The notes under the pieces: model-generated | Seen by the model: the letters and a program-made list of their open reading frames with translations, nothing else | What the model was told of the DNA's origin: nothing | The model's database searches: none | Source: a virus | Length of the DNA stretch: 64,000 bases | Strand: one strand, 5' to 3' | Virus record (IMG/VR): IMGVR_UViG_3300034092_003233 | Span: 1-64,000 of that record | Program-made: the position numbers and the translations under genes | Part shown: one piece after another, positions 1-64,000 of the stretch | How the letters are laid out: every line of letters begins with the position of its first letter | How positions within the stretch are numbered: the stretch's first letter is position 1

Positions 1-465
1 CATTGCGTTCCAAAGTGTGTTTGAACGTCTATCCAATCGGTTAACGTATTTTTTCCAATCTTTTATTTCACCTTTCATCTCTGCTGCACGTTCAGGAGTC
101 TGTATATCCTCTGTCACCGGACGAGTTCCGACTGGATCATCAAGATCAAGATTTTTTTGGGAACGAGATAGTGGTTTTTCTGGTGTCACAACTGGATCAT
201 CAAGATCAATACCAAGAGCTTTTTCTTGGGCTCTAACTTGTGAAAGAGTTAATCGTTTTTCTGGTTTCACAACTGGATCATCAAGATCAAGATCAAGACC
301 CTTTCCCACCCTGCGTTGACCTTCTTCAAGAGGTTCAGCATTTAAAATTTCTGTCATTTCTTGAACAATTGCTTTGAGTTGATTCAACTCATGATTGGCT
401 TCCATGAGTTGTCGTTGAAGTTGATTCTTCTCGTTGATGAGTTTTTGTTGGTAAAAGTAGTCCAT
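1..465 (-). CDS. Coiled-coil protein with LDLDDPV repeats, partial at window edge
   Basis: The frame opens at ATG 465 and stays open for 155 codons to the left edge, so the C-terminus is missing. The first ~45 residues form a Gln/Glu/Leu-rich coiled coil starting MDYFYQQKLINE. Three copies of a D-L-D-D-P-V motif follow at about residues 60, 88 and 108, each followed by a Pro/Lys/Ser-rich linker (PEK, LSQ or SRSQ). The start codon directly abuts the TAA of the upstream gene at 466. The N-terminus resembles that of the minus gene ending at 5260, so the two are probably paralogs. Function is unknown; a virion or assembly role is only a guess from context. Confidence 0.75.
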   Translation of the reverse strand, partial: MDYFYQQKLINEKNQLQRQLMEANHELNQLKAIVQEMTEILNAEPLEEGQRRVGKGLDLDLDDPVVKPEKRLTLSQVRAQEKALGIDLDDPVVTPEKPLSRSQKNLDLDDPVGTRPVTEDIQTPERAAEMKGEIKDWKKYVNRLDRRSNTLWNAM

Positions 466-843
466 TTATTTTCCTTTGTTTTTGCGAAGTTGATTGTTTC
501 TTCTCAATAATCCCTCTATGTTCTTTTGTGTGCGTCTTGCACCGATCATTGCGCTCTTCAGTTCTTCATCTGATGCTCCTGCCCACGCACCACCTCTTTT
601 GTCTTGAGGTAGTGCCATTTGCCGCATCAATTCGGTTCTTGTCATGTGTGCGCCGCCGAGCATTGATTTGTTGTATGCTTCGTGACCACCTGGCGCGTCA
701 AGATGGATGTCCATTTGATCCATCGCGGCCGAATCTGCGCGATCTAATACCTCGCGTCTTTTTGGTGTGAGCCTATAGACTTCATCCAATTTCATTTGAC
801 GATATGCGTCAGCAACGGCTTTGATTTGTTTATTTGCATCCAT
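466..843 (-). CDS. Hypothetical protein, basic C-terminus
   Basis: A 125-residue reading frame. I chose ATG 843 because AAGGA lies 8 nt upstream; the longer frame to 900 would overlap the preceding gene and has no ribosome site. The protein is rich in Arg, Lys, Met and Gln, has a central Gly/His stretch (LDAPGGHEAY) and ends in a strongly basic tail, which suggests nucleic-acid contact or packing in a virion. No family was recognised. It lies between two minus-strand genes of the same cluster and abuts the coiled-coil gene downstream. Confidence 0.65.
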   Translation of the reverse strand: MDANKQIKAVADAYRQMKLDEVYRLTPKRREVLDRADSAAMDQMDIHLDAPGGHEAYNKSMLGGAHMTRTELMRQMALPQDKRGGAWAGASDEELKSAMIGARRTQKNIEGLLRRNNQLRKNKGK

Positions 844-863
844 GAGTAGATTCCTTGATCTTT

Positions 864-871
864 TATTTATC
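864..871 (-). promoter_or_regulatory. Possible T4-type late promoter (GATAAATA)
   Basis: GATAAATA on the minus strand lies 20 nt upstream of ATG 843 and overlaps the end of the preceding gene. It matches the T4 late consensus TATAAATA in 7 of 8 positions. Only the octamer supports it, and the region is AT-rich. Confidence 0.35.
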
Positions 872-1397
872 ATTCTGCAACCGGCAACCACGGTAACCAC
901 GGTTCATTCTCTCGTCGTGAACTTCTTGAACCACCGCGATCCAATTCTTTGTCCAATGGAGCCAGATTCTGTGCTTTGATGCCTAATCGTCGCGCCCCGG
1001 CTTGGTAGATGCGGTGTTTCTTTGGATGTGTTGTGTCGTAAATGAAAACAGGGGGTTTGCCGTTTTTATGAATCTGACTGCTCACAAAGTGTGAAAAGTG
1101 GTCAAACACTCTCTTGGTGACATCTGATGGAAAATCATGAGTTGGATTATTGCTATGAGTGCCACCTACTGAAAACAAGACTTCCCAATGATGATCCCCG
1201 GTAGGACTTTTCATGAATGATGTGTGTATAGTCTTGTCGGATATCACAAAACCATTTTCTCCTCTTGGTTTGTGGTGATACACGACATAATCTTCTTTGT
1301 CAATAGTTCTATCTGGATGATCCGGGTGTGGTTCCCCTCTATTCGGTGTCTGATCACCACGAAAGATCTCTGAGAGGTATTGCCGAAAGGTGAGCAT
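870..1397 (-). CDS. Hypothetical protein with capsid-targeting-like N-terminus
   Basis: 175 residues from ATG 1397. The frame extends to 1445, but the shorter start gives MLTFRQYLSE, which fits the M-x-x-F-x-x-Y-L-x-E pattern shared by several neighbours and resembles the capsid-targeting peptide of T4 internal proteins, cut after L/I-x-E. The rest is His- and Pro-rich with no recognised domain (HHWEVLFSVGG in the middle, a Trp/Pro-rich end). CATAAATA at 1403-1410 sits only 5 nt before the ATG, so the message would be leaderless if that box is used. Divergent to the subtilase gene. Confidence 0.6.
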   Translation of the reverse strand: MLTFRQYLSEIFRGDQTPNRGEPHPDHPDRTIDKEDYVVYHHKPRGENGFVISDKTIHTSFMKSPTGDHHWEVLFSVGGTHSNNPTHDFPSDVTKRVFDHFSHFVSSQIHKNGKPPVFIYDTTHPKKHRIYQAGARRLGIKAQNLAPLDKELDRGGSRSSRRENEPWLPWLPVAE

Positions 1398-1402
1398 GAA
1401 AT

Positions 1403-1410
1403 TATTTATG
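1403..1410 (-). promoter_or_regulatory. Late-promoter-like octamer (CATAAATA)
   Basis: CATAAATA on the minus strand, 5 nt before ATG 1397. The same octamer occurs before other genes here (14101, 16633, 38372). The short distance to the ATG would give a leaderless message, so either the start codon or the promoter call may be wrong. Confidence 0.35.
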
Positions 1411-1484
1411 AAATCTACATAATATTTGACAGACCATTCAAACATACACCCATTGAATGTCGTACAACCATATGGAGGAAAACC

Positions 1485-2891
1485 ATGAAAACTATACTGA
1501 TCGTTCTAATGAGTTTGCTGATGATGGCTGGAGTAGAAAAGGACAAGACAACTCCCGAAGTGAATACTTTCTTTGTGCAATGGAAAGATGATATGAACAA
1601 AGATGCCATTTTGGCGAATGTTCACGGAATCGAAACCGTAGAACATTATTCCCATATTCCGAACCTTACCCTTGTGAACATGGAAAATGTGGCTTTTATG
1701 GAACCAGCCATGTCCACCCTTTTGATGAATCCAAATGTCGAATTTGTGGAGCAAGATAAAGTCTTTGTGGCACAACAGACTGAAGTGATTCCGAACGATA
1801 GTGGGTTTTCGCAATGTTGGGGGCATCGAAACATTGGTCAGTCTGGTGGACTTATCAACTTTGACATGAACACAACCAATGCGTGGACAATAACAAAAGG
1901 TTCTGCGAATATTCGTATTCTTGTGTTTGAGACAGGTATACAACAGGATCATCCAGACATCAACCAACTACCCGGAAGGGATTTCACCACGGGTGTGGTG
2001 AATGGGGTAGCAGGGGGAGGTCCAAGCACTTCATTTGACAATCATGGCACAGCGGTGGCAGGATGCATCACAGGAATCATCAATAATTTAATTGGCACAG
2101 TAGGAGTTGCACCTGACTGCAAGGTGGTCTCTGCCAAGGTGGGTACGGCAAATACGGCAGGATCATGGCAAGGACAGACATCTTGGACGGTGAATGCAAT
2201 CAATTGGGGAATTGCAAACGGTGTCCGTGTTACGAACAATAGCAACGACTATGGTACGGCATCGACTGCCATGACGAATGCGTATATCGCTGCACGGAAT
2301 GCAGGAGTAGTCAACTTCGCAAGTTCGGGAAACTCAGGAAACACAAGCATCGCATTTCCTGCACGATCAAACGGAGTGATCGCAGTCGGTGCATCGAACC
2401 GAAACGGTCAGAAGGCTTCATTTTCTTCTTATGGGACAAAACTTGCATTTGTTGCAGCAGGACAATCAATCTATACAACGGATCGAACAGGATCGAATGG
2501 ATATGGATCGGGAGACTATACAATCATTGACGGCACATCGTTCTCTTCGCCATATGCAGCCGGAGTTGCTGCCCTCATATTATCTGCGAATCCATCTTTG
2601 TCTGCTTCTGAAGTAGAAACAATCATGCAAACTACATGCCGAGACATGAGTACCATTGGATATGATACTCTCACCGGGTGGGGAATGCTGAATGCCGAAG
2701 AAGCAGTTCGTGTCGCTCTTCCCCCATCCTGTCCCCTAGATTTCAACGGAGATAGAAATGTAGATGGAGGGGATCTTGGTATCTTGCTTGGTTCTTGGGG
2801 AACGTCCGAAAATGATATCAATGGCGACGGAACAACAGATGGAATGGATTTAGGTATCTTCCTTGGCAGTTGGGGTTCTTGTCAGGCATAA
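1485..2891 (+). CDS. Secreted subtilisin-like serine protease (S8) with dockerin-like C-terminus
   Basis: 468 residues. ATG 1485 is set by a strong GGAGG six nt upstream and begins a signal peptide (MKTILIVLMSLLMMAG). A prodomain-like stretch to ~110 precedes the peptidase S8 fold. Motifs seen: HGT with His187, oxyanion Asn283 (SSGNSG) and GTSFSSP with Ser352. The position normally holding the catalytic Asp (DTG/DSG) reads ETG, with Glu149. The C-terminus has two calcium-loop dockerin-like repeats (DFNGDRNVDGGDLG and DINGDGTTDGMDLG, each followed by a G-S-W-G), framed by cysteines. This tail is typical of Planctomycetota exported proteins. The gene is GC-richer than its neighbours, is on the opposite strand to them, and has its own terminator: a moron, probably host-derived. 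Confidence 0.9.
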   Translation: MKTILIVLMSLLMMAGVEKDKTTPEVNTFFVQWKDDMNKDAILANVHGIETVEHYSHIPNLTLVNMENVAFMEPAMSTLLMNPNVEFVEQDKVFVAQQTEVIPNDSGFSQCWGHRNIGQSGGLINFDMNTTNAWTITKGSANIRILVFETGIQQDHPDINQLPGRDFTTGVVNGVAGGGPSTSFDNHGTAVAGCITGIINNLIGTVGVAPDCKVVSAKVGTANTAGSWQGQTSWTVNAINWGIANGVRVTNNSNDYGTASTAMTNAYIAARNAGVVNFASSGNSGNTSIAFPARSNGVIAVGASNRNGQKASFSSYGTKLAFVAAGQSIYTTDRTGSNGYGSGDYTIIDGTSFSSPYAAGVAALILSANPSLSASEVETIMQTTCRDMSTIGYDTLTGWGMLNAEEAVRVALPPSCPLDFNGDRNVDGGDLGILLGSWGTSENDINGDGTTDGMDLGIFLGSWGSCQA

Positions 2892-2893
2892 AA

Positions 2894-2920
2894 AAGTCCC
2901 TATTGCTAGGGACTTCTTTC
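2894..2920 (+). terminator. Rho-independent terminator after the subtilase
   Basis: A 9-bp stem AAGTCCCTA / TAGGGACTT with a TTGC loop, followed by CTTTC, begins 2 nt after the stop codon at 2891. The reverse complement also shows a T-run (TTTTTAT), so it may act both ways. Confidence 0.8.
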
Positions 2921-2949
2921 ATGGCATGGAGAGGGTTTTGTATTGCTGT

Positions 2950-3468
2950 TTAGGGATTGCCGAAAGCGTTTCTTCTTCTTTTATCTGCCTTCAATTTCTT
3001 AGCAACTGTATCTGTGGCTGATCCTAAAGTTCTCATCCCGTGTTCTGTTTGTCTTGAAGCAGGCATTGTTCTTTCTCTTTGAACTCCTTGAGCAATTGTA
3101 GAGCCTGCATCTAGTAGTCCACCGATCAATGCTTTATTACTTGGCAAGTTTTCGATGCCTTTCACTATCTTTTTTCCTACTTGTTGTGCTGCACCAACTA
3201 CTGCGGTTCGTGCTTTCGTGGCGAGATTACTCAGCACACCTTCGTTCACGGGTTCTCCCATTCTCTTTTTTATCATGTTTATGATTCTTTGTTTGTCTTC
3301 ATATTCTTTGGCATATTCACCTGCTTTTTCTGGTGTTCCAAATTTTTTCTCTATTGCTTCGCCGGTTTTAGCCGATTCTGCTTCGTGTGTTCTGAATATA
3401 CGAAGCCGCTTTAGTGCTCTTTGTCCTGCTGGAGTGTCGCCTATTTCGTTTAGTAGTTTTTTGTTCAT
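2950..3468 (-). CDS. Hypothetical basic protein, possible virion component
   Basis: 172 residues from ATG 3468, preceded by AAAGGA; the ATG overlaps the upstream stop as ATGA. The start MNKKLLNE has an L-x-E site within the first eight residues, like other proteins in this cluster. The sequence is Lys/Arg/Ala-rich and mostly helical by eye. A small-residue central stretch (SNLATKARTAVVGAAQQVG) could be an amphipathic helix. The C-terminus is very basic (KKLKADKRRR). No known family. Translational coupling to the next gene up suggests a joint virion role. Confidence 0.6.
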   Translation of the reverse strand: MNKKLLNEIGDTPAGQRALKRLRIFRTHEAESAKTGEAIEKKFGTPEKAGEYAKEYEDKQRIINMIKKRMGEPVNEGVLSNLATKARTAVVGAAQQVGKKIVKGIENLPSNKALIGGLLDAGSTIAQGVQRERTMPASRQTEHGMRTLGSATDTVAKKLKADKRRRNAFGNP

Positions 3469-4136
3469 GGGTTTTCCTTTTTTGGTTGTTCTGGGTGATG
3501 TATTAAAAGCCAATAGTACCCAGATTGGTGACCACCGCCCGAAGTCGATGAATATACTGTGTTATGGTGTTCTGGCTTATCTGGATCGTAATCATGTATG
3601 CGTTCTCCTGTTCGGGTATTCAAGGCACTTACTTTTCCCATTTTTGCCAAATTTTTCCAGACATTTTGCCCGCCTCTGGATTGTCGGGTGCCACTAACGA
3701 CAGGCATATTCAAATGCTGTGATATCATTCTATAAACATGAGATGGCAATCCAGACACCCTGGCTTTCCTTCCACTATGACTTAATTGAAACAATGGATG
3801 TTGAGACACCAAATGTTTTGGGAGATCCATAAAACCTGGTTTTTCTTCCGAAAAAGTAACTACTCCAACTCGGTTGCCTTTATGAGTAACAACAGCATGA
3901 TGTTGCCTGTATATGTGCCCGCCAATTGATCCAACCATTTCAGTAGGGACATGATGGACTTCATATGGTCCAATTTCTCCTATTTTCTTTAAAGGAGTAT
4001 CCCCTTTGGCTGTATCCAAAGATTTTAATCTATAGCGAAGGTCTGCCGCTCTAAATGCCTTATCCTCTTTGCTTTGCTCGTACTCATCATCAAGATAAGG
4101 CATATCTTCTGAAATAAATTGCTTGAATCTCAACAT
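3465..4136 (-). CDS. Hypothetical virion-type protein with capsid-targeting-like N-terminus
   Basis: 223 residues from ATG 4136. The start MLRFKQFISED closely matches the T4 internal-protein targeting peptide pattern with an I-S-E processing site at residues 8-10. The middle has a segment (VSGTRQSRGGQNVWKNLAK) that I recall from phage virion proteins, where a 'G-x-x-vW-x-x-L' motif recurs; I cannot name its activity. No Shine-Dalgarno is obvious before 4136. Ends in an ATGA overlap with the next gene. Confidence 0.6.
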   Translation of the reverse strand: MLRFKQFISEDMPYLDDEYEQSKEDKAFRAADLRYRLKSLDTAKGDTPLKKIGEIGPYEVHHVPTEMVGSIGGHIYRQHHAVVTHKGNRVGVVTFSEEKPGFMDLPKHLVSQHPLFQLSHSGRKARVSGLPSHVYRMISQHLNMPVVSGTRQSRGGQNVWKNLAKMGKVSALNTRTGERIHDYDPDKPEHHNTVYSSTSGGGHQSGYYWLLIHHPEQPKKENP

Positions 4137-4151
4137 AGAAGTATGTAGAAT
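4123..4151 (+). promoter_or_regulatory. Sigma70-like promoter of the PEP-CTERM cassette
   Basis: TTGAAT (4123-4128), a 17-nt spacer and TAGAAT (4146-4151), each hexamer 5/6 to consensus. Transcription would begin near 4158, only a few nt before ATG 4161, so the first message may be leaderless. An own vegetative promoter fits a moron expressed outside the phage late programme. Confidence 0.55.
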
Positions 4152-4160
4152 ACTAAAACA

Positions 4161-4460
4161 ATGACTGAACACCAACCCTTAGACTACCGCCTTCGCTGCC
4201 ACTCGAAGCGCACCGATCTTCCCCCTGATGTTCTGCGGGATATCTGTGAGTCGTATGAGTATATGCAACTTCTTCGTGATGAATTGACTGAGCGTATTCA
4301 TATGTGTGATATGCGTTCAGAAAAGATTCTTGAACTTACTGCCGAGCGCGACGAGGCGAGACGGGAGATATGCGTTATGCTTGAAGATGCAACCAACAAT
4401 CACCGAGAAAATCACGCAAAGAGGTGGGGCTGGGACTGTTTCAAGGAGGACGGCAAGTGA
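4161..4460 (+). CDS. Hypothetical protein, first gene of GC-rich small-gene cassette
   Basis: 99 residues, charged and helical, with Cys/Met/Glu/Arg-rich heptad-like spacing (LRDELTERIHMCDMRSEKIL) that suggests a coiled coil. No ribosome site precedes the ATG. Codon use is GC-richer than in the surrounding phage genes. The stop overlaps the GTG start of the next gene (GTGA). No family recognised. Divergently placed from the virion-type gene to its left; probably co-transcribed with the three genes that follow. Confidence 0.65.
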   Translation: MTEHQPLDYRLRCHSKRTDLPPDVLRDICESYEYMQLLRDELTERIHMCDMRSEKILELTAERDEARREICVMLEDATNNHRENHAKRWGWDCFKEDGK

Positions 4461-4648
4461 ACGCAACCGCAGACTGGCTACGATTCACAATAGGTCAGAT
4501 TCGCAATGAGATTGACTGCCGTATCGAACATGGGGCGGACAGCAACGGACACTTGGAGGCGATCCGTGACATGATCGACCAAAAATTGTATTCGCAGGAA
4601 GCAATGAACAGACTCGCACAACTTGATGAAGAACTTGGACTACACTAA
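4457..4648 (+). CDS. Small hypothetical protein, GTG start
   Basis: 63 residues starting at GTG 4457, with a very good GGAGG 7-8 nt upstream inside the end of the previous gene; an ATG-initiated alternative at 4424 has none. The sequence is short, acidic and helical (MNATADWLRF, then EAMNRLAQLDEELGLH). The GTGA overlap points to translational coupling. Function unknown. Confidence 0.65.
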   Translation: MNATADWLRFTIGQIRNEIDCRIEHGADSNGHLEAIRDMIDQKLYSQEAMNRLAQLDEELGLH

Positions 4649-4649
4649 T

Positions 4650-5111
4650 ATGGGATACGCAGTTTCAACGATCTATGATATCGGACAGAAGTTTTCTTCG
4701 TCCATCGACCAAGGCTCCATGTACATGGAGGTATCGTACACCAATCCCTTGAAGTTCGATCCCACGCTGACGATTGCGGAGCCTCGCTCCGAAGCAATCG
4801 TGGAGCCTACGGTGTCTAACTATGTCGCAGCCACTCGCCCATTCTTCATGGGTTCGTTTGATGGCTTTTGGGTTCACAAGGTCTACAACAACGGCAACCT
4901 TGTGATGACCGTGCAGACCGTCGATCAGGATATGTTCATCCCCGTACAGCACGACCGTGTTGAGAGCGTGTCTATGGAGTTGCCGACTGAGAGCATTCCC
5001 TACGATGGCCCTGTGCGTCCTCCTGTGCCTGCACCGGGTGTGAGCGCAATGCTTGGACTGGCTGCTCTACTTGCCATTGGTCGAAAGAGAAATAAAAATG
5101 GAACAAATTGA
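4650..5111 (+). CDS. Protein with PEP-CTERM-like C-terminal sorting signal
   Basis: 153 residues from ATG 4650, one nt after the previous stop; ATG 4626 is an alternative that overlaps that gene. The first ~120 residues are a beta-rich unknown domain. The C-terminus has the three-part layout of PEP-CTERM signals: a Pro motif (PPVPAPG), a hydrophobic helix (VSAMLGLAALLAIG) and a basic end (RKRNKNG). The VPAPG form is the one I know from Planctomycetota exported proteins. No N-terminal signal peptide is visible, which is unusual for a sorted protein. GC-rich like the rest of the cassette, suggesting host origin. Confidence 0.65.
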   Translation: MGYAVSTIYDIGQKFSSSIDQGSMYMEVSYTNPLKFDPTLTIAEPRSEAIVEPTVSNYVAATRPFFMGSFDGFWVHKVYNNGNLVMTVQTVDQDMFIPVQHDRVESVSMELPTESIPYDGPVRPPVPAPGVSAMLGLAALLAIGRKRNKNGTN

Positions 5112-5211
5112 ATTTTACATTTTTGCAATTTTTGTTGGACTCCCAATGATTACTTTATGGGGAGGACATTTTATAATTTGGCTAATAGATAGAAAAAAGA
5201 ATAGATGGTAA
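5098..5211 (+). CDS. Small single-pass membrane protein
   Basis: A 37-residue frame from ATG 5098 to TAA 5211, overlapping the end of the PEP-CTERM gene by 14 nt in another frame. After MEQIEFY comes one hydrophobic helix (FAIFVGLPMITLWGGHFIIW), then a basic end (DRKKNRW). An AAAGAGA stretch upstream may serve as ribosome site. The cassette terminator lies directly after it. It could be a small inner-membrane or lysis-type protein; nothing specific can be said. Confidence 0.45.
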   Translation: MEQIEFYIFAIFVGLPMITLWGGHFIIWLIDRKKNRW

Positions 5212-5213
5212 AG

Positions 5214-5240
5214 AAAAACCCACCTCACGGTGGGTTTTCC
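5214..5240. terminator. Bidirectional terminator between convergent genes
   Basis: Stem AACCCACC / GGTGGGTT with a TCAC loop (5217-5236). The T-run is on both sides: TTTTCC for plus transcripts and TTTTTCTTT for minus transcripts. It lies between the end of the PEP-CTERM cassette and the end of the convergent coiled-coil gene. Confidence 0.8.
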
Positions 5241-5259
5241 CAATTAGGATGTTATGTTT

Positions 5260-5532
5260 TTACTTTTTCTTTAACAGGCTATGAATATTACTTAATTCTT
5301 TACTATATTTGGTTTTTAGTTTATTCAATTTACCTTTGTCAAATCTTTTAAGTTGTTCTAAGGTGTGGCTTTCTTTTATAGAACTTTTTTCTGGCATCAT
5401 TGATTCTGCAATAACATTCTCATATGCAAAAACCTTCTCTTGTAGTTGCTTGATTTGTTTGTTTACTTTGGCAAGTTCTAATTGAAGTTGTTGATTTTCT
5501 CTTACTAGTTTTTGTTGAAAAATGTGATCCAT
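5260..5532 (-). CDS. Coiled-coil protein, paralog of the gene at the left edge
   Basis: 90 residues from ATG 5532, with GGAG six nt upstream (the frame opens from a TTG at 5544). The start MDHIFQQKLVRENQQLQ matches MDYFYQQKLINEKNQLQ of the left-edge gene. A Leu/Gln/Lys heptad coiled coil covers ~5-45, followed by a charged tail. It lacks the LDLDDPV repeats. A perfect late promoter lies 16 nt upstream, so it is probably made late as a structural or assembly component. Confidence 0.65.
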   Translation of the reverse strand: MDHIFQQKLVRENQQLQLELAKVNKQIKQLQEKVFAYENVIAESMMPEKSSIKESHTLEQLKRFDKGKLNKLKTKYSKELSNIHSLLKKK

Positions 5533-5547
5533 AAAATTCTCCAAATG

Positions 5548-5555
5548 TATTTATA
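5548..5555 (-). promoter_or_regulatory. T4-type late promoter (TATAAATA)
   Basis: An exact TATAAATA on the minus strand, 16 nt before the coiled-coil ATG at 5532. It overlaps a weaker TCTAAATA on the plus strand (5556-5563) that could serve the divergent lysozyme gene. Confidence 0.6.
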
Positions 5556-5580
5556 TCTAAATAGATTTATGAAAGAAACC

Positions 5581-6771
5581 ATGTCATTTAAACCATTTTT
5601 TGAATCAAGACTAAAAGATGCAATGCTAAAGGCAAGAGAGCGTCCGGCCATAGTTGCTACCAAAGCGGCTAGACTAGAAAAAGCAAAAGAAACACATAAA
5701 GCAATACAAGCCGCACTCAATGGTGGCAAAATTGTTTCTATACGAGCAAGAAAAACACCAGACTTTGAAGCACCAGCAGTAGATCATCATCTTGTGATGC
5801 ATCAAGGAAGTCTAATGCTTGTTGATCCAAGAGGAATGGGAAAACATGTATCCCTGTTGACTGCATCCGACACCGGACACATTGTGGTTAATTTTAAAGA
5901 GAAAAACAGAAGAGCCCCTAAACCAATTTATCTACATGCCGGCCACGGTGCTGTTGGTGATATGATTGAAACTGATGTTGATTCTTCTCCATATAGAGTT
6001 TCTATGATTGGTGGAAATCCACAATTCAGAGGATTGCCCGATCTATCAGAAGAAACTAGCAAATTTCGTATTATGAATCTTCTAGAACAGCGTCTTGAAA
6101 AAAAAAAAATTGGTGATGTAATCAAAGCAGTTGGTGGTGGACTTGCACTTGCCGGTGCAGTAATTGGTGGTCACCAAGCATATTTAAGATCAAAGCCAAA
6201 ACCAATAAAAACAGAAATTGTTGCTCCCCAAGAAAACATAGGATCTGGGAAAGTTGTAGCACAGACAAAACAAGAGCAACCAACATCTAAAGCACACATT
6301 ATAGCATCTGAACTGATAAGAGAACGAGAAGGATTCAGATCAACAGCGTATAATAAAGATGGGCGGTGGACAATTGGACATGGAAACACTAGGTATTCAA
6401 ACGGAACCCCAGTCAGAGCCGGAGACACAATTACCAGAGAACAAGCAGACAAGGAACACGAACACCACATCCAACATGTGGTGATACCAAAATTAGAAAA
6501 GACTATTCCTCATTGGGGAACCATGAACGACCATCAAAGAGCATCGTTAATTAGTTTTTCATATAATGTTGGTGAAAATTTTTACGGGCACAAAAATTAC
6601 GAGACAGTAACACATGCACTTAGCCATCCCGATAACTGGCACAAAGTTCCATCAGCAATGGCTCTCTACACCAAGGCACTTGATCCAAAAACAGGAAAAA
6701 AAGTTGAACTTAGAGGTCTAAAAATAAGAAGAGAGCAAGAAGGAAAATTATGGGAAAAACCAGTCAGTTGA
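5581..6771 (+). CDS. Virion-type lysozyme (GH24-like) with N-terminal extension and membrane segment
   Basis: 396 residues from ATG 5581; ATG 5569 is an alternative. The start MSFKPFFESRL resembles the capsid-targeting-like peptides of neighbouring genes. Residues ~50-190 are an unknown domain. A glycine/alanine-rich hydrophobic helix lies at ~204-220 (VGGGLALAGAVIGG). Residues ~235-390 are a phage-type lysozyme: the catalytic Glu is Glu250 in EREGF, followed by AYNKDGRWTIGHGNT (Asp260, Thr264 region) and later SFSYNVG. This cuts the glycan strand of peptidoglycan. Fusion to a long N-terminal region argues for a virion-associated enzyme used in entry rather than a free endolysin, though the latter cannot be excluded. 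Confidence 0.8.
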   Translation: MSFKPFFESRLKDAMLKARERPAIVATKAARLEKAKETHKAIQAALNGGKIVSIRARKTPDFEAPAVDHHLVMHQGSLMLVDPRGMGKHVSLLTASDTGHIVVNFKEKNRRAPKPIYLHAGHGAVGDMIETDVDSSPYRVSMIGGNPQFRGLPDLSEETSKFRIMNLLEQRLEKKKIGDVIKAVGGGLALAGAVIGGHQAYLRSKPKPIKTEIVAPQENIGSGKVVAQTKQEQPTSKAHIIASELIREREGFRSTAYNKDGRWTIGHGNTRYSNGTPVRAGDTITREQADKEHEHHIQHVVIPKLEKTIPHWGTMNDHQRASLISFSYNVGENFYGHKNYETVTHALSHPDNWHKVPSAMALYTKALDPKTGKKVELRGLKIRREQEGKLWEKPVS

Positions 6772-7000
6772 GTTCGAACGCAATAGCGCCGGCAGTTAGT
6801 GTTATACCATAAACAGAGACTGGAATGACTGTGACTGTGTTAGCGGCTCCAGTGATACCACAAGTAGAAGAAACCCAGTCTCCACCGGAAATTCCCTTAA
6901 ATTCTACCGTAGCACCCACCCCACCAATTAACATGATACCTTTATTTTTTTGTAATTTGCCGTTTGCGACTATTCTTCTGGCGCTTTTGTAGATATCCAT
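6764..7000 (-). CDS. Small hypothetical beta-rich protein
   Basis: 78 residues from ATG 7000, preceded by AGAGGAAC. After a basic start (MDIYKSARRIVANG) the protein is Gly/Val/Thr-rich and probably all beta, the composition of small head or tail decoration proteins. No family was recognised. It converges on the lysozyme gene and overlaps its end by 8 nt. Divergent to the next plus-strand gene. Confidence 0.6.
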   Translation of the reverse strand: MDIYKSARRIVANGKLQKNKGIMLIGGVGATVEFKGISGGDWVSSTCGITGAANTVTVIPVSVYGITLTAGAIAFELN

Positions 7001-7035
7001 TTTTTGTTCCTCTTTACAAGTAAAAGTATGTATAC

Positions 7036-7043
7036 TATAAATA
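7036..7043 (+). promoter_or_regulatory. T4-type late promoter (TATAAATA)
   Basis: An exact TATAAATA, 17 nt before ATG 7061, with GGAG between them. Box, ribosome site and start are in ideal order. Confidence 0.65.
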
Positions 7044-7060
7044 GAATTACGGAGATTCAT

Positions 7061-7777
7061 ATGAACAACCAAACCAAACAAGTTTTAGACACAGTTTTAT
7101 CAATAGTCAATAAAGACCAAAACATAACAGATTTAGCAACAAATTTGATTTTTGAGTCAGTTTGTGTATTTGAATCTATGTTTGAACCGCTAACAGAAGA
7201 ACAAGAACAATACTTGATTGATTTGGCAATCGATCATATGAAGGATCCATATCAAGTAGATGTCAATCTAAATGAGTCCGTAGACTATTTGGTAGAAAAT
7301 CATTCTCCACAAGAAGTTTTTATAGCACTGTTGGAATTAAAAATTAATCCATCACTAGTTCAACTTTCTAAACAAAAACCCAAGGACTCCGACGATGAAG
7401 AAGACGAGGAAGCGGCAGCAGAAGAGGAAGAATTAAGAAAAAGACAAGAAACAAATACATTAAATCCATTCGGAACAATGGGTACAATGATACAAGCCGC
7501 CACAACAGGTGTTATGACTCAACCCGGCATGAATATAATCAATAGATCTCCCATAATGAATGAAGAAAATGAGAATGCACTCAAAAAACATAAAAAGAAA
7601 ATCTTCAAAATTAGTTTTATGGATAAAGGGGTGAAGAAAAAAGGAACCGCGGTTTCGCATAAAGGAGTTATGCGAATTGTTTCTGGTAAAAGTCATTTTA
7701 AGGTTTATGATGAAAAAAACAGAGATGTTACTTCTGAATTTAAATCACACAAATCTAGCCATAAAAAGAAAAAATAA
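7061..7777 (+). CDS. Hypothetical protein with acidic middle and basic tail
   Basis: 238 residues from ATG 7061 with GGAG six nt upstream. Residues ~1-110 are helical and acidic. A low-complexity acidic block (DDEEDEEAAAEEEE) lies near 130-145, then a Met/Asn/Gly-rich linker, and the last ~60 residues are strongly basic, ending HKSSHKKKK. Such a bipolar charge layout is seen in scaffold- or DNA-packing proteins, but no family was identified. Served by the late promoter at 7036. Confidence 0.65.
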   Translation: MNNQTKQVLDTVLSIVNKDQNITDLATNLIFESVCVFESMFEPLTEEQEQYLIDLAIDHMKDPYQVDVNLNESVDYLVENHSPQEVFIALLELKINPSLVQLSKQKPKDSDDEEDEEAAAEEEELRKRQETNTLNPFGTMGTMIQAATTGVMTQPGMNIINRSPIMNEENENALKKHKKKIFKISFMDKGVKKKGTAVSHKGVMRIVSGKSHFKVYDEKNRDVTSEFKSHKSSHKKKK

Positions 7778-7780
7778 TAA

Positions 7781-7809
7781 CTGACTTACACTAAAATGTG
7801 TATTATACT
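7781..7809 (+). promoter_or_regulatory. Sigma70-like promoter for the exonuclease gene
   Basis: CTGACT (7781-7786), a 17-nt spacer and TATACT (7804-7809), directly after the stop at 7777. The ATG at 7815 lies only 5 nt after the -10 box and lacks a ribosome site, so start and promoter do not fit perfectly together. Confidence 0.4.
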
Positions 7810-7814
7810 TTGTA

Positions 7815-8468
7815 ATGTTGCAAAAAAAGTTTGTTCATATTCCTCATCAGTTTGATAATGTTGAATCCGTTGAAAACGAATCTGGTAGAAAATACCTCGT
7901 TGACGGAAACTATTATCCCTCTGTAACAACGGTAACAGGATGGCAAAAAAGATCATTCTTCGCGGAGTGGCGAAAAAACAATCAAGCAGAATCAAAACGG
8001 GTAGTAAAAAGAGGGACAAGCCTTCACTCCGTCATAGAAAAGTACCTCCTAAACCAAGAACTCAATACGAAAGAGATGTCGGTGGACATACTGGACTTAT
8101 TCCTCCAGATAAAAACCACTATAGACCGAATTGATAACATTCATGGTTTAGAATGTCCTCTTTTTAGCAAAACTATTGGTTTAGCAGGGAGAGTTGACTG
8201 TGTTGCTGAATTTGACGGCAAGTTATCCATAGTAGATTTTAAGGGAAGCACCAAAGTCAAAAGAGAAGAAGACATAGAAAACTACTTCACCCAGACGACA
8301 GCATATTCAATTATGTGGCAAGAAAAATTCAAAATACCGATCAAAAATGTATGCATTATAATTTCATGTGAAACGGGCGATACACAAATATTTCAGAGAA
8401 ACCCAATTCATTATGTTAATAAACTAAAACAGGCAATAGACTTTTACAGGAGTACAAATGGACATTAA
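7815..8468 (+). CDS. PD-(D/E)XK superfamily exonuclease (MGME1/RecB-like)
   Basis: 217 residues. The nuclease signature is visible: a helix with RGTSLHSVIE (~67-76), then GLAGRVDCVAEFDGK giving the metal-binding Asp, then LSIVDFKGSTK giving the D-x-K pair, then a helix with Gln/Tyr (TQTTAYSIMW). This is the layout of small phage RecB/MGME1-like exonucleases that trim single-stranded or replicating DNA. Such genes are common in marine T4-like phages. The stop overlaps the start of the next gene (8458). Confidence 0.75.
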   Translation: MLQKKFVHIPHQFDNVESVENESGRKYLVDGNYYPSVTTVTGWQKRSFFAEWRKNNQAESKRVVKRGTSLHSVIEKYLLNQELNTKEMSVDILDLFLQIKTTIDRIDNIHGLECPLFSKTIGLAGRVDCVAEFDGKLSIVDFKGSTKVKREEDIENYFTQTTAYSIMWQEKFKIPIKNVCIIISCETGDTQIFQRNPIHYVNKLKQAIDFYRSTNGH

Positions 8469-8796
8469 GAAACAGATCAATATTCGAAACACAAAAGCAT
8501 GGGTTCAAGCAAATGAAACCACAAATTCAAACAAATATAGAGAAGCATTTGTCAAAAAATATGGTGGATGCTTCAAAAAAAATAAAAACTTGTGGTTTTG
8601 GTCGGAAAAGGTTGAAAAAGAAGAAACTCCAACCAAACTTTGGCTTTTCTCAAGGAATGATGGTATATCTTTCATGTCTGAAAATTTCTCAGAATTTTGC
8701 AGAACACACGAACTTTCGAAATCTGCAATGTATGAATTAATGGCTGGAAAGAGAAAAAGCCATAAAGGATTCATCAAGATAGATAAATTAGTGTAG
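8458..8796 (+). CDS. NUMOD-like helix-turn-helix DNA-binding protein
   Basis: 112 residues from ATG 8458, with AGGAG seven nt upstream and an 11-nt overlap with the exonuclease gene. The N-terminal half is basic and Trp-rich (LWFWSEKVEK). The C-terminus has a modular HTH of the type found in homing endonucleases and phage proteins: FSEFCRTHELSKSAMYELM followed by AGKRKSHKGF. No nuclease domain is attached. It may be a free DNA-binding module, a transcription factor or the remnant of a homing enzyme. A terminator follows. Confidence 0.65.
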   Translation: MDIKKQINIRNTKAWVQANETTNSNKYREAFVKKYGGCFKKNKNLWFWSEKVEKEETPTKLWLFSRNDGISFMSENFSEFCRTHELSKSAMYELMAGKRKSHKGFIKIDKLV

Positions 8797-8828
8797 TTCA
8801 TCCCAAATAACCACAGGGATGTCCAACC

Positions 8829-8857
8829 AGCCGAGCAAGTGCTCGGCTTTCTTTTTC
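8829..8857 (+). terminator. Rho-independent terminator
   Basis: Perfect 8-bp stem AGCCGAGC / GCTCGGCT with an AAGT loop, followed by TTCTTTTTC. It ends the exonuclease/HTH transcription unit ahead of the large gene at 8895. Confidence 0.85.
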
Positions 8858-8894
8858 TACATATCTTACAGGGTTTATCCTGCGGAAACTGCAC

Positions 8895-11800
8895 ATGAAT
8901 ATATTAACTGAAGCAAAACAAGTAGGTTCGGCATTCTTAGTAACAGGAGCGTTTAATCCTTATACAAGGGGACACGAAGAAGTAGCAAGAACAGCAGCAG
9001 AACACGCACATAGTTCCGGTTATAGTCATTTTTATCATGGATTGGGTGCATCTGAGAACAAACCAGACGCTCCTCTTTCTTTCTCTCAAAAAGAGGGAAT
9101 AGTAAAGGAATCTCATAAACACATAAGAGGCGGTTTGGGTAAAACAAATCTTAAGTTTGGCATTATTCCACAAAAATCATCCATAACTCCATTTCATCAA
9201 TTAGTACATCTGGTTGAAAAGGGAAAGCATAAGCACATTACTGTTGCTTTAGGTCCAGATCAATTCATCGGTGACAAATCCGTTAAGAAAAGCATAGAAG
9301 AACATATTAAAAAACATGGTGGTCTACTGGGTTCTGACAGAAAGACAGTGCATAAGGTAAAGATTGATTTTCATCGCCTCGCGGAAAAACGAGATGAATC
9401 AGAAAGAAGTCCAAGTCAACTACGAGCACTTATTCAAAACGGAAGAATGCCGGTTGAACACGCAAAAGCAGGCAGATTGAGAGCAGCAGTACAAACAGGA
9501 GATGATGAATTGGCACACTCACTTATGCCAGATTCTATTCATGCCGCAGGAAAACAAAAAGAATACGCAAGAATGATTAGATCTCAGTTTAAAAGCATTG
9601 CAGCACAAACTAAACCCAAGAAGAAAAAGAAGATCACAGAAATGTTCTCTATTGAAAAAATCAATGAGTATATTTCTATGTTAAATGAAGCCCAAATCGT
9701 TCGATCAGTAATCAATCAAAGAAAATACGCTCTCGCAGAGAGATTAAAAAGAGCAAAGGCGTCAAAAGATTCCGTGGAAGAACAAAATGCAAAAATACAA
9801 AACGCTCGCATGAGAACAAGGATAGAATTTGGAAGAAAACTATTGGCAGCAAAACGATCAGAAATTGCTGCTGGTCTAGATAAACCTCCACGAAGAACAG
9901 GCACCCCAAGTAAAACAGTTAATGAAGAAACTTTGTTGGAAGCAACTAGAAGAAAAAGCGTATCCTCTCCTGCAAAGACAAGAACAAAAGTAAGAACTGA
10001 AGTTCGTGCAGCAGGAAGTTCAATGAAGAAAGATACAATTCGGAAGCAAGAAGAACGAAAACAGAAGAAAAAAGGAAAATATGCCGTTGTCCTTGGTAAA
10101 GATAAAAAGATTAAAATCGTAGAAAGAAAAGCAATAGGTAAATCTAAAGTTATTGTTTCTCCTGAAAAATTTGATAAGGGCAAAGCCAAAAAGTACTTGG
10201 AAGATCCTACTTTCGAAATTACAGATTCTTCTAAGAAAATATTCCCAGAGTTTTCTAGAGCAAAACCAAAGGGTGCTGTGAAGAAGAAAAAGGCAAAAGA
10301 AACAAAGAAAAAAGCAAAAAAAACAGTAGAAAAAAAACCAACTGTAACCAAAAAAGATCCAAGAACAATACTCCCAGAACTTCCAAAAGTTCCACCAAAG
10401 GGAAAAACTAGAACAACTCCAAAATCTCAATACGAAGATTGGGATCACAGTTCTTTGGATTTAGAAGCAGCAATTCCTGTAGTTCTTAATCAAGTTTTGG
10501 GTGTAAAGGGAACTGATCCAAAATTAGAGAAAAAAATAAACGAAAAAATAGCAGCAAGTAAAACTTTGCAAGCATCAGCAATGCGTTGTGTGCAACAAAT
10601 ACAACAACAATTTGGTGATGTGGTTGGCGTTCACATGGGTTCAGCCAAAACCAAACTAACAAAACAATGGACTGATTCTGGTGGTACAGATAGTACACCA
10701 AAAACAGATATAATGTTTGTTCCTAGAGATTTGTGGAAACAAGCAAATGGTGATGTCACCAAGATAGATCCGAAAAAATGCATTAGAGCAAGCATGAAAG
10801 TTGGTGCCTCTCGTATCTTAAATGCCGAGGGAGGAGAAGCAGCAGCAACCGTAGAATCTGCCCTTACTATGGCTGGAGATATAGCCGCAAAAAATCCTAA
10901 AGTTAAAGGTATAGTCAAAAAAATTAAAGATGCATTATTGAATTTTGCCAAATCTGCTGAAACAGGAACTTATGAAGTTGGTGAAATCAAATCCTATATC
11001 TCTGATGGTGAACTTCCATCTGGCGCTAATGAAATAGAGATGAGAAAGTACAAAAAAATAGTTGAAGAACAAGATAAATTAAAAGATGATGTGGCAAATA
11101 TGTTCCGAGAAATTTTTGATATTAGTGAAGAATTCCAAACTTCAATGATATTAGAATCATTTAGTGGTGTTGGTAAGTTTGGAGCAAATAATGCTGCATG
11201 TGCAACTCATTTACTCGGAATGAATAAAGATGGAACTGGTGTAAAAGTTGATGTAATCAGCGAATCCCTTGTTAGAAAAATTCTTCCAGATTTAAAAATA
11301 AGAGGAGCATTCAAGGGGAGATCTAGGGCAGTTAAAGGACAGAAGAAAAAAATGAGATCTTTTTCTACTTTGTTTAATATTGATTATACACCAAGACTAC
11401 ACGAACAAATGGAAAATTCTGCTTTAGGTGTCCCAATGAGTTCTGTGATGAAAAATGATTTAGATCAAATTGGAAATGATGTTAATGCACTTATGATGTA
11501 TTCCGACTTAGAACCACAAATAATGGTATCTAATGAAATTGATGTTACAGATTATATGGATGGAACATCTAGAGGTTATAATCAAATTGTTATAGATGGT
11601 AGAAAAGTTTTCTCTATTCCGGTTATGGATTACCAACAATTTGAGGAAAACCCACAGGAGATTAATGAACAATCATACGAGTTCATAAATGATTTCTTGA
11701 TTGAAAATAAAAATAACGAAGAAGCACTCAACATTGCATTGACTTCTGGCTTAGTTTCACCCGAAACAATAATGATGTGTGATTTAGAGTCAGACTTAGC

Positions 11801-12218
11801 AAGTTTGTTAAATGAAATGTGGGAAAATAGTTTATTGTCTCCAGAAATGTTTGCAAGTTTTGTGAACGAGGCAAGAAATTATAGAAAAGAATATGATAAT
11901 TATCATAGTAAACCAAAACAAAGAAAAAATAGATCTAGCAGAGTATTGGCTCGGCGCAAAAAGATAAAAAAGGGACATGTCCGTAAAGGGGATGGAAATG
12001 ATGTTCACCACGAAGATGGGAATCCACAAAACAATTCGGATTCAAATCTCAAGGTTCTTTCAAAGAGCAAAAATAGATCTATGAACGAAGAACATGGTGC
12101 AGGAGAAGCCGGAACAGATGAATTGCGAAAAAAATATGTGGAAGAAACACCATATATGATTGATCCAGTTAAGAAGATTTTAAAAGGAGTAGTTAAAAAT
12201 GGCATCAAACGCAACTGA
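8895..12218 (+). CDS. Giant multidomain virion-type protein: nucleotidyltransferase and HNH-like domain with internal protease sites
   Basis: 1107 residues. Residues ~10-200 are a nucleotidyltransferase of the HIGH superfamily: TRGH (Thr24 to His27) after GAFNPY, and the second signature SPSQLR at 172-177. A Lys-rich linker with coiled coil spans ~240-530. Residues ~540-800 hold an unknown domain (GGTDSTPKTDIMF). The C-terminal ~1010-1065 is HNH-like (GDGNDVHHEDGNPQNN ... NLKVLSKSKNR). Sites matching the T4 gp21 protease rule (L-x-E before Ala) occur at residues 5/6 (ILTE-A), 265/266 (MLNE-A) and 349/350 (TLLE-A), with a VNE-A at 992/993. This suggests prohead targeting and processing into several packaged pieces. 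Follows a terminator, so it needs its own promoter. Confidence 0.75.
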   Translation: MNILTEAKQVGSAFLVTGAFNPYTRGHEEVARTAAEHAHSSGYSHFYHGLGASENKPDAPLSFSQKEGIVKESHKHIRGGLGKTNLKFGIIPQKSSITPFHQLVHLVEKGKHKHITVALGPDQFIGDKSVKKSIEEHIKKHGGLLGSDRKTVHKVKIDFHRLAEKRDESERSPSQLRALIQNGRMPVEHAKAGRLRAAVQTGDDELAHSLMPDSIHAAGKQKEYARMIRSQFKSIAAQTKPKKKKKITEMFSIEKINEYISMLNEAQIVRSVINQRKYALAERLKRAKASKDSVEEQNAKIQNARMRTRIEFGRKLLAAKRSEIAAGLDKPPRRTGTPSKTVNEETLLEATRRKSVSSPAKTRTKVRTEVRAAGSSMKKDTIRKQEERKQKKKGKYAVVLGKDKKIKIVERKAIGKSKVIVSPEKFDKGKAKKYLEDPTFEITDSSKKIFPEFSRAKPKGAVKKKKAKETKKKAKKTVEKKPTVTKKDPRTILPELPKVPPKGKTRTTPKSQYEDWDHSSLDLEAAIPVVLNQVLGVKGTDPKLEKKINEKIAASKTLQASAMRCVQQIQQQFGDVVGVHMGSAKTKLTKQWTDSGGTDSTPKTDIMFVPRDLWKQANGDVTKIDPKKCIRASMKVGASRILNAEGGEAAATVESALTMAGDIAAKNPKVKGIVKKIKDALLNFAKSAETGTYEVGEIKSYISDGELPSGANEIEMRKYKKIVEEQDKLKDDVANMFREIFDISEEFQTSMILESFSGVGKFGANNAACATHLLGMNKDGTGVKVDVISESLVRKILPDLKIRGAFKGRSRAVKGQKKKMRSFSTLFNIDYTPRLHEQMENSALGVPMSSVMKNDLDQIGNDVNALMMYSDLEPQIMVSNEIDVTDYMDGTSRGYNQIVIDGRKVFSIPVMDYQQFEENPQEINEQSYEFINDFLIENKNNEEALNIALTSGLVSPETIMMCDLESDLASLLNEMWENSLLSPEMFASFVNEARNYRKEYDNYHSKPKQRKNRSSRVLARRKKIKKGHVRKGDGNDVHHEDGNPQNNSDSNLKVLSKSKNRSMNEEHGAGEAGTDELRKKYVEETPYMIDPVKKILKGVVKNGIKRN

Positions 12219-12816
12219 CATAATACTTCATTGGTTTGAAGTGGCGAGTATTGTCACCGCAGTAACTGTTGGTGTCTTTCTTACTGGTATTAAACTTTTA
12301 TTCAAAAAGAAATGTGATGAAAACAAAAAATTTATTCAAGTTCATAGCGAAATACACGAAACCCTTACAGAACTTAGAATCAAAACAGATGCAGCAAGAG
12401 CACAAGTTATACAATTCCACAATGGAGAATACTTCATGGATGGAGTTTCGATGCGTAAGTTCACTCTCACTCACGAATCTTTGTCTCGCGGGATGTCGGC
12501 CGATGCCGGAAGAATTAAAGGATTGCTCTGCTCGATGTTTCTTCCACTACTAAATGCAGTAGTAGCAAATGATCCAAAAATCATTTCAATGTATGATTTA
12601 GAGCATTCATTTTTTAAACAATTTTTTGAAGATAATAATGTAGAAGGATTCTGTGTTTTACCAATAACTATAAAAAACCAAATTACTGGATTCGTATTAT
12701 TACAATGGTGCAATTCGACTAAATTTGATTTAGTTGATACTGGCGTGGTGAAGGAAATGATGCAAACTGCGAGAAGCGCAATAGAAGTACAAATAGCATC
12801 TCAGAAAAAAGGTTAA
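12199..12816 (+). CDS. Membrane-anchored GAF-like protein
   Basis: 205 residues; overlaps the large gene by 20 nt. One N-terminal transmembrane helix at ~12-33 (VASIVTAVTVGVFLTGIKLL), a basic stop-transfer (KKKCDENKK), then a soluble domain. The segment ARAQVIQFHNGEYFMDG and the later VEGFCVLPITIKNQITGFV resemble a GAF-type ligand domain that I recall from other phage membrane proteins with the FHNG motif. Function is unknown; a membrane sensor or superinfection role is speculation. Confidence 0.6.
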   Translation: MASNATDIILHWFEVASIVTAVTVGVFLTGIKLLFKKKCDENKKFIQVHSEIHETLTELRIKTDAARAQVIQFHNGEYFMDGVSMRKFTLTHESLSRGMSADAGRIKGLLCSMFLPLLNAVVANDPKIISMYDLEHSFFKQFFEDNNVEGFCVLPITIKNQITGFVLLQWCNSTKFDLVDTGVVKEMMQTARSAIEVQIASQKKG

Positions 12817-12822
12817 ATACTA

Positions 12823-13896
12823 ATGTTAAATGAAGATTTAAGAAGATGGTTTAGAGAAAAATGGGTTGATATATCCAAAAAGACAAAAGGTGGAAAACAT
12901 CCTCCATGTGGAAGAGAAAAAGCCAAAGATTCAAAATACCCAAAGTGTAGACCATCTGTTAGAGTTTCATCAGAAACACCAGAAACTTCTGGGGAAATGA
13001 CGAAAACAGAAAAGAAAAAGGCAGTGACACAAAAAAGAAGAGCAGAATCCAAAGTTAGCACAGAAGGAAAAGGAAGAAAACCAGTTATGACATCTCACAA
13101 AAAAATAAATGAAGAAACTTTAAACAAAATAACTAACTTTGTTTTAAAACAATCTATACCTATGGTGAACAATCGGTTTGAATTTAATTTCAATAAAACA
13201 ATACTAGAAAATATTGATTCTTCCTTCTTAAACAAAAAAGTAATAATTCAATACTTGAACGAAGAAAATGCCCCAGTATTCCAAAAAGGCATATTTAAAA
13301 TAGCATCAAATGTAAAAATTAAAGAAGGTAAAGATTTTGAAATATTGACAAATTCAGAATCAATTGGCGTTAATTATGAAGACATTCTTTCGTTAAAAAC
13401 CATCAATGACAAACATATTATTCAATATGATATTTTAAATGAAGGAAAGAACAAACCAACAAATGCAAAACTCTGGTCAAAAGCAAAGTCACTAGCAAAG
13501 CAAAAGTTCAAAGTATATCCAAGTGCCTACGCCAATGGTTGGGCAGCAAAGTGGTATAAAAAACACGGAGGTGGTTGGAAAACCGTAAATGAAGAAGTTC
13601 AGAACAACATAGAAATAAATGAAGAAACAAAAAAAATAGTATCAAAGTTAGTTTCTAATCTTCTTCCCTCTTTAAATGAAGAAATTGTAAATGCAAAACA
13701 CGCAGGAACAATGACTAAAAAGGAAATAAAAAGCAGAGACAAAATTGCGAAGAAAATAAAAGCAAAACCCATAAAGGGCAAAGATACTGAAGAAAATGCC
13801 AAATATCGGCTTGCTACTTATATTGAATTACGCAAGAGGGGTCAAGAACCAAAACCCAAAAAGAAGAAAACAAAAAAGAAAAAAGGTAAACCATGA
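12823..13896 (+). CDS. Conserved phage protein with WFREKWVD and FKVYPSAYANGWAAKWY domains
   Basis: 357 residues. The N-terminal ~50 residues have the pattern LRRWFREKWVDISKKTKGGK ... HPPCGR, with Cys and Lys/Arg. Near 220-255 comes KLWSKAKSLAKQKFKVYPSAYANGW, a domain widespread in phages and large viruses (I recall it as DUF5872-like, not verified). The C-terminus is Lys-rich. L-N-E sites at the start (MLNE) and at DILNEG just before the second domain match the prohead protease rule. It follows the GAF-like gene by 6 nt. Probably a virion component; the enzyme activity, if any, is unknown. Confidence 0.65.
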   Translation: MLNEDLRRWFREKWVDISKKTKGGKHPPCGREKAKDSKYPKCRPSVRVSSETPETSGEMTKTEKKKAVTQKRRAESKVSTEGKGRKPVMTSHKKINEETLNKITNFVLKQSIPMVNNRFEFNFNKTILENIDSSFLNKKVIIQYLNEENAPVFQKGIFKIASNVKIKEGKDFEILTNSESIGVNYEDILSLKTINDKHIIQYDILNEGKNKPTNAKLWSKAKSLAKQKFKVYPSAYANGWAAKWYKKHGGGWKTVNEEVQNNIEINEETKKIVSKLVSNLLPSLNEEIVNAKHAGTMTKKEIKSRDKIAKKIKAKPIKGKDTEENAKYRLATYIELRKRGQEPKPKKKKTKKKKGKP

Positions 13897-14081
13897 AAAG
13901 TTTTACTGATTATTTAAAAGAACAAGAACAACCAAGTTTACCTTGGGAACACGCCATAGAGGCAAAAAAGAAGAGAGAACAAGAGGAAAACTGGGATAAA
14001 GAGTACGATAAACACGCAGACAGAGGTGGCGTATCACACAAACAGATCATAAATTTGATCGGTGAACGCCCAAAAGACTAA
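13893..14081 (+). CDS. Small protein with capsid-targeting-like N-terminus
   Basis: 62 residues; the ATG overlaps the upstream TGA (ATGA). The start MKSFTDYLKEQE is a very close match to the T4 internal-protein leader MKTYQEFIAE, with L-K-E as possible cleavage site. The remaining ~50 residues are highly charged (EAKKKREQEENWDKEYDKH), as expected for a small internal protein. Function after packaging is unknown. Confidence 0.65.
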   Translation: MKSFTDYLKEQEQPSLPWEHAIEAKKKREQEENWDKEYDKHADRGGVSHKQIINLIGERPKD

Positions 14082-14100
14082 ATCCCCAACAAAAAAGCCG

Positions 14101-14108
14101 CATAAATA
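14101..14108 (+). promoter_or_regulatory. Late promoter (CATAAATA)
   Basis: CATAAATA, 15 nt before ATG 14124, with GAGGA between. Same octamer as at 16633-16640 and at minus 38372-38365. Confidence 0.6.
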
Positions 14109-14123
14109 AACAAAGAGGACAAC

Positions 14124-14615
14124 ATGAAACGATTTAAAGAACTCAGAAACGAAATTCAAGAACTCGCAGAAGATTATTCCGAAGGTGGTGGAATGGGTTA
14201 TGACCCAACCCTTTCATCAAAGGGTAGATCTGCTGTTGATATGGTTCAACCAACAAACTATAACAATGTAGAGGAACTGGATAAACTAAATGCATTCTTA
14301 TCCGCATTTACATCTAGAACCTATCTAGATCCAAAATCTGCTTTATTCTTGCTCAGAGCAAAAATGAATCATGTAAATGTTGATTTTGACATGACTAAAG
14401 CAACAGAATTAGAGATCGGAAAGCAGTATGAACTTCCACTAATGAGATTTGGTGGTACATTCGGAACTTCACCGACTCACGATCTTGCACAAGGTTTTGA
14501 AAAGACTAATGGGTTCAACGGTGGAAATTTTGTTCTTCAATTGACTGTAGAGCCATCAGGTGGAGAAGAACGAAGAGCACCATATTTCATCAAGGCAAGA
14601 ATCGTAGAGAAGTAA
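14124..14615 (+). CDS. Hypothetical late protein
   Basis: 163 residues with GAGGA upstream and a late promoter. The start MKRFKELRNEIQELAED is basic then acidic and has candidate protease sites (LAE at 13-15). A Gly-rich turn and a globular part follow (KSALFLLRAKMNHVNVDFDM, later FGGTFGTSPTHDLAQGF). It looks like a conserved marine T4-like protein, but no name or activity can be given. Followed after 7 nt by the next gene. Confidence 0.65.
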   Translation: MKRFKELRNEIQELAEDYSEGGGMGYDPTLSSKGRSAVDMVQPTNYNNVEELDKLNAFLSAFTSRTYLDPKSALFLLRAKMNHVNVDFDMTKATELEIGKQYELPLMRFGGTFGTSPTHDLAQGFEKTNGFNGGNFVLQLTVEPSGGEERRAPYFIKARIVEK

Positions 14616-14622
14616 TATTTTT

Positions 14623-15003
14623 ATGAAGTTTGGAATTCTTAATGATGATAATTTTATGATGTTTGCTATGCAACATTATGATAATCCTGTTTGTAAAGGC
14701 ATACAAGAATTCAATGATGATTTGACTAGAGTAAAGTATATAAAAAGATTACTCAACAGATATGATAAAACAAAAGACTTGAAAGAAAGATTAATTCTAA
14801 ATCACATAATTTTATTGAATAATGTATTTGGCAATGAAGCGTGTTCTAGAATTCTTTTCTTTAAGGTCTGTCCCAAACTTCATCCATATTTAAAGTCGTT
14901 TTTGGAATATTTAAATATATTGCCAAAAACAATACCGGAAGCCGATTTGACTAAAATTATGAGTGATCATAGAATAAACATACTTTTAAAGAATCTAAAA
15001 TGA
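14623..15003 (+). CDS. Conserved marine-phage protein of unknown function (DUF7207-like)
   Basis: 126 residues. The order MKFGILNDDNFMMFAMQHYD, VKYIKRLLNRYDKTKDLKER and LILNHIILLNNVFGNEA matches a family I remember from marine T4-like phages and catalogued as DUF7207; this is recall, not a search. Members are small, helical and found near structural genes. The stop overlaps the next start (ATGA at 15000). Confidence 0.7.
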   Translation: MKFGILNDDNFMMFAMQHYDNPVCKGIQEFNDDLTRVKYIKRLLNRYDKTKDLKERLILNHIILLNNVFGNEACSRILFFKVCPKLHPYLKSFLEYLNILPKTIPEADLTKIMSDHRINILLKNLK

Positions 15004-16637
15004 ATTCACTTTCTTATTCCAACATAGTAACAAGTTTCACAATATGGGAGTTTTTGTCGGAATTGACAAAACCATTCACCCAAATGGATATTTACAGGGT
15101 TGGGATAATAGACGCGAATGGTAAATTTCTCAAAGATCCGCAAGACTACAAAACACAACAAGAAGCCAGAGCAGGGAATGCCTTTTATCGTCTTATAGTT
15201 GTTCTAAAGAGAGCATTACGAACATCATCAGATCCAATGGTTAGATACGCCATGACAAATCCGATGGCTGCTCTACGAGCATTGTCAGAAGAAGTAGAAA
15301 CTCTTGGTGGGAATTCTAATTACTTTTTAGAGTATCTTACTCCCATTGTAGAAGAAATGTCTGTTGGTGGTGGTGGAATTGTTGGAGTGGGAGTTCCTGC
15401 TGACAAACCAGAGGATGTTGTAGTTACTCCACAAGCAGCCAAAAAGCACAAGAGAAGAGTAAAAACAGGAGTTGGTAGAAAACTCTTTGAACAGTTATTA
15501 ACCGAAGCAAAACGAGTTGTAGAAACAACCGGTCACATGACACATGTTGGTGATTTCTTATATCATGGTGATCCTATGGTTGCTATAAAGCATTTAGAAG
15601 CAACTCATAAAAGGTTTCATACTGGTAGGGAAACAAAAGATCATAAATTATCATTGAAGGCTGATGGTGGGATGAGCATTGTTATAAAACGACACAAAGA
15701 CGGAACTCCTGCTGTTGCTTATAAAACTGGTGCCGCAGAGTATCGAACCGAAAAGGAAATAGAAGCCGCGGGAAAACCACACTTAACCGCATCTCTTGTT
15801 CCAGCACTTCAATTGGCGAAAAAACTAAATTTAAGACCAGGAACAGCAGTACAAGGAGATTTGTTGTTTGCCGGCTCTGAGCATCGCGGTAGAGCACAGC
15901 CAAATGCAATTAATTATTCTGTTCCACATAATTCCACAATTGGTTTTGCTCCACATTCTGAATACAAAACAGATGGCGGAACATTAGATCTTAGAAAGAC
16001 ATCAAGCCATCCAGATCATTCGGGATTGCAAGCGGAAGGTGCATTTATTCCAAATTTGGCAATAACTAAAAAAACCAAACTAGCATTGACACCAAAAAGA
16101 AATGCTTTGATTTCCAAATCATTGACTGCTGCTAAAAAAATTCTGTCAGATAAACAACTGATAAAATTCAGCAAATCATTACCATCAAATAAAAAATTTC
16201 ACAAAATGTTACAAGAATACTCAAATCACGCAGCAAGAACAAGTGGTGTTAGAACTACTGATAATTTGAGAAAGTTCATTGATATTCACATGAACAAGGC
16301 ATCTCAACGAGGTTTATCCGAAAAAACCAAAAAATCTATGGTAGATTCTTTTCATGGATTCATAAACACAAATTCGCATCATTTTGATAACCTTTTTGCA
16401 GCACACGGACACATAAACACGGCAAAACACGCCATGTTAGATCAATTTGGAGAACATCACGATCAATTTAGTCTTCGTACTCATGGTGGTGAAGAACACG
16501 AAGGATTTGTATCTGCTTTAGGTGTCCCCGGAGTTAGGGAAACCCAAGCAAAGTTTGTCAGAGAAGGTCCCGGTGGATTCCCAGAGAAGAATGTCAAAAA
16601 TGCCATTATTCGCTTCGGAAAAGCACCAGAAGCATAA
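15000..16637 (+). CDS. Virion-type protein with nucleotidyltransferase/ligase-like domain
   Basis: 545 residues, coupled to the previous gene by ATGA. The N-terminus contains FTIWEFLSEL, a capsid-targeting-like motif set ~12 residues in, and LLTE-A at 169/170 is another good prohead-protease site. The part after that site has SLKADGG (Lys220, Asp222, Gly223), the K-x-D-G motif I of DNA/RNA ligases and capping enzymes, followed by TPAVAYKTGA and AVQGDLLFAG as possible motif III/IV equivalents. This resembles phage proteins with an adenylation-domain fold (possibly DUF6267-like). The rest is helical and His-rich. Perhaps a packaged nucleotidyltransferase. Confidence 0.6.
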   Translation: MNSLSYSNIVTSFTIWEFLSELTKPFTQMDIYRVGIIDANGKFLKDPQDYKTQQEARAGNAFYRLIVVLKRALRTSSDPMVRYAMTNPMAALRALSEEVETLGGNSNYFLEYLTPIVEEMSVGGGGIVGVGVPADKPEDVVVTPQAAKKHKRRVKTGVGRKLFEQLLTEAKRVVETTGHMTHVGDFLYHGDPMVAIKHLEATHKRFHTGRETKDHKLSLKADGGMSIVIKRHKDGTPAVAYKTGAAEYRTEKEIEAAGKPHLTASLVPALQLAKKLNLRPGTAVQGDLLFAGSEHRGRAQPNAINYSVPHNSTIGFAPHSEYKTDGGTLDLRKTSSHPDHSGLQAEGAFIPNLAITKKTKLALTPKRNALISKSLTAAKKILSDKQLIKFSKSLPSNKKFHKMLQEYSNHAARTSGVRTTDNLRKFIDIHMNKASQRGLSEKTKKSMVDSFHGFINTNSHHFDNLFAAHGHINTAKHAMLDQFGEHHDQFSLRTHGGEEHEGFVSALGVPGVRETQAKFVREGPGGFPEKNVKNAIIRFGKAPEA

Positions 16638-16640
16638 ATA
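16633..16640 (+). promoter_or_regulatory. Late promoter with embedded stop codon (CATAAATA)
   Basis: CATAAATA overlaps the TAA stop (16635-16637) of the upstream gene. It lies 19 nt before ATG 16660, with CGGAGG between. Confidence 0.6.
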
Positions 16641-16659
16641 ACATAAACGGAGGTATAGT

Positions 16660-17097
16660 ATGTTTCCAACAGAATTGATTTCCATGCTAGGCGGTGGGAT
16701 CACAGGGTTTCTTTTTAGGTATTGGGCGCAAAGAGCACAAGATCAAAAAGAAATGTTCCAAATGGCAATGGAAGCTAATAAGCAGACAACCGAGAATCAG
16801 GACAAAGCAGTAAAGAGAGTCCCAATTGATGTGGGTAAGGGCGTTCGTCAATTTATTGTTTTAACTGTTTTATTCGGAACAATTGCAGCACCATTTATAC
16901 TACCATTTTTTGGTGTACCAACTTTCGTAGAAGTTGATGCAAAGAATCCAGAGGGGTTATTTGGTTTAATCCCAGAAACCACTAAGAAGTTCTTTGTTCA
17001 GATAAATGGATTCCTTTATACTTCCGAGAATAGACAAATTCTTCTTAGTATCATTGGATTTTATTTTGGTACTGCCGCTGGCGGAAACAAATCATAA
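16660..17097 (+). CDS. Membrane protein, holin-like topology
   Basis: 145 residues with GGAGG upstream. Three hydrophobic segments: weak at ~5-20, strong at ~66-88 (FIVLTVLFGTIAAPFILPFF) and ~127-143 (ILLSIIGFYFGTAAGG). A charged amphipathic helix (RAQDQKEMFQMAMEANKQ) lies between the first two. The size and three-helix layout fit class I holins, and a lipoprotein with a C-terminal helix follows 9 nt later, so a lysis pair is possible. It is not T4 gpt, which has one helix and a large periplasmic domain. Confidence 0.55.
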   Translation: MFPTELISMLGGGITGFLFRYWAQRAQDQKEMFQMAMEANKQTTENQDKAVKRVPIDVGKGVRQFIVLTVLFGTIAAPFILPFFGVPTFVEVDAKNPEGLFGLIPETTKKFFVQINGFLYTSENRQILLSIIGFYFGTAAGGNKS

Positions 17098-17106
17098 GGA
17101 GTTGCA

Positions 17107-17400
17107 ATGAGACTTATCATATCAGCGATCATTTTATTTTTACTTTTTGGGTGTGACACAACACCACAAATAATTCCAGACACAACTCCGGATAATGCAA
17201 TCATATTGGGGATGAAGGACAGAATAAACGAGCCTGGTGCCGGGCATTCTTCGTATAGTTGGGTATTTTGGTATGTTCCAATTCTTATCATAGCACTTTT
17301 ATGGGCGTATAGAGAATATATCCGTAAGCCACTTTTGTGCGATGATGGCGAACAAAAAGACGAAGTTGTAGAAACAAAAAACACACCATCTGGTGTGTAA
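17107..17400 (+). CDS. Lipoprotein with second membrane helix (u-spanin-like candidate)
   Basis: 97 residues with AGGAG five nt upstream. A signal peptide ends in a lipobox (LLFGC, Cys16). After ~30 periplasmic residues comes a second helix at ~50-69 (SWVFWYVPILIIALLWAY), then a charged ~28-residue tail. An outer-membrane lipid anchor plus C-terminal inner-membrane helix is the design of unimolecular spanins such as T1 gp11, but the linker here is short and the C-terminal tail long. Placed directly after the holin-like gene. Confidence 0.6.
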   Translation: MRLIISAIILFLLFGCDTTPQIIPDTTPDNAIILGMKDRINEPGAGHSSYSWVFWYVPILIIALLWAYREYIRKPLLCDDGEQKDEVVETKNTPSGV

Positions 17401-17436
17401 TTTGCTCCTCAGATTGGAAATCAATTAGAGGGAGCC

Positions 17437-17625
17437 ATGCGAAAAAGGATTAGTATGGTTTTACCGAAGCACTCTCAATTTGCACATCTTCAAAAGGGAC
17501 CCCTATTACAAGGAGGTGATCCAGCCATTACACTCTGGGACAATCCCGGTATGAGAGCCGTTGATAAGGTTAACTCCACTCCAACTGATAGATTATTTAT
17601 AATTTATTCAGTTTTGGAAAAATAA
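17437..17625 (+). CDS. Small hypothetical protein
   Basis: 62 residues from ATG 17437, preceded by AGAGGGAGCC, a good ribosome site. The sequence starts MRKRISMVLPKHSQF and has a conserved-looking middle (KGPLLQGGDPAITLWDNPGM). No signal peptide, helix pair or known motif. Last gene of the rightward run; it converges on the ruvC-like gene with 5 nt between them. Confidence 0.6.
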   Translation: MRKRISMVLPKHSQFAHLQKGPLLQGGDPAITLWDNPGMRAVDKVNSTPTDRLFIIYSVLEK

Positions 17626-17630
17626 ACATA

Positions 17631-18191
17631 CTATTCTTTGGCAGAAATAGTCTGCCATAAACTCTTACAGATGTAATAAGAGTCTACGATGTCGGAAACG
17701 GGGTTTCCGACATCTTTTTTATTGGGGGTAATAATATCTTTCAGCATTAATCCAGTTTCGGATACAAAAGCATTGTACATCGATTCTTTGTCCGCATTTC
17801 CCTTCCCCGTCGCGTTCTTTTTCACTACTGTGGGTGGAATCGTATCCACTGGTATCCCCTGCTGAAATAGTTTGTATTTCAAGATTCCAGTATTTTCCGC
17901 TATATGAAATACTCTGCCCTTGGCGGCGTAGGCGTAATCTTCTATGCCAACCATCTTGCAACCGATTAGGTATTGAATAGCCCATTCCGAAATTGTGTCG
18001 TATCTTTGACATTCGCTATTGTAATCCTCAAATGATTCACCACGAACATTTCCAATAAAGGTTGTTTGTAGTTTTTTAACATCAGACAAAAAGTAAACCA
18101 TGCAAGTATTGAAAGAAAACCCACCCAAGGCAGAGTTGTATATACAAATACTAGGAGAGGTTAAACTATAATCAATTCCCGCATATATCAT
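17631..18191 (-). CDS. RuvC-like Holliday junction resolvase / RNase H-fold endonuclease
   Basis: 186 residues. The RNase H-fold motifs are in order: first-strand Asp in MIYAGIDYSLTSPSICIY, Glu in MVGIEDYAYAAKG, and the C-terminal Asp pair in PVSDIVDSYYIC. This matches RuvC-type phage resolvases, which cut branched DNA before packaging or during recombination; T4 itself uses endonuclease VII for this. The stretch encoding DVGNPVSDI is also a perfect inverted repeat serving as terminator for the opposite strand. Upstream lies the structured element at 18212-18290. Confidence 0.8.
   Translation of the reverse strand: MIYAGIDYSLTSPSICIYNSALGGFSFNTCMVYFLSDVKKLQTTFIGNVRGESFEDYNSECQRYDTISEWAIQYLIGCKMVGIEDYAYAAKGRVFHIAENTGILKYKLFQQGIPVDTIPPTVVKKNATGKGNADKESMYNAFVSETGLMLKDIITPNKKDVGNPVSDIVDSYYICKSLWQTISAKE
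17688..17720 (+). terminator. Rightward terminator embedded in the ruvC-like gene
   Basis: A perfect 12-bp inverted repeat, GATGTCGGAAAC / GTTTCCGACATC, with a GGG loop and six T on the plus strand. It stands 63 nt after the last rightward gene and lies wholly inside the antisense of the ruvC-like coding region, where it encodes DVGNPVSDI. The minus-strand copy has no T-run, so it should stop rightward transcripts only. Confidence 0.85.
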
Positions 18192-18211
18192 GTAGGTATT
18201 TATTAACCTAA

Positions 18212-18290
18212 CAGGAGTAGTGGTTCCGGCGGCCTGAAGATCGGTACTTCAAACGATCCTGAGGCGAAGCGGGTCCGGCCACTACTCCTG
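18212..18290. ncRNA. GC-rich structured element (long hairpin)
   Basis: Outer stem CAGGAGTAGTGG (18212-18223) pairs perfectly with CCACTACTCCTG (18279-18290), 12 bp. A TT bulge and a CCGG/CCGG extension (18226-18229 with 18275-18278) make it 16 bp. Inside is a second hairpin, GATCG (18239-18243) with CGATC (18254-18258), extended with mismatches to 18232-18265. It is far richer in GC than its surroundings and lies between two minus-strand genes. No T-run follows on either strand, so it is not a simple terminator. It could be an RNA element in the leader of the ruvC-like gene, a processed small RNA, or a recombination site. No known class was recognised. Confidence 0.5.
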
Positions 18291-18295
18291 TACTA

Positions 18296-19225
18296 TTATA
18301 TAGTGGCTTTAAGCCGTTTTGCTACCCATTCTGCCACATTCACCGTGACAGCATTTCCCATCTGATTATATCTTGCGCTATTAGATAATCCCTCTGTCCA
18401 ATTATCAGGAAACCCCTGAAGTCTTTCCGTTTCAATTGGAGTAAGATATCTAACTCTATCTTCGTTTTCTATTACTAAAACACTAGATCTTTGTCTGACA
18501 TCAAATAAATTTAAAGTGTTTGCGTAATCAGTTTCTATCCAAGTCTCAAAGTCTTTTTTTGTTTGTGCTTTTCTAGACTTTCTAATTGTTATGGGGTATT
18601 TTTGATCAGGTTCGTCAAAGAGAGAGTTAACGGTGGATACAAAGTTTTTCCGTTGCGCTGTCCTCGCTCTAGAATCCCCTCGCATGTCTTCTTTGAGAGC
18701 AAGTACTTCTGATGCGCGTTCTCCTGCAAGATCTGCGATAACGAACACTCTTTCTCTTCTTTGGGGAACACCGAAGAATCTGCTGTCCAAAACTCTCCAT
18801 GCGATAGATTTAGGGTTCCACTGTTTGACCATTTCGTGGAGAACGACGGCGAAATCCCTTCCTTTATTGCTTGTGAGCATTCCGGGGACATTTTCGACCA
18901 CCACGAAGGATGGTTGTTTTGGCATGTCTCTGACGATTCGAATAAACTCATAAAATAATCCTGATCTTTCTCCTGCTAATCCTTTTCTATTTCCAGCCAC
19001 AGACAAATCTTGACACGGAAATCCACCAACAACCACATCTACTGATTCTATTTTGGTTGGATCTATAGAGCAAACATCATCATATATTTTTGTATTTGGA
19101 AAATGTTTGCTGAGAATATTTCTGCATGTTTTCTCTTTATCACATGCCCAAGAAATAGAAAACCCTTGACGCTCAAATCCGAGATCAAGACCTCCAACTC
19201 CTGAGAATAACGATCCTACCTTCAT
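18296..19225 (-). CDS. DNA (cytosine-5) methyltransferase
   Basis: 309 residues with the full C5-methyltransferase motif set: motif I FSGVGGLDLGFE, motif IV GGFPCQDLS with the catalytic Cys near residue 72, motif VI ENVPG, motif VIII QRRERVF, a short variable target-recognition region (~210-250), and motifs IX-X QGFPDNW and YNQMGNAV. It transfers methyl from SAM to cytosine. No cognate restriction enzyme is visible, so it is an orphan, probably protecting phage DNA from host restriction. The target site cannot be read from the sequence. Confidence 0.95.
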   Translation of the reverse strand: MKVGSLFSGVGGLDLGFERQGFSISWACDKEKTCRNILSKHFPNTKIYDDVCSIDPTKIESVDVVVGGFPCQDLSVAGNRKGLAGERSGLFYEFIRIVRDMPKQPSFVVVENVPGMLTSNKGRDFAVVLHEMVKQWNPKSIAWRVLDSRFFGVPQRRERVFVIADLAGERASEVLALKEDMRGDSRARTAQRKNFVSTVNSLFDEPDQKYPITIRKSRKAQTKKDFETWIETDYANTLNLFDVRQRSSVLVIENEDRVRYLTPIETERLQGFPDNWTEGLSNSARYNQMGNAVTVNVAEWVAKRLKATI

Positions 19226-19411
19226 TTATTGCTTACCAGAGTTCATACAAGTTTTTGTTGACTTTGGTGGTTTTATTGTATCCCGAATTATTCCACACAT
19301 GATTCCATATAATACCACAGGAATTAGAAATAGTAAACAACCATATAGAACAAATGGATCATGCCATTTTGTGGGTCTATAATCGTCATAAAGATGATTG
19401 TTCGATTGCAT
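19226..19411 (-). CDS. Small membrane protein
   Basis: 61 residues from ATG 19411, preceded by GGA (the frame extends to a TTG at 19420). One long hydrophobic helix at ~22-45 (FVLYGCLLFLIPVVLYGIMC) with a basic tail (KPPKSTKTCMNSGKQ). It overlaps the end of the phosphoesterase gene by 26 nt and abuts the methyltransferase start. Function unknown. Confidence 0.55.
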   Translation of the reverse strand: MQSNNHLYDDYRPTKWHDPFVLYGCLLFLIPVVLYGIMCGIIRDTIKPPKSTKTCMNSGKQ

Positions 19412-20156
19412 ATGTTCCAATTTTTAGTTCTCCTTTGATATCCTCATAGAGAAAAGTGCAGTTATCTTTTTCAGTCCAGCATCCGCAGTTTGCGTATACC
19501 GTCCCATGCACTTCCGCAATCTTTGGATTGTGAAGATGTCCGCATATCACACCATCATACTTCTTGTCCTTGGCGTATCTGCATATGACATCTTCAAAAC
19601 TTTCAATGAACTGTGCTGCCCTCTTTACTTTAATCTTTACATACTTGGACAAAGACCAGTATCGCATTCCTAATGCTCTACGACACCAATTGAAGATTTC
19701 ATTTAGATCAAGCATAATTTCGTATCCAATGTCTCCAAGTTTGTAAACAGAAGAACTGATTGGATATTTGGTTAGCAAATCAAACTGATGTCCGTGAAGA
19801 ACGAGAAACTTCTTTCCGTTCTTGGTGGTGTAATCCATTCTCTCGTACAGAGAAATGTTTCCAAATATTTCATGCCCTATAAACTTTGCCATGAACTCGT
19901 CATGGTTTCCATAGATGTAATGAACCTTGGTTCCCTTGCGAGAAAGTTTCAACAATCTTTCCACGACTTCAACCTGCCCAATCTGCTTCTCATGGCGCAT
20001 GGAGAATGCGTCCTTGAATCTCCAAATGTCTATGATATCACCTACCAAGTAGATGTTATCGAAGGTATTGAACTTCAGGAAGTCTATGAGAGGCTTGTGT
20101 TTTGCCTTCTTGGAGGCAAGGTGAAAGTCTGACAGAAAGACTGTTGTGTAATGCAT
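19386..20156 (-). CDS. Metallophosphoesterase, LpxH (UDP-diacylglucosamine hydrolase)-like
   Basis: 256 residues. All calcineurin-type metal motifs are present: SDFHLA, GDIIDIW, YGNHDE, HGHQFD and CGHLHNP. The order, spacing and the following WTEKDN match LpxH-like phosphoesterases, which in bacteria hydrolyse UDP-2,3-diacylglucosamine in lipid A synthesis. Such genes occur in other large phages, where the substrate is unproven. Abuts the reductase gene. A link to the host envelope is possible but cannot be shown here. Confidence 0.85.
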   Translation of the reverse strand: MHYTTVFLSDFHLASKKAKHKPLIDFLKFNTFDNIYLVGDIIDIWRFKDAFSMRHEKQIGQVEVVERLLKLSRKGTKVHYIYGNHDEFMAKFIGHEIFGNISLYERMDYTTKNGKKFLVLHGHQFDLLTKYPISSSVYKLGDIGYEIMLDLNEIFNWCRRALGMRYWSLSKYVKIKVKRAAQFIESFEDVICRYAKDKKYDGVICGHLHNPKIAEVHGTVYANCGCWTEKDNCTFLYEDIKGELKIGTYAIEQSSL

Positions 20157-22075
20157 TATGTGATATCAACTACTTCGCACTTATCGCCGGTACAAGCAAA
20201 GGTTTGAGTGCCAGAAGTCTTATCTTCTTTTTCATACTTCACAAGATCTGACCAATTAACATTTTTTGGCATCTTCTCAAGGAGTGCCATGTATTCTTCC
20301 TTACTGCACTCTTGATATGGTGCTTGACGATAATTGTGATCACTGTGTGGTAGGAATGATATACCACTGATTTCATCGAAGTGTTTATATACCCAAGCAC
20401 CGACATCCATCCATTCATTTTCACGAACGGTTACAGTAATACTTGGCTTATGCTCACACCAATGACGCTGATACACCAACCAAAGTTCTAGGTGCTCAAT
20501 TGCACCCAAATCATTACGAGTCAGACATCCCTCTGGTGACTTCGTTGGGAAGGAGAATACCATTACAGAATCGGGTTTCATTACGCACTTTTCGTGAGGG
20601 AATCCCATGTCCATCATCATTTTACACAATGGATCCTTTTGATCTGCACGAACAGTACGAATATAGTATTCGCTGTGTCTTGGGTGAATACCAGATGCGG
20701 CATCTACTAATTGCGAAACTGTGCCAGATGGTTTTATGCAAGTAATGGCGGCAGCAGATTCAATTCCAATTTTTGATGCATACTCTTTGTTTACTTCTAC
20801 TGCAATGTTTTTAAGTTTGACAAGACCCTTTTCCAAATTAATAACATCATTTGCCATATGTTCATTGTCAAGAATTCCTGTTAGAGATACGCCCAGAAGT
20901 GCCTCTTCCTCACAGTTCTTCTTCCATTCGCTGGAAAGATATGGGAAGTTCGTTAAAGACGCTTGGAATGTACCTAGGATCGTCGCTAAACGAACCTTAC
21001 GAGCAAGATTGTCTGCGGTGTCATCTGCTCGCACAACGACTTCTGTGAGGTTACAGAACTCTCTATCTCGTAGAATGATTTCAGAGCAAGGATTGGTTCC
21101 AAACTCATAGTTTGGATCACGACGATCCCCTAGTTTGGCAACAGTCTTTTTGCAAGCCTCACGATTAAAGATACCGCGCTCGCCACTCTTGCTCTTATAA
21201 AGAGACATCCATTCTTCCATAAAGATGCCCATGTCTGGCTTTTCTTTGTATGCAACTGAGTTATTGGCCAAGGCGCGTTGGGGATTGTCGTTCCACCATG
21301 CTCCTGACTTTGCATCGCGCATTCTCTCATCAGTGAGGTTGCTAAGTGAAATAAGTGCGGATCGTCGCACACCTCCAACCACGACAACCTCTGCAATTTT
21401 ACAAACGATATCATGACATTCGATGGAAGTGAGTTTTCTACCTGAAGCCTTTTTAAAAGTTTCAATTGTAAACTTAAAGAGATCTTCCAATGGCCCCGGT
21501 CCCGATGCACGACCCCCAAATGTTTTAAGTCTCGCGCCAGCAGGACGAACCTTTGAGACATCCCATTTTGGAATTTGACCTCCAATGAGTAGGGAGACAA
21601 GTTCCCTATAGGCTTTAGCCCAACCAGCCTTGCTATCTTGGACAACAATAGTGGTTTCACTGTTAGTAAACTCCTCTGTAATAGTTGGAAGTTTTTCTAT
21701 GTATTGTCTTTCAACAGAAAACCCAACTCCGGTGCCGCACATGAGTATGTATAGAATTTCATCAAACGCACGAACACGGTTCACTGCAACATAAGAACAG
21801 TTATAACCGGCGGTGTTATCACGCTCAAGTGCTTCTCCCGCAGTCATCAGTGCTCTCATGCTTGGCATGATTTCTAAATTCAACACAGAAGTTTCTAATT
21901 CAGAACGAAGTTCTTGAGACAAAGTAAACTTATGCTTTGTCTTTAAGTGATTTTCAAAAAAGTTAAAATACCGCTTAACAGTTTCCTCCCATGTCTCTCT
22001 GCGGTTCTCACTTTCAATCCATCTAGAATAGCGAGAAAGATGGATAAAATCTTGATAAAGGGTAGGTAAACTCAT
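20156..22075 (-). CDS. nrdJ: Class II (adenosylcobalamin-dependent) ribonucleotide reductase
   Basis: 639 residues, shorter than the Lactobacillus RTPR (~740). Typical segments: PSMRALMTAG, CGTGVGFSVE, GGVRRSAL, NPCSEI with the active-site Cys, TCIKPSGTVSQL, and a C-terminal redox pair in FACTGDKCEV. It makes deoxynucleotides from ribonucleotides using coenzyme B12, so no oxygen and no second subunit are needed. T4 instead uses class I NrdAB. AGGAG lies upstream of ATG 22075. It is grouped with thyX, dUTPase and replication genes as the dNTP-supply module. Confidence 0.93.
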   Translation of the reverse strand: MSLPTLYQDFIHLSRYSRWIESENRRETWEETVKRYFNFFENHLKTKHKFTLSQELRSELETSVLNLEIMPSMRALMTAGEALERDNTAGYNCSYVAVNRVRAFDEILYILMCGTGVGFSVERQYIEKLPTITEEFTNSETTIVVQDSKAGWAKAYRELVSLLIGGQIPKWDVSKVRPAGARLKTFGGRASGPGPLEDLFKFTIETFKKASGRKLTSIECHDIVCKIAEVVVVGGVRRSALISLSNLTDERMRDAKSGAWWNDNPQRALANNSVAYKEKPDMGIFMEEWMSLYKSKSGERGIFNREACKKTVAKLGDRRDPNYEFGTNPCSEIILRDREFCNLTEVVVRADDTADNLARKVRLATILGTFQASLTNFPYLSSEWKKNCEEEALLGVSLTGILDNEHMANDVINLEKGLVKLKNIAVEVNKEYASKIGIESAAAITCIKPSGTVSQLVDAASGIHPRHSEYYIRTVRADQKDPLCKMMMDMGFPHEKCVMKPDSVMVFSFPTKSPEGCLTRNDLGAIEHLELWLVYQRHWCEHKPSITVTVRENEWMDVGAWVYKHFDEISGISFLPHSDHNYRQAPYQECSKEEYMALLEKMPKNVNWSDLVKYEKEDKTSGTQTFACTGDKCEVVDIT

Positions 22076-22107
22076 TTGGTATTTCTCCTGAAAATTAAGT
22101 TGGTGTT

Positions 22108-22818
22108 TTATGTAGTTGAATTAGTAAGGGTTTTCCACGAAACGGGAAAGAGTGGTTGAATTATTTTGGCAATTGCATCTGCATACTGACGAACTTCCCA
22201 TTGCGCATGAACATCACTTCTTTGATGATATACTCGCGCAAAAGCAGACAAAGATCCAGTCCACCACCACTCGGTATAAGTTCCTTGAGGAAGAACTGAT
22301 CTTGCTTGCTCGGGGGCAACTCCCAAATCAATCAATTGTTGATATGTTTCTACTGCATCTTTAATAGTAAATTCATAATGACGATTTGCTGTGTTATATT
22401 GTTCGTTGATTGGCATAAAATCTTCAGAACCTTGCTTTGCTCCGCCTGTTGGTTTTCCTCTCCAACGAGGAGAATATACCACCGGAGACTCGCTAACATA
22501 CCTACGGGATACTTCATTTTCGACAAATCCAACTTTATGTTTAAAAAGTTGAGTCCGTATGAAAATAGGAGCCTTAATTCTGAGAGTAATTTGTGGATGG
22601 GCAAACGGTGTCCAGTGTTTATGTTTAGCAAGATAAGAAATTAGTTTTTCATCCTTTTTGGATAACTTTCGTTCACGAACCATGTTCCAATCCGGTTCGC
22701 TATCCCAATCACTTTCCTTATTGAAGGAGACTCTGGCTGCATTAACTACAGTCAAATCGTTTCCCATATAATCAACAAGTTCAACAAATCCATAATCTAA
22801 TACATCAATCTTTTTCAT
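22108..22818 (-). CDS. thyX: FAD-dependent thymidylate synthase ThyX
   Basis: 236 residues from ATG 22818 with GAGGA upstream; the longer frame to 22833 lacks a ribosome site. ThyX features: HWTPFAHPQITLRIKAP, the signature region LFKHKVGFVENEVSRRYV, GVAPEQARSVLPQGTYTEW and QWEVRQYADA. It methylates dUMP with methylene-tetrahydrofolate and flavin. The usual R-H-R of the signature reads K-H-K, with one extra residue before the NE-x-S part. It overlaps the gene upstream by 14 nt. Confidence 0.9.
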   Translation of the reverse strand: MKKIDVLDYGFVELVDYMGNDLTVVNAARVSFNKESDWDSEPDWNMVRERKLSKKDEKLISYLAKHKHWTPFAHPQITLRIKAPIFIRTQLFKHKVGFVENEVSRRYVSESPVVYSPRWRGKPTGGAKQGSEDFMPINEQYNTANRHYEFTIKDAVETYQQLIDLGVAPEQARSVLPQGTYTEWWWTGSLSAFARVYHQRSDVHAQWEVRQYADAIAKIIQPLFPVSWKTLTNSTT

Positions 22819-23200
22819 CTTGTTTGTCCTCATCCTTTAAGTGATAAAATTTAACTCGTCCTACTCCACCATAATCACTAGAATATTCTACTGCTTTTTT
22901 CCACAACTCTGGATTTATTTCTTTAATTCTGTCTGCAAATTTCATATAAATGTTAATTATAGCATAGATAAAATCAGTATCATCCAATTCCGGATCGATT
23001 GGAGAGTAATAAAACTCTTCTTCCTCTATTACCTTTATCCCATACTCTTCTGCAAATGAGTGTGCATAAGTCATGGCGGTGTCACAAATTTCTTTTTCCA
23101 TTTCGCAAACATATTCTTTAAAATGTATTCCAAAATTCAAAAAAGATTTAGTCATCTCTTCGCCATATTCTTCAAAGAATTCTTCATCTGATTCTTCCAT
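22805..23200 (-). CDS. Acidic hypothetical protein
   Basis: 131 residues from ATG 23200, which overlaps the primase stop by 1 nt (TAATG). Strongly acidic at both ends (MEESDEEFFEEYGEE ... KDEDKQDEKD) and helical between. It has no recognised family. Located between primase and ThyX, it may be a small replication accessory protein or an anti-host factor; neither can be supported from sequence. Confidence 0.65.
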   Translation of the reverse strand: MEESDEEFFEEYGEEMTKSFLNFGIHFKEYVCEMEKEICDTAMTYAHSFAEEYGIKVIEEEEFYYSPIDPELDDTDFIYAIINIYMKFADRIKEINPELWKKAVEYSSDYGGVGRVKFYHLKDEDKQDEKD

Positions 23201-24207
23201 TACACTTTTTTCCAATCATTTAATTTAAGTTTTGCTTGTAACCCAGTATAAGTATTGTTTGTTATTATTTCAACTAATTGTTCGGTTGTTTTACCGGATA
23301 AAATCATATCATTGATATCCTTTTCCCGAATTGTCGATGGCCAAATAACAACATTGAATTTCTTCTCAATCAATGACTCTATAGTTTTAACAACATTTTT
23401 GTTTCTTGGCTCGTTATCAATAACAAAGATCAATTTCTTTTCCTTTATAAAATCCGGAATAGTAATAGTAGAATCCATTCCAAGTGTTGCTACTCCATTT
23501 GGAAGAAACATAGAATCAATAGGACCCTCCAGAACAAATACAGGTTCACTCGAAATTTTATTCAAACCATACCAGAGTCGTTCCGCGCCCTTTTTCTTGA
23601 TTGTTACATAACGAATTGATTTTGAATCTAAAGATCTACCCTGAACACCAATTAGAGTATTTTCTTCATCATAGATGGGGATAACCAATCTACTTTCTTT
23701 TGTCAGATCCTTTTTCTCTGGATCTATAGATTGTGCAACACTGGCAAAGTCTTCAGTAAAATACAATGTTTTCATAAAAGCCGATGGTATCTTTCGGGAA
23801 AGTACATATTTTTTACATGGATGACTATCGGGAAGGGTGGATACGGACACACACCCCACTAATTCTGTTTTTTTGAATTTTGGTTTCTCAAACTTTATCT
23901 TTGGTTTCTTATAATTTGATTTACCATTTTCTCCATTCATCCATCTTTGTATTGCGTATTCTTTGCAATGAGTAGGAGAAATTTGTTCTAGAAAATTGTA
24001 TAGATTGCTGCTGAAATTACAATTGTGACACTTGTAGAAAAAATCATTTCCTTTTTGAAAGAAAAATCCTCTTGCTTTGTTTTTGTGCTTTTGTGAATCC
24101 CCACAAATTGGGCATCTACAATTTGCAAGAGTTTCTTTTTTCCATGCAAACTTTTCTAGCATAGAAGAAATCATGTTGATAAACATTTTGTCGATGTAAG
24201 TTGACAT
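23200..24207 (-). CDS. 61: DNA primase, T4 gp61-like
   Basis: 335 residues, close to T4 gp61 (342). An N-terminal zinc ribbon (CRCPICGDSQKHKNKARG ... YKCHNCNF) is followed by a basic linker and a DnaG-type core ending in TOPRIM: VFVLEGPIDSMF supplies the Glu and LIFVIDNEPRNK the Asp. It makes the RNA primers for lagging-strand synthesis with helicase gp41, whose gene lies directly upstream (1-nt overlap). Confidence 0.93.
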   Translation of the reverse strand: MSTYIDKMFINMISSMLEKFAWKKETLANCRCPICGDSQKHKNKARGFFFQKGNDFFYKCHNCNFSSNLYNFLEQISPTHCKEYAIQRWMNGENGKSNYKKPKIKFEKPKFKKTELVGCVSVSTLPDSHPCKKYVLSRKIPSAFMKTLYFTEDFASVAQSIDPEKKDLTKESRLVIPIYDEENTLIGVQGRSLDSKSIRYVTIKKKGAERLWYGLNKISSEPVFVLEGPIDSMFLPNGVATLGMDSTITIPDFIKEKKLIFVIDNEPRNKNVVKTIESLIEKKFNVVIWPSTIREKDINDMILSGKTTEQLVEIITNNTYTGLQAKLKLNDWKKV

Positions 24208-25616
24208 TAGAACTTCCAGTCTCCTGTTGAGGATGTTTTCAGTTTCTTAAATTTATCTCTCATGTCATAACCAGATCCGGCTTCTTGTTCGTCTGTTGTG
24301 TTTCCTGCCACCAAAGTTGGTTGCTCAACACTAGGAACATCGAACAATTTCATTTTTGCTCGATTTAGCCCAACAACAAATTTACGATTAGACATGGCAT
24401 TATTGTAGCGATTCTTTAGTTGCTTTACCATGATTTGATTCTGCTCTTCAAGTTCGTCAGTAGAAATTAAAGCAATCATAAAATCTGTAGTGGCTGGCAA
24501 ACCAAAAGATTCTGAAGTATTTTCAAGACCAACATCAGTGTTTGAATATCCCTCACGATTTGTTTGCGTGGCAGTCCAAATAGGAATATCTTTTTCTACA
24601 GCAAGTGCGCGTAGTTCTTCTGCAATCGCTTTAATCAGCGTATAAGAGTTAACAGCACCGTTATTCCGTATTCGGGATGATGCACAAATATTTAAGTAAT
24701 CAATAAAGATGATGTCTGGTTTGAATCCCTTTTTGATCTGTAATTCATCCAAGAGAGCACGAAAGTGTGTTGCACCAGCACTAGATGTTGGATATTCTTT
24801 GATAATCAATCTTGAATTGATATTCTTTGCGACATTATCAATTTTCTTTAAATAAGAACTTAATGGCATGTCCTTTAGATCATCCATAGTAACATCAAGT
24901 AGATTTGCATCGATTCTTTCTGCTATTCTCTCTTCTGCCATTTCACAAGTGATGTAAAGCACATTGTGATTCTGTACTAAACAGTTTGCAGCATGATGGC
25001 ACAAAAATAATGATTTACCTACGCCAGTACCAGCCATTACCACATTAAGAGTTTTAGTTGGTGTTCCGCCTGCTGTAATTGTATTGAGATATTCAAGATC
25101 GAATGCAATCTTTCTTTCCTTTTGGTGGTAGAATTCAAATCGCTTCTCTGAATCATTGGTGTAATCGTGTCCAATGTGAACATCAAATGATACAGACAAT
25201 GCTTTCGACAACAGTTCAGGAATTGCAGTTTTATTTCTTGATGTGTCTTTCCCATCAATAATCTGAATTGATTCCATGATTGAATTATAAATTGCTTTGT
25301 CTTTGCAGAAATTTTCTGTTTCGTTTACAAGCCAATCTTGATTTATTGAAGCAGAAAAATCAAATTCTTCAACAATAGAATTACATTCATTGAATTCTTG
25401 TTCTGATACGGTTTTTAGTTTTTCCAATGATATAATCACCGCTTCCTTTGAGGGAACGGTGTTATATTTGGTAAAAAACTCTAAAATGTTTTGAAAAATC
25501 AGTCTTTCAGATTTTTCATGGAAATATTCACTCTTTAAAAATGGGATCACCTTGCGACAATAATTTTCGTTCGTCATCAATGTCCGTAATATTGTCAGTT
25601 CGATCCTCGAATTCAT
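24207..25616 (-). CDS. 41: Replicative DNA helicase, T4 gp41-like (DnaB family)
   Basis: 469 residues from ATG 25616; the frame continues to a TTG at 25631. The N-terminal helical part aligns by eye with T4 gp41 ([15 protein letters not shown]). The RecA-fold core has Walker A AGTGVGKSLFL, ITCEMAEERIAERIDANLLD, Walker B IIFIDYLNICASSR and IWTATQTNREGYS. Hexameric 5'-3' helicase of the replication fork. Its start lies inside the gene-40-like reading frame (89-nt overlap), as a compact phage operon allows. Confidence 0.95.
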   Translation of the reverse strand: MNSRIELTILRTLMTNENYCRKVIPFLKSEYFHEKSERLIFQNILEFFTKYNTVPSKEAVIISLEKLKTVSEQEFNECNSIVEEFDFSASINQDWLVNETENFCKDKAIYNSIMESIQIIDGKDTSRNKTAIPELLSKALSVSFDVHIGHDYTNDSEKRFEFYHQKERKIAFDLEYLNTITAGGTPTKTLNVVMAGTGVGKSLFLCHHAANCLVQNHNVLYITCEMAEERIAERIDANLLDVTMDDLKDMPLSSYLKKIDNVAKNINSRLIIKEYPTSSAGATHFRALLDELQIKKGFKPDIIFIDYLNICASSRIRNNGAVNSYTLIKAIAEELRALAVEKDIPIWTATQTNREGYSNTDVGLENTSESFGLPATTDFMIALISTDELEEQNQIMVKQLKNRYNNAMSNRKFVVGLNRAKMKLFDVPSVEQPTLVAGNTTDEQEAGSGYDMRDKFKKLKTSSTGDWKF

Positions 25617-25890
25617 CCTTAGTTTCCTCAATCCAATTTTCTAAAAGGTTCACCAATACATCACCAACTAGTTTAAAAAATACATCATCTAGTTTAACAT
25701 CATTTGGATTTTTTACAATAATCGGATCAAATATAAATTTGGCAGTTGTTTTGTCTTCGGATTCAGACACACTAATTTTTCCATAAGTGTATTCTACTCC
25801 AACATATGGACCATCTTTTATGCGAATAATTACAAAATCTTCGTGAGTCTGATCGGATGCTTCGTAAAGATCATTTATCGATTTTTCCAT
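25528..25890 (-). CDS. 40: gp40-like head vertex assembly protein
   Basis: 120 residues with AGGA eight nt before ATG 25890. In T4 the order is uvsX-40-41, and this gene occupies exactly that place. The segment [18 protein letters not shown] fits my memory of the gp40 family, a small protein that helps initiate prohead vertex assembly. Otherwise acidic with an amphipathic helix ([17 protein letters not shown]). It overlaps uvsX by 20 nt and gene 41 by 89 nt. The assignment rests on position and moderate similarity. Confidence 0.65.
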
Positions 25891-26881
25891 ATTTAAAATC
25901 CTTTTGAATCATTTCATCTAACTTGTCCAAAATATCCTTAGTAAAATACTTTTCTGGTTCTTCGTTGATGTTTTTCATAAACACCTTTGATCCATCTGGC
26001 AATTCAATTCGTGTAGAAACACTCTTGAATATTCCGTATTCTACTGCCAATTCAGCCAAACCATGATATCGACTAAGACCTGTTTCATAGTTCAAACGAG
26101 TTTCGATTTCCATGTTTTCTTTAGCAAAACGATTTTTGTAGTTTTTGCAAGTAATGAAATTACCAACAACTCCCTCATCAGTCTTATCCTTTTTTTTGCT
26201 CAAGAATAGAATTGTGCTCGCTGCATACTTAACACCACTACCACCAGATAAATCCTTGGTTGGAACATAAGAACCAACAACTTGATATGTGTGGTTTGTG
26301 ATTACCATTGGAATTTTTGCCTTACCAAGTTTTGCAGTTAACACACGAAATGCTCCCTTGACTAATTGCGCCTTAGTCATATCACGAACATTTTTTCCCT
26401 CTGCTGTGTCGTTCATTTCTTTTTCGGTTGACAACATACCAAGAGAATCAAGACACATTAAAAGTGGTTTTCTCTTTGACTCCTCTTCTTCTAGATAAGA
26501 ATTTACAATCTTAAGAGCCTGTGTCTTAAACTCTTCAATTGTAAGAACCGGAACAATAGCGATTCTTGATGAGTCAATTCCTCTTCCTTCAAGCATATCG
26601 CTATTGATTGCATTTTCTGTGTCAAAGTACAAAACCATAGATTCTGGATTGGTATCCAAAAAGTTTTTACAAATTCCAAGCGCAAAGAAAGTTTTACCTG
26701 TTGCTTGTTCACCAGCCAAACAAGTAATTCTGTTGTTTGCAAATCCACCATAAAGGCTTCCGCTAAGGAGTGCATTTAGTGAATATGAGCCAGTATCTAC
26801 AAAACTAGTAGTTTCTGTGCTTTCGGCAGCAATGAATGCGTCTTGGTTTCCTGTAACTTTCAGTAATGATTTAATGTTCAT
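25871..26881 (-). CDS. uvsX: UvsX RecA-like recombinase
   Basis: 336 residues. Walker A is [11 protein letters not shown], Walker [12 protein letters not shown], and the DNA-binding loop area is [15 protein letters not shown]. The C-terminal part is shorter than in T4 UvsX (391). It pairs homologous DNA strands for repair and recombination-dependent replication, with gp41, gp61 and gp43 all encoded next to it. The ATG overlaps the polymerase stop... that is, gp43's TGA and this ATG share bases at 26878-26881 in the reverse gene order (uvsX start adjoins gp43 end). Confidence 0.95.
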
Positions 26882-29430
26882 ATAAAATAATCCTCAAGAG
26901 TGTTTTGTTTTTCTGCGTTCCAACCAATCACATCAAGAATGTTCTTTAGTGGATCTAAGAATGTTTTTTCGAACTGTGTATCGTAGTCAATATATGTATG
27001 GAGATCAAGTTCATTTGGGAGGGAATTTAAAAATGTAATAACTTGATCCTTGCCATTTGGACCACATATTGGATTAGGCGACTTCAAATAAACGAATTTA
27101 ATTTTGTCCCCGTCACCGATCAATTTGTATTTCTTTTCTAATTTTAATTTGCGAACATAATGATTGTGTAAAAGTGCTCCCTTTACAGCAATAGGCGTAG
27201 ATTTACGATAAATCATAGTTGGATCATGATAATCTTTTAATCCATTTACGCTTCTTGGAAATGCAATCTCTTCGGGTGACAAAGAAATGAATTTTTCTTT
27301 GAAGGAAGAAACAAATTCAATTAGTTCATCCTCCGATCCATTCATGATAATATCAATTGCCTTTTTGAGTTTATCACGAACAACCTGTGGAGTTGAACTA
27401 CGAGTTGTTTCAATTCCTTTGATCTTTAATTTAACTGATTTGTAACGAACTCCTTCGCTATCCCAAACATTCAACATGTACCGTTTCTTCGCAGTCCAAA
27501 TTCCTTTGCTTGCGATAACTTCTCGTTTCATGTGCATGTAATTTCCAGCACAGTTCATCAACTTTGCTAGTTCTTCATATTTTTCTTCGATAAATGGTTC
27601 TATTAGTTTACTGACAGATTTATCAAGAAAGTCCACAATTTTGTCAATATTTTTTTCATTTTTCAACACTTTTTTAACTAAAGAATCAAGGCAAATATAA
27701 ATGGAATCAGTATCACTCGCAACAATGTAATCAACATCTGCTGTCTTGAGAGTTTCGTTAAGATACTTATTCAGTGCTCTTTCTATCCAACGAATGTTTA
27801 ACTGACCAGAAAGTGTAACTGCTTCTGCCAGATCTGTGTCATAATACCTAAAAAATTCATTTCCGATTGCACCATAGGCTGAGTTTAATTGAATTTTACG
27901 AACAAGTTGGAAGTTGTTATATTTTGAAATATCATAATCCAACTTGATTTTTTCTTTCAAGTCAGTACAAGTCTCCCTTTTCTTTTCCGCATCAATCATC
28001 AAATTTTTGAAGTGTTTGCGTTCTTTATACATTTTTTCCATTAAAGCAGGAAACACCCCCTGAACATCTTTGCGAAATGTTACACCGTTTGCAGCAACAA
28101 TTTCATTTCTGTTTTTGGCATCATCAAAGACTTGAACCGGATCCAAGAAAGTTTTAATTGGTTTACCTTCTTCCCGATCAAAAATAGAATCTGGTGTTAA
28201 ATTGCCGGGTTTGCCCCAATCGGTTTTGGTTTCGGGAGAAATGTTATATTGCATAATCAAATGCGGATATAGACTGTTTAAGTCAAGAGAAACAACCCAA
28301 TTATAAAGACCGGGGATTGGTTCTTTAACATAAGCGCCAGCATATTGTCTATCTTTGCTATTATGTTTTTTTGGAGGAATCACAATACCACGCGCGTGGA
28401 GATAATGGAAAACGATTGCGTCCCAAGTCCGAACCTGACTGAAAATATCCATCAAATTTACTTTGGCTGAATATGCCAGCGCAACCGCAAGTTCCATGAG
28501 TCGTAACTTCTCCTCTAATTTTTTGATTAGAGTTACATCGTGAACATTGTATTCAATGAATTTTTGAAAGTCATTTTTGTAAAATTCATGAATGCTTTCG
28601 TACTCCGAATACGAAAGTTTACCCTCACCTAATTCAATGTTTGCGATGTTATCAAGACGGTACGACTCTTGATTGGTGTAAGTAAATGTAAGATAAAGTT
28701 CATAATAATCCAGTGTTGCAATCCCTGCAAGATCGTAAACATTATGATCTTTATTCCTACGATTTACCACCTTTTGATTTACAATATTCCAAAAAGAAAG
28801 ACGCTTTGCTTCTTTTGTTCCCAGTATTATCGATATACGGGAATACAAATATGGAATATCGAAGAATCGGATATTCCAACCAGTAACAATATCAGGTGCT
28901 AGAGATTGCCAAAAGTTGAGAAAATCCATAAGCATCGTTGCTTCATCATCATAGCACTTAACATGATGATTCGCAGAGATACCTTTAAATGAGTTCAAAC
29001 CAAAAGTAAAGTACTTTTCATCACAATAAATTGTGATTGCATTCACCCGCTCCACCGGATTTTCCATATTTGGAAACCCAGACTCGCATTCTGTCTCAAT
29101 ATCAATGATTGCTATTCTTAATTTTGAGTAATCATAGTCAATCTCACCGGAATATCGTTCTGCCAAAAACGGATAAACAAAATCCATGTTTCCATAGATT
29201 TCAAAATTAGACACATCTTCATACTCTTTCACAAAGTTTTTTGCTTCTGACATGGAATCAAATTCCATTTCTGAAACAGAAACTCCGGTTAGAGTTGTGT
29301 GTGTCGAATTTTTACCCTTGATATAGAGTTTAGGTTGATATTGAACTCGTTCAGAAGTTCTCTTATTGTCCCGTATCTCACGAACAAGAATATTATTTCC
29401 GTAGACAAATGCGTTCGTATAAAAATTCAT
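26878..29430 (-). CDS. 43: Family B DNA polymerase, T4 gp43-like
   Basis: 850 residues (T4: 898) from ATG 29430, ATGA-coupled to the upstream gene. Proofreading exonuclease motifs: Exo I IIDIETE near 120, Exo II region [13 protein letters not shown], Exo III in YNVHDV. Polymerase motifs: [41 protein letters not shown]. The C-terminus ends TLEDYFI, a clamp-binding peptide of the kind that docks on gp45. No intein or intron interrupts the gene. Confidence 0.97.
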
Positions 29431-29744
29431 TCTGATTTTGATTTTACATATGCTGAAAATAAAACACAATAATTGATTATATCAAGAATCGCGTCATTGT
29501 ATCCTTCGTTTTCAACAAGTAACTTTCCATCCTTTGCAAACGTGCTAAGCCTAGAAACTTTATCAACAATTCTTACCAAAAATCCTTGTTCTGTTGAACA
29601 AATTCCCATTGCCTCGCACCTTTCAAAATTGGCAAATGGTGTTCCGTTGCCTGCTCCTGCGTAATCATGATTCTTCATTTTCATGATGTGTAAAGCAGTC
29701 TGGCATAAATTATTATGATGTTGAAATAATTCTTCTCGCTTCAT
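29427..29744 (-). CDS. DUF1599-type (nucleotide-modification-associated) protein
   Basis: 105 residues. Motifs: KNHDYAGAGNGTPFANFE near the start, then RIVDKVSRLSTFAKDGK, then NDAILDIINYC. This is the pattern of the DUF1599 / nucleotide modification associated domain 1 family, all-alpha and MazG-like with acidic residues for metal binding. Its position between dUTPase and DNA polymerase, with ATGA overlaps at both ends, suggests a role in dNTP pool control. The substrate is unknown. Confidence 0.75.
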   Translation of the reverse strand: MKREELFQHHNNLCQTALHIMKMKNHDYAGAGNGTPFANFERCEAMGICSTEQGFLVRIVDKVSRLSTFAKDGKLLVENEGYNDAILDIINYCVLFSAYVKSKSE

Positions 29745-30175
29745 GATGAAACTCCTGTAGATCCAAACCCACCGACTCTATCGGTTTTTTGTACAGGCGC
29801 AGTATAACATTCTTCAATTGCATAGTCAAGGGACTTTATAAGTTCTCCTTGGGCAATACGATCACCATGACGCACAACAAAGTCAACATTCGATGTATTG
29901 TATAGAAGAATCATCAATTCATTTGTATAGTCAGAGTCGATGATCCCTTCTGCATTTAGAAGAGTTATTCCCTTTTTGTAAGCCAACCCCGAACGTGGAT
30001 GAATACGCACAGAGTAGCCAACTGGAATGTCTAGAATTATACCAGTTGAAATTGGCATAGTGTGACGCGCGGGAACAGTAGTATCACCACACGCTGAAAT
30101 GTCAAAGCAAGCAGATTGTTTTGTGGCAAATTTTGGTAAAATAGAATTTTCACTAATACGATAAACTTTTAGCAT
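29741..30175 (-). CDS. dut: Trimeric dUTPase
   Basis: 144 residues, usual length. All five motifs: I SACFDISAC, II PRSGLAYKKG, III NAEGIIDSDYTNEL, IV GDRIAQGEL, V RVGGFGSTG. It hydrolyses dUTP to dUMP, feeding ThyX and keeping uracil out of DNA. First gene of the dut-DUF1599-43-uvsX-40-41-61 run and preceded by a strong sigma70-like promoter. Confidence 0.96.
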   Translation of the reverse strand: MLKVYRISENSILPKFATKQSACFDISACGDTTVPARHTMPISTGIILDIPVGYSVRIHPRSGLAYKKGITLLNAEGIIDSDYTNELMILLYNTSNVDFVVRHGDRIAQGELIKSLDYAIEECYTAPVQKTDRVGGFGSTGVSS

Positions 30176-30181
30176 ACAGAT

Positions 30182-30209
30182 ATTATACTACAAAAAAGTT
30201 AAAAGTCAA
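30182..30209 (-). promoter_or_regulatory. Strong sigma70-like early promoter
   Basis: Minus strand: TTGACT (30209-30204), 16-nt spacer, TATAAT (30187-30182), 7 nt before the dUTPase ATG at 30175. The same hexamers and spacing recur at 63664-63637 before rnh. It overlaps the end of the small gene upstream, so the replication operon has its own start. Confidence 0.8.
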
Positions 30210-30408
30210 CTGGATCTACTTCTTCAAATATTGTCGAAACCAAATAAGGCATGATTCTTCCACTACTTAAACTTTGTACAATGCATCTTGTATTATCTTG
30301 AGCAATTAGTCCAAAGTATATAAATCTTTCATTTTCGGCAAAGTCAAACATTTTTGATTCTTGACATTGTGGATCAGAAAATTTTACAATAGATAAAAAT
30401 CTTGGCAT
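30199..30408 (-). CDS. Small hypothetical protein
   Basis: 69 residues from ATG 30408, with AAGGA five nt upstream. Beta-rich by eye (RFIYFGLIAQDNTRCIVQSL) with an acidic end (EEVDPVDF). No family recognised. It lies 9 nt after the fibre-type gene and overlaps the -35 region of the dUTPase promoter. Confidence 0.65.
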   Translation of the reverse strand: MPRFLSIVKFSDPQCQESKMFDFAENERFIYFGLIAQDNTRCIVQSLSSGRIMPYLVSTIFEEVDPVDF

Positions 30409-30417
30409 TTGTTTCCT

Positions 30418-31305
30418 TTAACTGTAAAGTAATATTTCTCTTGTAAGTGGTCTTCTTATTCTTGCACCTATGTAATCCATAAGAATTTTTGGAGATACAC
30501 TCGGATATCCTGCACCATCACCTATTCCATAATTAATCCAAAATGGAAACATATAATCAGTATTTCCAGTTGGATAATGAGAATTACTTGACGGGGATGC
30601 AGTTCCTGATGTTTTTATTGAATCTGTTTTATTGTTTATAGAATAGCTTGTTACAAAATTTCCAGAAGAATCTTGTTCTATTCCAAGATACAGTTGATAA
30701 ATTTTTTGAAATTCTACTAAAACTCCAGTATCGTATGAACTACTCGTTCCATCTTTAACCCATACAATATTCCATGTGGTGTTTATTGGAGTACTGTCTA
30801 CAAAGTATGCTAAATCGAGATCAAAAACACCATTCACCCAAAATTCAAAATAAACTCCGTCAGAAGGACTTGTTGCGCTATTTGCAAAACCAAATCTAAA
30901 GTAACCATACTGAACCGCAGAACCGTATATATTATTTGTTACAAATATTGCTGTTTCTGCTTCATATTTGGTTTTTAAACCAGAAGAGGGTTGCACTAAT
31001 CCGGGTATGTGTCTTCCATTTGTTTGAATTAATTGATACGCATTAAAATTTGAAGTTCCATCCATACTAAGAATTCCATGCCCATTTGATTGACCGTATT
31101 CTGTTGTATTTGCTGCGCTTCTTGTAATTGTGCTATATAAATGATTTAAATAAAATGGGCTTCCATCAATTCCTGGACCATTGTTTGAAGAAGCAACACC
31201 TTGTACAAAATCTGTAAAATATAACAAATCTAATTGATTGGGATTTTCACTTTGAGAAGTATTTAATAATATTGGATCATTTGATGATATTGCTGAATAT
31301 GCCAT
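30418..31305 (-). CDS. Putative tail-fibre/adhesin protein, tandem paralog A
   Basis: 295 residues, Ser/Thr/Asn/Tyr-rich and beta-rich. It shares the start MAYS-x-x-S-x-ND, the middle DGVYFEFW-x-NG ... TTWNIVWVKDGT, the GTASPSSNSHYPTG stretch and the end REILLYS with the next gene up. The lectin-like composition suggests an exposed fibre tip or head fibre. No enzymatic motif. Transcribed with the fibre cluster. Confidence 0.65.
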   Translation of the reverse strand: MAYSAISSNDPILLNTSQSENPNQLDLLYFTDFVQGVASSNNGPGIDGSPFYLNHLYSTITRSAANTTEYGQSNGHGILSMDGTSNFNAYQLIQTNGRHIPGLVQPSSGLKTKYEAETAIFVTNNIYGSAVQYGYFRFGFANSATSPSDGVYFEFWVNGVFDLDLAYFVDSTPINTTWNIVWVKDGTSSSYDTGVLVEFQKIYQLYLGIEQDSSGNFVTSYSINNKTDSIKTSGTASPSSNSHYPTGNTDYMFPFWINYGIGDGAGYPSVSPKILMDYIGARIRRPLTREILLYS

Positions 31306-31306
31306 G

Positions 31307-32170
31307 TTAAGAATACAACAGAATTTCTCTGTTTAACTCCCTTCTTATTCTACATCCCATATAATCCAAAAACAACAATCTTGCAGTCGTAGACGTTGTT
31401 GTAATTTTTGAATTTGTCCAAACCATTCCTATATAATCTGCTGTTCCTGTTGGATAATGAGACGAACTTGATGGTGATGCTGTTCCTTCTACCGAAGAGT
31501 TATCAGTAACATTTTTAACTTTATAAGTTGTAGTAATAGTACCCGCAGTATTAACTTCTACACAAAGATAAAGTCTATATGTTTTACTGGCTGAAACCGT
31601 GAGGGTAGTATCTGCTCTTGACTGTGTTCCATCTTTTCGAAATACTATATTCCATGTTGTATCCGTTGTAGTTCCGTCACAAAGAAATTCAAAATAAACT
31701 CCATCAGCAGAGACACTATTGGTTAAGCCACTTTGTAGTCCAAAACGATAAAATCCTCTGTTTGTTGTTGGTGAGTTTCCGTGTATTGTAGAATCAGTTC
31801 TTACCAAAGTTTCTACTTCATACTTTGATATTTTTCCAGAGCCGGGAGTAGATAGACCAGGAATAATAAATGGGCTCGTATAAACTGTGGTGTATCCTGT
31901 TGAATTGCTAGTTGTTCCTGTAGATATTGATATAACTCCAGAACAAGCGGTTATTCCAAAAGCCTCTATGTGAGATTGAGTGTTATTTGTTATTGCTCCG
32001 CCGTTTGCTGTTGTGGCATATATAACTCCACCTTGAGCAGGAATCGTGCCTGAAGTTGCAATTCCTTGACTAAAATCTGTAAAAATAATTGTATCTAGTT
32101 GCGAAGGATTTTCTGACTGTGCAACACCGGGAAGAACGTAATCATTTGGGCTATATGAACTGTAAGCCAT
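31307..32170 (-). CDS. Putative tail-fibre/adhesin protein, tandem paralog B
   Basis: 287 residues, with GGAG five nt before ATG 32170. Same architecture as paralog A: MAYSSYSPNDY start, SENPSQLD, DGVYFEFLCDG, TTWNIVFRKDGT, GTASPSSSSHYPTG, and DYMGCRIRRELNREILLYS at the end. The most variable parts lie in the first half. The two probably arose by duplication and diverged; only 1 nt separates them. Likely surface-exposed and receptor-related. Confidence 0.65.
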   Translation of the reverse strand: MAYSSYSPNDYVLPGVAQSENPSQLDTIIFTDFSQGIATSGTIPAQGGVIYATTANGGAITNNTQSHIEAFGITACSGVISISTGTTSNSTGYTTVYTSPFIIPGLSTPGSGKISKYEVETLVRTDSTIHGNSPTTNRGFYRFGLQSGLTNSVSADGVYFEFLCDGTTTDTTWNIVFRKDGTQSRADTTLTVSASKTYRLYLCVEVNTAGTITTTYKVKNVTDNSSVEGTASPSSSSHYPTGTADYIGMVWTNSKITTTSTTARLLFLDYMGCRIRRELNREILLYS

Positions 32171-32180
32171 AGTTTCTCCG

Positions 32181-33596
32181 TTATACTATAAACCAATTAG
32201 AGTTATCGCTTAACAAATCAATTGCTTGATATTGTTTTGACAAAGCATAACCAGTAATACCATCTATTGTTTGTGAAGATGTGGTTAGTACTGTTAATAT
32301 TCCAATATTAGAATTTTTAACTGTATATCTATTTGTGTTGCTAACTGCTGTTGGAAGAGTTAAATTAATGTTTCCTGATGTGTTTCCATTATACACATAA
32401 TCTATATTTGCAGTAGAACCTGCTGTGGTAGATGATGTTATTATGTTTATTGAACGAGAAAATCCTGCTGGAACTGCTGCCCACGTTATTCCGATTCCGG
32501 TAGATGTCAAAACTTGATTGTTGGACCCCTGAGAACCATTTATAAGCAGCGTGTTGCGAATATTTAAAGGACCAGATAGTGTCACCCCACCAGAAGCACT
32601 TATTCCCGAAAGAGCGTAAATATAATTAGCAGACAGATCAGAAAATCCATTAAGGCTATTGGAGTTTCCGTACAAAGTGGAATCCGTTGCCGAATACGAA
32701 ATATAATTTCCAGAATCAATTCCATTTGGATCACCTATGTCTATTGTTCCAAATGGATTTGACAACTGAAGTTGGCTGGTGGGATCTCTTAAATAGATGT
32801 AAGTACTATTGTTGTTGTAACTATAATCACCAATTGAAACTCTGGCATTGGATGTGTCTTCAAGATACAATTGCGAGTCAGACACAATAGTCATAACATT
32901 CAGAATGTTTGGAGAGTTTATAGTAACATTAGAGTTAAATGTGATACCACCAGAAGCACTAATTCCCGCAGTGAATCTTGTGAGTGCGCTGAAGGTTCCT
33001 CCTGCTGAACTGATACCATTTGTAAAACTTTGAAGAGGACCAAAGGTATTTGCAGTTCCTGTAGTAACCCCCGTAACAGCACCCGTAAGTCCATTAAAAG
33101 AACTTACAACATTTTTAGTAAGTGCAATTGTGCCCGTGTCATTTGGAAATGTTACGGTATTGTCGTTTGTATCAAATTTTAATGTAGTAGATGCATTTAA
33201 ATCGTTATAAAATATTTCGTTATTTTCAGGATCAACAAATAATTCATAGTCACCGCCATCAATCTGAATGGATTGCGCTACCAAAAAACCATTATCTGAA
33301 TCAATTTTTGCAACATTCCCAATTGCACCAGTAAAACCATTAACACTCAGTACGCCAGTATTCGAAACAGTCAGAGTATTTCCAGAGACAGATAGACCGA
33401 TTCCAGAGCCATTGGTGATACCGACAGCACCAGTAATACCTCTTACAGAAGAAACACCACCCGATGGGCTAGTTAATAATTCACTACCACCAGTTACTCC
33501 GATGTATAATTTTTTATTTGTAGCATCAAACGCAAGTTCAGCATAAGTTAAACCAGTCGGAACACCAGAGCCTCGTTTGATTTTTATAATAGCCAT
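32181..33596 (-). CDS. Putative tail-fibre protein
   Basis: 471 residues. The start MAIIKIKRGSGVPTGLTYAE ... NKKLYIGVTGG is a fibre N-terminal module also present in the gene at 33877. Gly/Ser/Thr/Asn-rich beta repeats follow, with recurring 'NGLTGAV' and 'GGITFNS' elements typical of trimeric phage fibres. The C-terminal ~90 residues (TANIDYVYNGNTSGNINLTL) look like a separate head domain. A late-promoter octamer lies 30 nt upstream. Confidence 0.75.
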   Translation of the reverse strand: MAIIKIKRGSGVPTGLTYAELAFDATNKKLYIGVTGGSELLTSPSGGVSSVRGITGAVGITNGSGIGLSVSGNTLTVSNTGVLSVNGFTGAIGNVAKIDSDNGFLVAQSIQIDGGDYELFVDPENNEIFYNDLNASTTLKFDTNDNTVTFPNDTGTIALTKNVVSSFNGLTGAVTGVTTGTANTFGPLQSFTNGISSAGGTFSALTRFTAGISASGGITFNSNVTINSPNILNVMTIVSDSQLYLEDTSNARVSIGDYSYNNNSTYIYLRDPTSQLQLSNPFGTIDIGDPNGIDSGNYISYSATDSTLYGNSNSLNGFSDLSANYIYALSGISASGGVTLSGPLNIRNTLLINGSQGSNNQVLTSTGIGITWAAVPAGFSRSINIITSSTTAGSTANIDYVYNGNTSGNINLTLPTAVSNTNRYTVKNSNIGILTVLTTSSQTIDGITGYALSKQYQAIDLLSDNSNWFIV

Positions 33597-33626
33597 TCAC
33601 TCTTCCATTTCAAAAGTAATACACTG

Positions 33627-33634
33627 TATTTATT
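33627..33634 (-). promoter_or_regulatory. Late-promoter-like box (AATAAATA)
   Basis: Minus-strand AATAAATA, 30 nt before ATG 33596; the stop codon of the upstream gene (33635-33633) lies at its edge. Confidence 0.4.
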
Positions 33635-33854
33635 AGTAACTTTCTCCGTCTAAAGATGGTTCATCTTTCTTTTTTCGCTTACTCAAATTTTCATTTTTAA
33701 TTCGCAATTCAGATATTTGTTGTTCTAAATTTTGAACTTTTACTGAAAGTATATTGACATTCCCCTCTAATATAAGATTAGAGAACAACAATTCTTGACA
33801 CTTTTTTTGAAGAAACGGTATAATCACCTCTTCATTATAATTCACTTCTTTCAT
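33633..33854 (-). CDS. Small coiled-coil protein
   Basis: 73 residues with a heptad coiled coil over ~15-58 (LEGNVNILSVKVQNLEQQIS) and a basic then acidic tail (KRKKKDEPSLDGESY). Located between two fibre genes. It could be a fibre chaperone or trimerisation helper, by analogy with T4 gp57A (also small and coiled-coil), but there is no sequence proof. Confidence 0.6.
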   Translation of the reverse strand: MKEVNYNEEVIIPFLQKKCQELLFSNLILEGNVNILSVKVQNLEQQISELRIKNENLSKRKKKDEPSLDGESY

Positions 33855-33876
33855 TACAAATCTCCTATTTTAAATT

Positions 33877-35529
33877 TTAATAACCACCACCGTCAATGTT
33901 CACTTCAAGGTAATTAGTGGCAGCATTATAAGCCAAGTTTGAATTATATTTCAATGCTTGATTTGTATTTGATGCTGCGTTTACGAAAGATAGGAAGCAA
34001 GTTGTATCCGAAGTATCGCTTACCATTGTGACTGTTTGTGCAGTTCCTGCTGTGATTCCTGTAGGCGCAGCCCAAGTAGGTGCAGAACCAGAAGACAACA
34101 ATATTGTTCCTGCGGAACCAATCGAAAGGAATGTGGTTGTTGTTGCTGCTGTGTTATATGGCAACGATCCGGCAAGACCTCCACCTATGTGCGTGGCAGC
34201 ATATGCAGTGAATCCTGCGGCATTTGGGTTTATCCATGTTGGTTGCGCAGCTGCTCCATTTGATTTTATTATGAAATTAGTAGTACCTAAATCAGATGGA
34301 GCAACAACAGTACCATCAGCAACGCTTGGAAAAGTAAAAGTTCTGCTTGCAGCTGCACTTGCATCATATTGTAAAGTTGCGGCGACAGCAGCAACATTAT
34401 TAAATAACCGAACTGTTCCAAATTGCGCCGCACCGGGAGCGCCACTAACTATTTCAGATGCAATAGTTGCATCTCCAATAAAGGTAAAGTAACCAGTGCT
34501 ATCGTCATATCCAAAGAATCCAGTTTTACCACCACTGCTATTATACTTAAATGCGATACCACGATCTTTATTATCGTCTACTGGAGGAGATCCGATACCA
34601 CCAGTCCAACCAAGAGTAATGATTGGATCTGCGATTTCAGTAACGGTGCTATTAACATAAGTTGTGGTTCCGTTTACTGTAAGATTTCCAGTAACGGAAA
34701 GCGAACCAGGCATGGTGACAGAATTTGGGAACCCAACAGAGACTGATCCAGTTGTACCAGTTACAACTATTTGATTTGCAGTTCCAGTAATCCCAGTAAC
34801 AATATTGGGAGCCGATATATTTCCACTAAAAGTTGCACCAGAAGCAATAATGCCTGCATTGAAGGTAGTAAGAGCATTAAATGTCTTTGTCCCTCCGAAT
34901 GTTTGAGTTCCAGAAAGACCTGCAAGGGTTGTTGTAAAATCTGGCAGAGTTGCAACTCTAGCGGGGTCGGGGAAAGATACAGGTGAGGGATTAAAATTAA
35001 GTACTGCTGAAAGTAATCCATTTCTCCATGAAATTGTATTTGCCAAAGGATCAATCGTAACGCCCGCGCTATTTAAAGTGTCAACAATGTCGAATACTGC
35101 TCCAAACGCAGAAATTGTTTGTGGAGCATTAAAATTATTATTTACGTCAGTTTTAGCAACATTGGTAATAGCACCAGTGCTTCCATTTACACTATGCACT
35201 CCAGCATTTGAAACGGTAATGCCTTTTCCTGCTGCGGCAACATTAATAAAAGAGCCGGCACCAACAAAGACAGAACCAGTTAAACCATTTACAGCAGTTA
35301 CAGCACCACCGGCAATATTATTATCAATATATGTTTTAACAGCATATTGAGTTGGTATTTTAACTTGGCTTGTACCAAGTGCAGTATTGTTATCTACCTC
35401 ACCACCAACCCAAATTGCACTTCCAGTAACACCAATAAAGAATTTATTGTTTGCTAAATCAAATGCTGGTTCAGCAAGAGTTAATCCGCTTGGTGTTCCA
35501 GAACCCTTCTTGAATTTAATTATTGCCAT
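33877..35529 (-). CDS. Putative tail-fibre protein
   Basis: 550 residues. It shares the fibre N-terminal module (MAIIKFKKGSGTPSGLTLAE) with the gene at 32181. The middle has the recurrent phage-fibre elements LSGTQTFGGTKTF, LSVTGNLTVNGTTTYV and DDNKDRGIAFKYN ... FFGYDDSTGYFTF, which I know from marine myovirus structural proteins. The C-terminus ends NYLEVNIDGGGY, echoing LLDVSLDGGNY in the next gene up. Ala/Thr/Gly-rich beta structure; likely trimeric. Confidence 0.75.
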   Translation of the reverse strand: MAIIKFKKGSGTPSGLTLAEPAFDLANNKFFIGVTGSAIWVGGEVDNNTALGTSQVKIPTQYAVKTYIDNNIAGGAVTAVNGLTGSVFVGAGSFINVAAAGKGITVSNAGVHSVNGSTGAITNVAKTDVNNNFNAPQTISAFGAVFDIVDTLNSAGVTIDPLANTISWRNGLLSAVLNFNPSPVSFPDPARVATLPDFTTTLAGLSGTQTFGGTKTFNALTTFNAGIIASGATFSGNISAPNIVTGITGTANQIVVTGTTGSVSVGFPNSVTMPGSLSVTGNLTVNGTTTYVNSTVTEIADPIITLGWTGGIGSPPVDDNKDRGIAFKYNSSGGKTGFFGYDDSTGYFTFIGDATIASEIVSGAPGAAQFGTVRLFNNVAAVAATLQYDASAAASRTFTFPSVADGTVVAPSDLGTTNFIIKSNGAAAQPTWINPNAAGFTAYAATHIGGGLAGSLPYNTAATTTTFLSIGSAGTILLSSGSAPTWAAPTGITAGTAQTVTMVSDTSDTTCFLSFVNAASNTNQALKYNSNLAYNAATNYLEVNIDGGGY

Positions 35530-35543
35530 TGTTTTTTCCCGTG

Positions 35544-36050
35544 TTAGTAGTTTCCGCCATCAAGGCTGACATCTAATAATCCTTCTAATTCATCATCTCC
35601 AGTAAAACCTTGGAATGCAGTTTTAGTTATTATTAAACCATCAGCAAGAACATAACCACCTATATTTATATTTCCTAGAATATTCAAGTTTCCTGTAATA
35701 GTAACATCATCTGGAAGACCAATTGTTCTTTCTGAACCAGAACCTGTCACCTGAATTTCCGCAGATGTGCCGTAAATTTCAGTTATTCCAGTAGAACCAC
35801 TACCACTTATGAATTCTGTCCAAAATGCATCACCCGTACCACCAATTAATGAGTAGTATTTGTTTTCATCCTCAACATAAACCAACATACCAATTTGTCT
35901 TCGCTGTTGTAATATTGCATCTCTTGCTGTTGTATTTGCAACTGTTCGAAGACCACCCAATCCATATTTTGGATCTTGTACAAATGTAGGATCATTTTCG
36001 GCGTTTGGACCGATTGGAAGACCGACTGAAATGTATCCTGTGATTGGCAT
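35544..36050 (-). CDS. Tail-fibre or baseplate-wedge-like structural protein
   Basis: 168 residues. The segment YGLGGLRTVANTTARDAILQ ... GMLVYVEDENKYYSL is a common module of marine-phage structural proteins ('GG-RsVa-nTARDAI ... GMLVYv'). It is followed by a short Gly/Ser linker and a beta part (DDVTITGNLNILGNINIGG). The end LLDVSLDGGNY matches the C-termini of neighbouring fibres. Probably a fibre segment or connector. 1 nt from its upstream neighbour. Confidence 0.65.
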   Translation of the reverse strand: MPITGYISVGLPIGPNAENDPTFVQDPKYGLGGLRTVANTTARDAILQQRRQIGMLVYVEDENKYYSLIGGTGDAFWTEFISGSGSTGITEIYGTSAEIQVTGSGSERTIGLPDDVTITGNLNILGNINIGGYVLADGLIITKTAFQGFTGDDELEGLLDVSLDGGNY

Positions 36051-36051
36051 A

Positions 36052-37701
36052 TTAAGAGGCTGTTACCGAATAAGTACTTGTTGTTGGATTGCTAACTTGA
36101 TACCAAGTCCACGATATTGTTACTCCATGACTATTTAACTCAGAAAATGTTCCTGTAACTGGAGAAAGCGATAGATTGTTTGGATCTTTCCATGAACTAT
36201 AAGAACCGGGAGAACCCGGAGAAGTTGGAACGACAACATAACAATATTCTGGGCTTCCAGATGCTATAAATGAATATGTAAATGTACCAAGAGATGTAGT
36301 AGAACTTGTAAATCTACTTGATGAACCTGTTGTTAAATTTGAAATAGATGTCAACGAAGCAGAAGAACTTTTTCCATAATATATTCTATGCAACCAACTA
36401 TATGACTGTGTTCTAGAAACTAAGTTATTAGAAACTTGTTGACCAGTTATTCCAAATTGTATTGTGGTGGGAACTGTATATCTGTAATCAGGATGCGTCA
36501 CACCAGCCGGAGAACTGTTATAATTTAAACTACCACGAAGTAAGGTAGCAGTCGTATTATTTGATATTTGAACTGATCCTGCGATCCAATTTGCTCCGGG
36601 ACCACTAGTGCTCCATGTTGCATTGTACGAACCAGCAGCAGAAGTTAAACCAAGATCAAATGTGCTTGCACTCAGATTTATATTAAACGCGGTGAAAGAT
36701 ACAGGTTGATATGGATATATCAATTGCTCTAATACATCTATTGCACTAGAACCAACTGCAAATGTTATACCGTTTGCTATTCCGTTTGAATAACCCGGAT
36801 CTGTGTTTGTCCAAGATGGTAAAACTACTTCTCCTGTTAGACCATCAACTGATATTACATAATCGCCAACTGGTCCAGTATCACCTTTTTCTCCAGTTGG
36901 ACCTGTGGGACCTGTGGGACCAGTTGGACCTGTGGGACCAAGCTGAGTATACATAACCTGATTTGCTGAAAGAATTACAGAAGGAATTGCCGGTCTAGTT
37001 GGGCTTGTTCCTGCTGGATCTGCGATAAATTCTAAACGGGTATCAGATGTTCTCCACATCAATTCAACATAATCATTCGCATTAAGATTCAACATATAGT
37101 TCCACGCAGCAACTGTTTTGGCTGCGGCTGCGCCGCCGGAAACAGTTACGATAGTGTTGCTATCTGGAATATCTGATCCATTCTTGCGGAACCATATATC
37201 AATAGTGTCTGTACCGGATCCAGAAACTCTGTCCGCCTGTGCTGAAAACTGAATGTTATATACACCGGAATTACTGAATGTAATTCTTGAATTGGAAACA
37301 ATACTTACACCATTAGAATTTGGATCTGTATTATTGTAAGTAATTGCATAAGCAAGTGTTGTACTTGCTGCTGCTTGGTCTTGAGTTGACCAGAAACTAC
37401 CCCAATATCCTAAAGCTCCACCTGCTCCAGTGGCTCCAGTGGCTCCCGTAGCACCAGTAGCTCCACCACCACCACCACCAGTTGATGCAATTGTAATTAT
37501 ATTACCCGATGGAGTTAGGGTAATATTTGATCCAGCCGCTAAAGTAACACCACCACTTAAACCATTTAGTTGACTTACATAACTTCCAGATATACCAGCG
37601 GATGATATATTGTCCCATGCATAACCGTTCCATTGCCATGAACGACCACCAAATGTGTAAATTTGATTAAGTGCTGGTGATGTAGGAAAATCTAGTGCCA
37701 T
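36052..37701 (-). CDS. Putative tail-fibre protein with short collagen-like segments
   Basis: 549 residues. The N-terminal module FPTSPALNQIYTFGG ... WQWNGYAW is shared with the gene ending at 38368. Collagen-like triplets occur at ~85-95 (GATGATGATGATGA) and ~257-277 (GPTGPTGPTGPTGPTGEKGD). Between them is a C1q/TNF-like beta domain with GVYNIQFSAQ and NDYVELMW. The C-terminal half is a Ser/Thr-rich beta region with no known fold. A trimeric adhesin is likely. Confidence 0.75.
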   Translation of the reverse strand: MALDFPTSPALNQIYTFGGRSWQWNGYAWDNISSAGISGSYVSQLNGLSGGVTLAAGSNITLTPSGNIITIASTGGGGGGATGATGATGATGAGGALGYWGSFWSTQDQAAASTTLAYAITYNNTDPNSNGVSIVSNSRITFSNSGVYNIQFSAQADRVSGSGTDTIDIWFRKNGSDIPDSNTIVTVSGGAAAAKTVAAWNYMLNLNANDYVELMWRTSDTRLEFIADPAGTSPTRPAIPSVILSANQVMYTQLGPTGPTGPTGPTGPTGEKGDTGPVGDYVISVDGLTGEVVLPSWTNTDPGYSNGIANGITFAVGSSAIDVLEQLIYPYQPVSFTAFNINLSASTFDLGLTSAAGSYNATWSTSGPGANWIAGSVQISNNTTATLLRGSLNYNSSPAGVTHPDYRYTVPTTIQFGITGQQVSNNLVSRTQSYSWLHRIYYGKSSSASLTSISNLTTGSSSRFTSSTTSLGTFTYSFIASGSPEYCYVVVPTSPGSPGSYSSWKDPNNLSLSPVTGTFSELNSHGVTISWTWYQVSNPTTSTYSVTAS

Positions 37702-37723
37702 GTGTTAACATTTATGTTAGATT

Positions 37724-38026
37724 TTAAACGTCTGTAGATCCAACAAACTCACCATTCGGAATAGACTTCGTAAAGGTATATGCAGATTTTACCTCATTCA
37801 TTCCCGCAGCATCAATGACAGAAGGTGCAAACCACACATCAAAATCAAACACATTGATGGTTCTTTCATCAAGAGGAATTTTATTGTCTAATCTGGCTTG
37901 TTCGGAAACATATCCATCCAAAATAATCGTACCTGTCTTGGCTGTATGATTTAGATTCAAAGTACGAATCTTCCAATATTGCGAATAGGTTCCTGTAGGA
38001 TGTTGAATAATTTGTTGTAGTGCCAT
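37724..38026 (-). CDS. Small structural protein
   Basis: 100 residues, beta-rich (MALQQIIQHPTGTYSQYWKI, later GTIILDGYVSEQARLD). Such ~100-residue proteins with an early 'GTYSQYWKI' element sit next to fibre genes in other phages, by recollection. The stop-start junction with the next gene up shares one base (38026). Exact role unknown. Confidence 0.6.
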   Translation of the reverse strand: MALQQIIQHPTGTYSQYWKIRTLNLNHTAKTGTIILDGYVSEQARLDNKIPLDERTINVFDFDVWFAPSVIDAAGMNEVKSAYTFTKSIPNGEFVGSTDV

Positions 38027-38346
38027 TATGTTGACTCCAATACTGATACGATGATATCAAGTCCCGCAGTTAATCCTGCTGTAACTTTGAGTGTGTCTCC
38101 TGTTACGAGTGGAATTGGTGCATCAAGTGCTTGGTATGTTGCTTGAATTGGAACTGCTGCTGCACGAACAATGTAGTACCCTGTTGCTCCCTTGAACAAC
38201 TGAACAGATACACTATTGGCTACTGTGGTGTTGCTGTTGGCAACATGAATAGCATTCACTATTGCGGTTCCCGTGATTCCCGCATAGATTGTGGTGGCTG
38301 CTGTGACACCGACTGAAGTTGCGTAATTTGTGTATATGTCTGGCAT
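38026..38346 (-). CDS. Small structural protein
   Basis: 106 residues, Ala/Thr/Val-rich all-beta (GITGTAIVNAIHVANSNTT, VSVQLFKGATGYYIV, GDTLKVTAGLTAGLDIIVSV). The pattern suits a small beta-sandwich virion protein. AGGAG lies nine nt before ATG 38346, and a CATAAATA late promoter lies just upstream. Confidence 0.6.
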   Translation of the reverse strand: MPDIYTNYATSVGVTAATTIYAGITGTAIVNAIHVANSNTTVANSVSVQLFKGATGYYIVRAAAVPIQATYQALDAPIPLVTGDTLKVTAGLTAGLDIIVSVLEST

Positions 38347-38364
38347 CTATTGGTTCTCCTATGG

Positions 38365-38372
38365 TATTTATG
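38365..38372 (-). promoter_or_regulatory. Late promoter with embedded stop codon (CATAAATA)
   Basis: Minus CATAAATA (38372-38365) includes the TAA stop (38370-38368) of the upstream gene and lies 18 nt before ATG 38346, with AGGAG between. Confidence 0.6.
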
Positions 38373-39372
38373 TGTACGGTGCTGCGTTTTTGTATGGGTG
38401 GTCTGCGGGAAGATTTGCGATGAGTCCCCATTTATGGGCAAGGTAGCCTTCGATGATATTTCTATTTGTGGTAGTCAATGCACTCTTGTAGAAAACAATT
38501 TCAGCAATGTCGATGCCCTGCGCTTGTTGTGATGAGTTATTGAACCACCCACCGATGCCAACAACATTGCTAGTAGTTGCTGTTGACACAACAGTATTGG
38601 ATGATTTATTCGTAAAGTCGCCGTTGTTCCACACATTATGAGTGGTTCCGTCCCGTTGATTGGCAATGATGTTCCATTGTGTGTCTGTTGCCGTAACGAA
38701 CACACCATACGGTGGAGAGGATTCACGCACACCGCCACCAAAACTGTTTGCGGTGGTGTCGTTTCTACCAAACCAAAAACCATTTATGTAATCCTGATCT
38801 ACTAGGCGTTCGAATGCATTATTTGTTCCGCTAGTATCCTTAAATACCACATAGAAGGTGAAGTCCGTGAATGAGTATGACGATGTGGTTCTACAAGGAT
38901 TGTTTGCAAACCTGTAGATGGGTAGGGAGTTGAGGGCGTTGGTCACATAGGTTGGACCAGTTCCAAATGCCGTGGCATTTGAACCACTCACCGTCAGATT
39001 CGTCATCGTAGATACCGACTGACCATTTGAATAGCCTATTTCATTATCTGCCGCATACCAAAGAAGAAGATTAGCGACATCTACATCTGACGGTGTTTTT
39101 ATTGAACTCAAAACCCTCTCCATGTAATGCTTCAGAATAGGAATGGTTCCTGCTGCTGTACGGCGTTGATCGGTGGTTCCGTTGTAACCAGAGTTTAATC
39201 CAAATCCCCGTTTAGGAATTAGAAGATTCTGCTTTGCCCATATGTTGCTGCGTTGTATTCCACCAGTTTCCTGCCGCACACCCACCCAAGCAGAACCATC
39301 CCATGCCCACACCTTTCCTTCGTAGGTGTATTCTTGGTTTACTGACGGAGATGTTGGAAATTGTATGGGCAT
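38368..39372 (-). CDS. Tail-fibre/adhesin with LamG-like domain, paralog A
   Basis: 334 residues from ATG 39372 (MPIQFPTSPSVNQEYTYEGK), the same N-terminal module as the gene at 36052; upstream codons in frame lie inside the next gene. After a linker comes [20 protein letters not shown], almost identical to paralog B. Residues ~115-330 look like a concanavalin/LamG-type jelly roll ending IIEGYLAHKWGLIANLPADH, a signature common in extracellular proteins of Planctomycetota and Verrucomicrobiota. Likely binds a surface glycan. Confidence 0.7.
   Translation of the reverse strand: MPIQFPTSPSVNQEYTYEGKVWAWDGSAWVGVRQETGGIQRSNIWAKQNLLIPKRGFGLNSGYNGTTDQRRTAAGTIPILKHYMERVLSSIKTPSDVDVANLLLWYAADNEIGYSNGQSVSTMTNLTVSGSNATAFGTGPTYVTNALNSLPIYRFANNPCRTTSSYSFTDFTFYVVFKDTSGTNNAFERLVDQDYINGFWFGRNDTTANSFGGGVRESSPPYGVFVTATDTQWNIIANQRDGTTHNVWNNGDFTNKSSNTVVSTATTSNVVGIGGWFNNSSQQAQGIDIAEIVFYKSALTTTNRNIIEGYLAHKWGLIANLPADHPYKNAAPYT
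39116..39175. repeat. Direct repeat, copy 1 (60 nt, 56/60 identical to 40171-40230)
   Basis: It encodes the TAAGTIP-LKHYMER segment of adhesin paralog A. Copy 2 lies 1,055 nt away, about one gene length, and differs at four positions by direct comparison. Confidence 0.85.
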
Positions 39373-39377
39373 GGTGT

Positions 39378-40268
39378 TTATGCTGTTGGTGCTGCGTTTA
39401 GATACGGATGACCCACAGGAAGACTGCCTTGCAATTTCCACTTCCATGCAAGATATCCTTCAATGAGTTGTCTGGTCGTGGTGTTTGTAGATTGCACCAT
39501 TATGACCTCTGCAATTACTATGTTGGATGCTCTATTGACAGTATATTGTCTTGCTAATGAATAACCAACATTGGTGTTGTCTGGTGTTGCAATAGTGTTA
39601 GTGGTGCTTTCCAAGGTTCCGTTTCTCCACACTCCCCATCCCGTGGTATTGCTTTGAAATGCCATTATGTTACCAACATTATTCGCGTATACAGTTCCGC
39701 TACTCAAATCATAATTTGCTTGTGCAGCCCCTTGGTAATATGGATAGCAAGCACCTAAATTGTTACTGTTTTTTACATAGTGTAAGGCACCACGATCCGT
39801 TCCCTGTCCTGCTGAAGCCAAAACGCCTATTGATGGTCTATAGGCATCACTACCAGTTCCTGCTCCACTTCTTGACCATACCCAATACACTCCATGTGAT
39901 TGATTTTGCATTGCTGTGGTGGAAATATCCATAGCATCGTTGGAACCATCAAACAAAACTCCAGGCAATGAACCAGGAAAGGCGGTTGCAGAGTATGCTG
40001 GTTGATTTGCTGATGTTGCTTGCACAGCATTTACTCCACCACCTTTTCTATCAGCCCATGTGGAAACACCTGTAGAAATTGTGAGGGTTGAAGATTGTGC
40101 TGCATCCAACCAAAATACTGTTGAGATTTCTTGGGGAGTCCAAAGCGTGCTATTAAACTCTCCCAAATCTCTCTCCATGTAATGCTTCAGACTAGGAATA
40201 GTTCCTGCCGCTGTACGGCGTTGATCTGTGTTGCCACAGTATCCTGAATTGAGTCGCCATCTTCTCAT
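39378..40268 (-). CDS. Tail-fibre/adhesin with LamG-like domain, paralog B
   Basis: 296 residues from ATG 40268, ATGA-coupled to the collagen-like gene. It starts [20 protein letters not shown], so it lacks the FPTSP module of paralog A and begins at the shared [12 protein letters not shown] stretch. The LamG-like domain has [32 protein letters not shown] and the end [20 protein letters not shown]. It may be an exchangeable tip for the collagen-like fibre encoded directly upstream. Confidence 0.7.
40171..40230. repeat. Direct repeat, copy 2
   Basis: Partner of the repeat at 39116-39175, in the 5' part of adhesin paralog B. Recombination between the copies would delete or swap one adhesin cleanly. 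Confidence 0.85.
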
Positions 40269-42553
40269 GATAAGAACCACCCTCTCTTGAAGTCTACGAT
40301 GTATTGAACTGTACCTGTGAGTCCGTTGACTGATATTACATAGTCTCCAACAGGACCAGTCGCACCTTGAGGACCAGTTGCACCTTGAGAACCCGTTGCA
40401 CCAGTAGCACCTGTTGCACCTTGAGAACCCGTTGCACCTTGAGAACCCGTTGCACCAGTAGCACCTGTTGCACCTTGCGATCCTGTTGCACCTTGCGATC
40501 CTGTTGCACCTTGCGATCCTGTTGCACCTTGAGGACCAGTTGCACCTTGAGAACCCGTTGCACCTTGAGAACCCGTTGCACCTTGAGAACCCGTTGCACC
40601 TTGAGAACCCGTTGCACCAGTAGCACCTGTTGCACCTTGCGATCCTGTTGCACCTTGAGGACCAGTTGCACCTGTGTTACCTTGAGAACCAGTAGCACCA
40701 TTTGCACCAGCAACCCCTGCCGCACCAGTTGCTCCTTGAGGACCAAATGGTTCAACCCAATATGAAGACGAGCCATCTGTGATGTAAACAAACACATTTC
40801 CGCTGCTTGTGTTGAACCACATATCACCGTATGTGGCTCCTGCGGGTGCTGTGGTTGATGAGGTGAAACTTATTGCACCTGAGATACCTTGAGGACCCGT
40901 AACACCTGTTGCACCTGTATTACCTTGCGGACCAGTGGCACCAGTAGCACCTTGTTCACCTGTAGCACCTTGAGGACCTGTAGCACCTGTTGTACCTTGA
41001 GGACCTGTGGCTCCTGTAGCACCAGTAGCACCTGTGGTTCCAACAACAGTAGAAGAAATAGCAGAAATAAAATCAGTATAAGATATTTGTTTGGTTTCTT
41101 CGTCGGCCGCATCAGTTACAAGAATATTTGAAGTCGATTTAAAGGTGGAGGCTGGAGCAGTATAATCAAAATAGTTATTAAGGCTGGCAACCGTGGTAAC
41201 AAACATTTGATTTGCTTTTGCAGGGTTGCCAAGCACATTTGTAGTCTTATCTTGTAATAATAAAATATCACCTTTTCCAATATCTTTAGCACTTCTAGTA
41301 GGAAATGTTAAACCACCCCGTGAATAGTCAATACCAAATGAATGCGTATTTCCTGCAATCGCGTAAGAAATGCCCCGCAACCCTTGTAGATTTACTTCGC
41401 CTGTTGTTCCACTCAAAGAAACAACATAGGGGCCACTTATTCCGTCACCACCTCCGCCTCCACCTGTAATGTTAACTTCTACATTTTTTCCTTTTCGTGT
41501 TACTGTAACACCAGAACCAGTGAAATTAATGTCATTTACAGATTTAATAATCTGTGCTTTATTGAATTGTATTCCTACTGCACCACCACCAATAGAAGTT
41601 AAATCAAATGAACCACTCTTAAGAGATGATAATTTTTCTACTAGTTTTTCTATCTTTTTAGAATCAAACGAAAGGTGTTTAGTCTTTGCATCATAAACTA
41701 GTGGATGCGATACTTTTACAATACCAGTTTCACCGGGATCACCTTTGTCTCCCTTTTCGCCTTTCTTTCCTGCTGGTCCTTGTTTTCCAGTTTTTCCATC
41801 CTTCCCATCTTTTCCGGGTGATCCTTGTTTTCCTTCAGGACCAATGTTTCCGTCTTTGCCCGGATCTCCCTTGTCTCCCCTTTCTCCTCTTTCCCCATCT
41901 TTTCCGTTGCGACCGGCCGCGCCAGCGGGGCCAGGTTTGCCTTCAGGTCCTGGTTCACCGCGATCACCTTTTGGTCCAACAGGACCAGGCATTCCATCTT
42001 TACCATCTTTACCATTTGTTCCCGGTATTCCTTGATCTCCTTTGTCTCCTTTTGGACCAGGAATACCTAGTTCACCCCGTTCTCCGGGATCACCTTTCTC
42101 TCCCCTATCTCCCTTGTCTCCTTTGGGTCCTGCAAAACCAACGGGACCCATAGGTCCTCGTTCCCCTGCTGTTCCTCTTGGACCTGGAGTTCCTTCTTCT
42201 ATTATTTTTTGTTGTATTGTTTTATTAACAACTATTACTTTTGGTTCTTCTGGTTTTACTGTTTCTTCCACATATGGATCAAATAACTCTTGTATTTGCT
42301 TGGTAGAACCACGCAGAGTCATTTCTCCGTTGGGAGTGTTTATTGTAACTTCAGAAAGACCATAACCAAGTTTCCAAACATTATCAGAAGATGAATTATC
42401 AGAAATGCTTACAATAGTTCCTTCTGATAGACCTAACTCTTCTCGTACTAATATAAATTTATCACCGGGAGAATGATTACCAACAACAATACGAGAAGAA
42501 CCAATTTTTGGCTCCTCTTCGTTTGAATTGACATAATCAAAAAAATTCTTCAT
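40265..42553 (-). CDS. Collagen-like tail-fibre protein
   Basis: 762 residues, starting [16 protein letters not shown] globular N-terminal part (~1-115) is followed by a charged collagen-like block at ~120-278 ([19 protein letters not shown] type). Next come a short coiled coil ([16 protein letters not shown]) and a beta region. Neutral collagen-like blocks follow at ~500-560 and ~620-735, built of [12 protein letters not shown] and GATGAT units interrupted by a small domain ([20 protein letters not shown]). The end [20 protein letters not shown] recurs in the fibre at 36052. Gly-X-Y repeats form trimeric rods, so this is a long fibre shaft. Confidence 0.85.
40351..40690. repeat. 18-bp tandem repeat array encoding GATGSQ units
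   Basis: About eighteen 18-nt units of the type CACCTTGAGAACCCGTTG or CACCTTGCGATCCTGTTG (plus-strand reading), with some 9-nt half units giving GATGAT. Several neighbouring units are identical at DNA level, so slippage or unequal exchange could change fibre length. A second, shorter array lies at about 40880-41045. Confidence 0.85.
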
Positions 42554-42675
42554 CTATGATAGACTATTGTTTTATTTTTTTCTTGAATTGTTATTGCAAT
42601 AACTTTTCTGCTATTGGAAACAGTTTGACTTTTACTAACAATAACTTTGTATTTTTCGGTTAATAGAATTTTCAT
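42550..42675 (-). CDS. Tiny protein between two structural genes
   Basis: A 41-residue frame ([19 protein letters not shown] start, basic, ending IVYHR) exactly fills the space between the two neighbours. Its ATG overlaps the upstream TGA (42675-42672) and its TGA overlaps the ATG of the collagen-like gene (42553-42550), both as ATGA. This double coupling in an operon full of ATGA junctions supports a real gene, despite its size. Confidence 0.6.
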
Positions 42676-43073
42676 TTTGTTACACTCGGAGTAGTATCAA
42701 AACGACCTTCCATCAAACGAATATTACTGCCATTACTATTGCTAACTTGAATGTCGTAAACAAACTTTCCAACAGGCATGTCTGCCATTCCTGAACCAGA
42801 AACATATAAAAGAATACCACCAGTAGCACCAGTAGTACCACTGATATCAACATTTAAAGTTATTCCTCCATAACCACCAGTCAACCCAACTGTAGCACCT
42901 AGTGGATTACCAGAAAACGATGCAAGAACAGTATCCAATTCATAAGAACGGCGGACTTCCATCTTTGCGGTATAGTTGGTAAAATCAAATGGTGTGTCTT
43001 CGTTGTTTAAATAACGGAGGTACAACCAAAAATCAGAACCCTGTTCTGCTGGAATATCGTAATTTGCTGACAT
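42672..43073 (-). CDS. Structural protein, beta-sandwich type
   Basis: 133 residues with AGGAG seven nt before ATG 43073. The layout 'YDIPAEQGSDFWLYLRYLNN ... TPFDFTNYTAKMEVRRS' is a recurrent phage pattern in which an Ig-like or baseplate-associated protein describes a 'fEQGsdf-l-l-' start; I cannot name it precisely. Gly/Thr-rich centre. First gene of the fibre operon, preceded by a late-promoter octamer. Confidence 0.65.
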   Translation of the reverse strand: MSANYDIPAEQGSDFWLYLRYLNNEDTPFDFTNYTAKMEVRRSYELDTVLASFSGNPLGATVGLTGGYGGITLNVDISGTTGATGGILLYVSGSGMADMPVGKFVYDIQVSNSNGSNIRLMEGRFDTTPSVTK

Positions 43074-43093
43074 AGATTAGCTCCTAACTAATC

Positions 43094-43101
43094 TATTTAT
43101 C
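43094..43101 (-). promoter_or_regulatory. Late promoter (GATAAATA)
   Basis: Minus GATAAATA, 20 nt before ATG 43073 with AGGAG between; it follows directly on the stop of the glycosyltransferase gene. It would start the fibre operon separately from the glycan genes. Confidence 0.5.
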
Positions 43102-44298
43102 TTATCTCTTTGCTCGTTCTTTTTTCTTGTGGAGTTTGAGTTTTTTCTTTTCCATCTTTTGTTCAACTTTTTTTTCATTTAGTTGAATTTTTGTCTCAAT
43201 AATGATTCTTTCATACTCGCTTAGATTTTTCTTAACTCTTTCAATTTCATTGGCAGGGAGAAGATTACGATCTAACAATGCTTTACATGCGTTATAACCG
43301 ATTTCAATCTTACCGGCATAAAACGCAGTGCTTCCAATTTCATCCAATATCCCGTATCGATACACATCATTGTCTATGAACAGAATATCGTCTTTTGGGT
43401 AAGGTATCTCTGCTGCCATTTTGGCAAAGACATATCCAAGAGCAGGCTTTCCATTAAGTCTGTAGATTCTTGCAATTTGATATAAAGGTTCAGCGCGATT
43501 TGGTCGTGCATTATAAGCATCTAGGAATGCTTGTTGAATTTCAACCCAGTTCTTATTTTGCAGTGCTCTGGTTATTCCTATTCGATATATTGAATAATAA
43601 ATCTCTTCTGGCCACCCACCCATCTCTACTCTCTTGACATATGCTTGTTCTGCCTTTTCCCATTGCTGAGAATCAAAATAACTTTGAGCAAGATAGAATT
43701 GATACCGAACATTTTCTGGCTCATCAATTAAAGCCTTTTCTAAGATTTCTGCATCTTTCTTATACTTTTCTACGGGAGTGATGTTTTGGTTTCTACCACC
43801 AACCGTTCTAGCCACAACTCTGTAATCACCAACCAATCTGTCAATTGTTGGTTGTCGTTGTTCTGTTAGTGCTGGATATTCGTGGAGAACACCATAATAT
43901 TTCCATCCACATCCACTCTTAAAGATCTGAGTTCTCCACCAAGAGAAATCCATTCTGCCCATGAGAACAGCATAGCCCTCATGTCCTACTAGTTTTTCTA
44001 CTGGTAGTTTTCCTTCAACATAATCATCGGCATCAATCATGAAGATATAATCTGCTTTACCATCAGCAAGTCTTAGTGCTTCCGTGCGATTTTCACCAAA
44101 GGAAACCCAAGGGCGTTCATGTAATTCGCCGGGAATTCCTTTTTCTGCAAAGTAGTTTTTAATCAGTTCTTGGGTTCCATCGGTTGAACCAGTATCAACT
44201 ATTACCCAATAATCAATTTGATCATAAAGACTGTCGAAACATTCTTTAATAATGTGCGATTCATTTTTAACGATCATCGATAGGCATAATTTATGCAT
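43102..44298 (-). CDS. Family 2 glycosyltransferase with TPR-like C-terminus
   Basis: 398 residues. GT-A domain: LCLSMIVKNESHIIKECFDS, VIVDTGSTDGTQELI and the metal motif DYIFMIDADDYVEG. After ~220 come TPR-like helical repeats (VRYQFYLAQSYFDSQQWEKA, then PNRAEPLYQIARIYRLNGKP), and the C-terminus is a Lys-rich coil. This architecture is common in phage and bacterial glycosyltransferases. It closes the glycan cassette, next to the fibre operon, so fibres are possible acceptors. Confidence 0.85.
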   Translation of the reverse strand: MHKLCLSMIVKNESHIIKECFDSLYDQIDYWVIVDTGSTDGTQELIKNYFAEKGIPGELHERPWVSFGENRTEALRLADGKADYIFMIDADDYVEGKLPVEKLVGHEGYAVLMGRMDFSWWRTQIFKSGCGWKYYGVLHEYPALTEQRQPTIDRLVGDYRVVARTVGGRNQNITPVEKYKKDAEILEKALIDEPENVRYQFYLAQSYFDSQQWEKAEQAYVKRVEMGGWPEEIYYSIYRIGITRALQNKNWVEIQQAFLDAYNARPNRAEPLYQIARIYRLNGKPALGYVFAKMAAEIPYPKDDILFIDNDVYRYGILDEIGSTAFYAGKIEIGYNACKALLDRNLLPANEIERVKKNLSEYERIIIETKIQLNEKKVEQKMEKKKLKLHKKKERAKR

Positions 44299-45073
44299 AA
44301 TTATTATTCTCCAGTAAACACTTATATGTATTTAAAATTCCTCTATGCAATCCAATAGTTTGAATAGGTAATTCTGAATCGCCACAATAAAAATCAAATT
44401 CATCTTTATTGTCAATGACTATAGGAACTTTATGTTCTCCAAGCACATTTATAAAATTTGCTATATTTTTTAATGAATATTTGTGACTGTATGAACAATT
44501 TATTTGTTTATCTAATTTATCATTTTCAATAAAATGTTGCACCAGTGTTATAAAATCTTTCATATAAAAAAAATCCATTATTTTATTTTGATGAATTACC
44601 ATCGATTCTTTTTTTAGATATCTAATTAAATTGGCTTTAATGAATCTTGTATTCAATTCATTTTCATCAAATAATCCAAATATTCTTAAATTGTAAAAGT
44701 TATCATATTTTTCTATTTGTTTTGCAATTTCTCTTTTACTGTTGGCATACGGTGTGTCTCCATGAAAAATTTCAGCGCCCGAACCAAAAGATATTAACTT
44801 GGAAAAGGACTTTTGGTTGGCGATCAAATTGTTGAACATCGCCATATTATTATCAAACACACAAGAATCATCTAGTTGTAGTCTACTGCCTCCACTAATG
44901 GCAGTATGAATCACAACATCGAATGTTTTACCGTCAAACCATTCACAGGTTTGTTGGTGATTTGTCAAATCAAAATCATTTCGTGTAATATAAGTAATTT
45001 GGTATTTTTGATTCAATGCATGATTTAAACTTTTTGCAATATAACCATTACCGCCAGTAATTAGTACATTCAT
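44291..45073 (-). CDS. Extended SDR sugar-nucleotide reductase/epimerase
   Basis: 260 residues. Rossmann start VLITGGNGYIAKS and catalytic Y-x3-K in DTPYANSKREIA; the substrate half is RmlD/Gal-epimerase-like. Placed directly after the ThDP enzyme with an ATGA overlap, as the reductase YerF follows YerE in yersiniose clusters. A role as final ketone reductase is inference; a dTDP-rhamnose-type reductase or epimerase is also possible. Confidence 0.75.
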   Translation of the reverse strand: MNVLITGGNGYIAKSLNHALNQKYQITYITRNDFDLTNHQQTCEWFDGKTFDVVIHTAISGGSRLQLDDSCVFDNNMAMFNNLIANQKSFSKLISFGSGAEIFHGDTPYANSKREIAKQIEKYDNFYNLRIFGLFDENELNTRFIKANLIRYLKKESMVIHQNKIMDFFYMKDFITLVQHFIENDKLDKQINCSYSHKYSLKNIANFINVLGEHKVPIVIDNKDEFDFYCGDSELPIQTIGLHRGILNTYKCLLENNNYA

Positions 45074-46836
45074 TTCATAATTTCTTTCATTTCACTTTCA
45101 TCAAGATAGGGGAACATATTTTCTAATGAATTTGATATTATCCTACCATCAGCATCTTTAGAGCTTTGCACCCGTGGTATTAGTAATTGATTTTCTGTCA
45201 TCATAATTTCACATAATACTGGTTCAGCTTTGTTTAAAATTAAACTAATATTATCTTCTAACTCTTTATTGTTTTTTAGTTTAAAAGTTTTAAACCCATA
45301 AGCTTCTGCTAATTTTGTAAAATTGGGAGAACTAATTCCACTTTTACTGTTAGAACCAATGTAATTACTATTGAATAGATTGTCTTGCATTAATGTTATT
45401 GCAAGATAACTGTTGTTGTTTAACACAAAAATTTTTAAAGGTATTTTATTATGGATTACTGTTTGTAATTCTTGAATGTTCATTTGCAAACCACCATCAC
45501 CAGAAATCAGGATGACTTCTCTTTGTGGATTTGCATAATACGCACCAATGGCTCCGGGTAAACCAAATCCCATAGAACAGCAAGCACTCGAAGTAAATAA
45601 TCGGTTTTTACCATTCATTTGTAGTGATTGCATGGTACAAGTGTAACTGGTTCCCATATCAGTTACTATTATATTATTGTCAGTCAAAACTGATGATAAT
45701 ATTTCCATAAAGTAAAATGAATTGATATTCTTTGTATTTGTTTTATATTCCGACTGAAATACTGGATATTTTTTTTTCCACGATTGAGTTTTATTTACCC
45801 AACAATTCCATTTTGGAATATTTTTATTTTTTAGTTCCAATAGGAGTCTAGGAAAAAATGATTTTAAATCTTCCACTATAGGATGATCTATTTTAATAGT
45901 TGGTTTTTTAATTTCATTTTCGTCTATGTCAACCATTATCTTGATTGAGTTTGGAGAAAATAAATCAGATTTATATCCTATATTTGGGATAGACATCCTA
46001 CTTCCTAGAATTAGTAATAAATCTGCTTTTTGAACTGCAAAATTTGCTGCTCGTTCTCCCAACAACCCAAAATTTCCAACAAACAATGGATCGTGCTGAC
46101 TCATTAAATCTTTGGATGTCCATGTAGATATTACAGGAATCTGTAATGTATTTTTTAATTCAACAAATAGTTCTTCAGTTTCTGATAAATGTATACCATT
46201 ACCAGTAACAATAACAGGAGATTTAGCTTTAAATATGAGATTTATTATTTGATCTAAATCATATCCAGTCGTGCTACTTTGTGGTTGAGCAAAAATTTTT
46301 TTTATTTCTATTCTACTATTTTGTATATCTAGAGGAATGTCTAACCATACAGGACCCTTTCTTCCTGACATAGCGATATTGTATGCTTTATCAAGATGAA
46401 ACTGTAAAGTATTTGGATCTGTTATCTGAACTGCATACTTAGTAATCGGTTTTACCATACTAATAATGTCACATTCTTGTACACCCAACTGTCTTAATTT
46501 TACATCATCTAAACTACAAAGAGATTGGTTTACCGGAACTTGACCAGAAATTACAATCATTGGAATAGAATCTTGATAAGCACCCAACACTCCAGTAATA
46601 GTATTTGACGAACCGGGACCATTTGTAACTAATACACATGCTGGTTTATTTGCCACTCTAGCATATCCTTCAGCAGCCATAGCACATGCTTGTTCGTGAT
46701 AATTGCAAATATAAGTAAATGGTTTTTCTCTGACAGAATTTAGTAAATGTGCGGCCGCTCCACCAGACACAGAAAAAATAGTATCAACATTCTTGGATAA
46801 TAGATAATCGAAGATATAATCAGAAATTTTAATCAT
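45070..46836 (-). CDS. ThDP-dependent enzyme, acetolactate-synthase-like (YerE-like candidate)
   Basis: 588 residues, the size of AHAS catalytic subunits and YerE. Features: the activating Glu48 in YHEQACAMAAEGYARV, a central domain with PVIVTGNGIH, and the ThDP-magnesium motif starting GDGGLQMNIQELQTVI near 446 and ending in VLNNNSY. A 'GPGSSNTITGVLGAYQDS' stretch is typical of the AHAS/POX family. In an amino acid pathway one would expect a regulatory subunit; here all neighbours are sugar enzymes. This suits transfer of a two-carbon unit from pyruvate to a keto-sugar, but that is inference. Confidence 0.85.
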   Translation of the reverse strand: MIKISDYIFDYLLSKNVDTIFSVSGGAAAHLLNSVREKPFTYICNYHEQACAMAAEGYARVANKPACVLVTNGPGSSNTITGVLGAYQDSIPMIVISGQVPVNQSLCSLDDVKLRQLGVQECDIISMVKPITKYAVQITDPNTLQFHLDKAYNIAMSGRKGPVWLDIPLDIQNSRIEIKKIFAQPQSSTTGYDLDQIINLIFKAKSPVIVTGNGIHLSETEELFVELKNTLQIPVISTWTSKDLMSQHDPLFVGNFGLLGERAANFAVQKADLLLILGSRMSIPNIGYKSDLFSPNSIKIMVDIDENEIKKPTIKIDHPIVEDLKSFFPRLLLELKNKNIPKWNCWVNKTQSWKKKYPVFQSEYKTNTKNINSFYFMEILSSVLTDNNIIVTDMGTSYTCTMQSLQMNGKNRLFTSSACCSMGFGLPGAIGAYYANPQREVILISGDGGLQMNIQELQTVIHNKIPLKIFVLNNNSYLAITLMQDNLFNSNYIGSNSKSGISSPNFTKLAEAYGFKTFKLKNNKELEDNISLILNKAEPVLCEIMMTENQLLIPRVQSSKDADGRIISNSLENMFPYLDESEMKEIMK

Positions 46837-47222
46837 AATTTATCAATAAAAGCTAAAGTATCATTCCAATTTTCAAAACGATACCCATTATCGTCAATGT
46901 ATAACATTGCTCTAGGTTTTTCAGAAGTAATACCACTAATACAATCGAACACATCGTATTTTTTTAACCACTCTTCCACTAGTTCAATTCCAGTTTTACC
47001 ATTTACTAATGGTCTGTCGGATTTTGCTTTTGCAGTAAAAATGATAATTTTGTGTCGTTTTGATAAAGTTTTTATTGCTTCCAAAGAACCAGCAATTGGT
47101 TCCCCATAACAAGTTCCATCATACCATCCCTTATCAAATGTGTGAATAACTCCATCAAAATCTATGGCTATGTTATTTTTATCATTTTCATGACCGGGAG
47201 GAAACTGTATATTATTTTTCAT
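46833..47222 (-). CDS. HAD-superfamily phosphatase
   Basis: 129 residues. HAD motif I is IAIDFDGVIHTF, motif II IIIFTAKA, and motif IV YIDDNGYRF near the end; the cap is minimal. Similar small HAD proteins occur in sugar-nucleotide and capsule clusters, sometimes fused to other enzymes. ATGA overlap with the ThDP gene. Substrate unknown, perhaps a sugar phosphate. Confidence 0.8.
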   Translation of the reverse strand: MKNNIQFPPGHENDKNNIAIDFDGVIHTFDKGWYDGTCYGEPIAGSLEAIKTLSKRHKIIIFTAKAKSDRPLVNGKTGIELVEEWLKKYDVFDCISGITSEKPRAMLYIDDNGYRFENWNDTLAFIDKL

Positions 47223-47895
47223 TTTTAGAAATTGTCAATAAAATTGTATTAGAAATCACGCCATCTAATTCTTTTGATACTTGTTTTACGATTTTACCAA
47301 ATCCAACATCACCGGGTATTGTGACACAATGTGATATTTTATCAATAGTTCTTACCATACCACCTTTAAGAAAGACGAGCAAATCATCATCTTGTTTGTT
47401 GTTGATTGTTTCAATATCATTTATAGTTTGTACTGTTATGGTGGAATTTGCAAATCGATAAGTATTACTTTTATTTAATTCTGGTTCTTTGATCCATAAA
47501 CATCTATCTGTTTTAGACTCTTCCGATGTGTGATCTTCATACGGTTTATGTGAACGGCCATATTGATCTTTTAATCTAACTAAATCTTGTTTATCTTTTG
47601 GTGTTTCGATTTCAAATACCCAAGCACCATTATCGGACAATGCTTTGGTTGAGTGAAACAAACCCCGTCTAATCATAACTTTATCTAATGAATTTATTAC
47701 GCGAGTGTCTGCTAAAAATGATAATTCTGCTTTTCCATCTAATAAAATTAATCCAGTAGTTTTTTTAGGATGACAATGCAAAGAAGTACTTTGATTAGGA
47801 GCAATATACAAAAACCACAGACCAACATCGTTGTTTTCATATACCAAATACTCATACCCCCAAGGTTTTTTAACAATATTGGTATCGTAACTCAT
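47212..47895 (-). CDS. Cupin-domain protein, mannose-6-phosphate isomerase-like
   Basis: 227 residues. KPWGYEYLVYENNDVGLWFL, then TSLHCHPKKTTGLILLDGKAEL and a second metal-side strand FHSTKALSD give a type II PMI-like or GDP-mannose-pyrophosphorylase C-terminal-like cupin. The C-terminal half is a second, weaker beta barrel. Could isomerise or epimerise a sugar; the exact substrate cannot be read. It overlaps the HAD gene by 11 nt. Confidence 0.75.
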   Translation of the reverse strand: MSYDTNIVKKPWGYEYLVYENNDVGLWFLYIAPNQSTSLHCHPKKTTGLILLDGKAELSFLADTRVINSLDKVMIRRGLFHSTKALSDNGAWVFEIETPKDKQDLVRLKDQYGRSHKPYEDHTSEESKTDRCLWIKEPELNKSNTYRFANSTITVQTINDIETINNKQDDDLLVFLKGGMVRTIDKISHCVTIPGDVGFGKIVKQVSKELDGVISNTILLTISKNEK

Positions 47896-48443
47896 TACTT
47901 CTTGTTTCTTTCATTATGAACCTGATGTCCAATTCGTAACCACTCTCCCATGAAATCATAGTGAGGACACGATACAATGTTACCATCAACTACTACAGAT
48001 TCTCTGCTGTAGGTTGCTCCTGCGTTTTCAATATCAATATCAATTGAATAGTAACCAGAAACAGTTCTACCTTTTAAAATCTTAGCAGAAATTAATAGCT
48101 GTGCGCCATTACACACGGAAAATATTGTTTTGTTTGCTGCATTCCACTCTTGTACAAATTTAAGAACTCCCTTTTCCTGTCTTAACTTCTCCAACGCTTT
48201 AACTCCACCGGGAACTACAAGAAGTTCATAATCATTCAAGTATTTTTGTCGTGTTGTTTCATTTTCAAACAATTTAGTTTCTATATCACAATTCATGTGT
48301 GTACCTAAACTACCCCAAATTTTACCAGTTTTATTAGCCATCAATGTAACATTAAATCCTGCTTCTTTTAAACTGTAAAATGGATAGATTAATTCATGAT
48401 CTTGAAACTTTTCCCAAGTAATAATTAGTGCATTTTTTACCAT
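47895..48443 (-). CDS. DJ-1/PfpI family protein
   Basis: 182 residues. ELLVVPGGVKALEKL and the nucleophile elbow IFSVCNGAQLLISA (Cys) are the DJ-1/PfpI hallmarks; NIVSCPHYDFMGEWL is at the C-terminal end. Members are glyoxalases, amidases or chaperones. It is odd in a glycan cassette. It shares 1 nt with the cupin gene and 7 nt with the dehydratase gene, so it is co-translated with them. Confidence 0.8.
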   Translation of the reverse strand: MVKNALIITWEKFQDHELIYPFYSLKEAGFNVTLMANKTGKIWGSLGTHMNCDIETKLFENETTRQKYLNDYELLVVPGGVKALEKLRQEKGVLKFVQEWNAANKTIFSVCNGAQLLISAKILKGRTVSGYYSIDIDIENAGATYSRESVVVDGNIVSCPHYDFMGEWLRIGHQVHNERNKK

Positions 48444-49387
48444 ATAAAAGTATCCTTATAATATTCAACAATCTTTACTAATTCTTCATCAAACTGCTTA
48501 ACGGGACTCCAACCTAGCGAACGAAGTTTTGTGTCATCAAGAGCATATCGTACATCTTGCCCCTGTCTATTGCAAGACAAATCAACATATTTGTCAAATT
48601 CAGATAAATCTATACCATTAGCAGTCAATATTTTCTGAACAGTTGTAAGATTACTCTGTTCGAATCCTCCGGCAATATTGTAAATCTCATTCTTAACACC
48701 GCTTTCGATTATTGTTATGATTACATTGGCTGTATCTTCTGCATGAAGCCAATTTCGAATAGGTGTACCATTATTATGCAATGGAATTTTTCTTCCTAAC
48801 TTTAGATATTTACATGCTTTTGGTATTAGTTTTTCAACATATTGTCCTATACCATAATTGTTTGTTGGACGAATAATAACATATGGTATCTTATAAGTTC
48901 TAGCCCAAGCCAATACTAACATATCTGCTGCTGCTTTTGAAGCAGAATATGGATTGGATGGTTTTAGTAAATCAGATTCAGTGTGCGCGCCTTCTACAAT
49001 ATCACCATACACTTCATCTGTGCTAAAGTGTAGTAGGGTAGGAATTTTAGTGTTCTCTTGCCTATAGTTTTTTATTAATTCCAAAATGTTATGAACACCG
49101 TTTATGTTACTGGTGATGAAATCGTCACTATTGGCTATGGAATTACCAACATGAGTTTCTGCTGCTGTATTAATAATATAATCGCAATCGTATAAAAACT
49201 TCAAGTCATTAATGTCACAATGCACAAAAGAGAAATTACTATACTGCTTAAATTCTTGCAATAGTTCTTTATTGGCTGCATATGTCATCTTATCTACACC
49301 TTTAACATACCATCCTTTTTTAAGGCATAAACGGGTTACATATGATCCAATAAAACCCAAACAACCAGTAATATACACGACTTTCAT
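48437..49387 (-). CDS. NDP-glucose 4,6-dehydratase (RmlB/RfbB-like)
   Basis: 316 residues. Rossmann TGCLGFIGSY, then AAETHVGNSIANSDDF, the dehydratase hallmark STDEVYG and the catalytic YSASKAAAD; NNYGIGQ and IYNIAGG follow. It makes the NDP-4-keto-6-deoxy sugar that is the substrate for RfbH-type 3-dehydratases. It resembles RmlB (dTDP) more than RfbG (CDP), so the nucleotide carrier is open. First committed step of the putative deoxysugar pathway. Confidence 0.88.
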   Translation of the reverse strand: MKVVYITGCLGFIGSYVTRLCLKKGWYVKGVDKMTYAANKELLQEFKQYSNFSFVHCDINDLKFLYDCDYIINTAAETHVGNSIANSDDFITSNINGVHNILELIKNYRQENTKIPTLLHFSTDEVYGDIVEGAHTESDLLKPSNPYSASKAAADMLVLAWARTYKIPYVIIRPTNNYGIGQYVEKLIPKACKYLKLGRKIPLHNNGTPIRNWLHAEDTANVIITIIESGVKNEIYNIAGGFEQSNLTTVQKILTANGIDLSEFDKYVDLSCNRQGQDVRYALDDTKLRSLGWSPVKQFDEELVKIVEYYKDTFIW

Positions 49388-50238
49388 TATTGACTTTCCT
49401 TTTTATAGAAGTTCACTAACATTTCAATTGTAGTATCAATATTAAGTTTTTGCTTGAAGCCATAAGATACCAACTTTGCAGTGTCAAGATACGAATGTCG
49501 TACCTGAACAATATCATGAAAAGTTGTTGGTTCGATGTGTATTATTTTTGATGTCGAACCAGAATACTCAATGGCTTTGTTTATCATATCCAAAAATTTG
49601 TATGGTTTACCACTTCCAATATTTATTATTTGATTTGGTGGTGATTTATCAATACACAATTTAATAGCAGAGCAAACATCCTCCACATGAATATAATCTC
49701 GCAAAACTTCTCCACCATAGTAAAGAGGAACATCTCTATTATTAACAATTTCTCTGATTAAAAATTGAAGAGCATTTTTCTTCTTGGAGATCTTCTTATC
49801 TCCTTCTCCTATAACATTGGCTAATCTCAGTATTCTGTACTTTATATTATGAGTTTGACAGAAAGAAATTAATAATTGCTCGGCACAATATTTTGTAATG
49901 GAATAGAATCCAGAGGGATTACATTTAGAATAATCTTCTCGGAATGGCATTTCATAGTTCTTACCGTAAACAAACCAAGAACTTATGAAATTAAAAGTAG
50001 TATCACTGTTTTTTGGCAGAGTTTCTAATACATTCATAAGAACTGTTAGATTGGTATCAATATCAATGTGAAGATCAGTATGCACATTGTAATTGTCTAC
50101 CGTACTTATAAAGTACAAAACATTATTTGTTTTTGTTTTATAATCATTTCTGTCTATTCGCACAACAGAATCTGAATATAGTTCACAAAATTTAGATCCT
50201 ATGAATCCCGTAGAACCAAAAACAGATATATCATTCAT
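49387..50238 (-). CDS. Extended SDR NAD-dependent epimerase/dehydratase
   Basis: 283 residues. ISVFGSTGFIGSKF, the Ser in FNFISSWFVYG, and the Y-x3-K in SGFYSITKYCAE; LRLANVIGEGD and INIGSGKPY are family landmarks. The enzyme may be an epimerase or a 4-reductase acting on the keto-sugar. It abuts the dehydratase and overlaps the glycosyltransferase upstream by 8 nt. Confidence 0.83.
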   Translation of the reverse strand: MNDISVFGSTGFIGSKFCELYSDSVVRIDRNDYKTKTNNVLYFISTVDNYNVHTDLHIDIDTNLTVLMNVLETLPKNSDTTFNFISSWFVYGKNYEMPFREDYSKCNPSGFYSITKYCAEQLLISFCQTHNIKYRILRLANVIGEGDKKISKKKNALQFLIREIVNNRDVPLYYGGEVLRDYIHVEDVCSAIKLCIDKSPPNQIINIGSGKPYKFLDMINKAIEYSGSTSKIIHIEPTTFHDIVQVRHSYLDTAKLVSYGFKQKLNIDTTIEMLVNFYKKESQ

Positions 50239-51007
50239 CTAATATAACCTTTTCAAATTTTGCTATATTGTGCTTATTGTTTTTAATAAACATTTCATAT
50301 GGATACTGCTGAATATCTGAAACTATTTTCTTAATTGGAAACGGACACATAAGAGTAGGATATCCGTCAATATCATTTTTTTCATACAACAATTCTATTA
50401 ATTTTCTATTGAAAAGAGGCTTATTATCTTCGTGTGTTTCTATTTTTTCATTTTTTAAATTATATGCAGCAATATTATAGATTCCACCGACCATCAATTT
50501 TGGTATAGAATAACCAATCTTAGTCATATGTCTCCAATGCATATCTGCATCCTCTTCACCAAATCCACAAAGTCGTTCATCAAAATAACCAATTTTATGC
50601 AAAACAGACTTGGTACACACAAAATGGGAAAACCCATGATTGATGGTAAAAAATTCTTGTTTAGTAGTGTTGATGTGATTTACAATTTCATTGTATATGT
50701 TAGGATTTGCCCATGCAACATCATCACATACGATAAAATTATATTCGGTTTTACTAAAAATAACCAAATTGTTCCAAAGTTTGCTTAGTCCTTTAAACTC
50801 TGGACAAAATATAGGATAAATGTTTTTATATTGTTTTGCCAAATCTAACATTTCAACTCTGTAACTATCTGGCATTTCTTCTTCATTATTACCATTTATA
50901 GCCAATAAAATATCAACAGTTTCTGGAACTGTTAATCGGATTCTTCGAATTAATTCTGATACTAATTCTTTTCTTTGTCTAAATGTAACTATTCCTATAC
51001 TGAACAT
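50231..51007 (-). CDS. Glycosyltransferase, family 2-like
   Basis: 258 residues. Start FSIGIVTFRQRKELVSELI, then LSKLWNNLVIFSKTEYNFIVC with a DD pair (CDDVAWANP) as metal motif, and GYFDERLCGFGEEDADMHWR as acceptor-side helix, typical of rhamnosyl- and galactosyl-type GT2 enzymes. No membrane helices, so cytoplasmic. Acceptor unknown. Confidence 0.8.
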   Translation of the reverse strand: MFSIGIVTFRQRKELVSELIRRIRLTVPETVDILLAINGNNEEEMPDSYRVEMLDLAKQYKNIYPIFCPEFKGLSKLWNNLVIFSKTEYNFIVCDDVAWANPNIYNEIVNHINTTKQEFFTINHGFSHFVCTKSVLHKIGYFDERLCGFGEEDADMHWRHMTKIGYSIPKLMVGGIYNIAAYNLKNEKIETHEDNKPLFNRKLIELLYEKNDIDGYPTLMCPFPIKKIVSDIQQYPYEMFIKNNKHNIAKFEKVILDE

Positions 51008-51017
51008 ATATCACTCC

Positions 51018-51710
51018 TCAAAGATATTTACTAAAATGATTATTTAAAATTTTAACTCTATTGTTATTAGACACACCAGTAAGATGTGCTAGAAAACATT
51101 TTTCATTCCAAGGAGCATAAAGATTTCGGCGATCAGTCCAACAAGTCGTATCCATGATTTGTGCTGGAACAGAATTTAGAAAATTATGTTCCAATATTTT
51201 TATTACACTATTTGGAGAAGAACCACGATGTATGGCATTCAATGCATCTTGTTCGGTTGGAAATCGTTTTGCAGAATTATAAAATACACTCAAAAATGCA
51301 TCTGTGTGCTGCGTCCGTTGTATGATAAAGTTTCCAGTACTAAATGACCACTTACCAATCCAATCATATGAAGCATAGAATGTATTATATTCATCCAATT
51401 GGAATGTTTCTATAGAATAAGTATCATCAGTTATAATAGAATCTGCATCGATCCACATAACTATATCATAATATTCCAACATTTCAAATGTACGAACTGC
51501 GCGCAAAAATCCAAGATCGACATCCTTGAACCCATATTTTTTATCGGTTCCAAAAGTTCGCAGAGTCATCAAATCGTAACCATGTTTCTTTGCGTAGCGT
51601 TGTTTAGATGGTAAAGTTAATTCAAAAACTTCACTCATAGTGTTATCTGTTTCTTCTGGATGCCGAATAATTTCCGATGAACCAGTTAATATCAATACTC
51701 GTTTATTCAT
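51018..51710 (-). CDS. GT34-like glycosyltransferase (galactosyl transferase GMA12/MNN10 type)
   Basis: 230 residues from ATG 51710 with AGGA seven nt upstream; the longer frame reaches back into the upstream gene. PSKQRYAKKHGYDLM, then MLEYYDIVMWIDADSIITD with the D-x-D, and FSTGNFIIQRTQ are typical of the GMA12/MNN10 fold. It would move a hexose from a nucleotide sugar. Acceptor unknown. Confidence 0.75.
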   Translation of the reverse strand: MNKRVLILTGSSEIIRHPEETDNTMSEVFELTLPSKQRYAKKHGYDLMTLRTFGTDKKYGFKDVDLGFLRAVRTFEMLEYYDIVMWIDADSIITDDTYSIETFQLDEYNTFYASYDWIGKWSFSTGNFIIQRTQHTDAFLSVFYNSAKRFPTEQDALNAIHRGSSPNSVIKILEHNFLNSVPAQIMDTTCWTDRRNLYAPWNEKCFLAHLTGVSNNNRVKILNNHFSKYL

Positions 51711-51711
51711 A

Positions 51712-53022
51712 TTATATTCCTGCAAAAAAGTTTGTAGTAATTTGTTCAATATAGTCTAACTGTTCATCAGTAATTACTGGACTAGTTCCCAAAAAGAAAG
51801 TATCAGTTGTAACTTTTCTTGCATTTGGAAAATTCTTGATTACATCATCCTGATTCATAATACCAGCATAAGCAGGTTGTAACATGACATTACCGGCAAA
51901 GTATGGTCTAGTTTGAATCTTATTATCTTCAAAGTAATTTACAATATCCTTACGCTTAAATGGCGCACCATCCTTGATGGTCAAAGCAAAGGCAAACCAA
52001 CTTGGATTTGCATGTTCTGTTGCTTTTGGAAGAACAAAGAACTCTTCATACTTAGCAAAGATATCACTTAGTCTCTTGTGATTATGATTTCTCTTTTGTG
52101 TGATTGTTGGTAACTTCTTTAATTGAGCAAGACCCATAGCAGCCTGTAATTCAATTGGCTTTAGATTAAATCCAATCTCATCATAGACATACTTGTGATC
52201 AAATACTTCATCAGGCAAAGAAGGAAGCCAATTAGAGAATCGTGTCTTACACATACCATTCTTTAACATATTGGCTTTCTTACCAACACAATAACAACCT
52301 CTTCCCCACTCACGGAAACTTCGAACTACGATCTCTTGCTGTTGTGTATTACAAGCAACGAATCCACCCTCACCCATAGTAATATGATGGGCTGGATAGA
52401 AAGAACAACTTGCAAAGTCACCAAAAGATCCTAGTGGTTTACCGTTATAAGTAGAATCTAATGCATCACAGCAATCCTCAAGGAATACTAAACCATACTG
52501 ATTGACAATATCCATGAGTCTATTCATGTTTGGTGGATTACCCAAGACATGAGCAAAAGTAATTATCTTGCAACCTTCTTTTGCTTTTTGCTCTACTTGA
52601 TCTAAATTAAGATTGAGAGTGTCGATATCAATATCAACAAACTCAGGAACAAATCCTACTTGGAAAATAGGATTGATTGTGGTGGGAAATCCAGCAATAG
52701 GAGTTATTACCTTTGTTCCCTTTTGGAAGTTTGTCAGTCTCTTGGATGTAAGAGCAGACATCATAAGCAGATTAGAACTGCTTCCGCTATTAGTCAGAAT
52801 ACCAAAATCCTTCCCAACATATTTTGGGAATTGATGTTCAAAACGAATACCGTTTTCTCCCAATACAAGCCATCCATTTAGCAAGGCTCGTATTGCTTCA
52901 ACATATTCTTCTGTACCAAAGTAAGGACCAGCATACTGAACAACATCTTGTCCAGCGATCCACTTCTTTGATTCGTTCTTTTTTGTTATGAATTCTTCTA
53001 CTGCTTTTAAAATTTCTTCCAT
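51712..53022 (-). CDS. rfbH: RfbH-like NDP-4-keto-6-deoxyhexose 3-dehydratase (E1)
   Basis: 436 residues from ATG 53022 (RfbH/E1 ~437). DegT/DnrJ aminotransferase fold, but the PLP-binding Lys position is His: SFYPAHHITMGEGG with His212-His213. This replacement is the hallmark of E1/ColD-type dehydratases, which use PMP. The Cys-rich loop WGRGCYCVGKK ... NGMCKTRF supplies iron-sulfur ligands as in E1. Together they point to C-3 deoxygenation giving 3,6-dideoxyhexoses; ColD lacks the cluster, so E1 is favoured. No E3 reductase gene is visible in the window. Confidence 0.88.
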   Translation of the reverse strand: MEEILKAVEEFITKKNESKKWIAGQDVVQYAGPYFGTEEYVEAIRALLNGWLVLGENGIRFEHQFPKYVGKDFGILTNSGSSSNLLMMSALTSKRLTNFQKGTKVITPIAGFPTTINPIFQVGFVPEFVDIDIDTLNLNLDQVEQKAKEGCKIITFAHVLGNPPNMNRLMDIVNQYGLVFLEDCCDALDSTYNGKPLGSFGDFASCSFYPAHHITMGEGGFVACNTQQQEIVVRSFREWGRGCYCVGKKANMLKNGMCKTRFSNWLPSLPDEVFDHKYVYDEIGFNLKPIELQAAMGLAQLKKLPTITQKRNHNHKRLSDIFAKYEEFFVLPKATEHANPSWFAFALTIKDGAPFKRKDIVNYFEDNKIQTRPYFAGNVMLQPAYAGIMNQDDVIKNFPNARKVTTDTFFLGTSPVITDEQLDYIEQITTNFFAGI

Positions 53023-53024
53023 AA

Positions 53025-53861
53025 TTAATGAATACCCATTCCCCAATCATTCAAGTTTGGAATGTTATATTTTTGAACATTTTCTTTTATAGATTTATAC
53101 TTAAAACTCTCTTCTACATTATGATTTTCATAAACATTATATGGAACTTTCAATGGAAAATCAAACAATTTAACATCCCAATTAAAATTATTTACAGAAT
53201 AATCGTATTCTTTTGCCTGTATAGTTTTAACTCCAAACTTAAGTTGAGCAACATAATCAGTGACTTTCCAATAGTATTGTTTAACTGCAACTGTTTTTTT
53301 GTCTAACCATTGTATGTGTGCAACAAATAACATTGGCTGGTTTATTTTAATGGCTTTTCCGGGATGTGGTAAATGTTCGGAATGTCGTTGTGCATCTTTG
53401 AATGCGGTTCTAGAAGAATAAGAACCAATTCTATCGGCTATATGATCTCTCCACTTTCCATCTACTCGTATCTTATTGTAATCTGTATACTGTATCCAAT
53501 CCATATAAATTAAAGTATCTTTATATGTTTCTAAAATTTGTTCTAATTGTTCTTTAGTCAGATTACCATCAAGATATTCATCTGTATCTAAGCAAATAAT
53601 TTTACCAGAGTGTTTAAATGCTTCATCATATAATAGTTGCCTATTATTAGATTCTATGGCACATTTATTTTCTATATGTGTATCTGTTCGTAAGACATTC
53701 AAAATATTGAATTTATCTTTATTTTCTAACAAATATTCATATGTGCCATCAGTTGAACTGTCATCCATGAAAATAAAAGCATCGGCATATTTTTTCCAAT
53801 GAGGAAGCATTTCCTTTAAGATAAACAATTCATTTTTCGTAAGTGTGATTTGTATTATCAT
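53025..53861 (-). CDS. Glycosyltransferase (GT2/GT92-like)
   Basis: 278 residues. NELFILKEMLPHWKKYADAF, FMDDSSTDGTYEYL and KIICLDTDEYLDG give the donor-binding and D-x-D-type motifs of the GT2_4/GT92 group, which acts on short branches. His/Trp-rich C-terminal half. It ends 2 nt before the RfbH start. Confidence 0.8.
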   Translation of the reverse strand: MIIQITLTKNELFILKEMLPHWKKYADAFIFMDDSSTDGTYEYLLENKDKFNILNVLRTDTHIENKCAIESNNRQLLYDEAFKHSGKIICLDTDEYLDGNLTKEQLEQILETYKDTLIYMDWIQYTDYNKIRVDGKWRDHIADRIGSYSSRTAFKDAQRHSEHLPHPGKAIKINQPMLFVAHIQWLDKKTVAVKQYYWKVTDYVAQLKFGVKTIQAKEYDYSVNNFNWDVKLFDFPLKVPYNVYENHNVEESFKYKSIKENVQKYNIPNLNDWGMGIH

Positions 53862-54562
53862 TTTTGTGTTATTATTGGAAATCCAGAAGACTTTCGATTC
53901 ATATACATCTGTTTGTCATAATTAGAACCTATTTGCATATTTCTTGCCATTAAACTATCTTGATTTTCAAACCACTTGTGAATAATTGGTCTTCTCTTTA
54001 TGTGCTTCAGAACTCCTAGTGATTCAAAAACTTCAGTCTGTTCGTTATCACACCATTCTGATTTGTAGTCTGGATGATACACATATCCAAATAAATTATA
54101 CAATGTCCTTCCAATAATAGGAAGAGTAATTAAAGTTTTATATCCTTCTGGACCTTTAGGATCAAGCCGAGGATCTGTGTCGTAATTTAAACTACCTTTT
54201 AAGTCGGGAAAAAAAGAAAACATATCATTGACAATGATATCATCCCAATTGGTTTCAACTGGTTCCATGTCATCTGCCGTAGAAATCAAAATATCCCAAG
54301 AACTATCGGGAATATCTCTATTTATGGCATGGATCTTTCCTTTACTTTCACCATAAAAATAAATAACAGTTACATTGTTTGTATTTTTAGATTCTAGGAA
54401 TTGACGAATATGTTCATTGTTCAATAGCACATCATCAGTATCCATGCTAATGATTACTGTTATTTTATGTTTACCAGAAGCCTTATTTAAATAAGAATTC
54501 AAATTTGACATAAATTTTTCAGGTCGTTGTCTTGTCGGGTATTTTAATAAAATGTGTTTCAT
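53858..54562 (-). CDS. Glycosyltransferase-like protein
   Basis: 234 residues from ATG 54562. KHILLKYPTRQRPEKF and ITVIISMDTDDVLLNN are GT-A like, and DILISTADDMEPVETNWDDI carries the acidic motif. The C-terminal half has an EWCDNEQTEVFE element seen in sugar transferases that scan the donor. ATGA overlap with the gene downstream. Confidence 0.7.
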   Translation of the reverse strand: MKHILLKYPTRQRPEKFMSNLNSYLNKASGKHKITVIISMDTDDVLLNNEHIRQFLESKNTNNVTVIYFYGESKGKIHAINRDIPDSSWDILISTADDMEPVETNWDDIIVNDMFSFFPDLKGSLNYDTDPRLDPKGPEGYKTLITLPIIGRTLYNLFGYVYHPDYKSEWCDNEQTEVFESLGVLKHIKRRPIIHKWFENQDSLMARNMQIGSNYDKQMYMNRKSSGFPIITQK

Positions 54563-54572
54563 AGTAAAAATC

Positions 54573-55241
54573 TCACAATACAAAAATCATATTTTCCCAT
54601 CTATTTTCTATTAATCTATAACCTAATTTTGTGAATTTATCAAATAATAGATGATGCATGTTATCATTCTCTACGCAGATTATTTTGCAGTTATAGTCTC
54701 TTGGATTAAACCAATCCTGAAGTGTCAATTTTGCAGAATATCCTTCTACATCTATATTGATAAAATCAAATGTAGGACCAAATTTATTAAGAAGTTCTTT
54801 CATTCCTATATGCCCAATATAAACCTTTCTTGGATTTACTGGATCACCTTCTGAGTTAAATTCTTTATTGTTTTCAATTCCTCTCTGTGTCCAACTCTGA
54901 ATAGTAGAAGAAACAGAACTCATAGGAGAATCATAAAATTCCAACATTCTTTGATCTGTTAATTCTTCTTCTAATACTACGGCTAGATTAACTAATTCTG
55001 CTCTCCTCGGTATCATCTTATACATATCACATAATTTGTAAAAACAATAAGAAGAAGGTTCTACAAATACTCCACTCCAATTATTAAATTGTAACATAAT
55101 TTGGCGAACATTACTAAATGTTTCTCCATCATACGCGCCAATATCTAACAATTTTCCAGAAGTCATATTATTATCTAAAATGTATTTTATAATTACATCT
55201 TGTTCATTATTTTGTGAATAATTTTTAATCATATAAGTCAT
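54573..55241 (-). CDS. FkbM-family methyltransferase
   Basis: 222 residues. SAM motif KLLDIGAYDGETFSN, acidic strand end VFVEPSS, then DFINIDVEGYSAKLTL, the FkbM hallmark 'D-ID-EG'. FkbM enzymes O-methylate sugars or polyketides; here a methylated sugar on the glycan is likely. A small GAAAT microrepeat lies just before its ATG, at the end of the upstream gene. Confidence 0.85.
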   Translation of the reverse strand: MTYMIKNYSQNNEQDVIIKYILDNNMTSGKLLDIGAYDGETFSNVRQIMLQFNNWSGVFVEPSSYCFYKLCDMYKMIPRRAELVNLAVVLEEELTDQRMLEFYDSPMSSVSSTIQSWTQRGIENNKEFNSEGDPVNPRKVYIGHIGMKELLNKFGPTFDFINIDVEGYSAKLTLQDWFNPRDYNCKIICVENDNMHHLLFDKFTKLGYRLIENRWENMIFVL

Positions 55242-55249
55242 CTTTCATT

Positions 55250-55963
55250 TCATTTCATTTCATGACTATCCACCAGATTACGATCTGGCAAATAACCATC
55301 AAATTCATAAATATCGTTTTTGGCATTTACATGTATCTGCTGTCCGACAAAATAAACACCACCATTATTAACTCCACGATGAGTTCCGGGTGGAAATGGT
55401 TTTTTAGAAAAAAATGGATCATGTTCAATATAAGTTAATTTATCATTTTTTATTTTATGAGTTAAATATGCAGACATAAAATTCTGGTCTTGTGTTTTTT
55501 CTAAAGATGGATTATATCGTTTAATTGCATTAAACATTTCACCTTTAAATTTATCACATTTAAGCCCAAACATTCCTGCTTGTATAAACCAAGCATGGTA
55601 TGGATGATCTCGCATTATATGAATATCTGCGTCAGATGCAATCCAATCATCTACTGCTAATTTTTCTCTAAAAGAAACTCTAGAGTCAGCATCTCTAAAA
55701 ATTGCTCGCTGCACATCTATAAAGTCAACAGCCAAAAATCTATTCATTGCTGATCTATTATCACCAATAGATTCTATCTGTTTCACATTAGTATTTTTTC
55801 TGCTTTTAAGTTCTTCTATTACTTCAGCGGGAACACAAGAATTACAGAAATAATAACATATCCATCCCGGATATACATCTAATGCCAAATCTGCATTATT
55901 TATTGCTCCTCTTGTATAGAGAGGATTGTTGCCCCATAAACTAAAAGAAATCACATTTTTCAT
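55250..55963 (-). CDS. Putative glycosyltransferase
   Basis: 237 residues. VISFSLWGNNPLYTRGAI is the start seen in a group of phage and bacterial sugar transferases; AIFRDADSRVSFRE carries a D-x-D, and IASDADIHIMRDHPYHA and GVNNGGVYFVGQ follow. No membrane segments. Family number uncertain. Cotranscribed with FkbM. Confidence 0.65.
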   Translation of the reverse strand: MKNVISFSLWGNNPLYTRGAINNADLALDVYPGWICYYFCNSCVPAEVIEELKSRKNTNVKQIESIGDNRSAMNRFLAVDFIDVQRAIFRDADSRVSFREKLAVDDWIASDADIHIMRDHPYHAWFIQAGMFGLKCDKFKGEMFNAIKRYNPSLEKTQDQNFMSAYLTHKIKNDKLTYIEHDPFFSKKPFPPGTHRGVNNGGVYFVGQQIHVNAKNDIYEFDGYLPDRNLVDSHEMK

Positions 55964-55965
55964 TT

Positions 55966-56568
55966 TTATTTTTTCATAAATTGTATCGATTCAGATGTTC
56001 TGTCATCATATCGATACAAGTGTAGTATTTTATTTATGTGTGTTTCTGATTTTACTTTAGGATACATCAACAGACACCAAGCAAAATCTTCACCATAAGA
56101 AGATGCTTCAAGTTTTGCTTGTTTTGCTATATCTGATTTCCAAAAACACATATGAAAAGGTGGTCGTTTTACATGAGTCATTCCCGGAACATATCTTTCG
56201 TTTGGATTGCTCATGTTAAAATTAACTATAAATTGATTGCCGTTTACTATGCAATGTTGATCAAAACTTATAACATCGGCTGGCTTTTCTTTTATATTAT
56301 TGATAATAGTTGACATGTAATCATCAGTAATATCATCGTCATCATCCATAAAAGCAATCCATTTGCCTCTAGCAGAGTCTAATAGTGATTGTCTTTTTTC
56401 ACCAATAGTCATACTTTTATTATCAATAAGACAAAGAATTTCAACCTCTGGATAGTTTTTTGTTTGCTCTAACATTTTATTGTATAGAGGTATTAGATAT
56501 TTTTCAATTCTAGATGGTATTGAAAGTATAAGTATACTAACCAAAACGCTGTCTTTATTAGTTGGCAT
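55966..56568 (-). CDS. Family 2 glycosyltransferase
   Basis: 200 residues, short. VSILILSIPSRIEKYLIPL, IGEKRQSLLDSARGKWIAFM and DDDDDITDDY as acidic metal motif. The C-terminal acceptor part has ASSYGEDFAWCLLMY. It overlaps the fucosyltransferase-like gene by 11 nt. Confidence 0.8.
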   Translation of the reverse strand: MPTNKDSVLVSILILSIPSRIEKYLIPLYNKMLEQTKNYPEVEILCLIDNKSMTIGEKRQSLLDSARGKWIAFMDDDDDITDDYMSTIINNIKEKPADVISFDQHCIVNGNQFIVNFNMSNPNERYVPGMTHVKRPPFHMCFWKSDIAKQAKLEASSYGEDFAWCLLMYPKVKSETHINKILHLYRYDDRTSESIQFMKK

Positions 56569-57415
56569 ATTTTATTTCTCCTGCTGCTTTAATAATTCTA
56601 TCTACAAAATTTACACAATATTGTTTTGCCTTTTCAAAATTGTAATTAACTTTTTCCAAATTTTCTTGGTAATAATTTTCACTGTATTGAGTTGTTAATA
56701 TCCGCTGTGGATTGATCCAGTAACTAGTATCAAAGAAGTCAGAAATATTTGGACATCCCCAATAAATTGGAATGGTCTTTGTTATTAGACAATCTATAAG
56801 TTTCTCAGAAAAATAATTTGGCTCACTAGAACTTTCAACCACTACCGAATACATTGAATTAAACAAATGGATTTTGTTGTCATTGGGCAATAATTGTTCA
56901 CCCGGAATTGGAAATCTAGTTGATGAATAGAAGTTCAATTTTGCTGGAATATTCTTACGATGATTCCATATTGTATGTCTAACGCTATAACCCAGTTTAC
57001 CAGATAGTGCGCCACAAATCATACTAACAGAATTTTCTTTTGGAAGATCACCAAGTTCTTCTGTAAAGGTTCCAAGAGAATCTGGATGGTGGTTGGATTT
57101 GTTCAACCAAGTAGTTCCATATGCAAGAAACACTGCATTAGGGCAGTTTTCTAGAATTTTTGGATTAGATGTTACTATTTTTGTATAGTGATGCTGATTT
57201 GCAATCACATGATCGGCTTGTTCAACCCATGCTGATGTGCTAGGCTCATTAACATTTACAAAAATCTTATGTTTTGCATCAGAATAAAAAACAACATCTC
57301 CACCGGGTCTAGAGTTTTTACCAAACCTAGTAAAGTGAATTTCACATGATTCTTTTAAGTCTGGTATTTGATTAGGAGCAAAAAGATAATCTGCATTAAT
57401 TATTAATGGCTTCAT
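56558..57415 (-). CDS. GT10 (alpha-1,3-fucosyltransferase)-like enzyme, tandem copy A
   Basis: 285 residues from ATG 57415. The family signature is VVVESSSEPNYFSEKLIDCL then TIPIYWGCPNISDFF, the donor-binding alpha3FucT motif. An N-terminal Rossmann-like half has VNVNEPSTSAWVEQADHVI. It would transfer fucose or another 6-deoxyhexose; given the deoxysugar genes nearby, the donor may not be GDP-fucose. Confidence 0.78.
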   Translation of the reverse strand: MKPLIINADYLFAPNQIPDLKESCEIHFTRFGKNSRPGGDVVFYSDAKHKIFVNVNEPSTSAWVEQADHVIANQHHYTKIVTSNPKILENCPNAVFLAYGTTWLNKSNHHPDSLGTFTEELGDLPKENSVSMICGALSGKLGYSVRHTIWNHRKNIPAKLNFYSSTRFPIPGEQLLPNDNKIHLFNSMYSVVVESSSEPNYFSEKLIDCLITKTIPIYWGCPNISDFFDTSYWINPQRILTTQYSENYYQENLEKVNYNFEKAKQYCVNFVDRIIKAAGEIKYAN

Positions 57416-58265
57416 TTGTTTTTCTCCATAAAGTATCATCAGCCATTTCTAGATTAATAACACGATTTAGATTATCATGAATTGCTTCTAGTTTAGAATG
57501 ATAAAGGTCTAGTGTCAAACTATTAATATCAAAATTTGAATCTAAAACAATAATACCATCCATGTTAAACAACGCACCAATAGCAGGATTACCAAGATAA
57601 ATTGGAATTGTACCTGTTGCAAAACAGTCTGTTAATTTTTCTGTATAGTAGCCATCATAAAAATCATTTTCAACAACTACATGAAACATATAATCCTTCA
57701 AACCAAACATTTTGCTTTTCCATGGCTGTGTTAAATCTGTATCAGGAAGCCGCGGCGAATCACATGCTCCACCAAACAAATCTAGTTTATCTTTGAATTG
57801 TTTTGCATAACCATGACGAATCATGTGTCCCTTTGTGTGCTTTTTGGGAGATGCAATCATACTCACCATTTTTGTTTTCTTGTAGATTCCGTATTCTGAT
57901 TCGGGAATCCAAGGAAGATTGCTGCCGGCTGGACAATATTCAAATACTCTAGAAATGGAAACAAGATTCTTGTCAGAAACAAAAATCTTCTTAAATCTTA
58001 GTTCTAATTTGTCATAGTTCCAAGCCAAAAATTGAGATAGATTATTTACAATAGATCTGGATTCGCACACCCAACCATATAGATTATCTAATCCCTCTGG
58101 AAGTTGATCATGCTGTAATATAGTATTATCAATTAACAACAAATGATCTATTTTGCCATAACTTGGCAACTTCCATTCAAAATTTTTAGGTTTTCGGTTT
58201 GAACAAGATGAAGTCTCCGGATCAAACGGAAACCCATATGCATATAAAAAGTTTTGTTGTTTCAT
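57396..58265 (-). CDS. GT10 (fucosyltransferase)-like enzyme, tandem copy B
   Basis: 289 residues. Signature FHVVVENDFYDGYYTEKLTD then TIPIYLGNPAIGALFN. The N-terminal half differs strongly from copy A. It overlaps copy A's start by 20 nt. Two such enzymes in a row suggest two successive deoxyhexose additions or acceptor diversification. Confidence 0.78.
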   Translation of the reverse strand: MKQQNFLYAYGFPFDPETSSCSNRKPKNFEWKLPSYGKIDHLLLIDNTILQHDQLPEGLDNLYGWVCESRSIVNNLSQFLAWNYDKLELRFKKIFVSDKNLVSISRVFEYCPAGSNLPWIPESEYGIYKKTKMVSMIASPKKHTKGHMIRHGYAKQFKDKLDLFGGACDSPRLPDTDLTQPWKSKMFGLKDYMFHVVVENDFYDGYYTEKLTDCFATGTIPIYLGNPAIGALFNMDGIIVLDSNFDINSLTLDLYHSKLEAIHDNLNRVINLEMADDTLWRKTNEAINN

Positions 58266-58267
58266 GA

Positions 58268-59008
58268 TTAATAATTAAGCACCCAAGATTTTTTAAAGAT
58301 ACCTGATATGTATTCGTAATCTTTGTGTTGATTCACACCATCGAATTTTCGAGGATACATTATCAAGTTTTTTGTTGTATTCAACACATCAATAAGATAG
58401 CACAAAGATGTCTCAACTGTATGAATTTCTTTTGCATTTTCTAAAAGCCAACAATAGTCAAATATGTGCCTTGACTTTGTGTCGTTTTTTATAACTCGTA
58501 AATTTGTGTTTACTTCAAAATTCGTTTCTTTCACTTGAAATAAGCCACGAAAAAATGTATTAACAAATACAAAAGGCTCATCCTCTTCCAAACCAAACTC
58601 TTTTCTTAAATCGGTTTCTCTTTGTGGGTTTCTAGTAAACTTAAGATATGATTGCCAATTTGTTCCAGAATTGCCAATCAATTGATATTTTGTTCTCATT
58701 GCATGTCGCCAATCCCAACCAAAATGTCCATGAGAGTTTCCAAAAGGCAAATACAAAATGGTGTCAGTTTCATCTTTATGAATTCGAACATCTGCTGTGT
58801 GTTTTTTATACAGATGCTTGAATGGAAATTCAGAGTTAACATCATAAAACTCTATATTATATTCTTTAATATATTCACTCAAGTAAAGATACTCAGGAAT
58901 AACAGGCCATATTATCTTGTAACCTTTGTCATGAAATAAACTAACTGCTTTTTGCAGATAAAGCATACTACCTATGCCGGTAGATTGATCAAGCAAAACA
59001 TATTTCAT
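58268..59008 (-). CDS. Putative glycosyltransferase (GT-B-like)
   Basis: 246 residues. Start KYVLLDQSTGIGSMLYLQKA looks like a GT-B Rossmann half (glycine-rich loop and helix); near the end KEIHTVETSLCYLIDVLNTT is the donor-side signature seen in GT9/GT11-type enzymes. No transmembrane helix. Family assignment uncertain. 4-nt overlap with the gene upstream. Confidence 0.55.
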   Translation of the reverse strand: MKYVLLDQSTGIGSMLYLQKAVSLFHDKGYKIIWPVIPEYLYLSEYIKEYNIEFYDVNSEFPFKHLYKKHTADVRIHKDETDTILYLPFGNSHGHFGWDWRHAMRTKYQLIGNSGTNWQSYLKFTRNPQRETDLRKEFGLEEDEPFVFVNTFFRGLFQVKETNFEVNTNLRVIKNDTKSRHIFDYCWLLENAKEIHTVETSLCYLIDVLNTTKNLIMYPRKFDGVNQHKDYEYISGIFKKSWVLNY

Positions 59009-59370
59009 AAATGTTCTTTTTCATCAATAATCAGAGACTGTGTTTCTTTGTTTATCTTTTGCTTATACGAAAACCGTAAGTCATTGAGTTTAAATATTTT
59101 TCTACAACATTCAATAAATTTCTCATCAAATTTATTTAACTTTTCAAACTCTCTTACTTGATTTTCAAGATTCCACAACTCGTTATTGACTGAAAGCAAA
59201 TCCGTTATAAATTCATTTAAAGTTGAAAACTTTTTAACATGTTTTTGTAAAAGTTCTAATTCTTCAGAAACATTTTTTCTCTTTTCATTGTCTTTGATGT
59301 TTTTCATCTTGACAAGAAGAATAGTATACCGATCTAGCAATTCACCATTGGAAATAGAAATGCAATTCAT
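59005..59370 (-). CDS. DUF6165-like coiled-coil protein
   Basis: 121 residues. SISNGELLDRYTILLVKMKN and the following EELELLQKHV ... FITDLLSVNNELWNLENQVR match a family (DUF6165, by recall) of helical proteins found with glycosyltransferases in capsule clusters. All-helical, Lys/Glu-rich. Function unknown; perhaps a scaffold for the transferases. Confidence 0.65.
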   Translation of the reverse strand: MNCISISNGELLDRYTILLVKMKNIKDNEKRKNVSEELELLQKHVKKFSTLNEFITDLLSVNNELWNLENQVREFEKLNKFDEKFIECCRKIFKLNDLRFSYKQKINKETQSLIIDEKEHL

Positions 59371-60026
59371 CGTGACTCCGCCATGAAAGAATTACCCGGC
59401 GATTGCCATTCAATCAATTGATCTGTATATCCCATCTTTTTCAATACTTCTTTCTTAGATGGCATATCAGATAATCCCATCATAAAAACTGTTGAATTAG
59501 ATTGTTTTCCTGGCCATTCACAATAATCTCGGTTGAGTATTGCAATCTTTTTTTCTTTTATGTAATTAGTCATACATGCTATAAAAGTTTCATGATCAAA
59601 TAGATTGCTCTGTGTTTGTCGAACTACATCACATTGCTGTATCCACATCTGAATAAATTCTAGGGTTTCACTGTTATAATTAAACCAAAGAGGAGATGCC
59701 TTTATCTGTCTCAACTCTTTTGCATCAGTAGAAGCCACACCCATATTAACACCGAGAGAAGAAAATCCATCAAATATAGATGGTTCCTTTAGAATAAAAG
59801 TATCAATATCTAACCAAAGTATTGGTCTTTGTTTTTCTATTAATTTTTTGTAAATGAATTTTGGTTTAATTAAACAGTTATTTTGGTAAGAACCCTGAGA
59901 TTCCAGATGATCTATTGAGTAAGGAATTCCAAATGATTCACACTCTTCCTTAAATCTTTTTGCGTGATCTGTATAATATGTTCTACCATCTACATCACAA
60001 AAATAACTTATCACAAGTGTTTGCAT
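59367..60026 (-). CDS. Glycosyltransferase with DxD motif (PF03407/GT77-like)
   Basis: 219 residues. TLVISYFCDVDGRTYYTDHA, LIKPKFIYKKLIEKQRPILW and LDIDTFILKEP (the D-x-D) are the pattern of nucleotide-diphospho-sugar transferases. TVFMMGLSDMPSKK near the end. First gene of the glycan cassette, 6 nt after regA, so it may be read through from the clamp operon. Confidence 0.75.
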   Translation of the reverse strand: MQTLVISYFCDVDGRTYYTDHAKRFKEECESFGIPYSIDHLESQGSYQNNCLIKPKFIYKKLIEKQRPILWLDIDTFILKEPSIFDGFSSLGVNMGVASTDAKELRQIKASPLWFNYNSETLEFIQMWIQQCDVVRQTQSNLFDHETFIACMTNYIKEKKIAILNRDYCEWPGKQSNSTVFMMGLSDMPSKKEVLKKMGYTDQLIEWQSPGNSFMAESR

Positions 60027-60032
60027 AATTTA

Positions 60033-60434
60033 TTACTTTCCTATATGGTATTTAGGAATCAATTCCCATTCTTTCTTTTCCTTAAAAGGAATAATCTTTA
60101 GTTGAGCAATGCTCAATTGGTTTGTTTTATACTTGTCGCTTATTGGAGTCAATAGACCCCATTCGTGTAACAATTTAACTATTGTATTTCTACGAGCAAG
60201 ATCACTTTCACTTGTATCTGTTTCTAATCCATCTAGAGCCAATAGTTCTTTAAAATGAAGAATTGCATATCTTCCTCTCTTGTGAAGTATATGGCAACTT
60301 TGATACAACTTTTTATCTTTTTTGGAAGAAACTCCTATTCTTGTTAGAGTTTCTTTTATCTTGAGGAAGTCGTCTTCATTTTCAAATTTAATCTCTACAC
60401 CATAACCTTCAAATATATCTTCCGTGTGTTTCAT
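60033..60434 (-). CDS. regA: RegA translational repressor
   Basis: 133 residues (T4: 122). Strong T4 RegA identity in FLKIKETLTRIGV, KDKKLYQSCHILHKRGRYAI, HFKELLALDG, LHEWGLL and the end EWELIPKYHIGK. RegA binds the ribosome site of many early mRNAs, including those of 44 and 45 in T4, and blocks translation. The 69-nt space to gene 62 has no clear promoter or terminator. Confidence 0.95.
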   Translation of the reverse strand: MKHTEDIFEGYGVEIKFENEDDFLKIKETLTRIGVSSKKDKKLYQSCHILHKRGRYAILHFKELLALDGLETDTSESDLARRNTIVKLLHEWGLLTPISDKYKTNQLSIAQLKIIPFKEKKEWELIPKYHIGK

Positions 60435-60503
60435 ATTAAAGCCATTTCTACTAATAATACCTATTATGCCTTTTCATTGTTGGCACAGATATTTAGAATT
60501 TGG

Positions 60504-60902
60504 CTACTTTTGACGAGATGAACCACCACGGTAAGTTTGCTTCTTCAGTTCTTCTATGTCCTCCGGACTGAGAAGGTCTAATACCTCCTTGGAACGCTTA
60601 TAAGAATAACCATATACTTCTTTCAGCATATCCAATAGTTCCATCATTCCATGTTCATCTTTTAGCCATTTGCTGTACCTCTTTCTCTGTCGTACAGATA
60701 ACCGCAAGTAGTCAAAATGCATCTTTTTTTGAATTCCGGGAATGGAATTCATTTGATTGCACTGCATGATGGTATCTGGAAAATAAGAAAGAGAATGATT
60801 TATGATGTAAGGTGCATACTCTCTTTCTGAGGGATTATTATCCCCATCAAGGATCGGTTCCTTTGAGTAGTTAATAGCAGTTAAAAAGTCACCCAATTTC
60901 AT
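60504..60902 (-). CDS. 62: Sliding-clamp loader small subunit, gp62-like
   Basis: 132 residues, shorter than T4 gp62 (187). Position directly after gene 44 (ATGA overlap) and before regA as in T4. The segment APYIINHSLSYFPDTIMQCN ... MHFDYLRLSVRQRKRYSKWL matches the gp62 core (NALSQFPE ... HFNYL ... RGKRYGKW). It forms the loader with gp44 and opens gp45. Confidence 0.9.
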   Translation of the reverse strand: MKLGDFLTAINYSKEPILDGDNNPSEREYAPYIINHSLSYFPDTIMQCNQMNSIPGIQKKMHFDYLRLSVRQRKRYSKWLKDEHGMMELLDMLKEVYGYSYKRSKEVLDLLSPEDIEELKKQTYRGGSSRQK

Positions 60903-61837
60903 TTAAATTCACACCCCATCATAAGTTCAACGATACATGCCACTAAATTGATCTCCTGATCCGCGACAAATGCCGATTTGTATTGGTATTCCGCTAGAGC
61001 AAGAATGGCAGTTGGAATAGATCCGCTCTTTAAGTTTTCATATAAGCCGTCATATAACTTCCTAAAGATGTGCTGTGGATCATTGTCTATATTCGATACA
61101 ACCCAAACTCTGGCTGCACTGAAGTCTTTATTCTTCATGTGATCCATGAGTTCTTTTATCTTTATATCCCCGACTTCGCTCAAGATACCAATGTCTATGA
61201 TTCCAGCCGAGGAATACCTCTGCAACTCATTTAAAGTCCTTCTGAAGTCCGGGAAATGCTTTATAATGAGTTGTGTGAGAACTTTTTTATCATAACCAAT
61301 CTTTTCTTCCTTTAGAATAAACTCACAACGAGAAAGGAAGTCTTTTGCCAATTGTGGCTTTTCTTTGATTGGAATAGAGAAGTCTATGCAAGTACAACGA
61401 GAATGAATTGGCTCAATGATTCGATTCTTATAATTACATGTCAGAATGAATCGGCAGTTCTTTGCAAACTCTTCAATTGCGCCTCGTAGTGCTGGCTGGA
61501 TTGATTGTGCATTTGAATAATCAAACTCATCTAGAATAACAACTTTCTTTGTATCGGACAAAGAAATGGTGGAAGCAAACTGACGAATTTTAGTTCGAAG
61601 CGTATCAATGTTACCATCTTCAGAGCAGTTAATGATAATCCAATCTGCTCCTAGTTGGTTACACAATGCTCGGGCAACACTTGTTTTACCCGTTCCAGCC
61701 TTTCCTGAAAGTAAAAGGTTGGGACATTCTCCACCTTTTACAATATCATTGAATGTCTTTTTAAGAGAAGCAGGAAGAATACACTCATCAATGGTTTTTG
61801 GACGATATTTTTCTACAAACAAATTAATAGTATTCAT
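60899..61837 (-). CDS. 44: Sliding-clamp loader ATPase, gp44-like
   Basis: 312 residues (T4: 319) from ATG 61837, with GGAG six nt upstream; the longer frame to 61873 runs through the terminator hairpin. AAA+ motifs: Walker A LLSGKAGTGKTSV, Walker B VVILDEFDYSN, sensor 1 FILTCNYKNRI, arginine finger in IHSRCTC. Loads gp45 on primed DNA with gp62. Confidence 0.96.
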   Translation of the reverse strand: MNTINLFVEKYRPKTIDECILPASLKKTFNDIVKGGECPNLLLSGKAGTGKTSVARALCNQLGADWIIINCSEDGNIDTLRTKIRQFASTISLSDTKKVVILDEFDYSNAQSIQPALRGAIEEFAKNCRFILTCNYKNRIIEPIHSRCTCIDFSIPIKEKPQLAKDFLSRCEFILKEEKIGYDKKVLTQLIIKHFPDFRRTLNELQRYSSAGIIDIGILSEVGDIKIKELMDHMKNKDFSAARVWVVSNIDNDPQHIFRKLYDGLYENLKSGSIPTAILALAEYQYKSAFVADQEINLVACIVELMMGCEFK

Positions 61838-61850
61838 AATTAACTCCAAG

Positions 61851-61880
61851 AAAAAGGACGATTGGAAATCCAATCGTCCT
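61851..61880 (-). terminator. Hairpin terminator/attenuator between genes 45 and 44
   Basis: 11-bp stem AGGACGATTGG / CCAATCGTCCT with an ATTT loop (61855-61880), followed on the minus strand by TTTTTC. It lies 21 nt after the gene 45 stop and 13 nt before the gene 44 ATG. It should make the clamp more abundant than its loader. Confidence 0.8.
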
Positions 61881-61901
61881 CTTCAGACACATGGGATTTA
61901 C

Positions 61902-62594
61902 TCAGTTATGGTAACTGCTAGTCGATTCCAATGCAACCCAATACTTCAAAGAAATATCTTTATGGCTAAATTGGCTAATAGTGGACTTCGCAATCTTTAC
62001 TTGATATTCACCCGGCAAGAACTTTAGATTTTCGATTCGGAAATCAAACTCAAAATCTGCATCGGAAGTATTCTTTCCAAGTTCAACACTAAACTTGTTA
62101 CATGTTGGATCGTTCTTGTCACAAACAACACCAATCAACTTATTCCCATCTCCAGTTATAGAGAGGTGCGGTAGTTGCAGAACTGAAGACGCACGAACAA
62201 TCTCATCAAAGATCGTTTCAGTCAAATCAAATTCAACAACAGCATCTGGCATGTTAATTGACTTGGTTGGTACTGTCAGTAGTTTGGGTTCAGAGTAGTA
62301 ATAAGTCACGCTTGAACTATTATTACCAGAAATAATAACATGCTTATCGTTGAATACAAATTCAGGATCCTTGAACAATGAAACAGTTCCTAGAAACTTG
62401 TTCATATCCCAGATTCCAAACTCTACATCAAATGTTTCAGAAACATTTGCTTCTGCCATTACATTTTTAGCGGGAGCAACAGTAACAATCTTATTACCTG
62501 GCTTTACCAGAAGATTGGAATTGATTGAAGTAAAATTCTTTAGAATTGTAAGTGTTTGTTTTGAAATTTTTGTTGTTGTCTTAGTATCAGTCAT
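61902..62594 (-). CDS. 45: DNA polymerase sliding clamp, gp45-like
   Basis: 230 residues (T4: 228). ISKQTLTILKNFTSINSNLL, IWDMNKFLGTVSLF, and the C-terminal LPGEYQVKIAKSTISQFSHK ... YWVALESTS match gp45. Trimeric ring holding gp43 on DNA; in T4 it also activates late transcription with gp33/gp55, which fits the late promoters seen here. Overlaps the small gene upstream by 4 nt. Confidence 0.95.
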   Translation of the reverse strand: MTDTKTTTKISKQTLTILKNFTSINSNLLVKPGNKIVTVAPAKNVMAEANVSETFDVEFGIWDMNKFLGTVSLFKDPEFVFNDKHVIISGNNSSSVTYYYSEPKLLTVPTKSINMPDAVVEFDLTETIFDEIVRASSVLQLPHLSITGDGNKLIGVVCDKNDPTCNKFSVELGKNTSDADFEFDFRIENLKFLPGEYQVKIAKSTISQFSHKDISLKYWVALESTSSYHN

Positions 62595-62776
62595 TGGTAA
62601 TCCTCGTTTTCCATTTTATCCATAATATCATCAAAGTCAACTGTTCCATGTTTTAAATCATCTAAAATACGACGAGTATCGTGTCTTGTGCCACGGCTTT
62701 TCTTTACCCGTGTCTTCTTGACTGTGCGCTTAAAATCCCGATTGTCTGGTTCTTTACCCTTGTAGTAATCTGACAT
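62591..62776 (-). CDS. Small basic protein between rnh and 45
   Basis: 61 residues. The N-terminal half is very basic (RTVKKTRVKKSRGTRHDTRR), the C-terminal half acidic (VDFDDIMDKMENEDYQ). ATGA overlap with gene 45, and it abuts rnh. Small proteins of this type precede gene 45 in other T4-like phages; T4's RpbA is in the same neighbourhood but I see no clear similarity. Function unknown. Confidence 0.65.
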   Translation of the reverse strand: MSDYYKGKEPDNRDFKRTVKKTRVKKSRGTRHDTRRILDDLKHGTVDFDDIMDKMENEDYQ

Positions 62777-63619
62777 TTAAAAATCCTCTATGTTTGTAAT
62801 TAGATTCTTTAGTTTCTTTTCAATCATGTATGTCATGACTTTTGCTTTTGAGCCAATAACTGGTTTCTCAAATTGTTCGATAACCGCTTGCTCCAAATCA
62901 CTAGGAATGCAAGACAGATCAATAATAGACTTGTTTCTGTCATAAAAAGGTAACTCTTGAATGCGGTTATTCACGATGTCATCCATAACTTTAGACATAA
63001 CCTTGGTTGTAAGTCTCTTTTGAGATTTTTCTTCATTAACAAATGTGTCATCATCCGAAAGGATGTTAGGCACACCATCAGAAGAATCTCCGCGAATGAT
63101 ATGCTCCAACAAAAATATCTTTGGATTATCGCTCTTAATGTATCCCTTTTTCAAGGGACTGTACTGGTAAACATTTTCAAATTGACCAAGTTGCATAAAA
63201 TCTTTGTCATTAGACAAAATAAGTATCTTTTCCAACTTGTGATAATGCTTAGTCAACACAAAAATGATATCATCGGCTTCCGTTGTTTCAACTGTGATGT
63301 TTCTATACGGAAAAATTTCTTTAATTTCAGAACGAATAGTATGAAGACTGTTATAGATTGCATCCCAATCCATATCAGAATTTGACTGGTTCTTCTTTCT
63401 ATTCTGTTTGTATTGTGGGAAGATTTTTTTCCTCCAACAATTACTAGAATCATTACAAATTACGAGTTGCCCGTATTCCTCACGAAACTCTGAATTATAT
63501 TTTCGATATGTGTTTAGAACCATATGCCTAATATAGTCTTCATTTAGTTCGGGATAATCTTTCATAGACTGAAAGATACTGGCTAAAATTATTTGGTTGT
63601 TATCTAAGAGTATTATAAT
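62777..63619 (-). CDS. rnh: T4 RNase H-like 5' nuclease, apparently with a non-AUG start
   Basis: The first in-frame ATG is at 63565, but it would remove the conserved first strand with the catalytic Asp. The frame continues upstream as IILLDNNQIILASIFQS, which matches the family's N-terminus (T4 ICLIDFSQIALSTAL). GAGG at 63627-63624 is followed by ATT 63619, ATA 63616 and ATA 63613, so one of these probably initiates; ATA 63616 has the best spacing. Other motifs: SNCWRKKIFPQYKQNRKKN, TEADDIIFVL, ILSNDKDFMQLG, HIIRGDSSDGVPN. Removes RNA primers. Coordinates given from ATT. Confidence 0.8.
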   Translation of the reverse strand: MIILLDNNQIILASIFQSMKDYPELNEDYIRHMVLNTYRKYNSEFREEYGQLVICNDSSNCWRKKIFPQYKQNRKKNQSNSDMDWDAIYNSLHTIRSEIKEIFPYRNITVETTEADDIIFVLTKHYHKLEKILILSNDKDFMQLGQFENVYQYSPLKKGYIKSDNPKIFLLEHIIRGDSSDGVPNILSDDDTFVNEEKSQKRLTTKVMSKVMDDIVNNRIQELPFYDRNKSIIDLSCIPSDLEQAVIEQFEKPVIGSKAKVMTYMIEKKLKNLITNIEDF

Positions 63620-63636
63620 TGCACCTCGTTATATTC

Positions 63637-63664
63637 ATTATAAAGAAATAGTAATAAAAGTCAA
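63637..63664 (-). promoter_or_regulatory. Strong sigma70-like early promoter
   Basis: Minus strand: TTGACT (63664-63659), 16-nt spacer, TATAAT (63642-63637), 18-21 nt before the likely rnh start. Same hexamers and spacer as at 30209-30182. It overlaps the stop of the upstream gene. Confidence 0.85.
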
Positions 63665-63987
63665 TAATTATTTACCCACTGCTCACTATTGCCATCCGGT
63701 AGATACTTGTATATTTTACCATTAGTTGTATTAAACCACTCATCTCCAATATTAGGATTCAACGGAACATCAGGACCCCAATAAAACTGAATGGGCTGTG
63801 AACCACCAACAAGTTGTTGCCATCCACCATTTTGGACATTATCCGGAGCCAAATCTCGTATTGTATTTGTGGCAACATAAGTTTTTCCCTGATAAAAAAC
63901 AACATCTCCCGTTTGATATGTTATAACCAAACCAGATGCAGTTCTCGCTTTATAATTTCCCTTAAAATTAAATGAATTAACTGTCAT
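63661..63987 (-). CDS. Small fibre-type protein with carbohydrate-binding-like repeat
   Basis: 108 residues. NFKGNYKARTASGLVITYQT then GDVVFYQGKTYVATNTI resembles the chitin-binding (CBM5/12) Tyr/Trp element often fused to phage fibres. The second half has DVPLNPNIGDEWFNTTNGKI, an element shared with the fibre-type proteins (compare [13 protein letters not shown] in the collagen-like protein). A small adhesin is likely. The promoter of rnh overlaps its end. Confidence 0.65.
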   Translation of the reverse strand: MTVNSFNFKGNYKARTASGLVITYQTGDVVFYQGKTYVATNTIRDLAPDNVQNGGWQQLVGGSQPIQFYWGPDVPLNPNIGDEWFNTTNGKIYKYLPDGNSEQWVNNY

Positions 63988-64000
63988 TTAAGTGCTCGGA

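Follow-up and report, generated by a model that had tools for sequence, protein, structure and literature searches.

The DNA examined here, referred to as the window, comprises the 64,000 nucleotides at positions 1 to 64,000 of the IMG/VR virus record IMGVR_UViG_3300034092_003233. The record encodes a gp23 of T4 type (382 bits), which marks it as phage, together with a DNA polymerase, gp44, gp45 and RNase H, and gp46/47-like and UvsW-like open reading frames were assigned by reading; the source is a T4-like virus of bacteria. Four genes named in a sequence-only reading of the window, for an NDP-glucose 4,6-dehydratase, an RfbH/E1-type 3-dehydratase, a ThDP enzyme and an SDR, are intact open reading frames located where that reading had placed them. 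They belong to a sugar cassette that is encoded, like every gene given below, on the minus strand. Within it are two glycosyltransferase-like genes with weak family matches (50231-51007 and 51018-51749) and a second SDR of the NAD epimerase/dehydratase type (49387..50238; PF01370, 108 bits), present in only part of the related loci. The remainder of the cassette (53025..60026) contains GT2, GT10-type, FkbM methyltransferase and unassigned genes, and a collagen-repeat tail fibre protein (40265..42553; PF01391 and PHROG tail-fibre families) is encoded directly downstream of the cassette. In all seven cassette genes tested, dN was far below dS in comparisons with relatives (purifying selection), and the cassette genes are therefore not decaying. 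Because the record is a linear metagenome contig, the cassette could in principle be bacterial DNA misjoined to a phage contig; this can scarcely be credited, as the gene order of the cassette is repeated in other viral contigs and gp23 scores above cut-off on 12 of the 45 module-bearing viral records, the present one included.

The 4,6-dehydratase identified by the sequence-only reading (48437..49387) is supported by its scores, which are of the dTDP type. The protein gave 301 bits against TIGR01181 (dTDP type; cut-off 365) and 73 bits against TIGR02622 (CDP type; cut-off 278), so that neither cut-off was met, and its best solved structures are dTDP-glucose dehydratases only. The RmlB-like proteins in all viral records fall below the TIGR01181 cut-off, most at 288-311 bits and one at 269, which leaves the nucleotide unsure; from these comparisons the enzyme is predicted to be RmlB-like and dTDP-type and was not classed as RmlB proper. 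A CDP-glucose dehydratase was found above cut-off in only 1 of 45 viral records.

The RfbH/E1-type PLP (PMP) 3-dehydratase starts at an ATG and occupies 51712..53022, although an upstream TTG would extend it to 53046. It passes the NCBIfam equivalog NF011936 (466 bits, cut-off 423) and matches the E1 structure 3bcx at 360 bits. The histidine in place of lysine and the iron-sulfur cysteines reported by the sequence-only reading were confirmed in the motif check, with the catalytic His replacing Lys in SFYPAHHITMGEGG and the four [2Fe-2S] cysteines met by EDCCD, GRGCYC and a later Cys; the His column in the E1 alignment was marked by 3bb8, an E1 mutant that carries Lys there. Among 86 viral ThDP loci with enough flanking sequence, 71 contain this E1-type enzyme, 9 an alternative Cys-free His-type dehydratase and none both, with at least seven switches between the two types on the ThDP tree. 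A "ColD-like" label for the alternative enzyme was dropped: among solved structures it is nearest to E1 (200 bits), with ColD second (129 bits), so that it is better called a cysteine-free His-type relative of E1. As the E1 histidine is kept in both types, the deoxygenation step seems to be the target of selection.

The ThDP protein (45070..46836) contains all three TPP domains, Glu48, which is the catalytic residue and is present in all aligned rows, and the ThDP/Mg motif GDG...NN. General family models label it an acetolactate synthase large subunit, and the gene could thus be one of amino-acid metabolism that stands in a sugar cassette by chance. This explanation is considered very unlikely: the protein reaches none of the acetolactate synthase cut-offs (best score 391 bits, cut-off 538), and in both a 158-row tree and a careful 58-row tree the viral proteins group with RfbH-linked bacterial proteins, JanthE and 5ahk, with AHAS on the opposite side (100/100). 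The best solved relative is JanthE (8rph, 388 bits), followed by 5ahk of P. protegens, which we take to be the enzyme called PpYerE (259 bits), and by AHAS at 250 bits and lower. At the JanthE positions V121, Y268, P293 and K567, AHAS rows have invariant F, H, R and M, all of which differ in the window protein; V119, P284, Y288 and R555 occupy JanthE pocket positions, with L259 in place of Tyr268, and the first three match JanthE and not AHAS. Of the FAD-contacting residues (JanthE Y268 and P293), the proline is kept and the tyrosine replaced by leucine, both being variable across the family. The gene is also almost always accompanied by a 3-dehydratase and a 4,6-dehydratase. The phylogenetic comparison of YerE with AHAS proposed by the sequence-only reading favoured its sugar hypothesis, and the grouping with AHAS that the reading had named as refuting was not obtained. 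By placement the protein is a putative YerE-like carboligase, for which aldehyde-ketone cross-coupling activity is inferred. Matches to it in phage collections do not exceed 34% identity, and many of the records concerned seem to contain bacterial DNA filed as phage.

Directly after the ThDP gene, as had been claimed, lies a reductase-type extended SDR (44291..45073) of the Pfam Epimerase family (58 bits), for which a profile search gave RmlD as the best match. Its model (pLDDT 95.6) most resembles GDP-fucose synthase/reductase folds, and the Ser-Tyr-x3-Lys triad is conserved. A YerF-type role is assigned by its position, reductase SDR fold and triad, without direct comparison with YerF. The gene is overlapped by that of a GT2 glycosyltransferase (43102..44298; PF00535), which recurs downstream of this SDR type in related loci and is inferred to be a candidate transferase for the branched sugar.

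Beside the ThDP gene lies a variable slot that the sequence-only reading had missed, occupied by a PanB, NeuB, HpaI or DmpG homologue or, in the window, by a trio of a DJ-1/PfpI family protein (47895..48443; PF01965, 119 bits), a cupin protein (47212..47895; model pLDDT 91, cupin folds) and a small HAD-like phosphatase (46833..47222), the last assigned by reading without a Pfam match (PHROG 1238). PanB was found in 39 loci, NeuB in 28, the cupin in 21, HpaI in 10 and DmpG in 9, with no slot gene in 21; two slot types were never found together within 2.6 kb. The PanB slot was seen only in viral loci, and PfpI with cupin beside a ThDP gene was seen, besides viral loci, only in one archaeon; the HAD gene also adjoins HpaI- and DmpG-type slots, and in two bacteria cupin and PfpI have no ThDP gene in their vicinity. 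A fusion of the cupin with the ThDP enzyme is encoded at one archaeal and two viral loci (L104, L187 and L193), and the window PfpI is 49% identical to that adjoining the fusion in L104. Because a fold search with the cupin returned general cupin folds only (oxalate decarboxylase, AerE/BacB, phosphomannose isomerase), no reaction could be assigned to it. An association between the pocket residue at V121 and slot type is confounded by clade and carries no weight here. The majority of slot types form 2-oxo acids, the class of compounds from which YerE-like enzymes take their donors; no such activity is known for the trio. The trio stands at a site that in related phages holds enzymes forming 2-oxo acids; its probable function is therefore to make or prepare the donor, and pyruvate may then not be that donor.

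The four-gene set is kept together across divergent viral contigs, and the full module was observed in many uncultured ones. A His-type 3-dehydratase is present in 80 of the 86 viral loci, RmlB in 72, the 44291-type reductase in 81 and all of these in 69, counts that are not independent because the loci are related. Bacterial ThDP relatives also adjoin RfbH. Polysaccharide loci of bacteria (L104-L161) resemble those of the phages in RfbH, the YerE-like ThDP gene and the NeuB, HpaI and DmpG slot families, but have a CDP-type dehydratase and no PanB slot; a CDP-glucose dehydratase was found above cut-off in 26 of 30 genomes of the RfbH-adjoining relatives, compared with 1 of 14 controls. YerE-like branched-chain sugars are known from bacterial surface polysaccharides. 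The T4-like cultured Synechococcus phages S-H68, S-B05, RN05-S and RB11-B share with the window an RfbH (approximately 43% identical) in a glycosyltransferase-rich cassette, and in S-H68 and RN05-S the presence of RmlB-type and SDR genes was confirmed, but no ThDP gene is present in the stretches read. RfbH and RmlB without ThDP in these phages would suit two separate sugars, a plain 3,6-dideoxyhexose made by RmlB and RfbH and another branched sugar made by PfpI, cupin, HAD and ThDP on a different keto-sugar acceptor, as would the cupin-ThDP units, which have no RmlB or RfbH nearby and in the two viral cases adjoin heptose-pathway-like genes. Such a division is quite unlikely given how regularly the 3-dehydratase accompanies the ThDP gene in viral loci and RfbH does so in bacteria. 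The claim that no phage with such a pathway had been described fits what was searchable. No papers on phage yersiniose or phage branched sugars were found in the literature searched, and a review of these enzymes goes no further than speculation on viral relatives (PMC12247030).

What was observed is the identity and family placement of the genes, their motifs and conserved linkage, and the exclusivity of the slot. A single phage pathway to a C4-branched 3,6-dideoxyhexose as a nucleotide sugar is regarded as very probable; in the absence of biochemical data, all of its chemical steps are inferred, as are the nucleotide, the donor and the target. The RmlB-like dehydratase would convert host NDP-glucose, probably dTDP-glucose, into a 4-keto-6-deoxy sugar, from which RfbH would remove the C3 hydroxyl using PMP and its [2Fe-2S] centre, with a host ferredoxin or reductase as the electron source. 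The YerE-like enzyme would then decarboxylate a 2-oxo acid and add the acyl anion to the C4 ketone, giving a tertiary alcohol, and the SDR would reduce the ketone of the new branch. No NTP transferase, E3-type reductase or ferredoxin was found on the whole 75-kb record, in line with the sequence-only reading, which had seen neither an E3 reductase nor a nucleotidyltransferase; as the record is a genome fragment, their presence elsewhere in the genome is not excluded. On account of this absence and of the few matches in 45 viral records (ferredoxin 1, E3-type reductase 0, NTP transferase 4, none in the present record), the idea that the phage itself supplies an electron or activation step was given up.

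Phage glycosyltransferases are predicted to transfer the sugar. Its most likely destination is phage glycans such as tail fibres, the tail fibre protein encoded downstream being inferred as a possible acceptor, and otherwise a host surface polysaccharide. That the sugar is instead added to the lipopolysaccharide of the infected host, for instance as a barrier to rival phages, is a lesser but appreciable possibility, as the bacterial products of YerE-like enzymes are sugars of the O-antigen (PMC12247030); that the cassette has its own glycosyltransferases and continues into tail-fibre genes is only indirect evidence against it.

The proposed phage pathway resembles that to yersiniose A in Yersinia pseudotuberculosis, for which the roles of E1/E3, YerE and YerF are taken in part from PMC12247030, in 4,6-dehydration, E1-type 3-deoxygenation, ThDP-dependent two-carbon branching at C4 and SDR reduction. 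It differs in its dTDP-type rather than CDP-type dehydratase, in the lack of E3 and cytidylyltransferase genes on the record, in the additional PfpI, cupin and HAD genes and in being phage-borne. An exact copy of the Yersinia pathway, CDP-linked, with pyruvate as donor, yersiniose A as product and an unrelated trio, would agree with the matching enzyme classes and their logical order, and the YerE-like enzyme JanthE takes pyruvate (PMC12188165). It is nonetheless unlikely: the dTDP-type dehydratase and the rarity of the CDP type in viral records speak against a copy of the CDP pathway, and a special donor is suggested by slot exclusivity and by the fusion of the cupin with the ThDP enzyme. JanthE, ErwE and MMAR_2332 share the protein family and most pocket residues with the phage enzyme, which has GDG where JanthE has CDG, and ErwE favours long hydroxy-2-oxo acids (PMC12247030), the kind of compound expected from the slot enzymes in related phages. 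The "yersiniose-like pathway" of the sequence-only reading therefore holds for the sugar class only, which fits along with the linked gene set and the position of the ThDP enzyme outside AHAS; yersiniose itself as the product is unproven, the dehydratase being of the dTDP type and the donor perhaps not pyruvate.

The swappable neighbour gene probably decides which fragment joins the sugar. A wider reading, for and against which the balance is judged even, is that of a modular factory with a fixed core (4,6-dehydratase, His-type 3-dehydratase, YerE-like ligase and reductase) and one exchangeable 2-oxo-acid cartridge (PanB, NeuB, HpaI, DmpG or the trio). If the modular reading is true, a cartridge swap would give a different branch and hence a different phage glycan. 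Part of the viral genes that are annotated under amino-acid or vitamin metabolism as "acetolactate synthase" or "pantothenate" genes would then be misread members of the system, and the trio of the window would represent an undescribed donor pathway. Amino-acid or vitamin metabolism would not be needed to account for some of the viral ilvB- and panB-like genes, and tertiary-alcohol biocatalysis would gain a ready set of ThDP enzymes, each alongside a candidate donor gene. A widespread phage module with an exchangeable donor slot would mean that phages make rare sugars of their own, beyond rearranging those of the host.

The window makes up the first 64 kb of a viral record of 75 kb. On its gene content, it comes from a T4-like phage: beyond the window end, the record encodes a gp23 major capsid protein (74261-75040) about 68% identical to marine T4-like phage gp23, and the window also encodes DNA polymerase, clamp, clamp loader and RNase H. 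The sugar cassette occupies about 17 kb of the minus strand (43102-60026), flanked by replication genes and tail-fibre genes. Its genes abut or overlap in an operon-like manner, and it runs into a collagen-repeat tail fibre gene directly downstream (40265-42553). An ORF of 1107 residues at 8895-12218 gave an HNH-like match in its C-terminal part and was otherwise without a PHROG family.

Four enzymes, all on the minus strand, form the core of the cassette. RfbH (51712-53022) scores over its curated cut-off, its match to the solved E1 (3bcx) spans its length, and the E1 histidine and cysteines are kept. At 48437-49387 lies an RmlB-like dehydratase whose top-scoring solved relatives are without exception dTDP-glucose dehydratases; against the CDP model it reached only 73 bits. 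Among solved structures, the ThDP protein (45070-46836) matched JanthE best (388 bits), followed by the carboligase 5ahk (259 bits) and acetolactate synthases (AHAS; 250 bits and lower). JanthE belongs to the YerE-like enzymes and has been characterised; it joins 2-oxo acids to ketones (PMC12188165, PMC12247030). The SDR (44291-45073) was modelled with confidence as a reductase-type extended SDR with GDP-fucose synthase as the nearest fold, and by profile is nearest to RmlD. All seven cassette genes tested are under purifying selection (ThDP dN 0.08 versus dS 0.8), which shows them to be in use.

A YerE-like rather than AHAS identity of the ThDP gene, implied as a possibility in the sequence-only reading, was supported by phylogeny. 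A quickly built tree (158 proteins) sets a YerE-like group, which contains both references (JanthE and 5ahk), apart from AHAS by a long branch (1.05, SH-aLRT 100), and in a careful tree of 58 proteins a 100/100 branch places AHAS on one side and all viral proteins on the other. In the latter, the viral proteins fall into more than one group; at least 8 label changes, at least 5 of them forced by well-supported branches, make several cell-virus exchanges likely.

Searches of viral contigs returned many relatives among the matches listed. Among these, 86 loci had enough flank, with RfbH in 71, an RmlB-like gene in 72, the SDR in 81 and all functions in 69; the loci are related, so these counts are descriptive. 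A Cys-free His-type dehydratase was found in 9 of the 86, never together with RfbH (0/86). Its His aligns at the E1 catalytic position, and its closest relative is E1, followed by ColD. This PLP 3-dehydratase replaces RfbH in L010, L049-L052, L054, L075, L078, L211, L212 and L224, and those read show FYASHVITAGG. The swap requires at least 7 changes on the ThDP tree (70 rows). Retention of the 3-deoxygenation step via either enzyme suggests that the true ThDP acceptor is a 3-deoxy-4-keto sugar. Two loci (L041, L136) carry two YerE-like ThDP genes.

As in the viral loci, RfbH lies near the bacterial ThDP relatives. A CDP-glucose dehydratase was over cut-off in 26 of 30 genomes of these relatives versus 1 of 14 control genomes, and was adjacent to the ThDP gene in the few of the 26 for which contig and coordinates were compared. 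The viral records differ, in that a CDP-type dehydratase passes in 1/45 and an RmlB-like enzyme in 40/45; the sole CDP-type record (L021) also carries an NTP transferase, as do three further records. The cultured Synechococcus phages S-H68 and RN05-S (L101, L102) have a comparable cassette that includes RfbH, a cytidylyltransferase and an RmlB-type gene; unlike the window, they showed no ThDP gene in the part that was read.

The new point is an exchangeable slot beside the ThDP gene. Clustering the neighbours of viral ThDP genes without preconception yielded PanB (TIGR00222, 273 > 208 bits), NeuB-like, HpaI-like and DmpG-like proteins, among others. In 128 loci, the interval up to 2.6 kb from the ThDP gene contained PanB (39), NeuB (28), cupin (21), HpaI (10), DmpG (9) or none of these (21), and no locus (0/128) had more than one type there. 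In 79 less redundant rows, 0 slot pairs were observed versus 20.6 on average at random (lowest value 10 in 2000 shuffles), and within 9 kb 4 were observed versus 23.0 by shuffling; the shuffles give no formal probability, and physical space and common descent contribute. Slot type changes at least 9 times on the viral part of the ThDP tree. Members of the PanB, HpaI, DmpG and NeuB families produce 2-oxo acids, and the same place in bacterial relatives holds NeuB, DmpG or HpaI. Hydroxylated long 2-oxo acids are preferred by the YerE-like enzymes ErwE and MMAR_2332 (PMC12247030). On these grounds, it is proposed that the slot supplies the ThDP donor.

The slot of the window holds PfpI (47895-48443), cupin (47212-47895) and HAD (46833-47222) genes. 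YerE-like ThDP enzymes with a cupin domain fused at the N-terminus occur in archaeal contig L104 (9257-11809), viral contig L187 (9449-11806) and, by reading, viral contig L193 (9371-11761). The window cupin matches those of L104 (41% over 158 residues; 850-residue frame) and L187 (45% over 124), and its PfpI is 49% identical to that adjoining the L104 fusion. Since neither core-type RmlB-like nor RfbH genes were found near these three fusion loci, PfpI and cupin travel with the ThDP enzyme and not with acceptor-sugar genes. SIS isomerase and PfkB kinase or cytidylyltransferase genes lie next to the L187 and L193 fusions, which suggests a heptose-type acceptor there. In Burkholderiales-order loci L238, L239 and L240, the same cupin adjoins a DegT protein and a ThDP enzyme that has two subunits and belongs to a different superfamily (E1_dh/transketolase-type; subunits checked by Pfam in L238, one only in L240). 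PfpI and cupin are also adjacent in L241 (5252-6584) and L242 (7377-9949), where the stretch read showed no ThDP gene; L242 also has HAD and glyoxalase-family genes, a HAD gene being confirmed in one of these two genomes. A small-molecule pathway is possible for this set.

Of the yersiniose-like phage pathway initially put forward, a phage-borne route to a branched 3,6-dideoxy sugar has good support from sequence, and yersiniose itself has not been shown. The nucleotidyltransferase and the electron donor to RfbH, missing here, would be supplied by the host or an unsequenced part. Host polysaccharide remains possible as the target of the sugar; virion glycosylation is favoured because of the adjacent tail-fibre genes and many glycosyltransferases.
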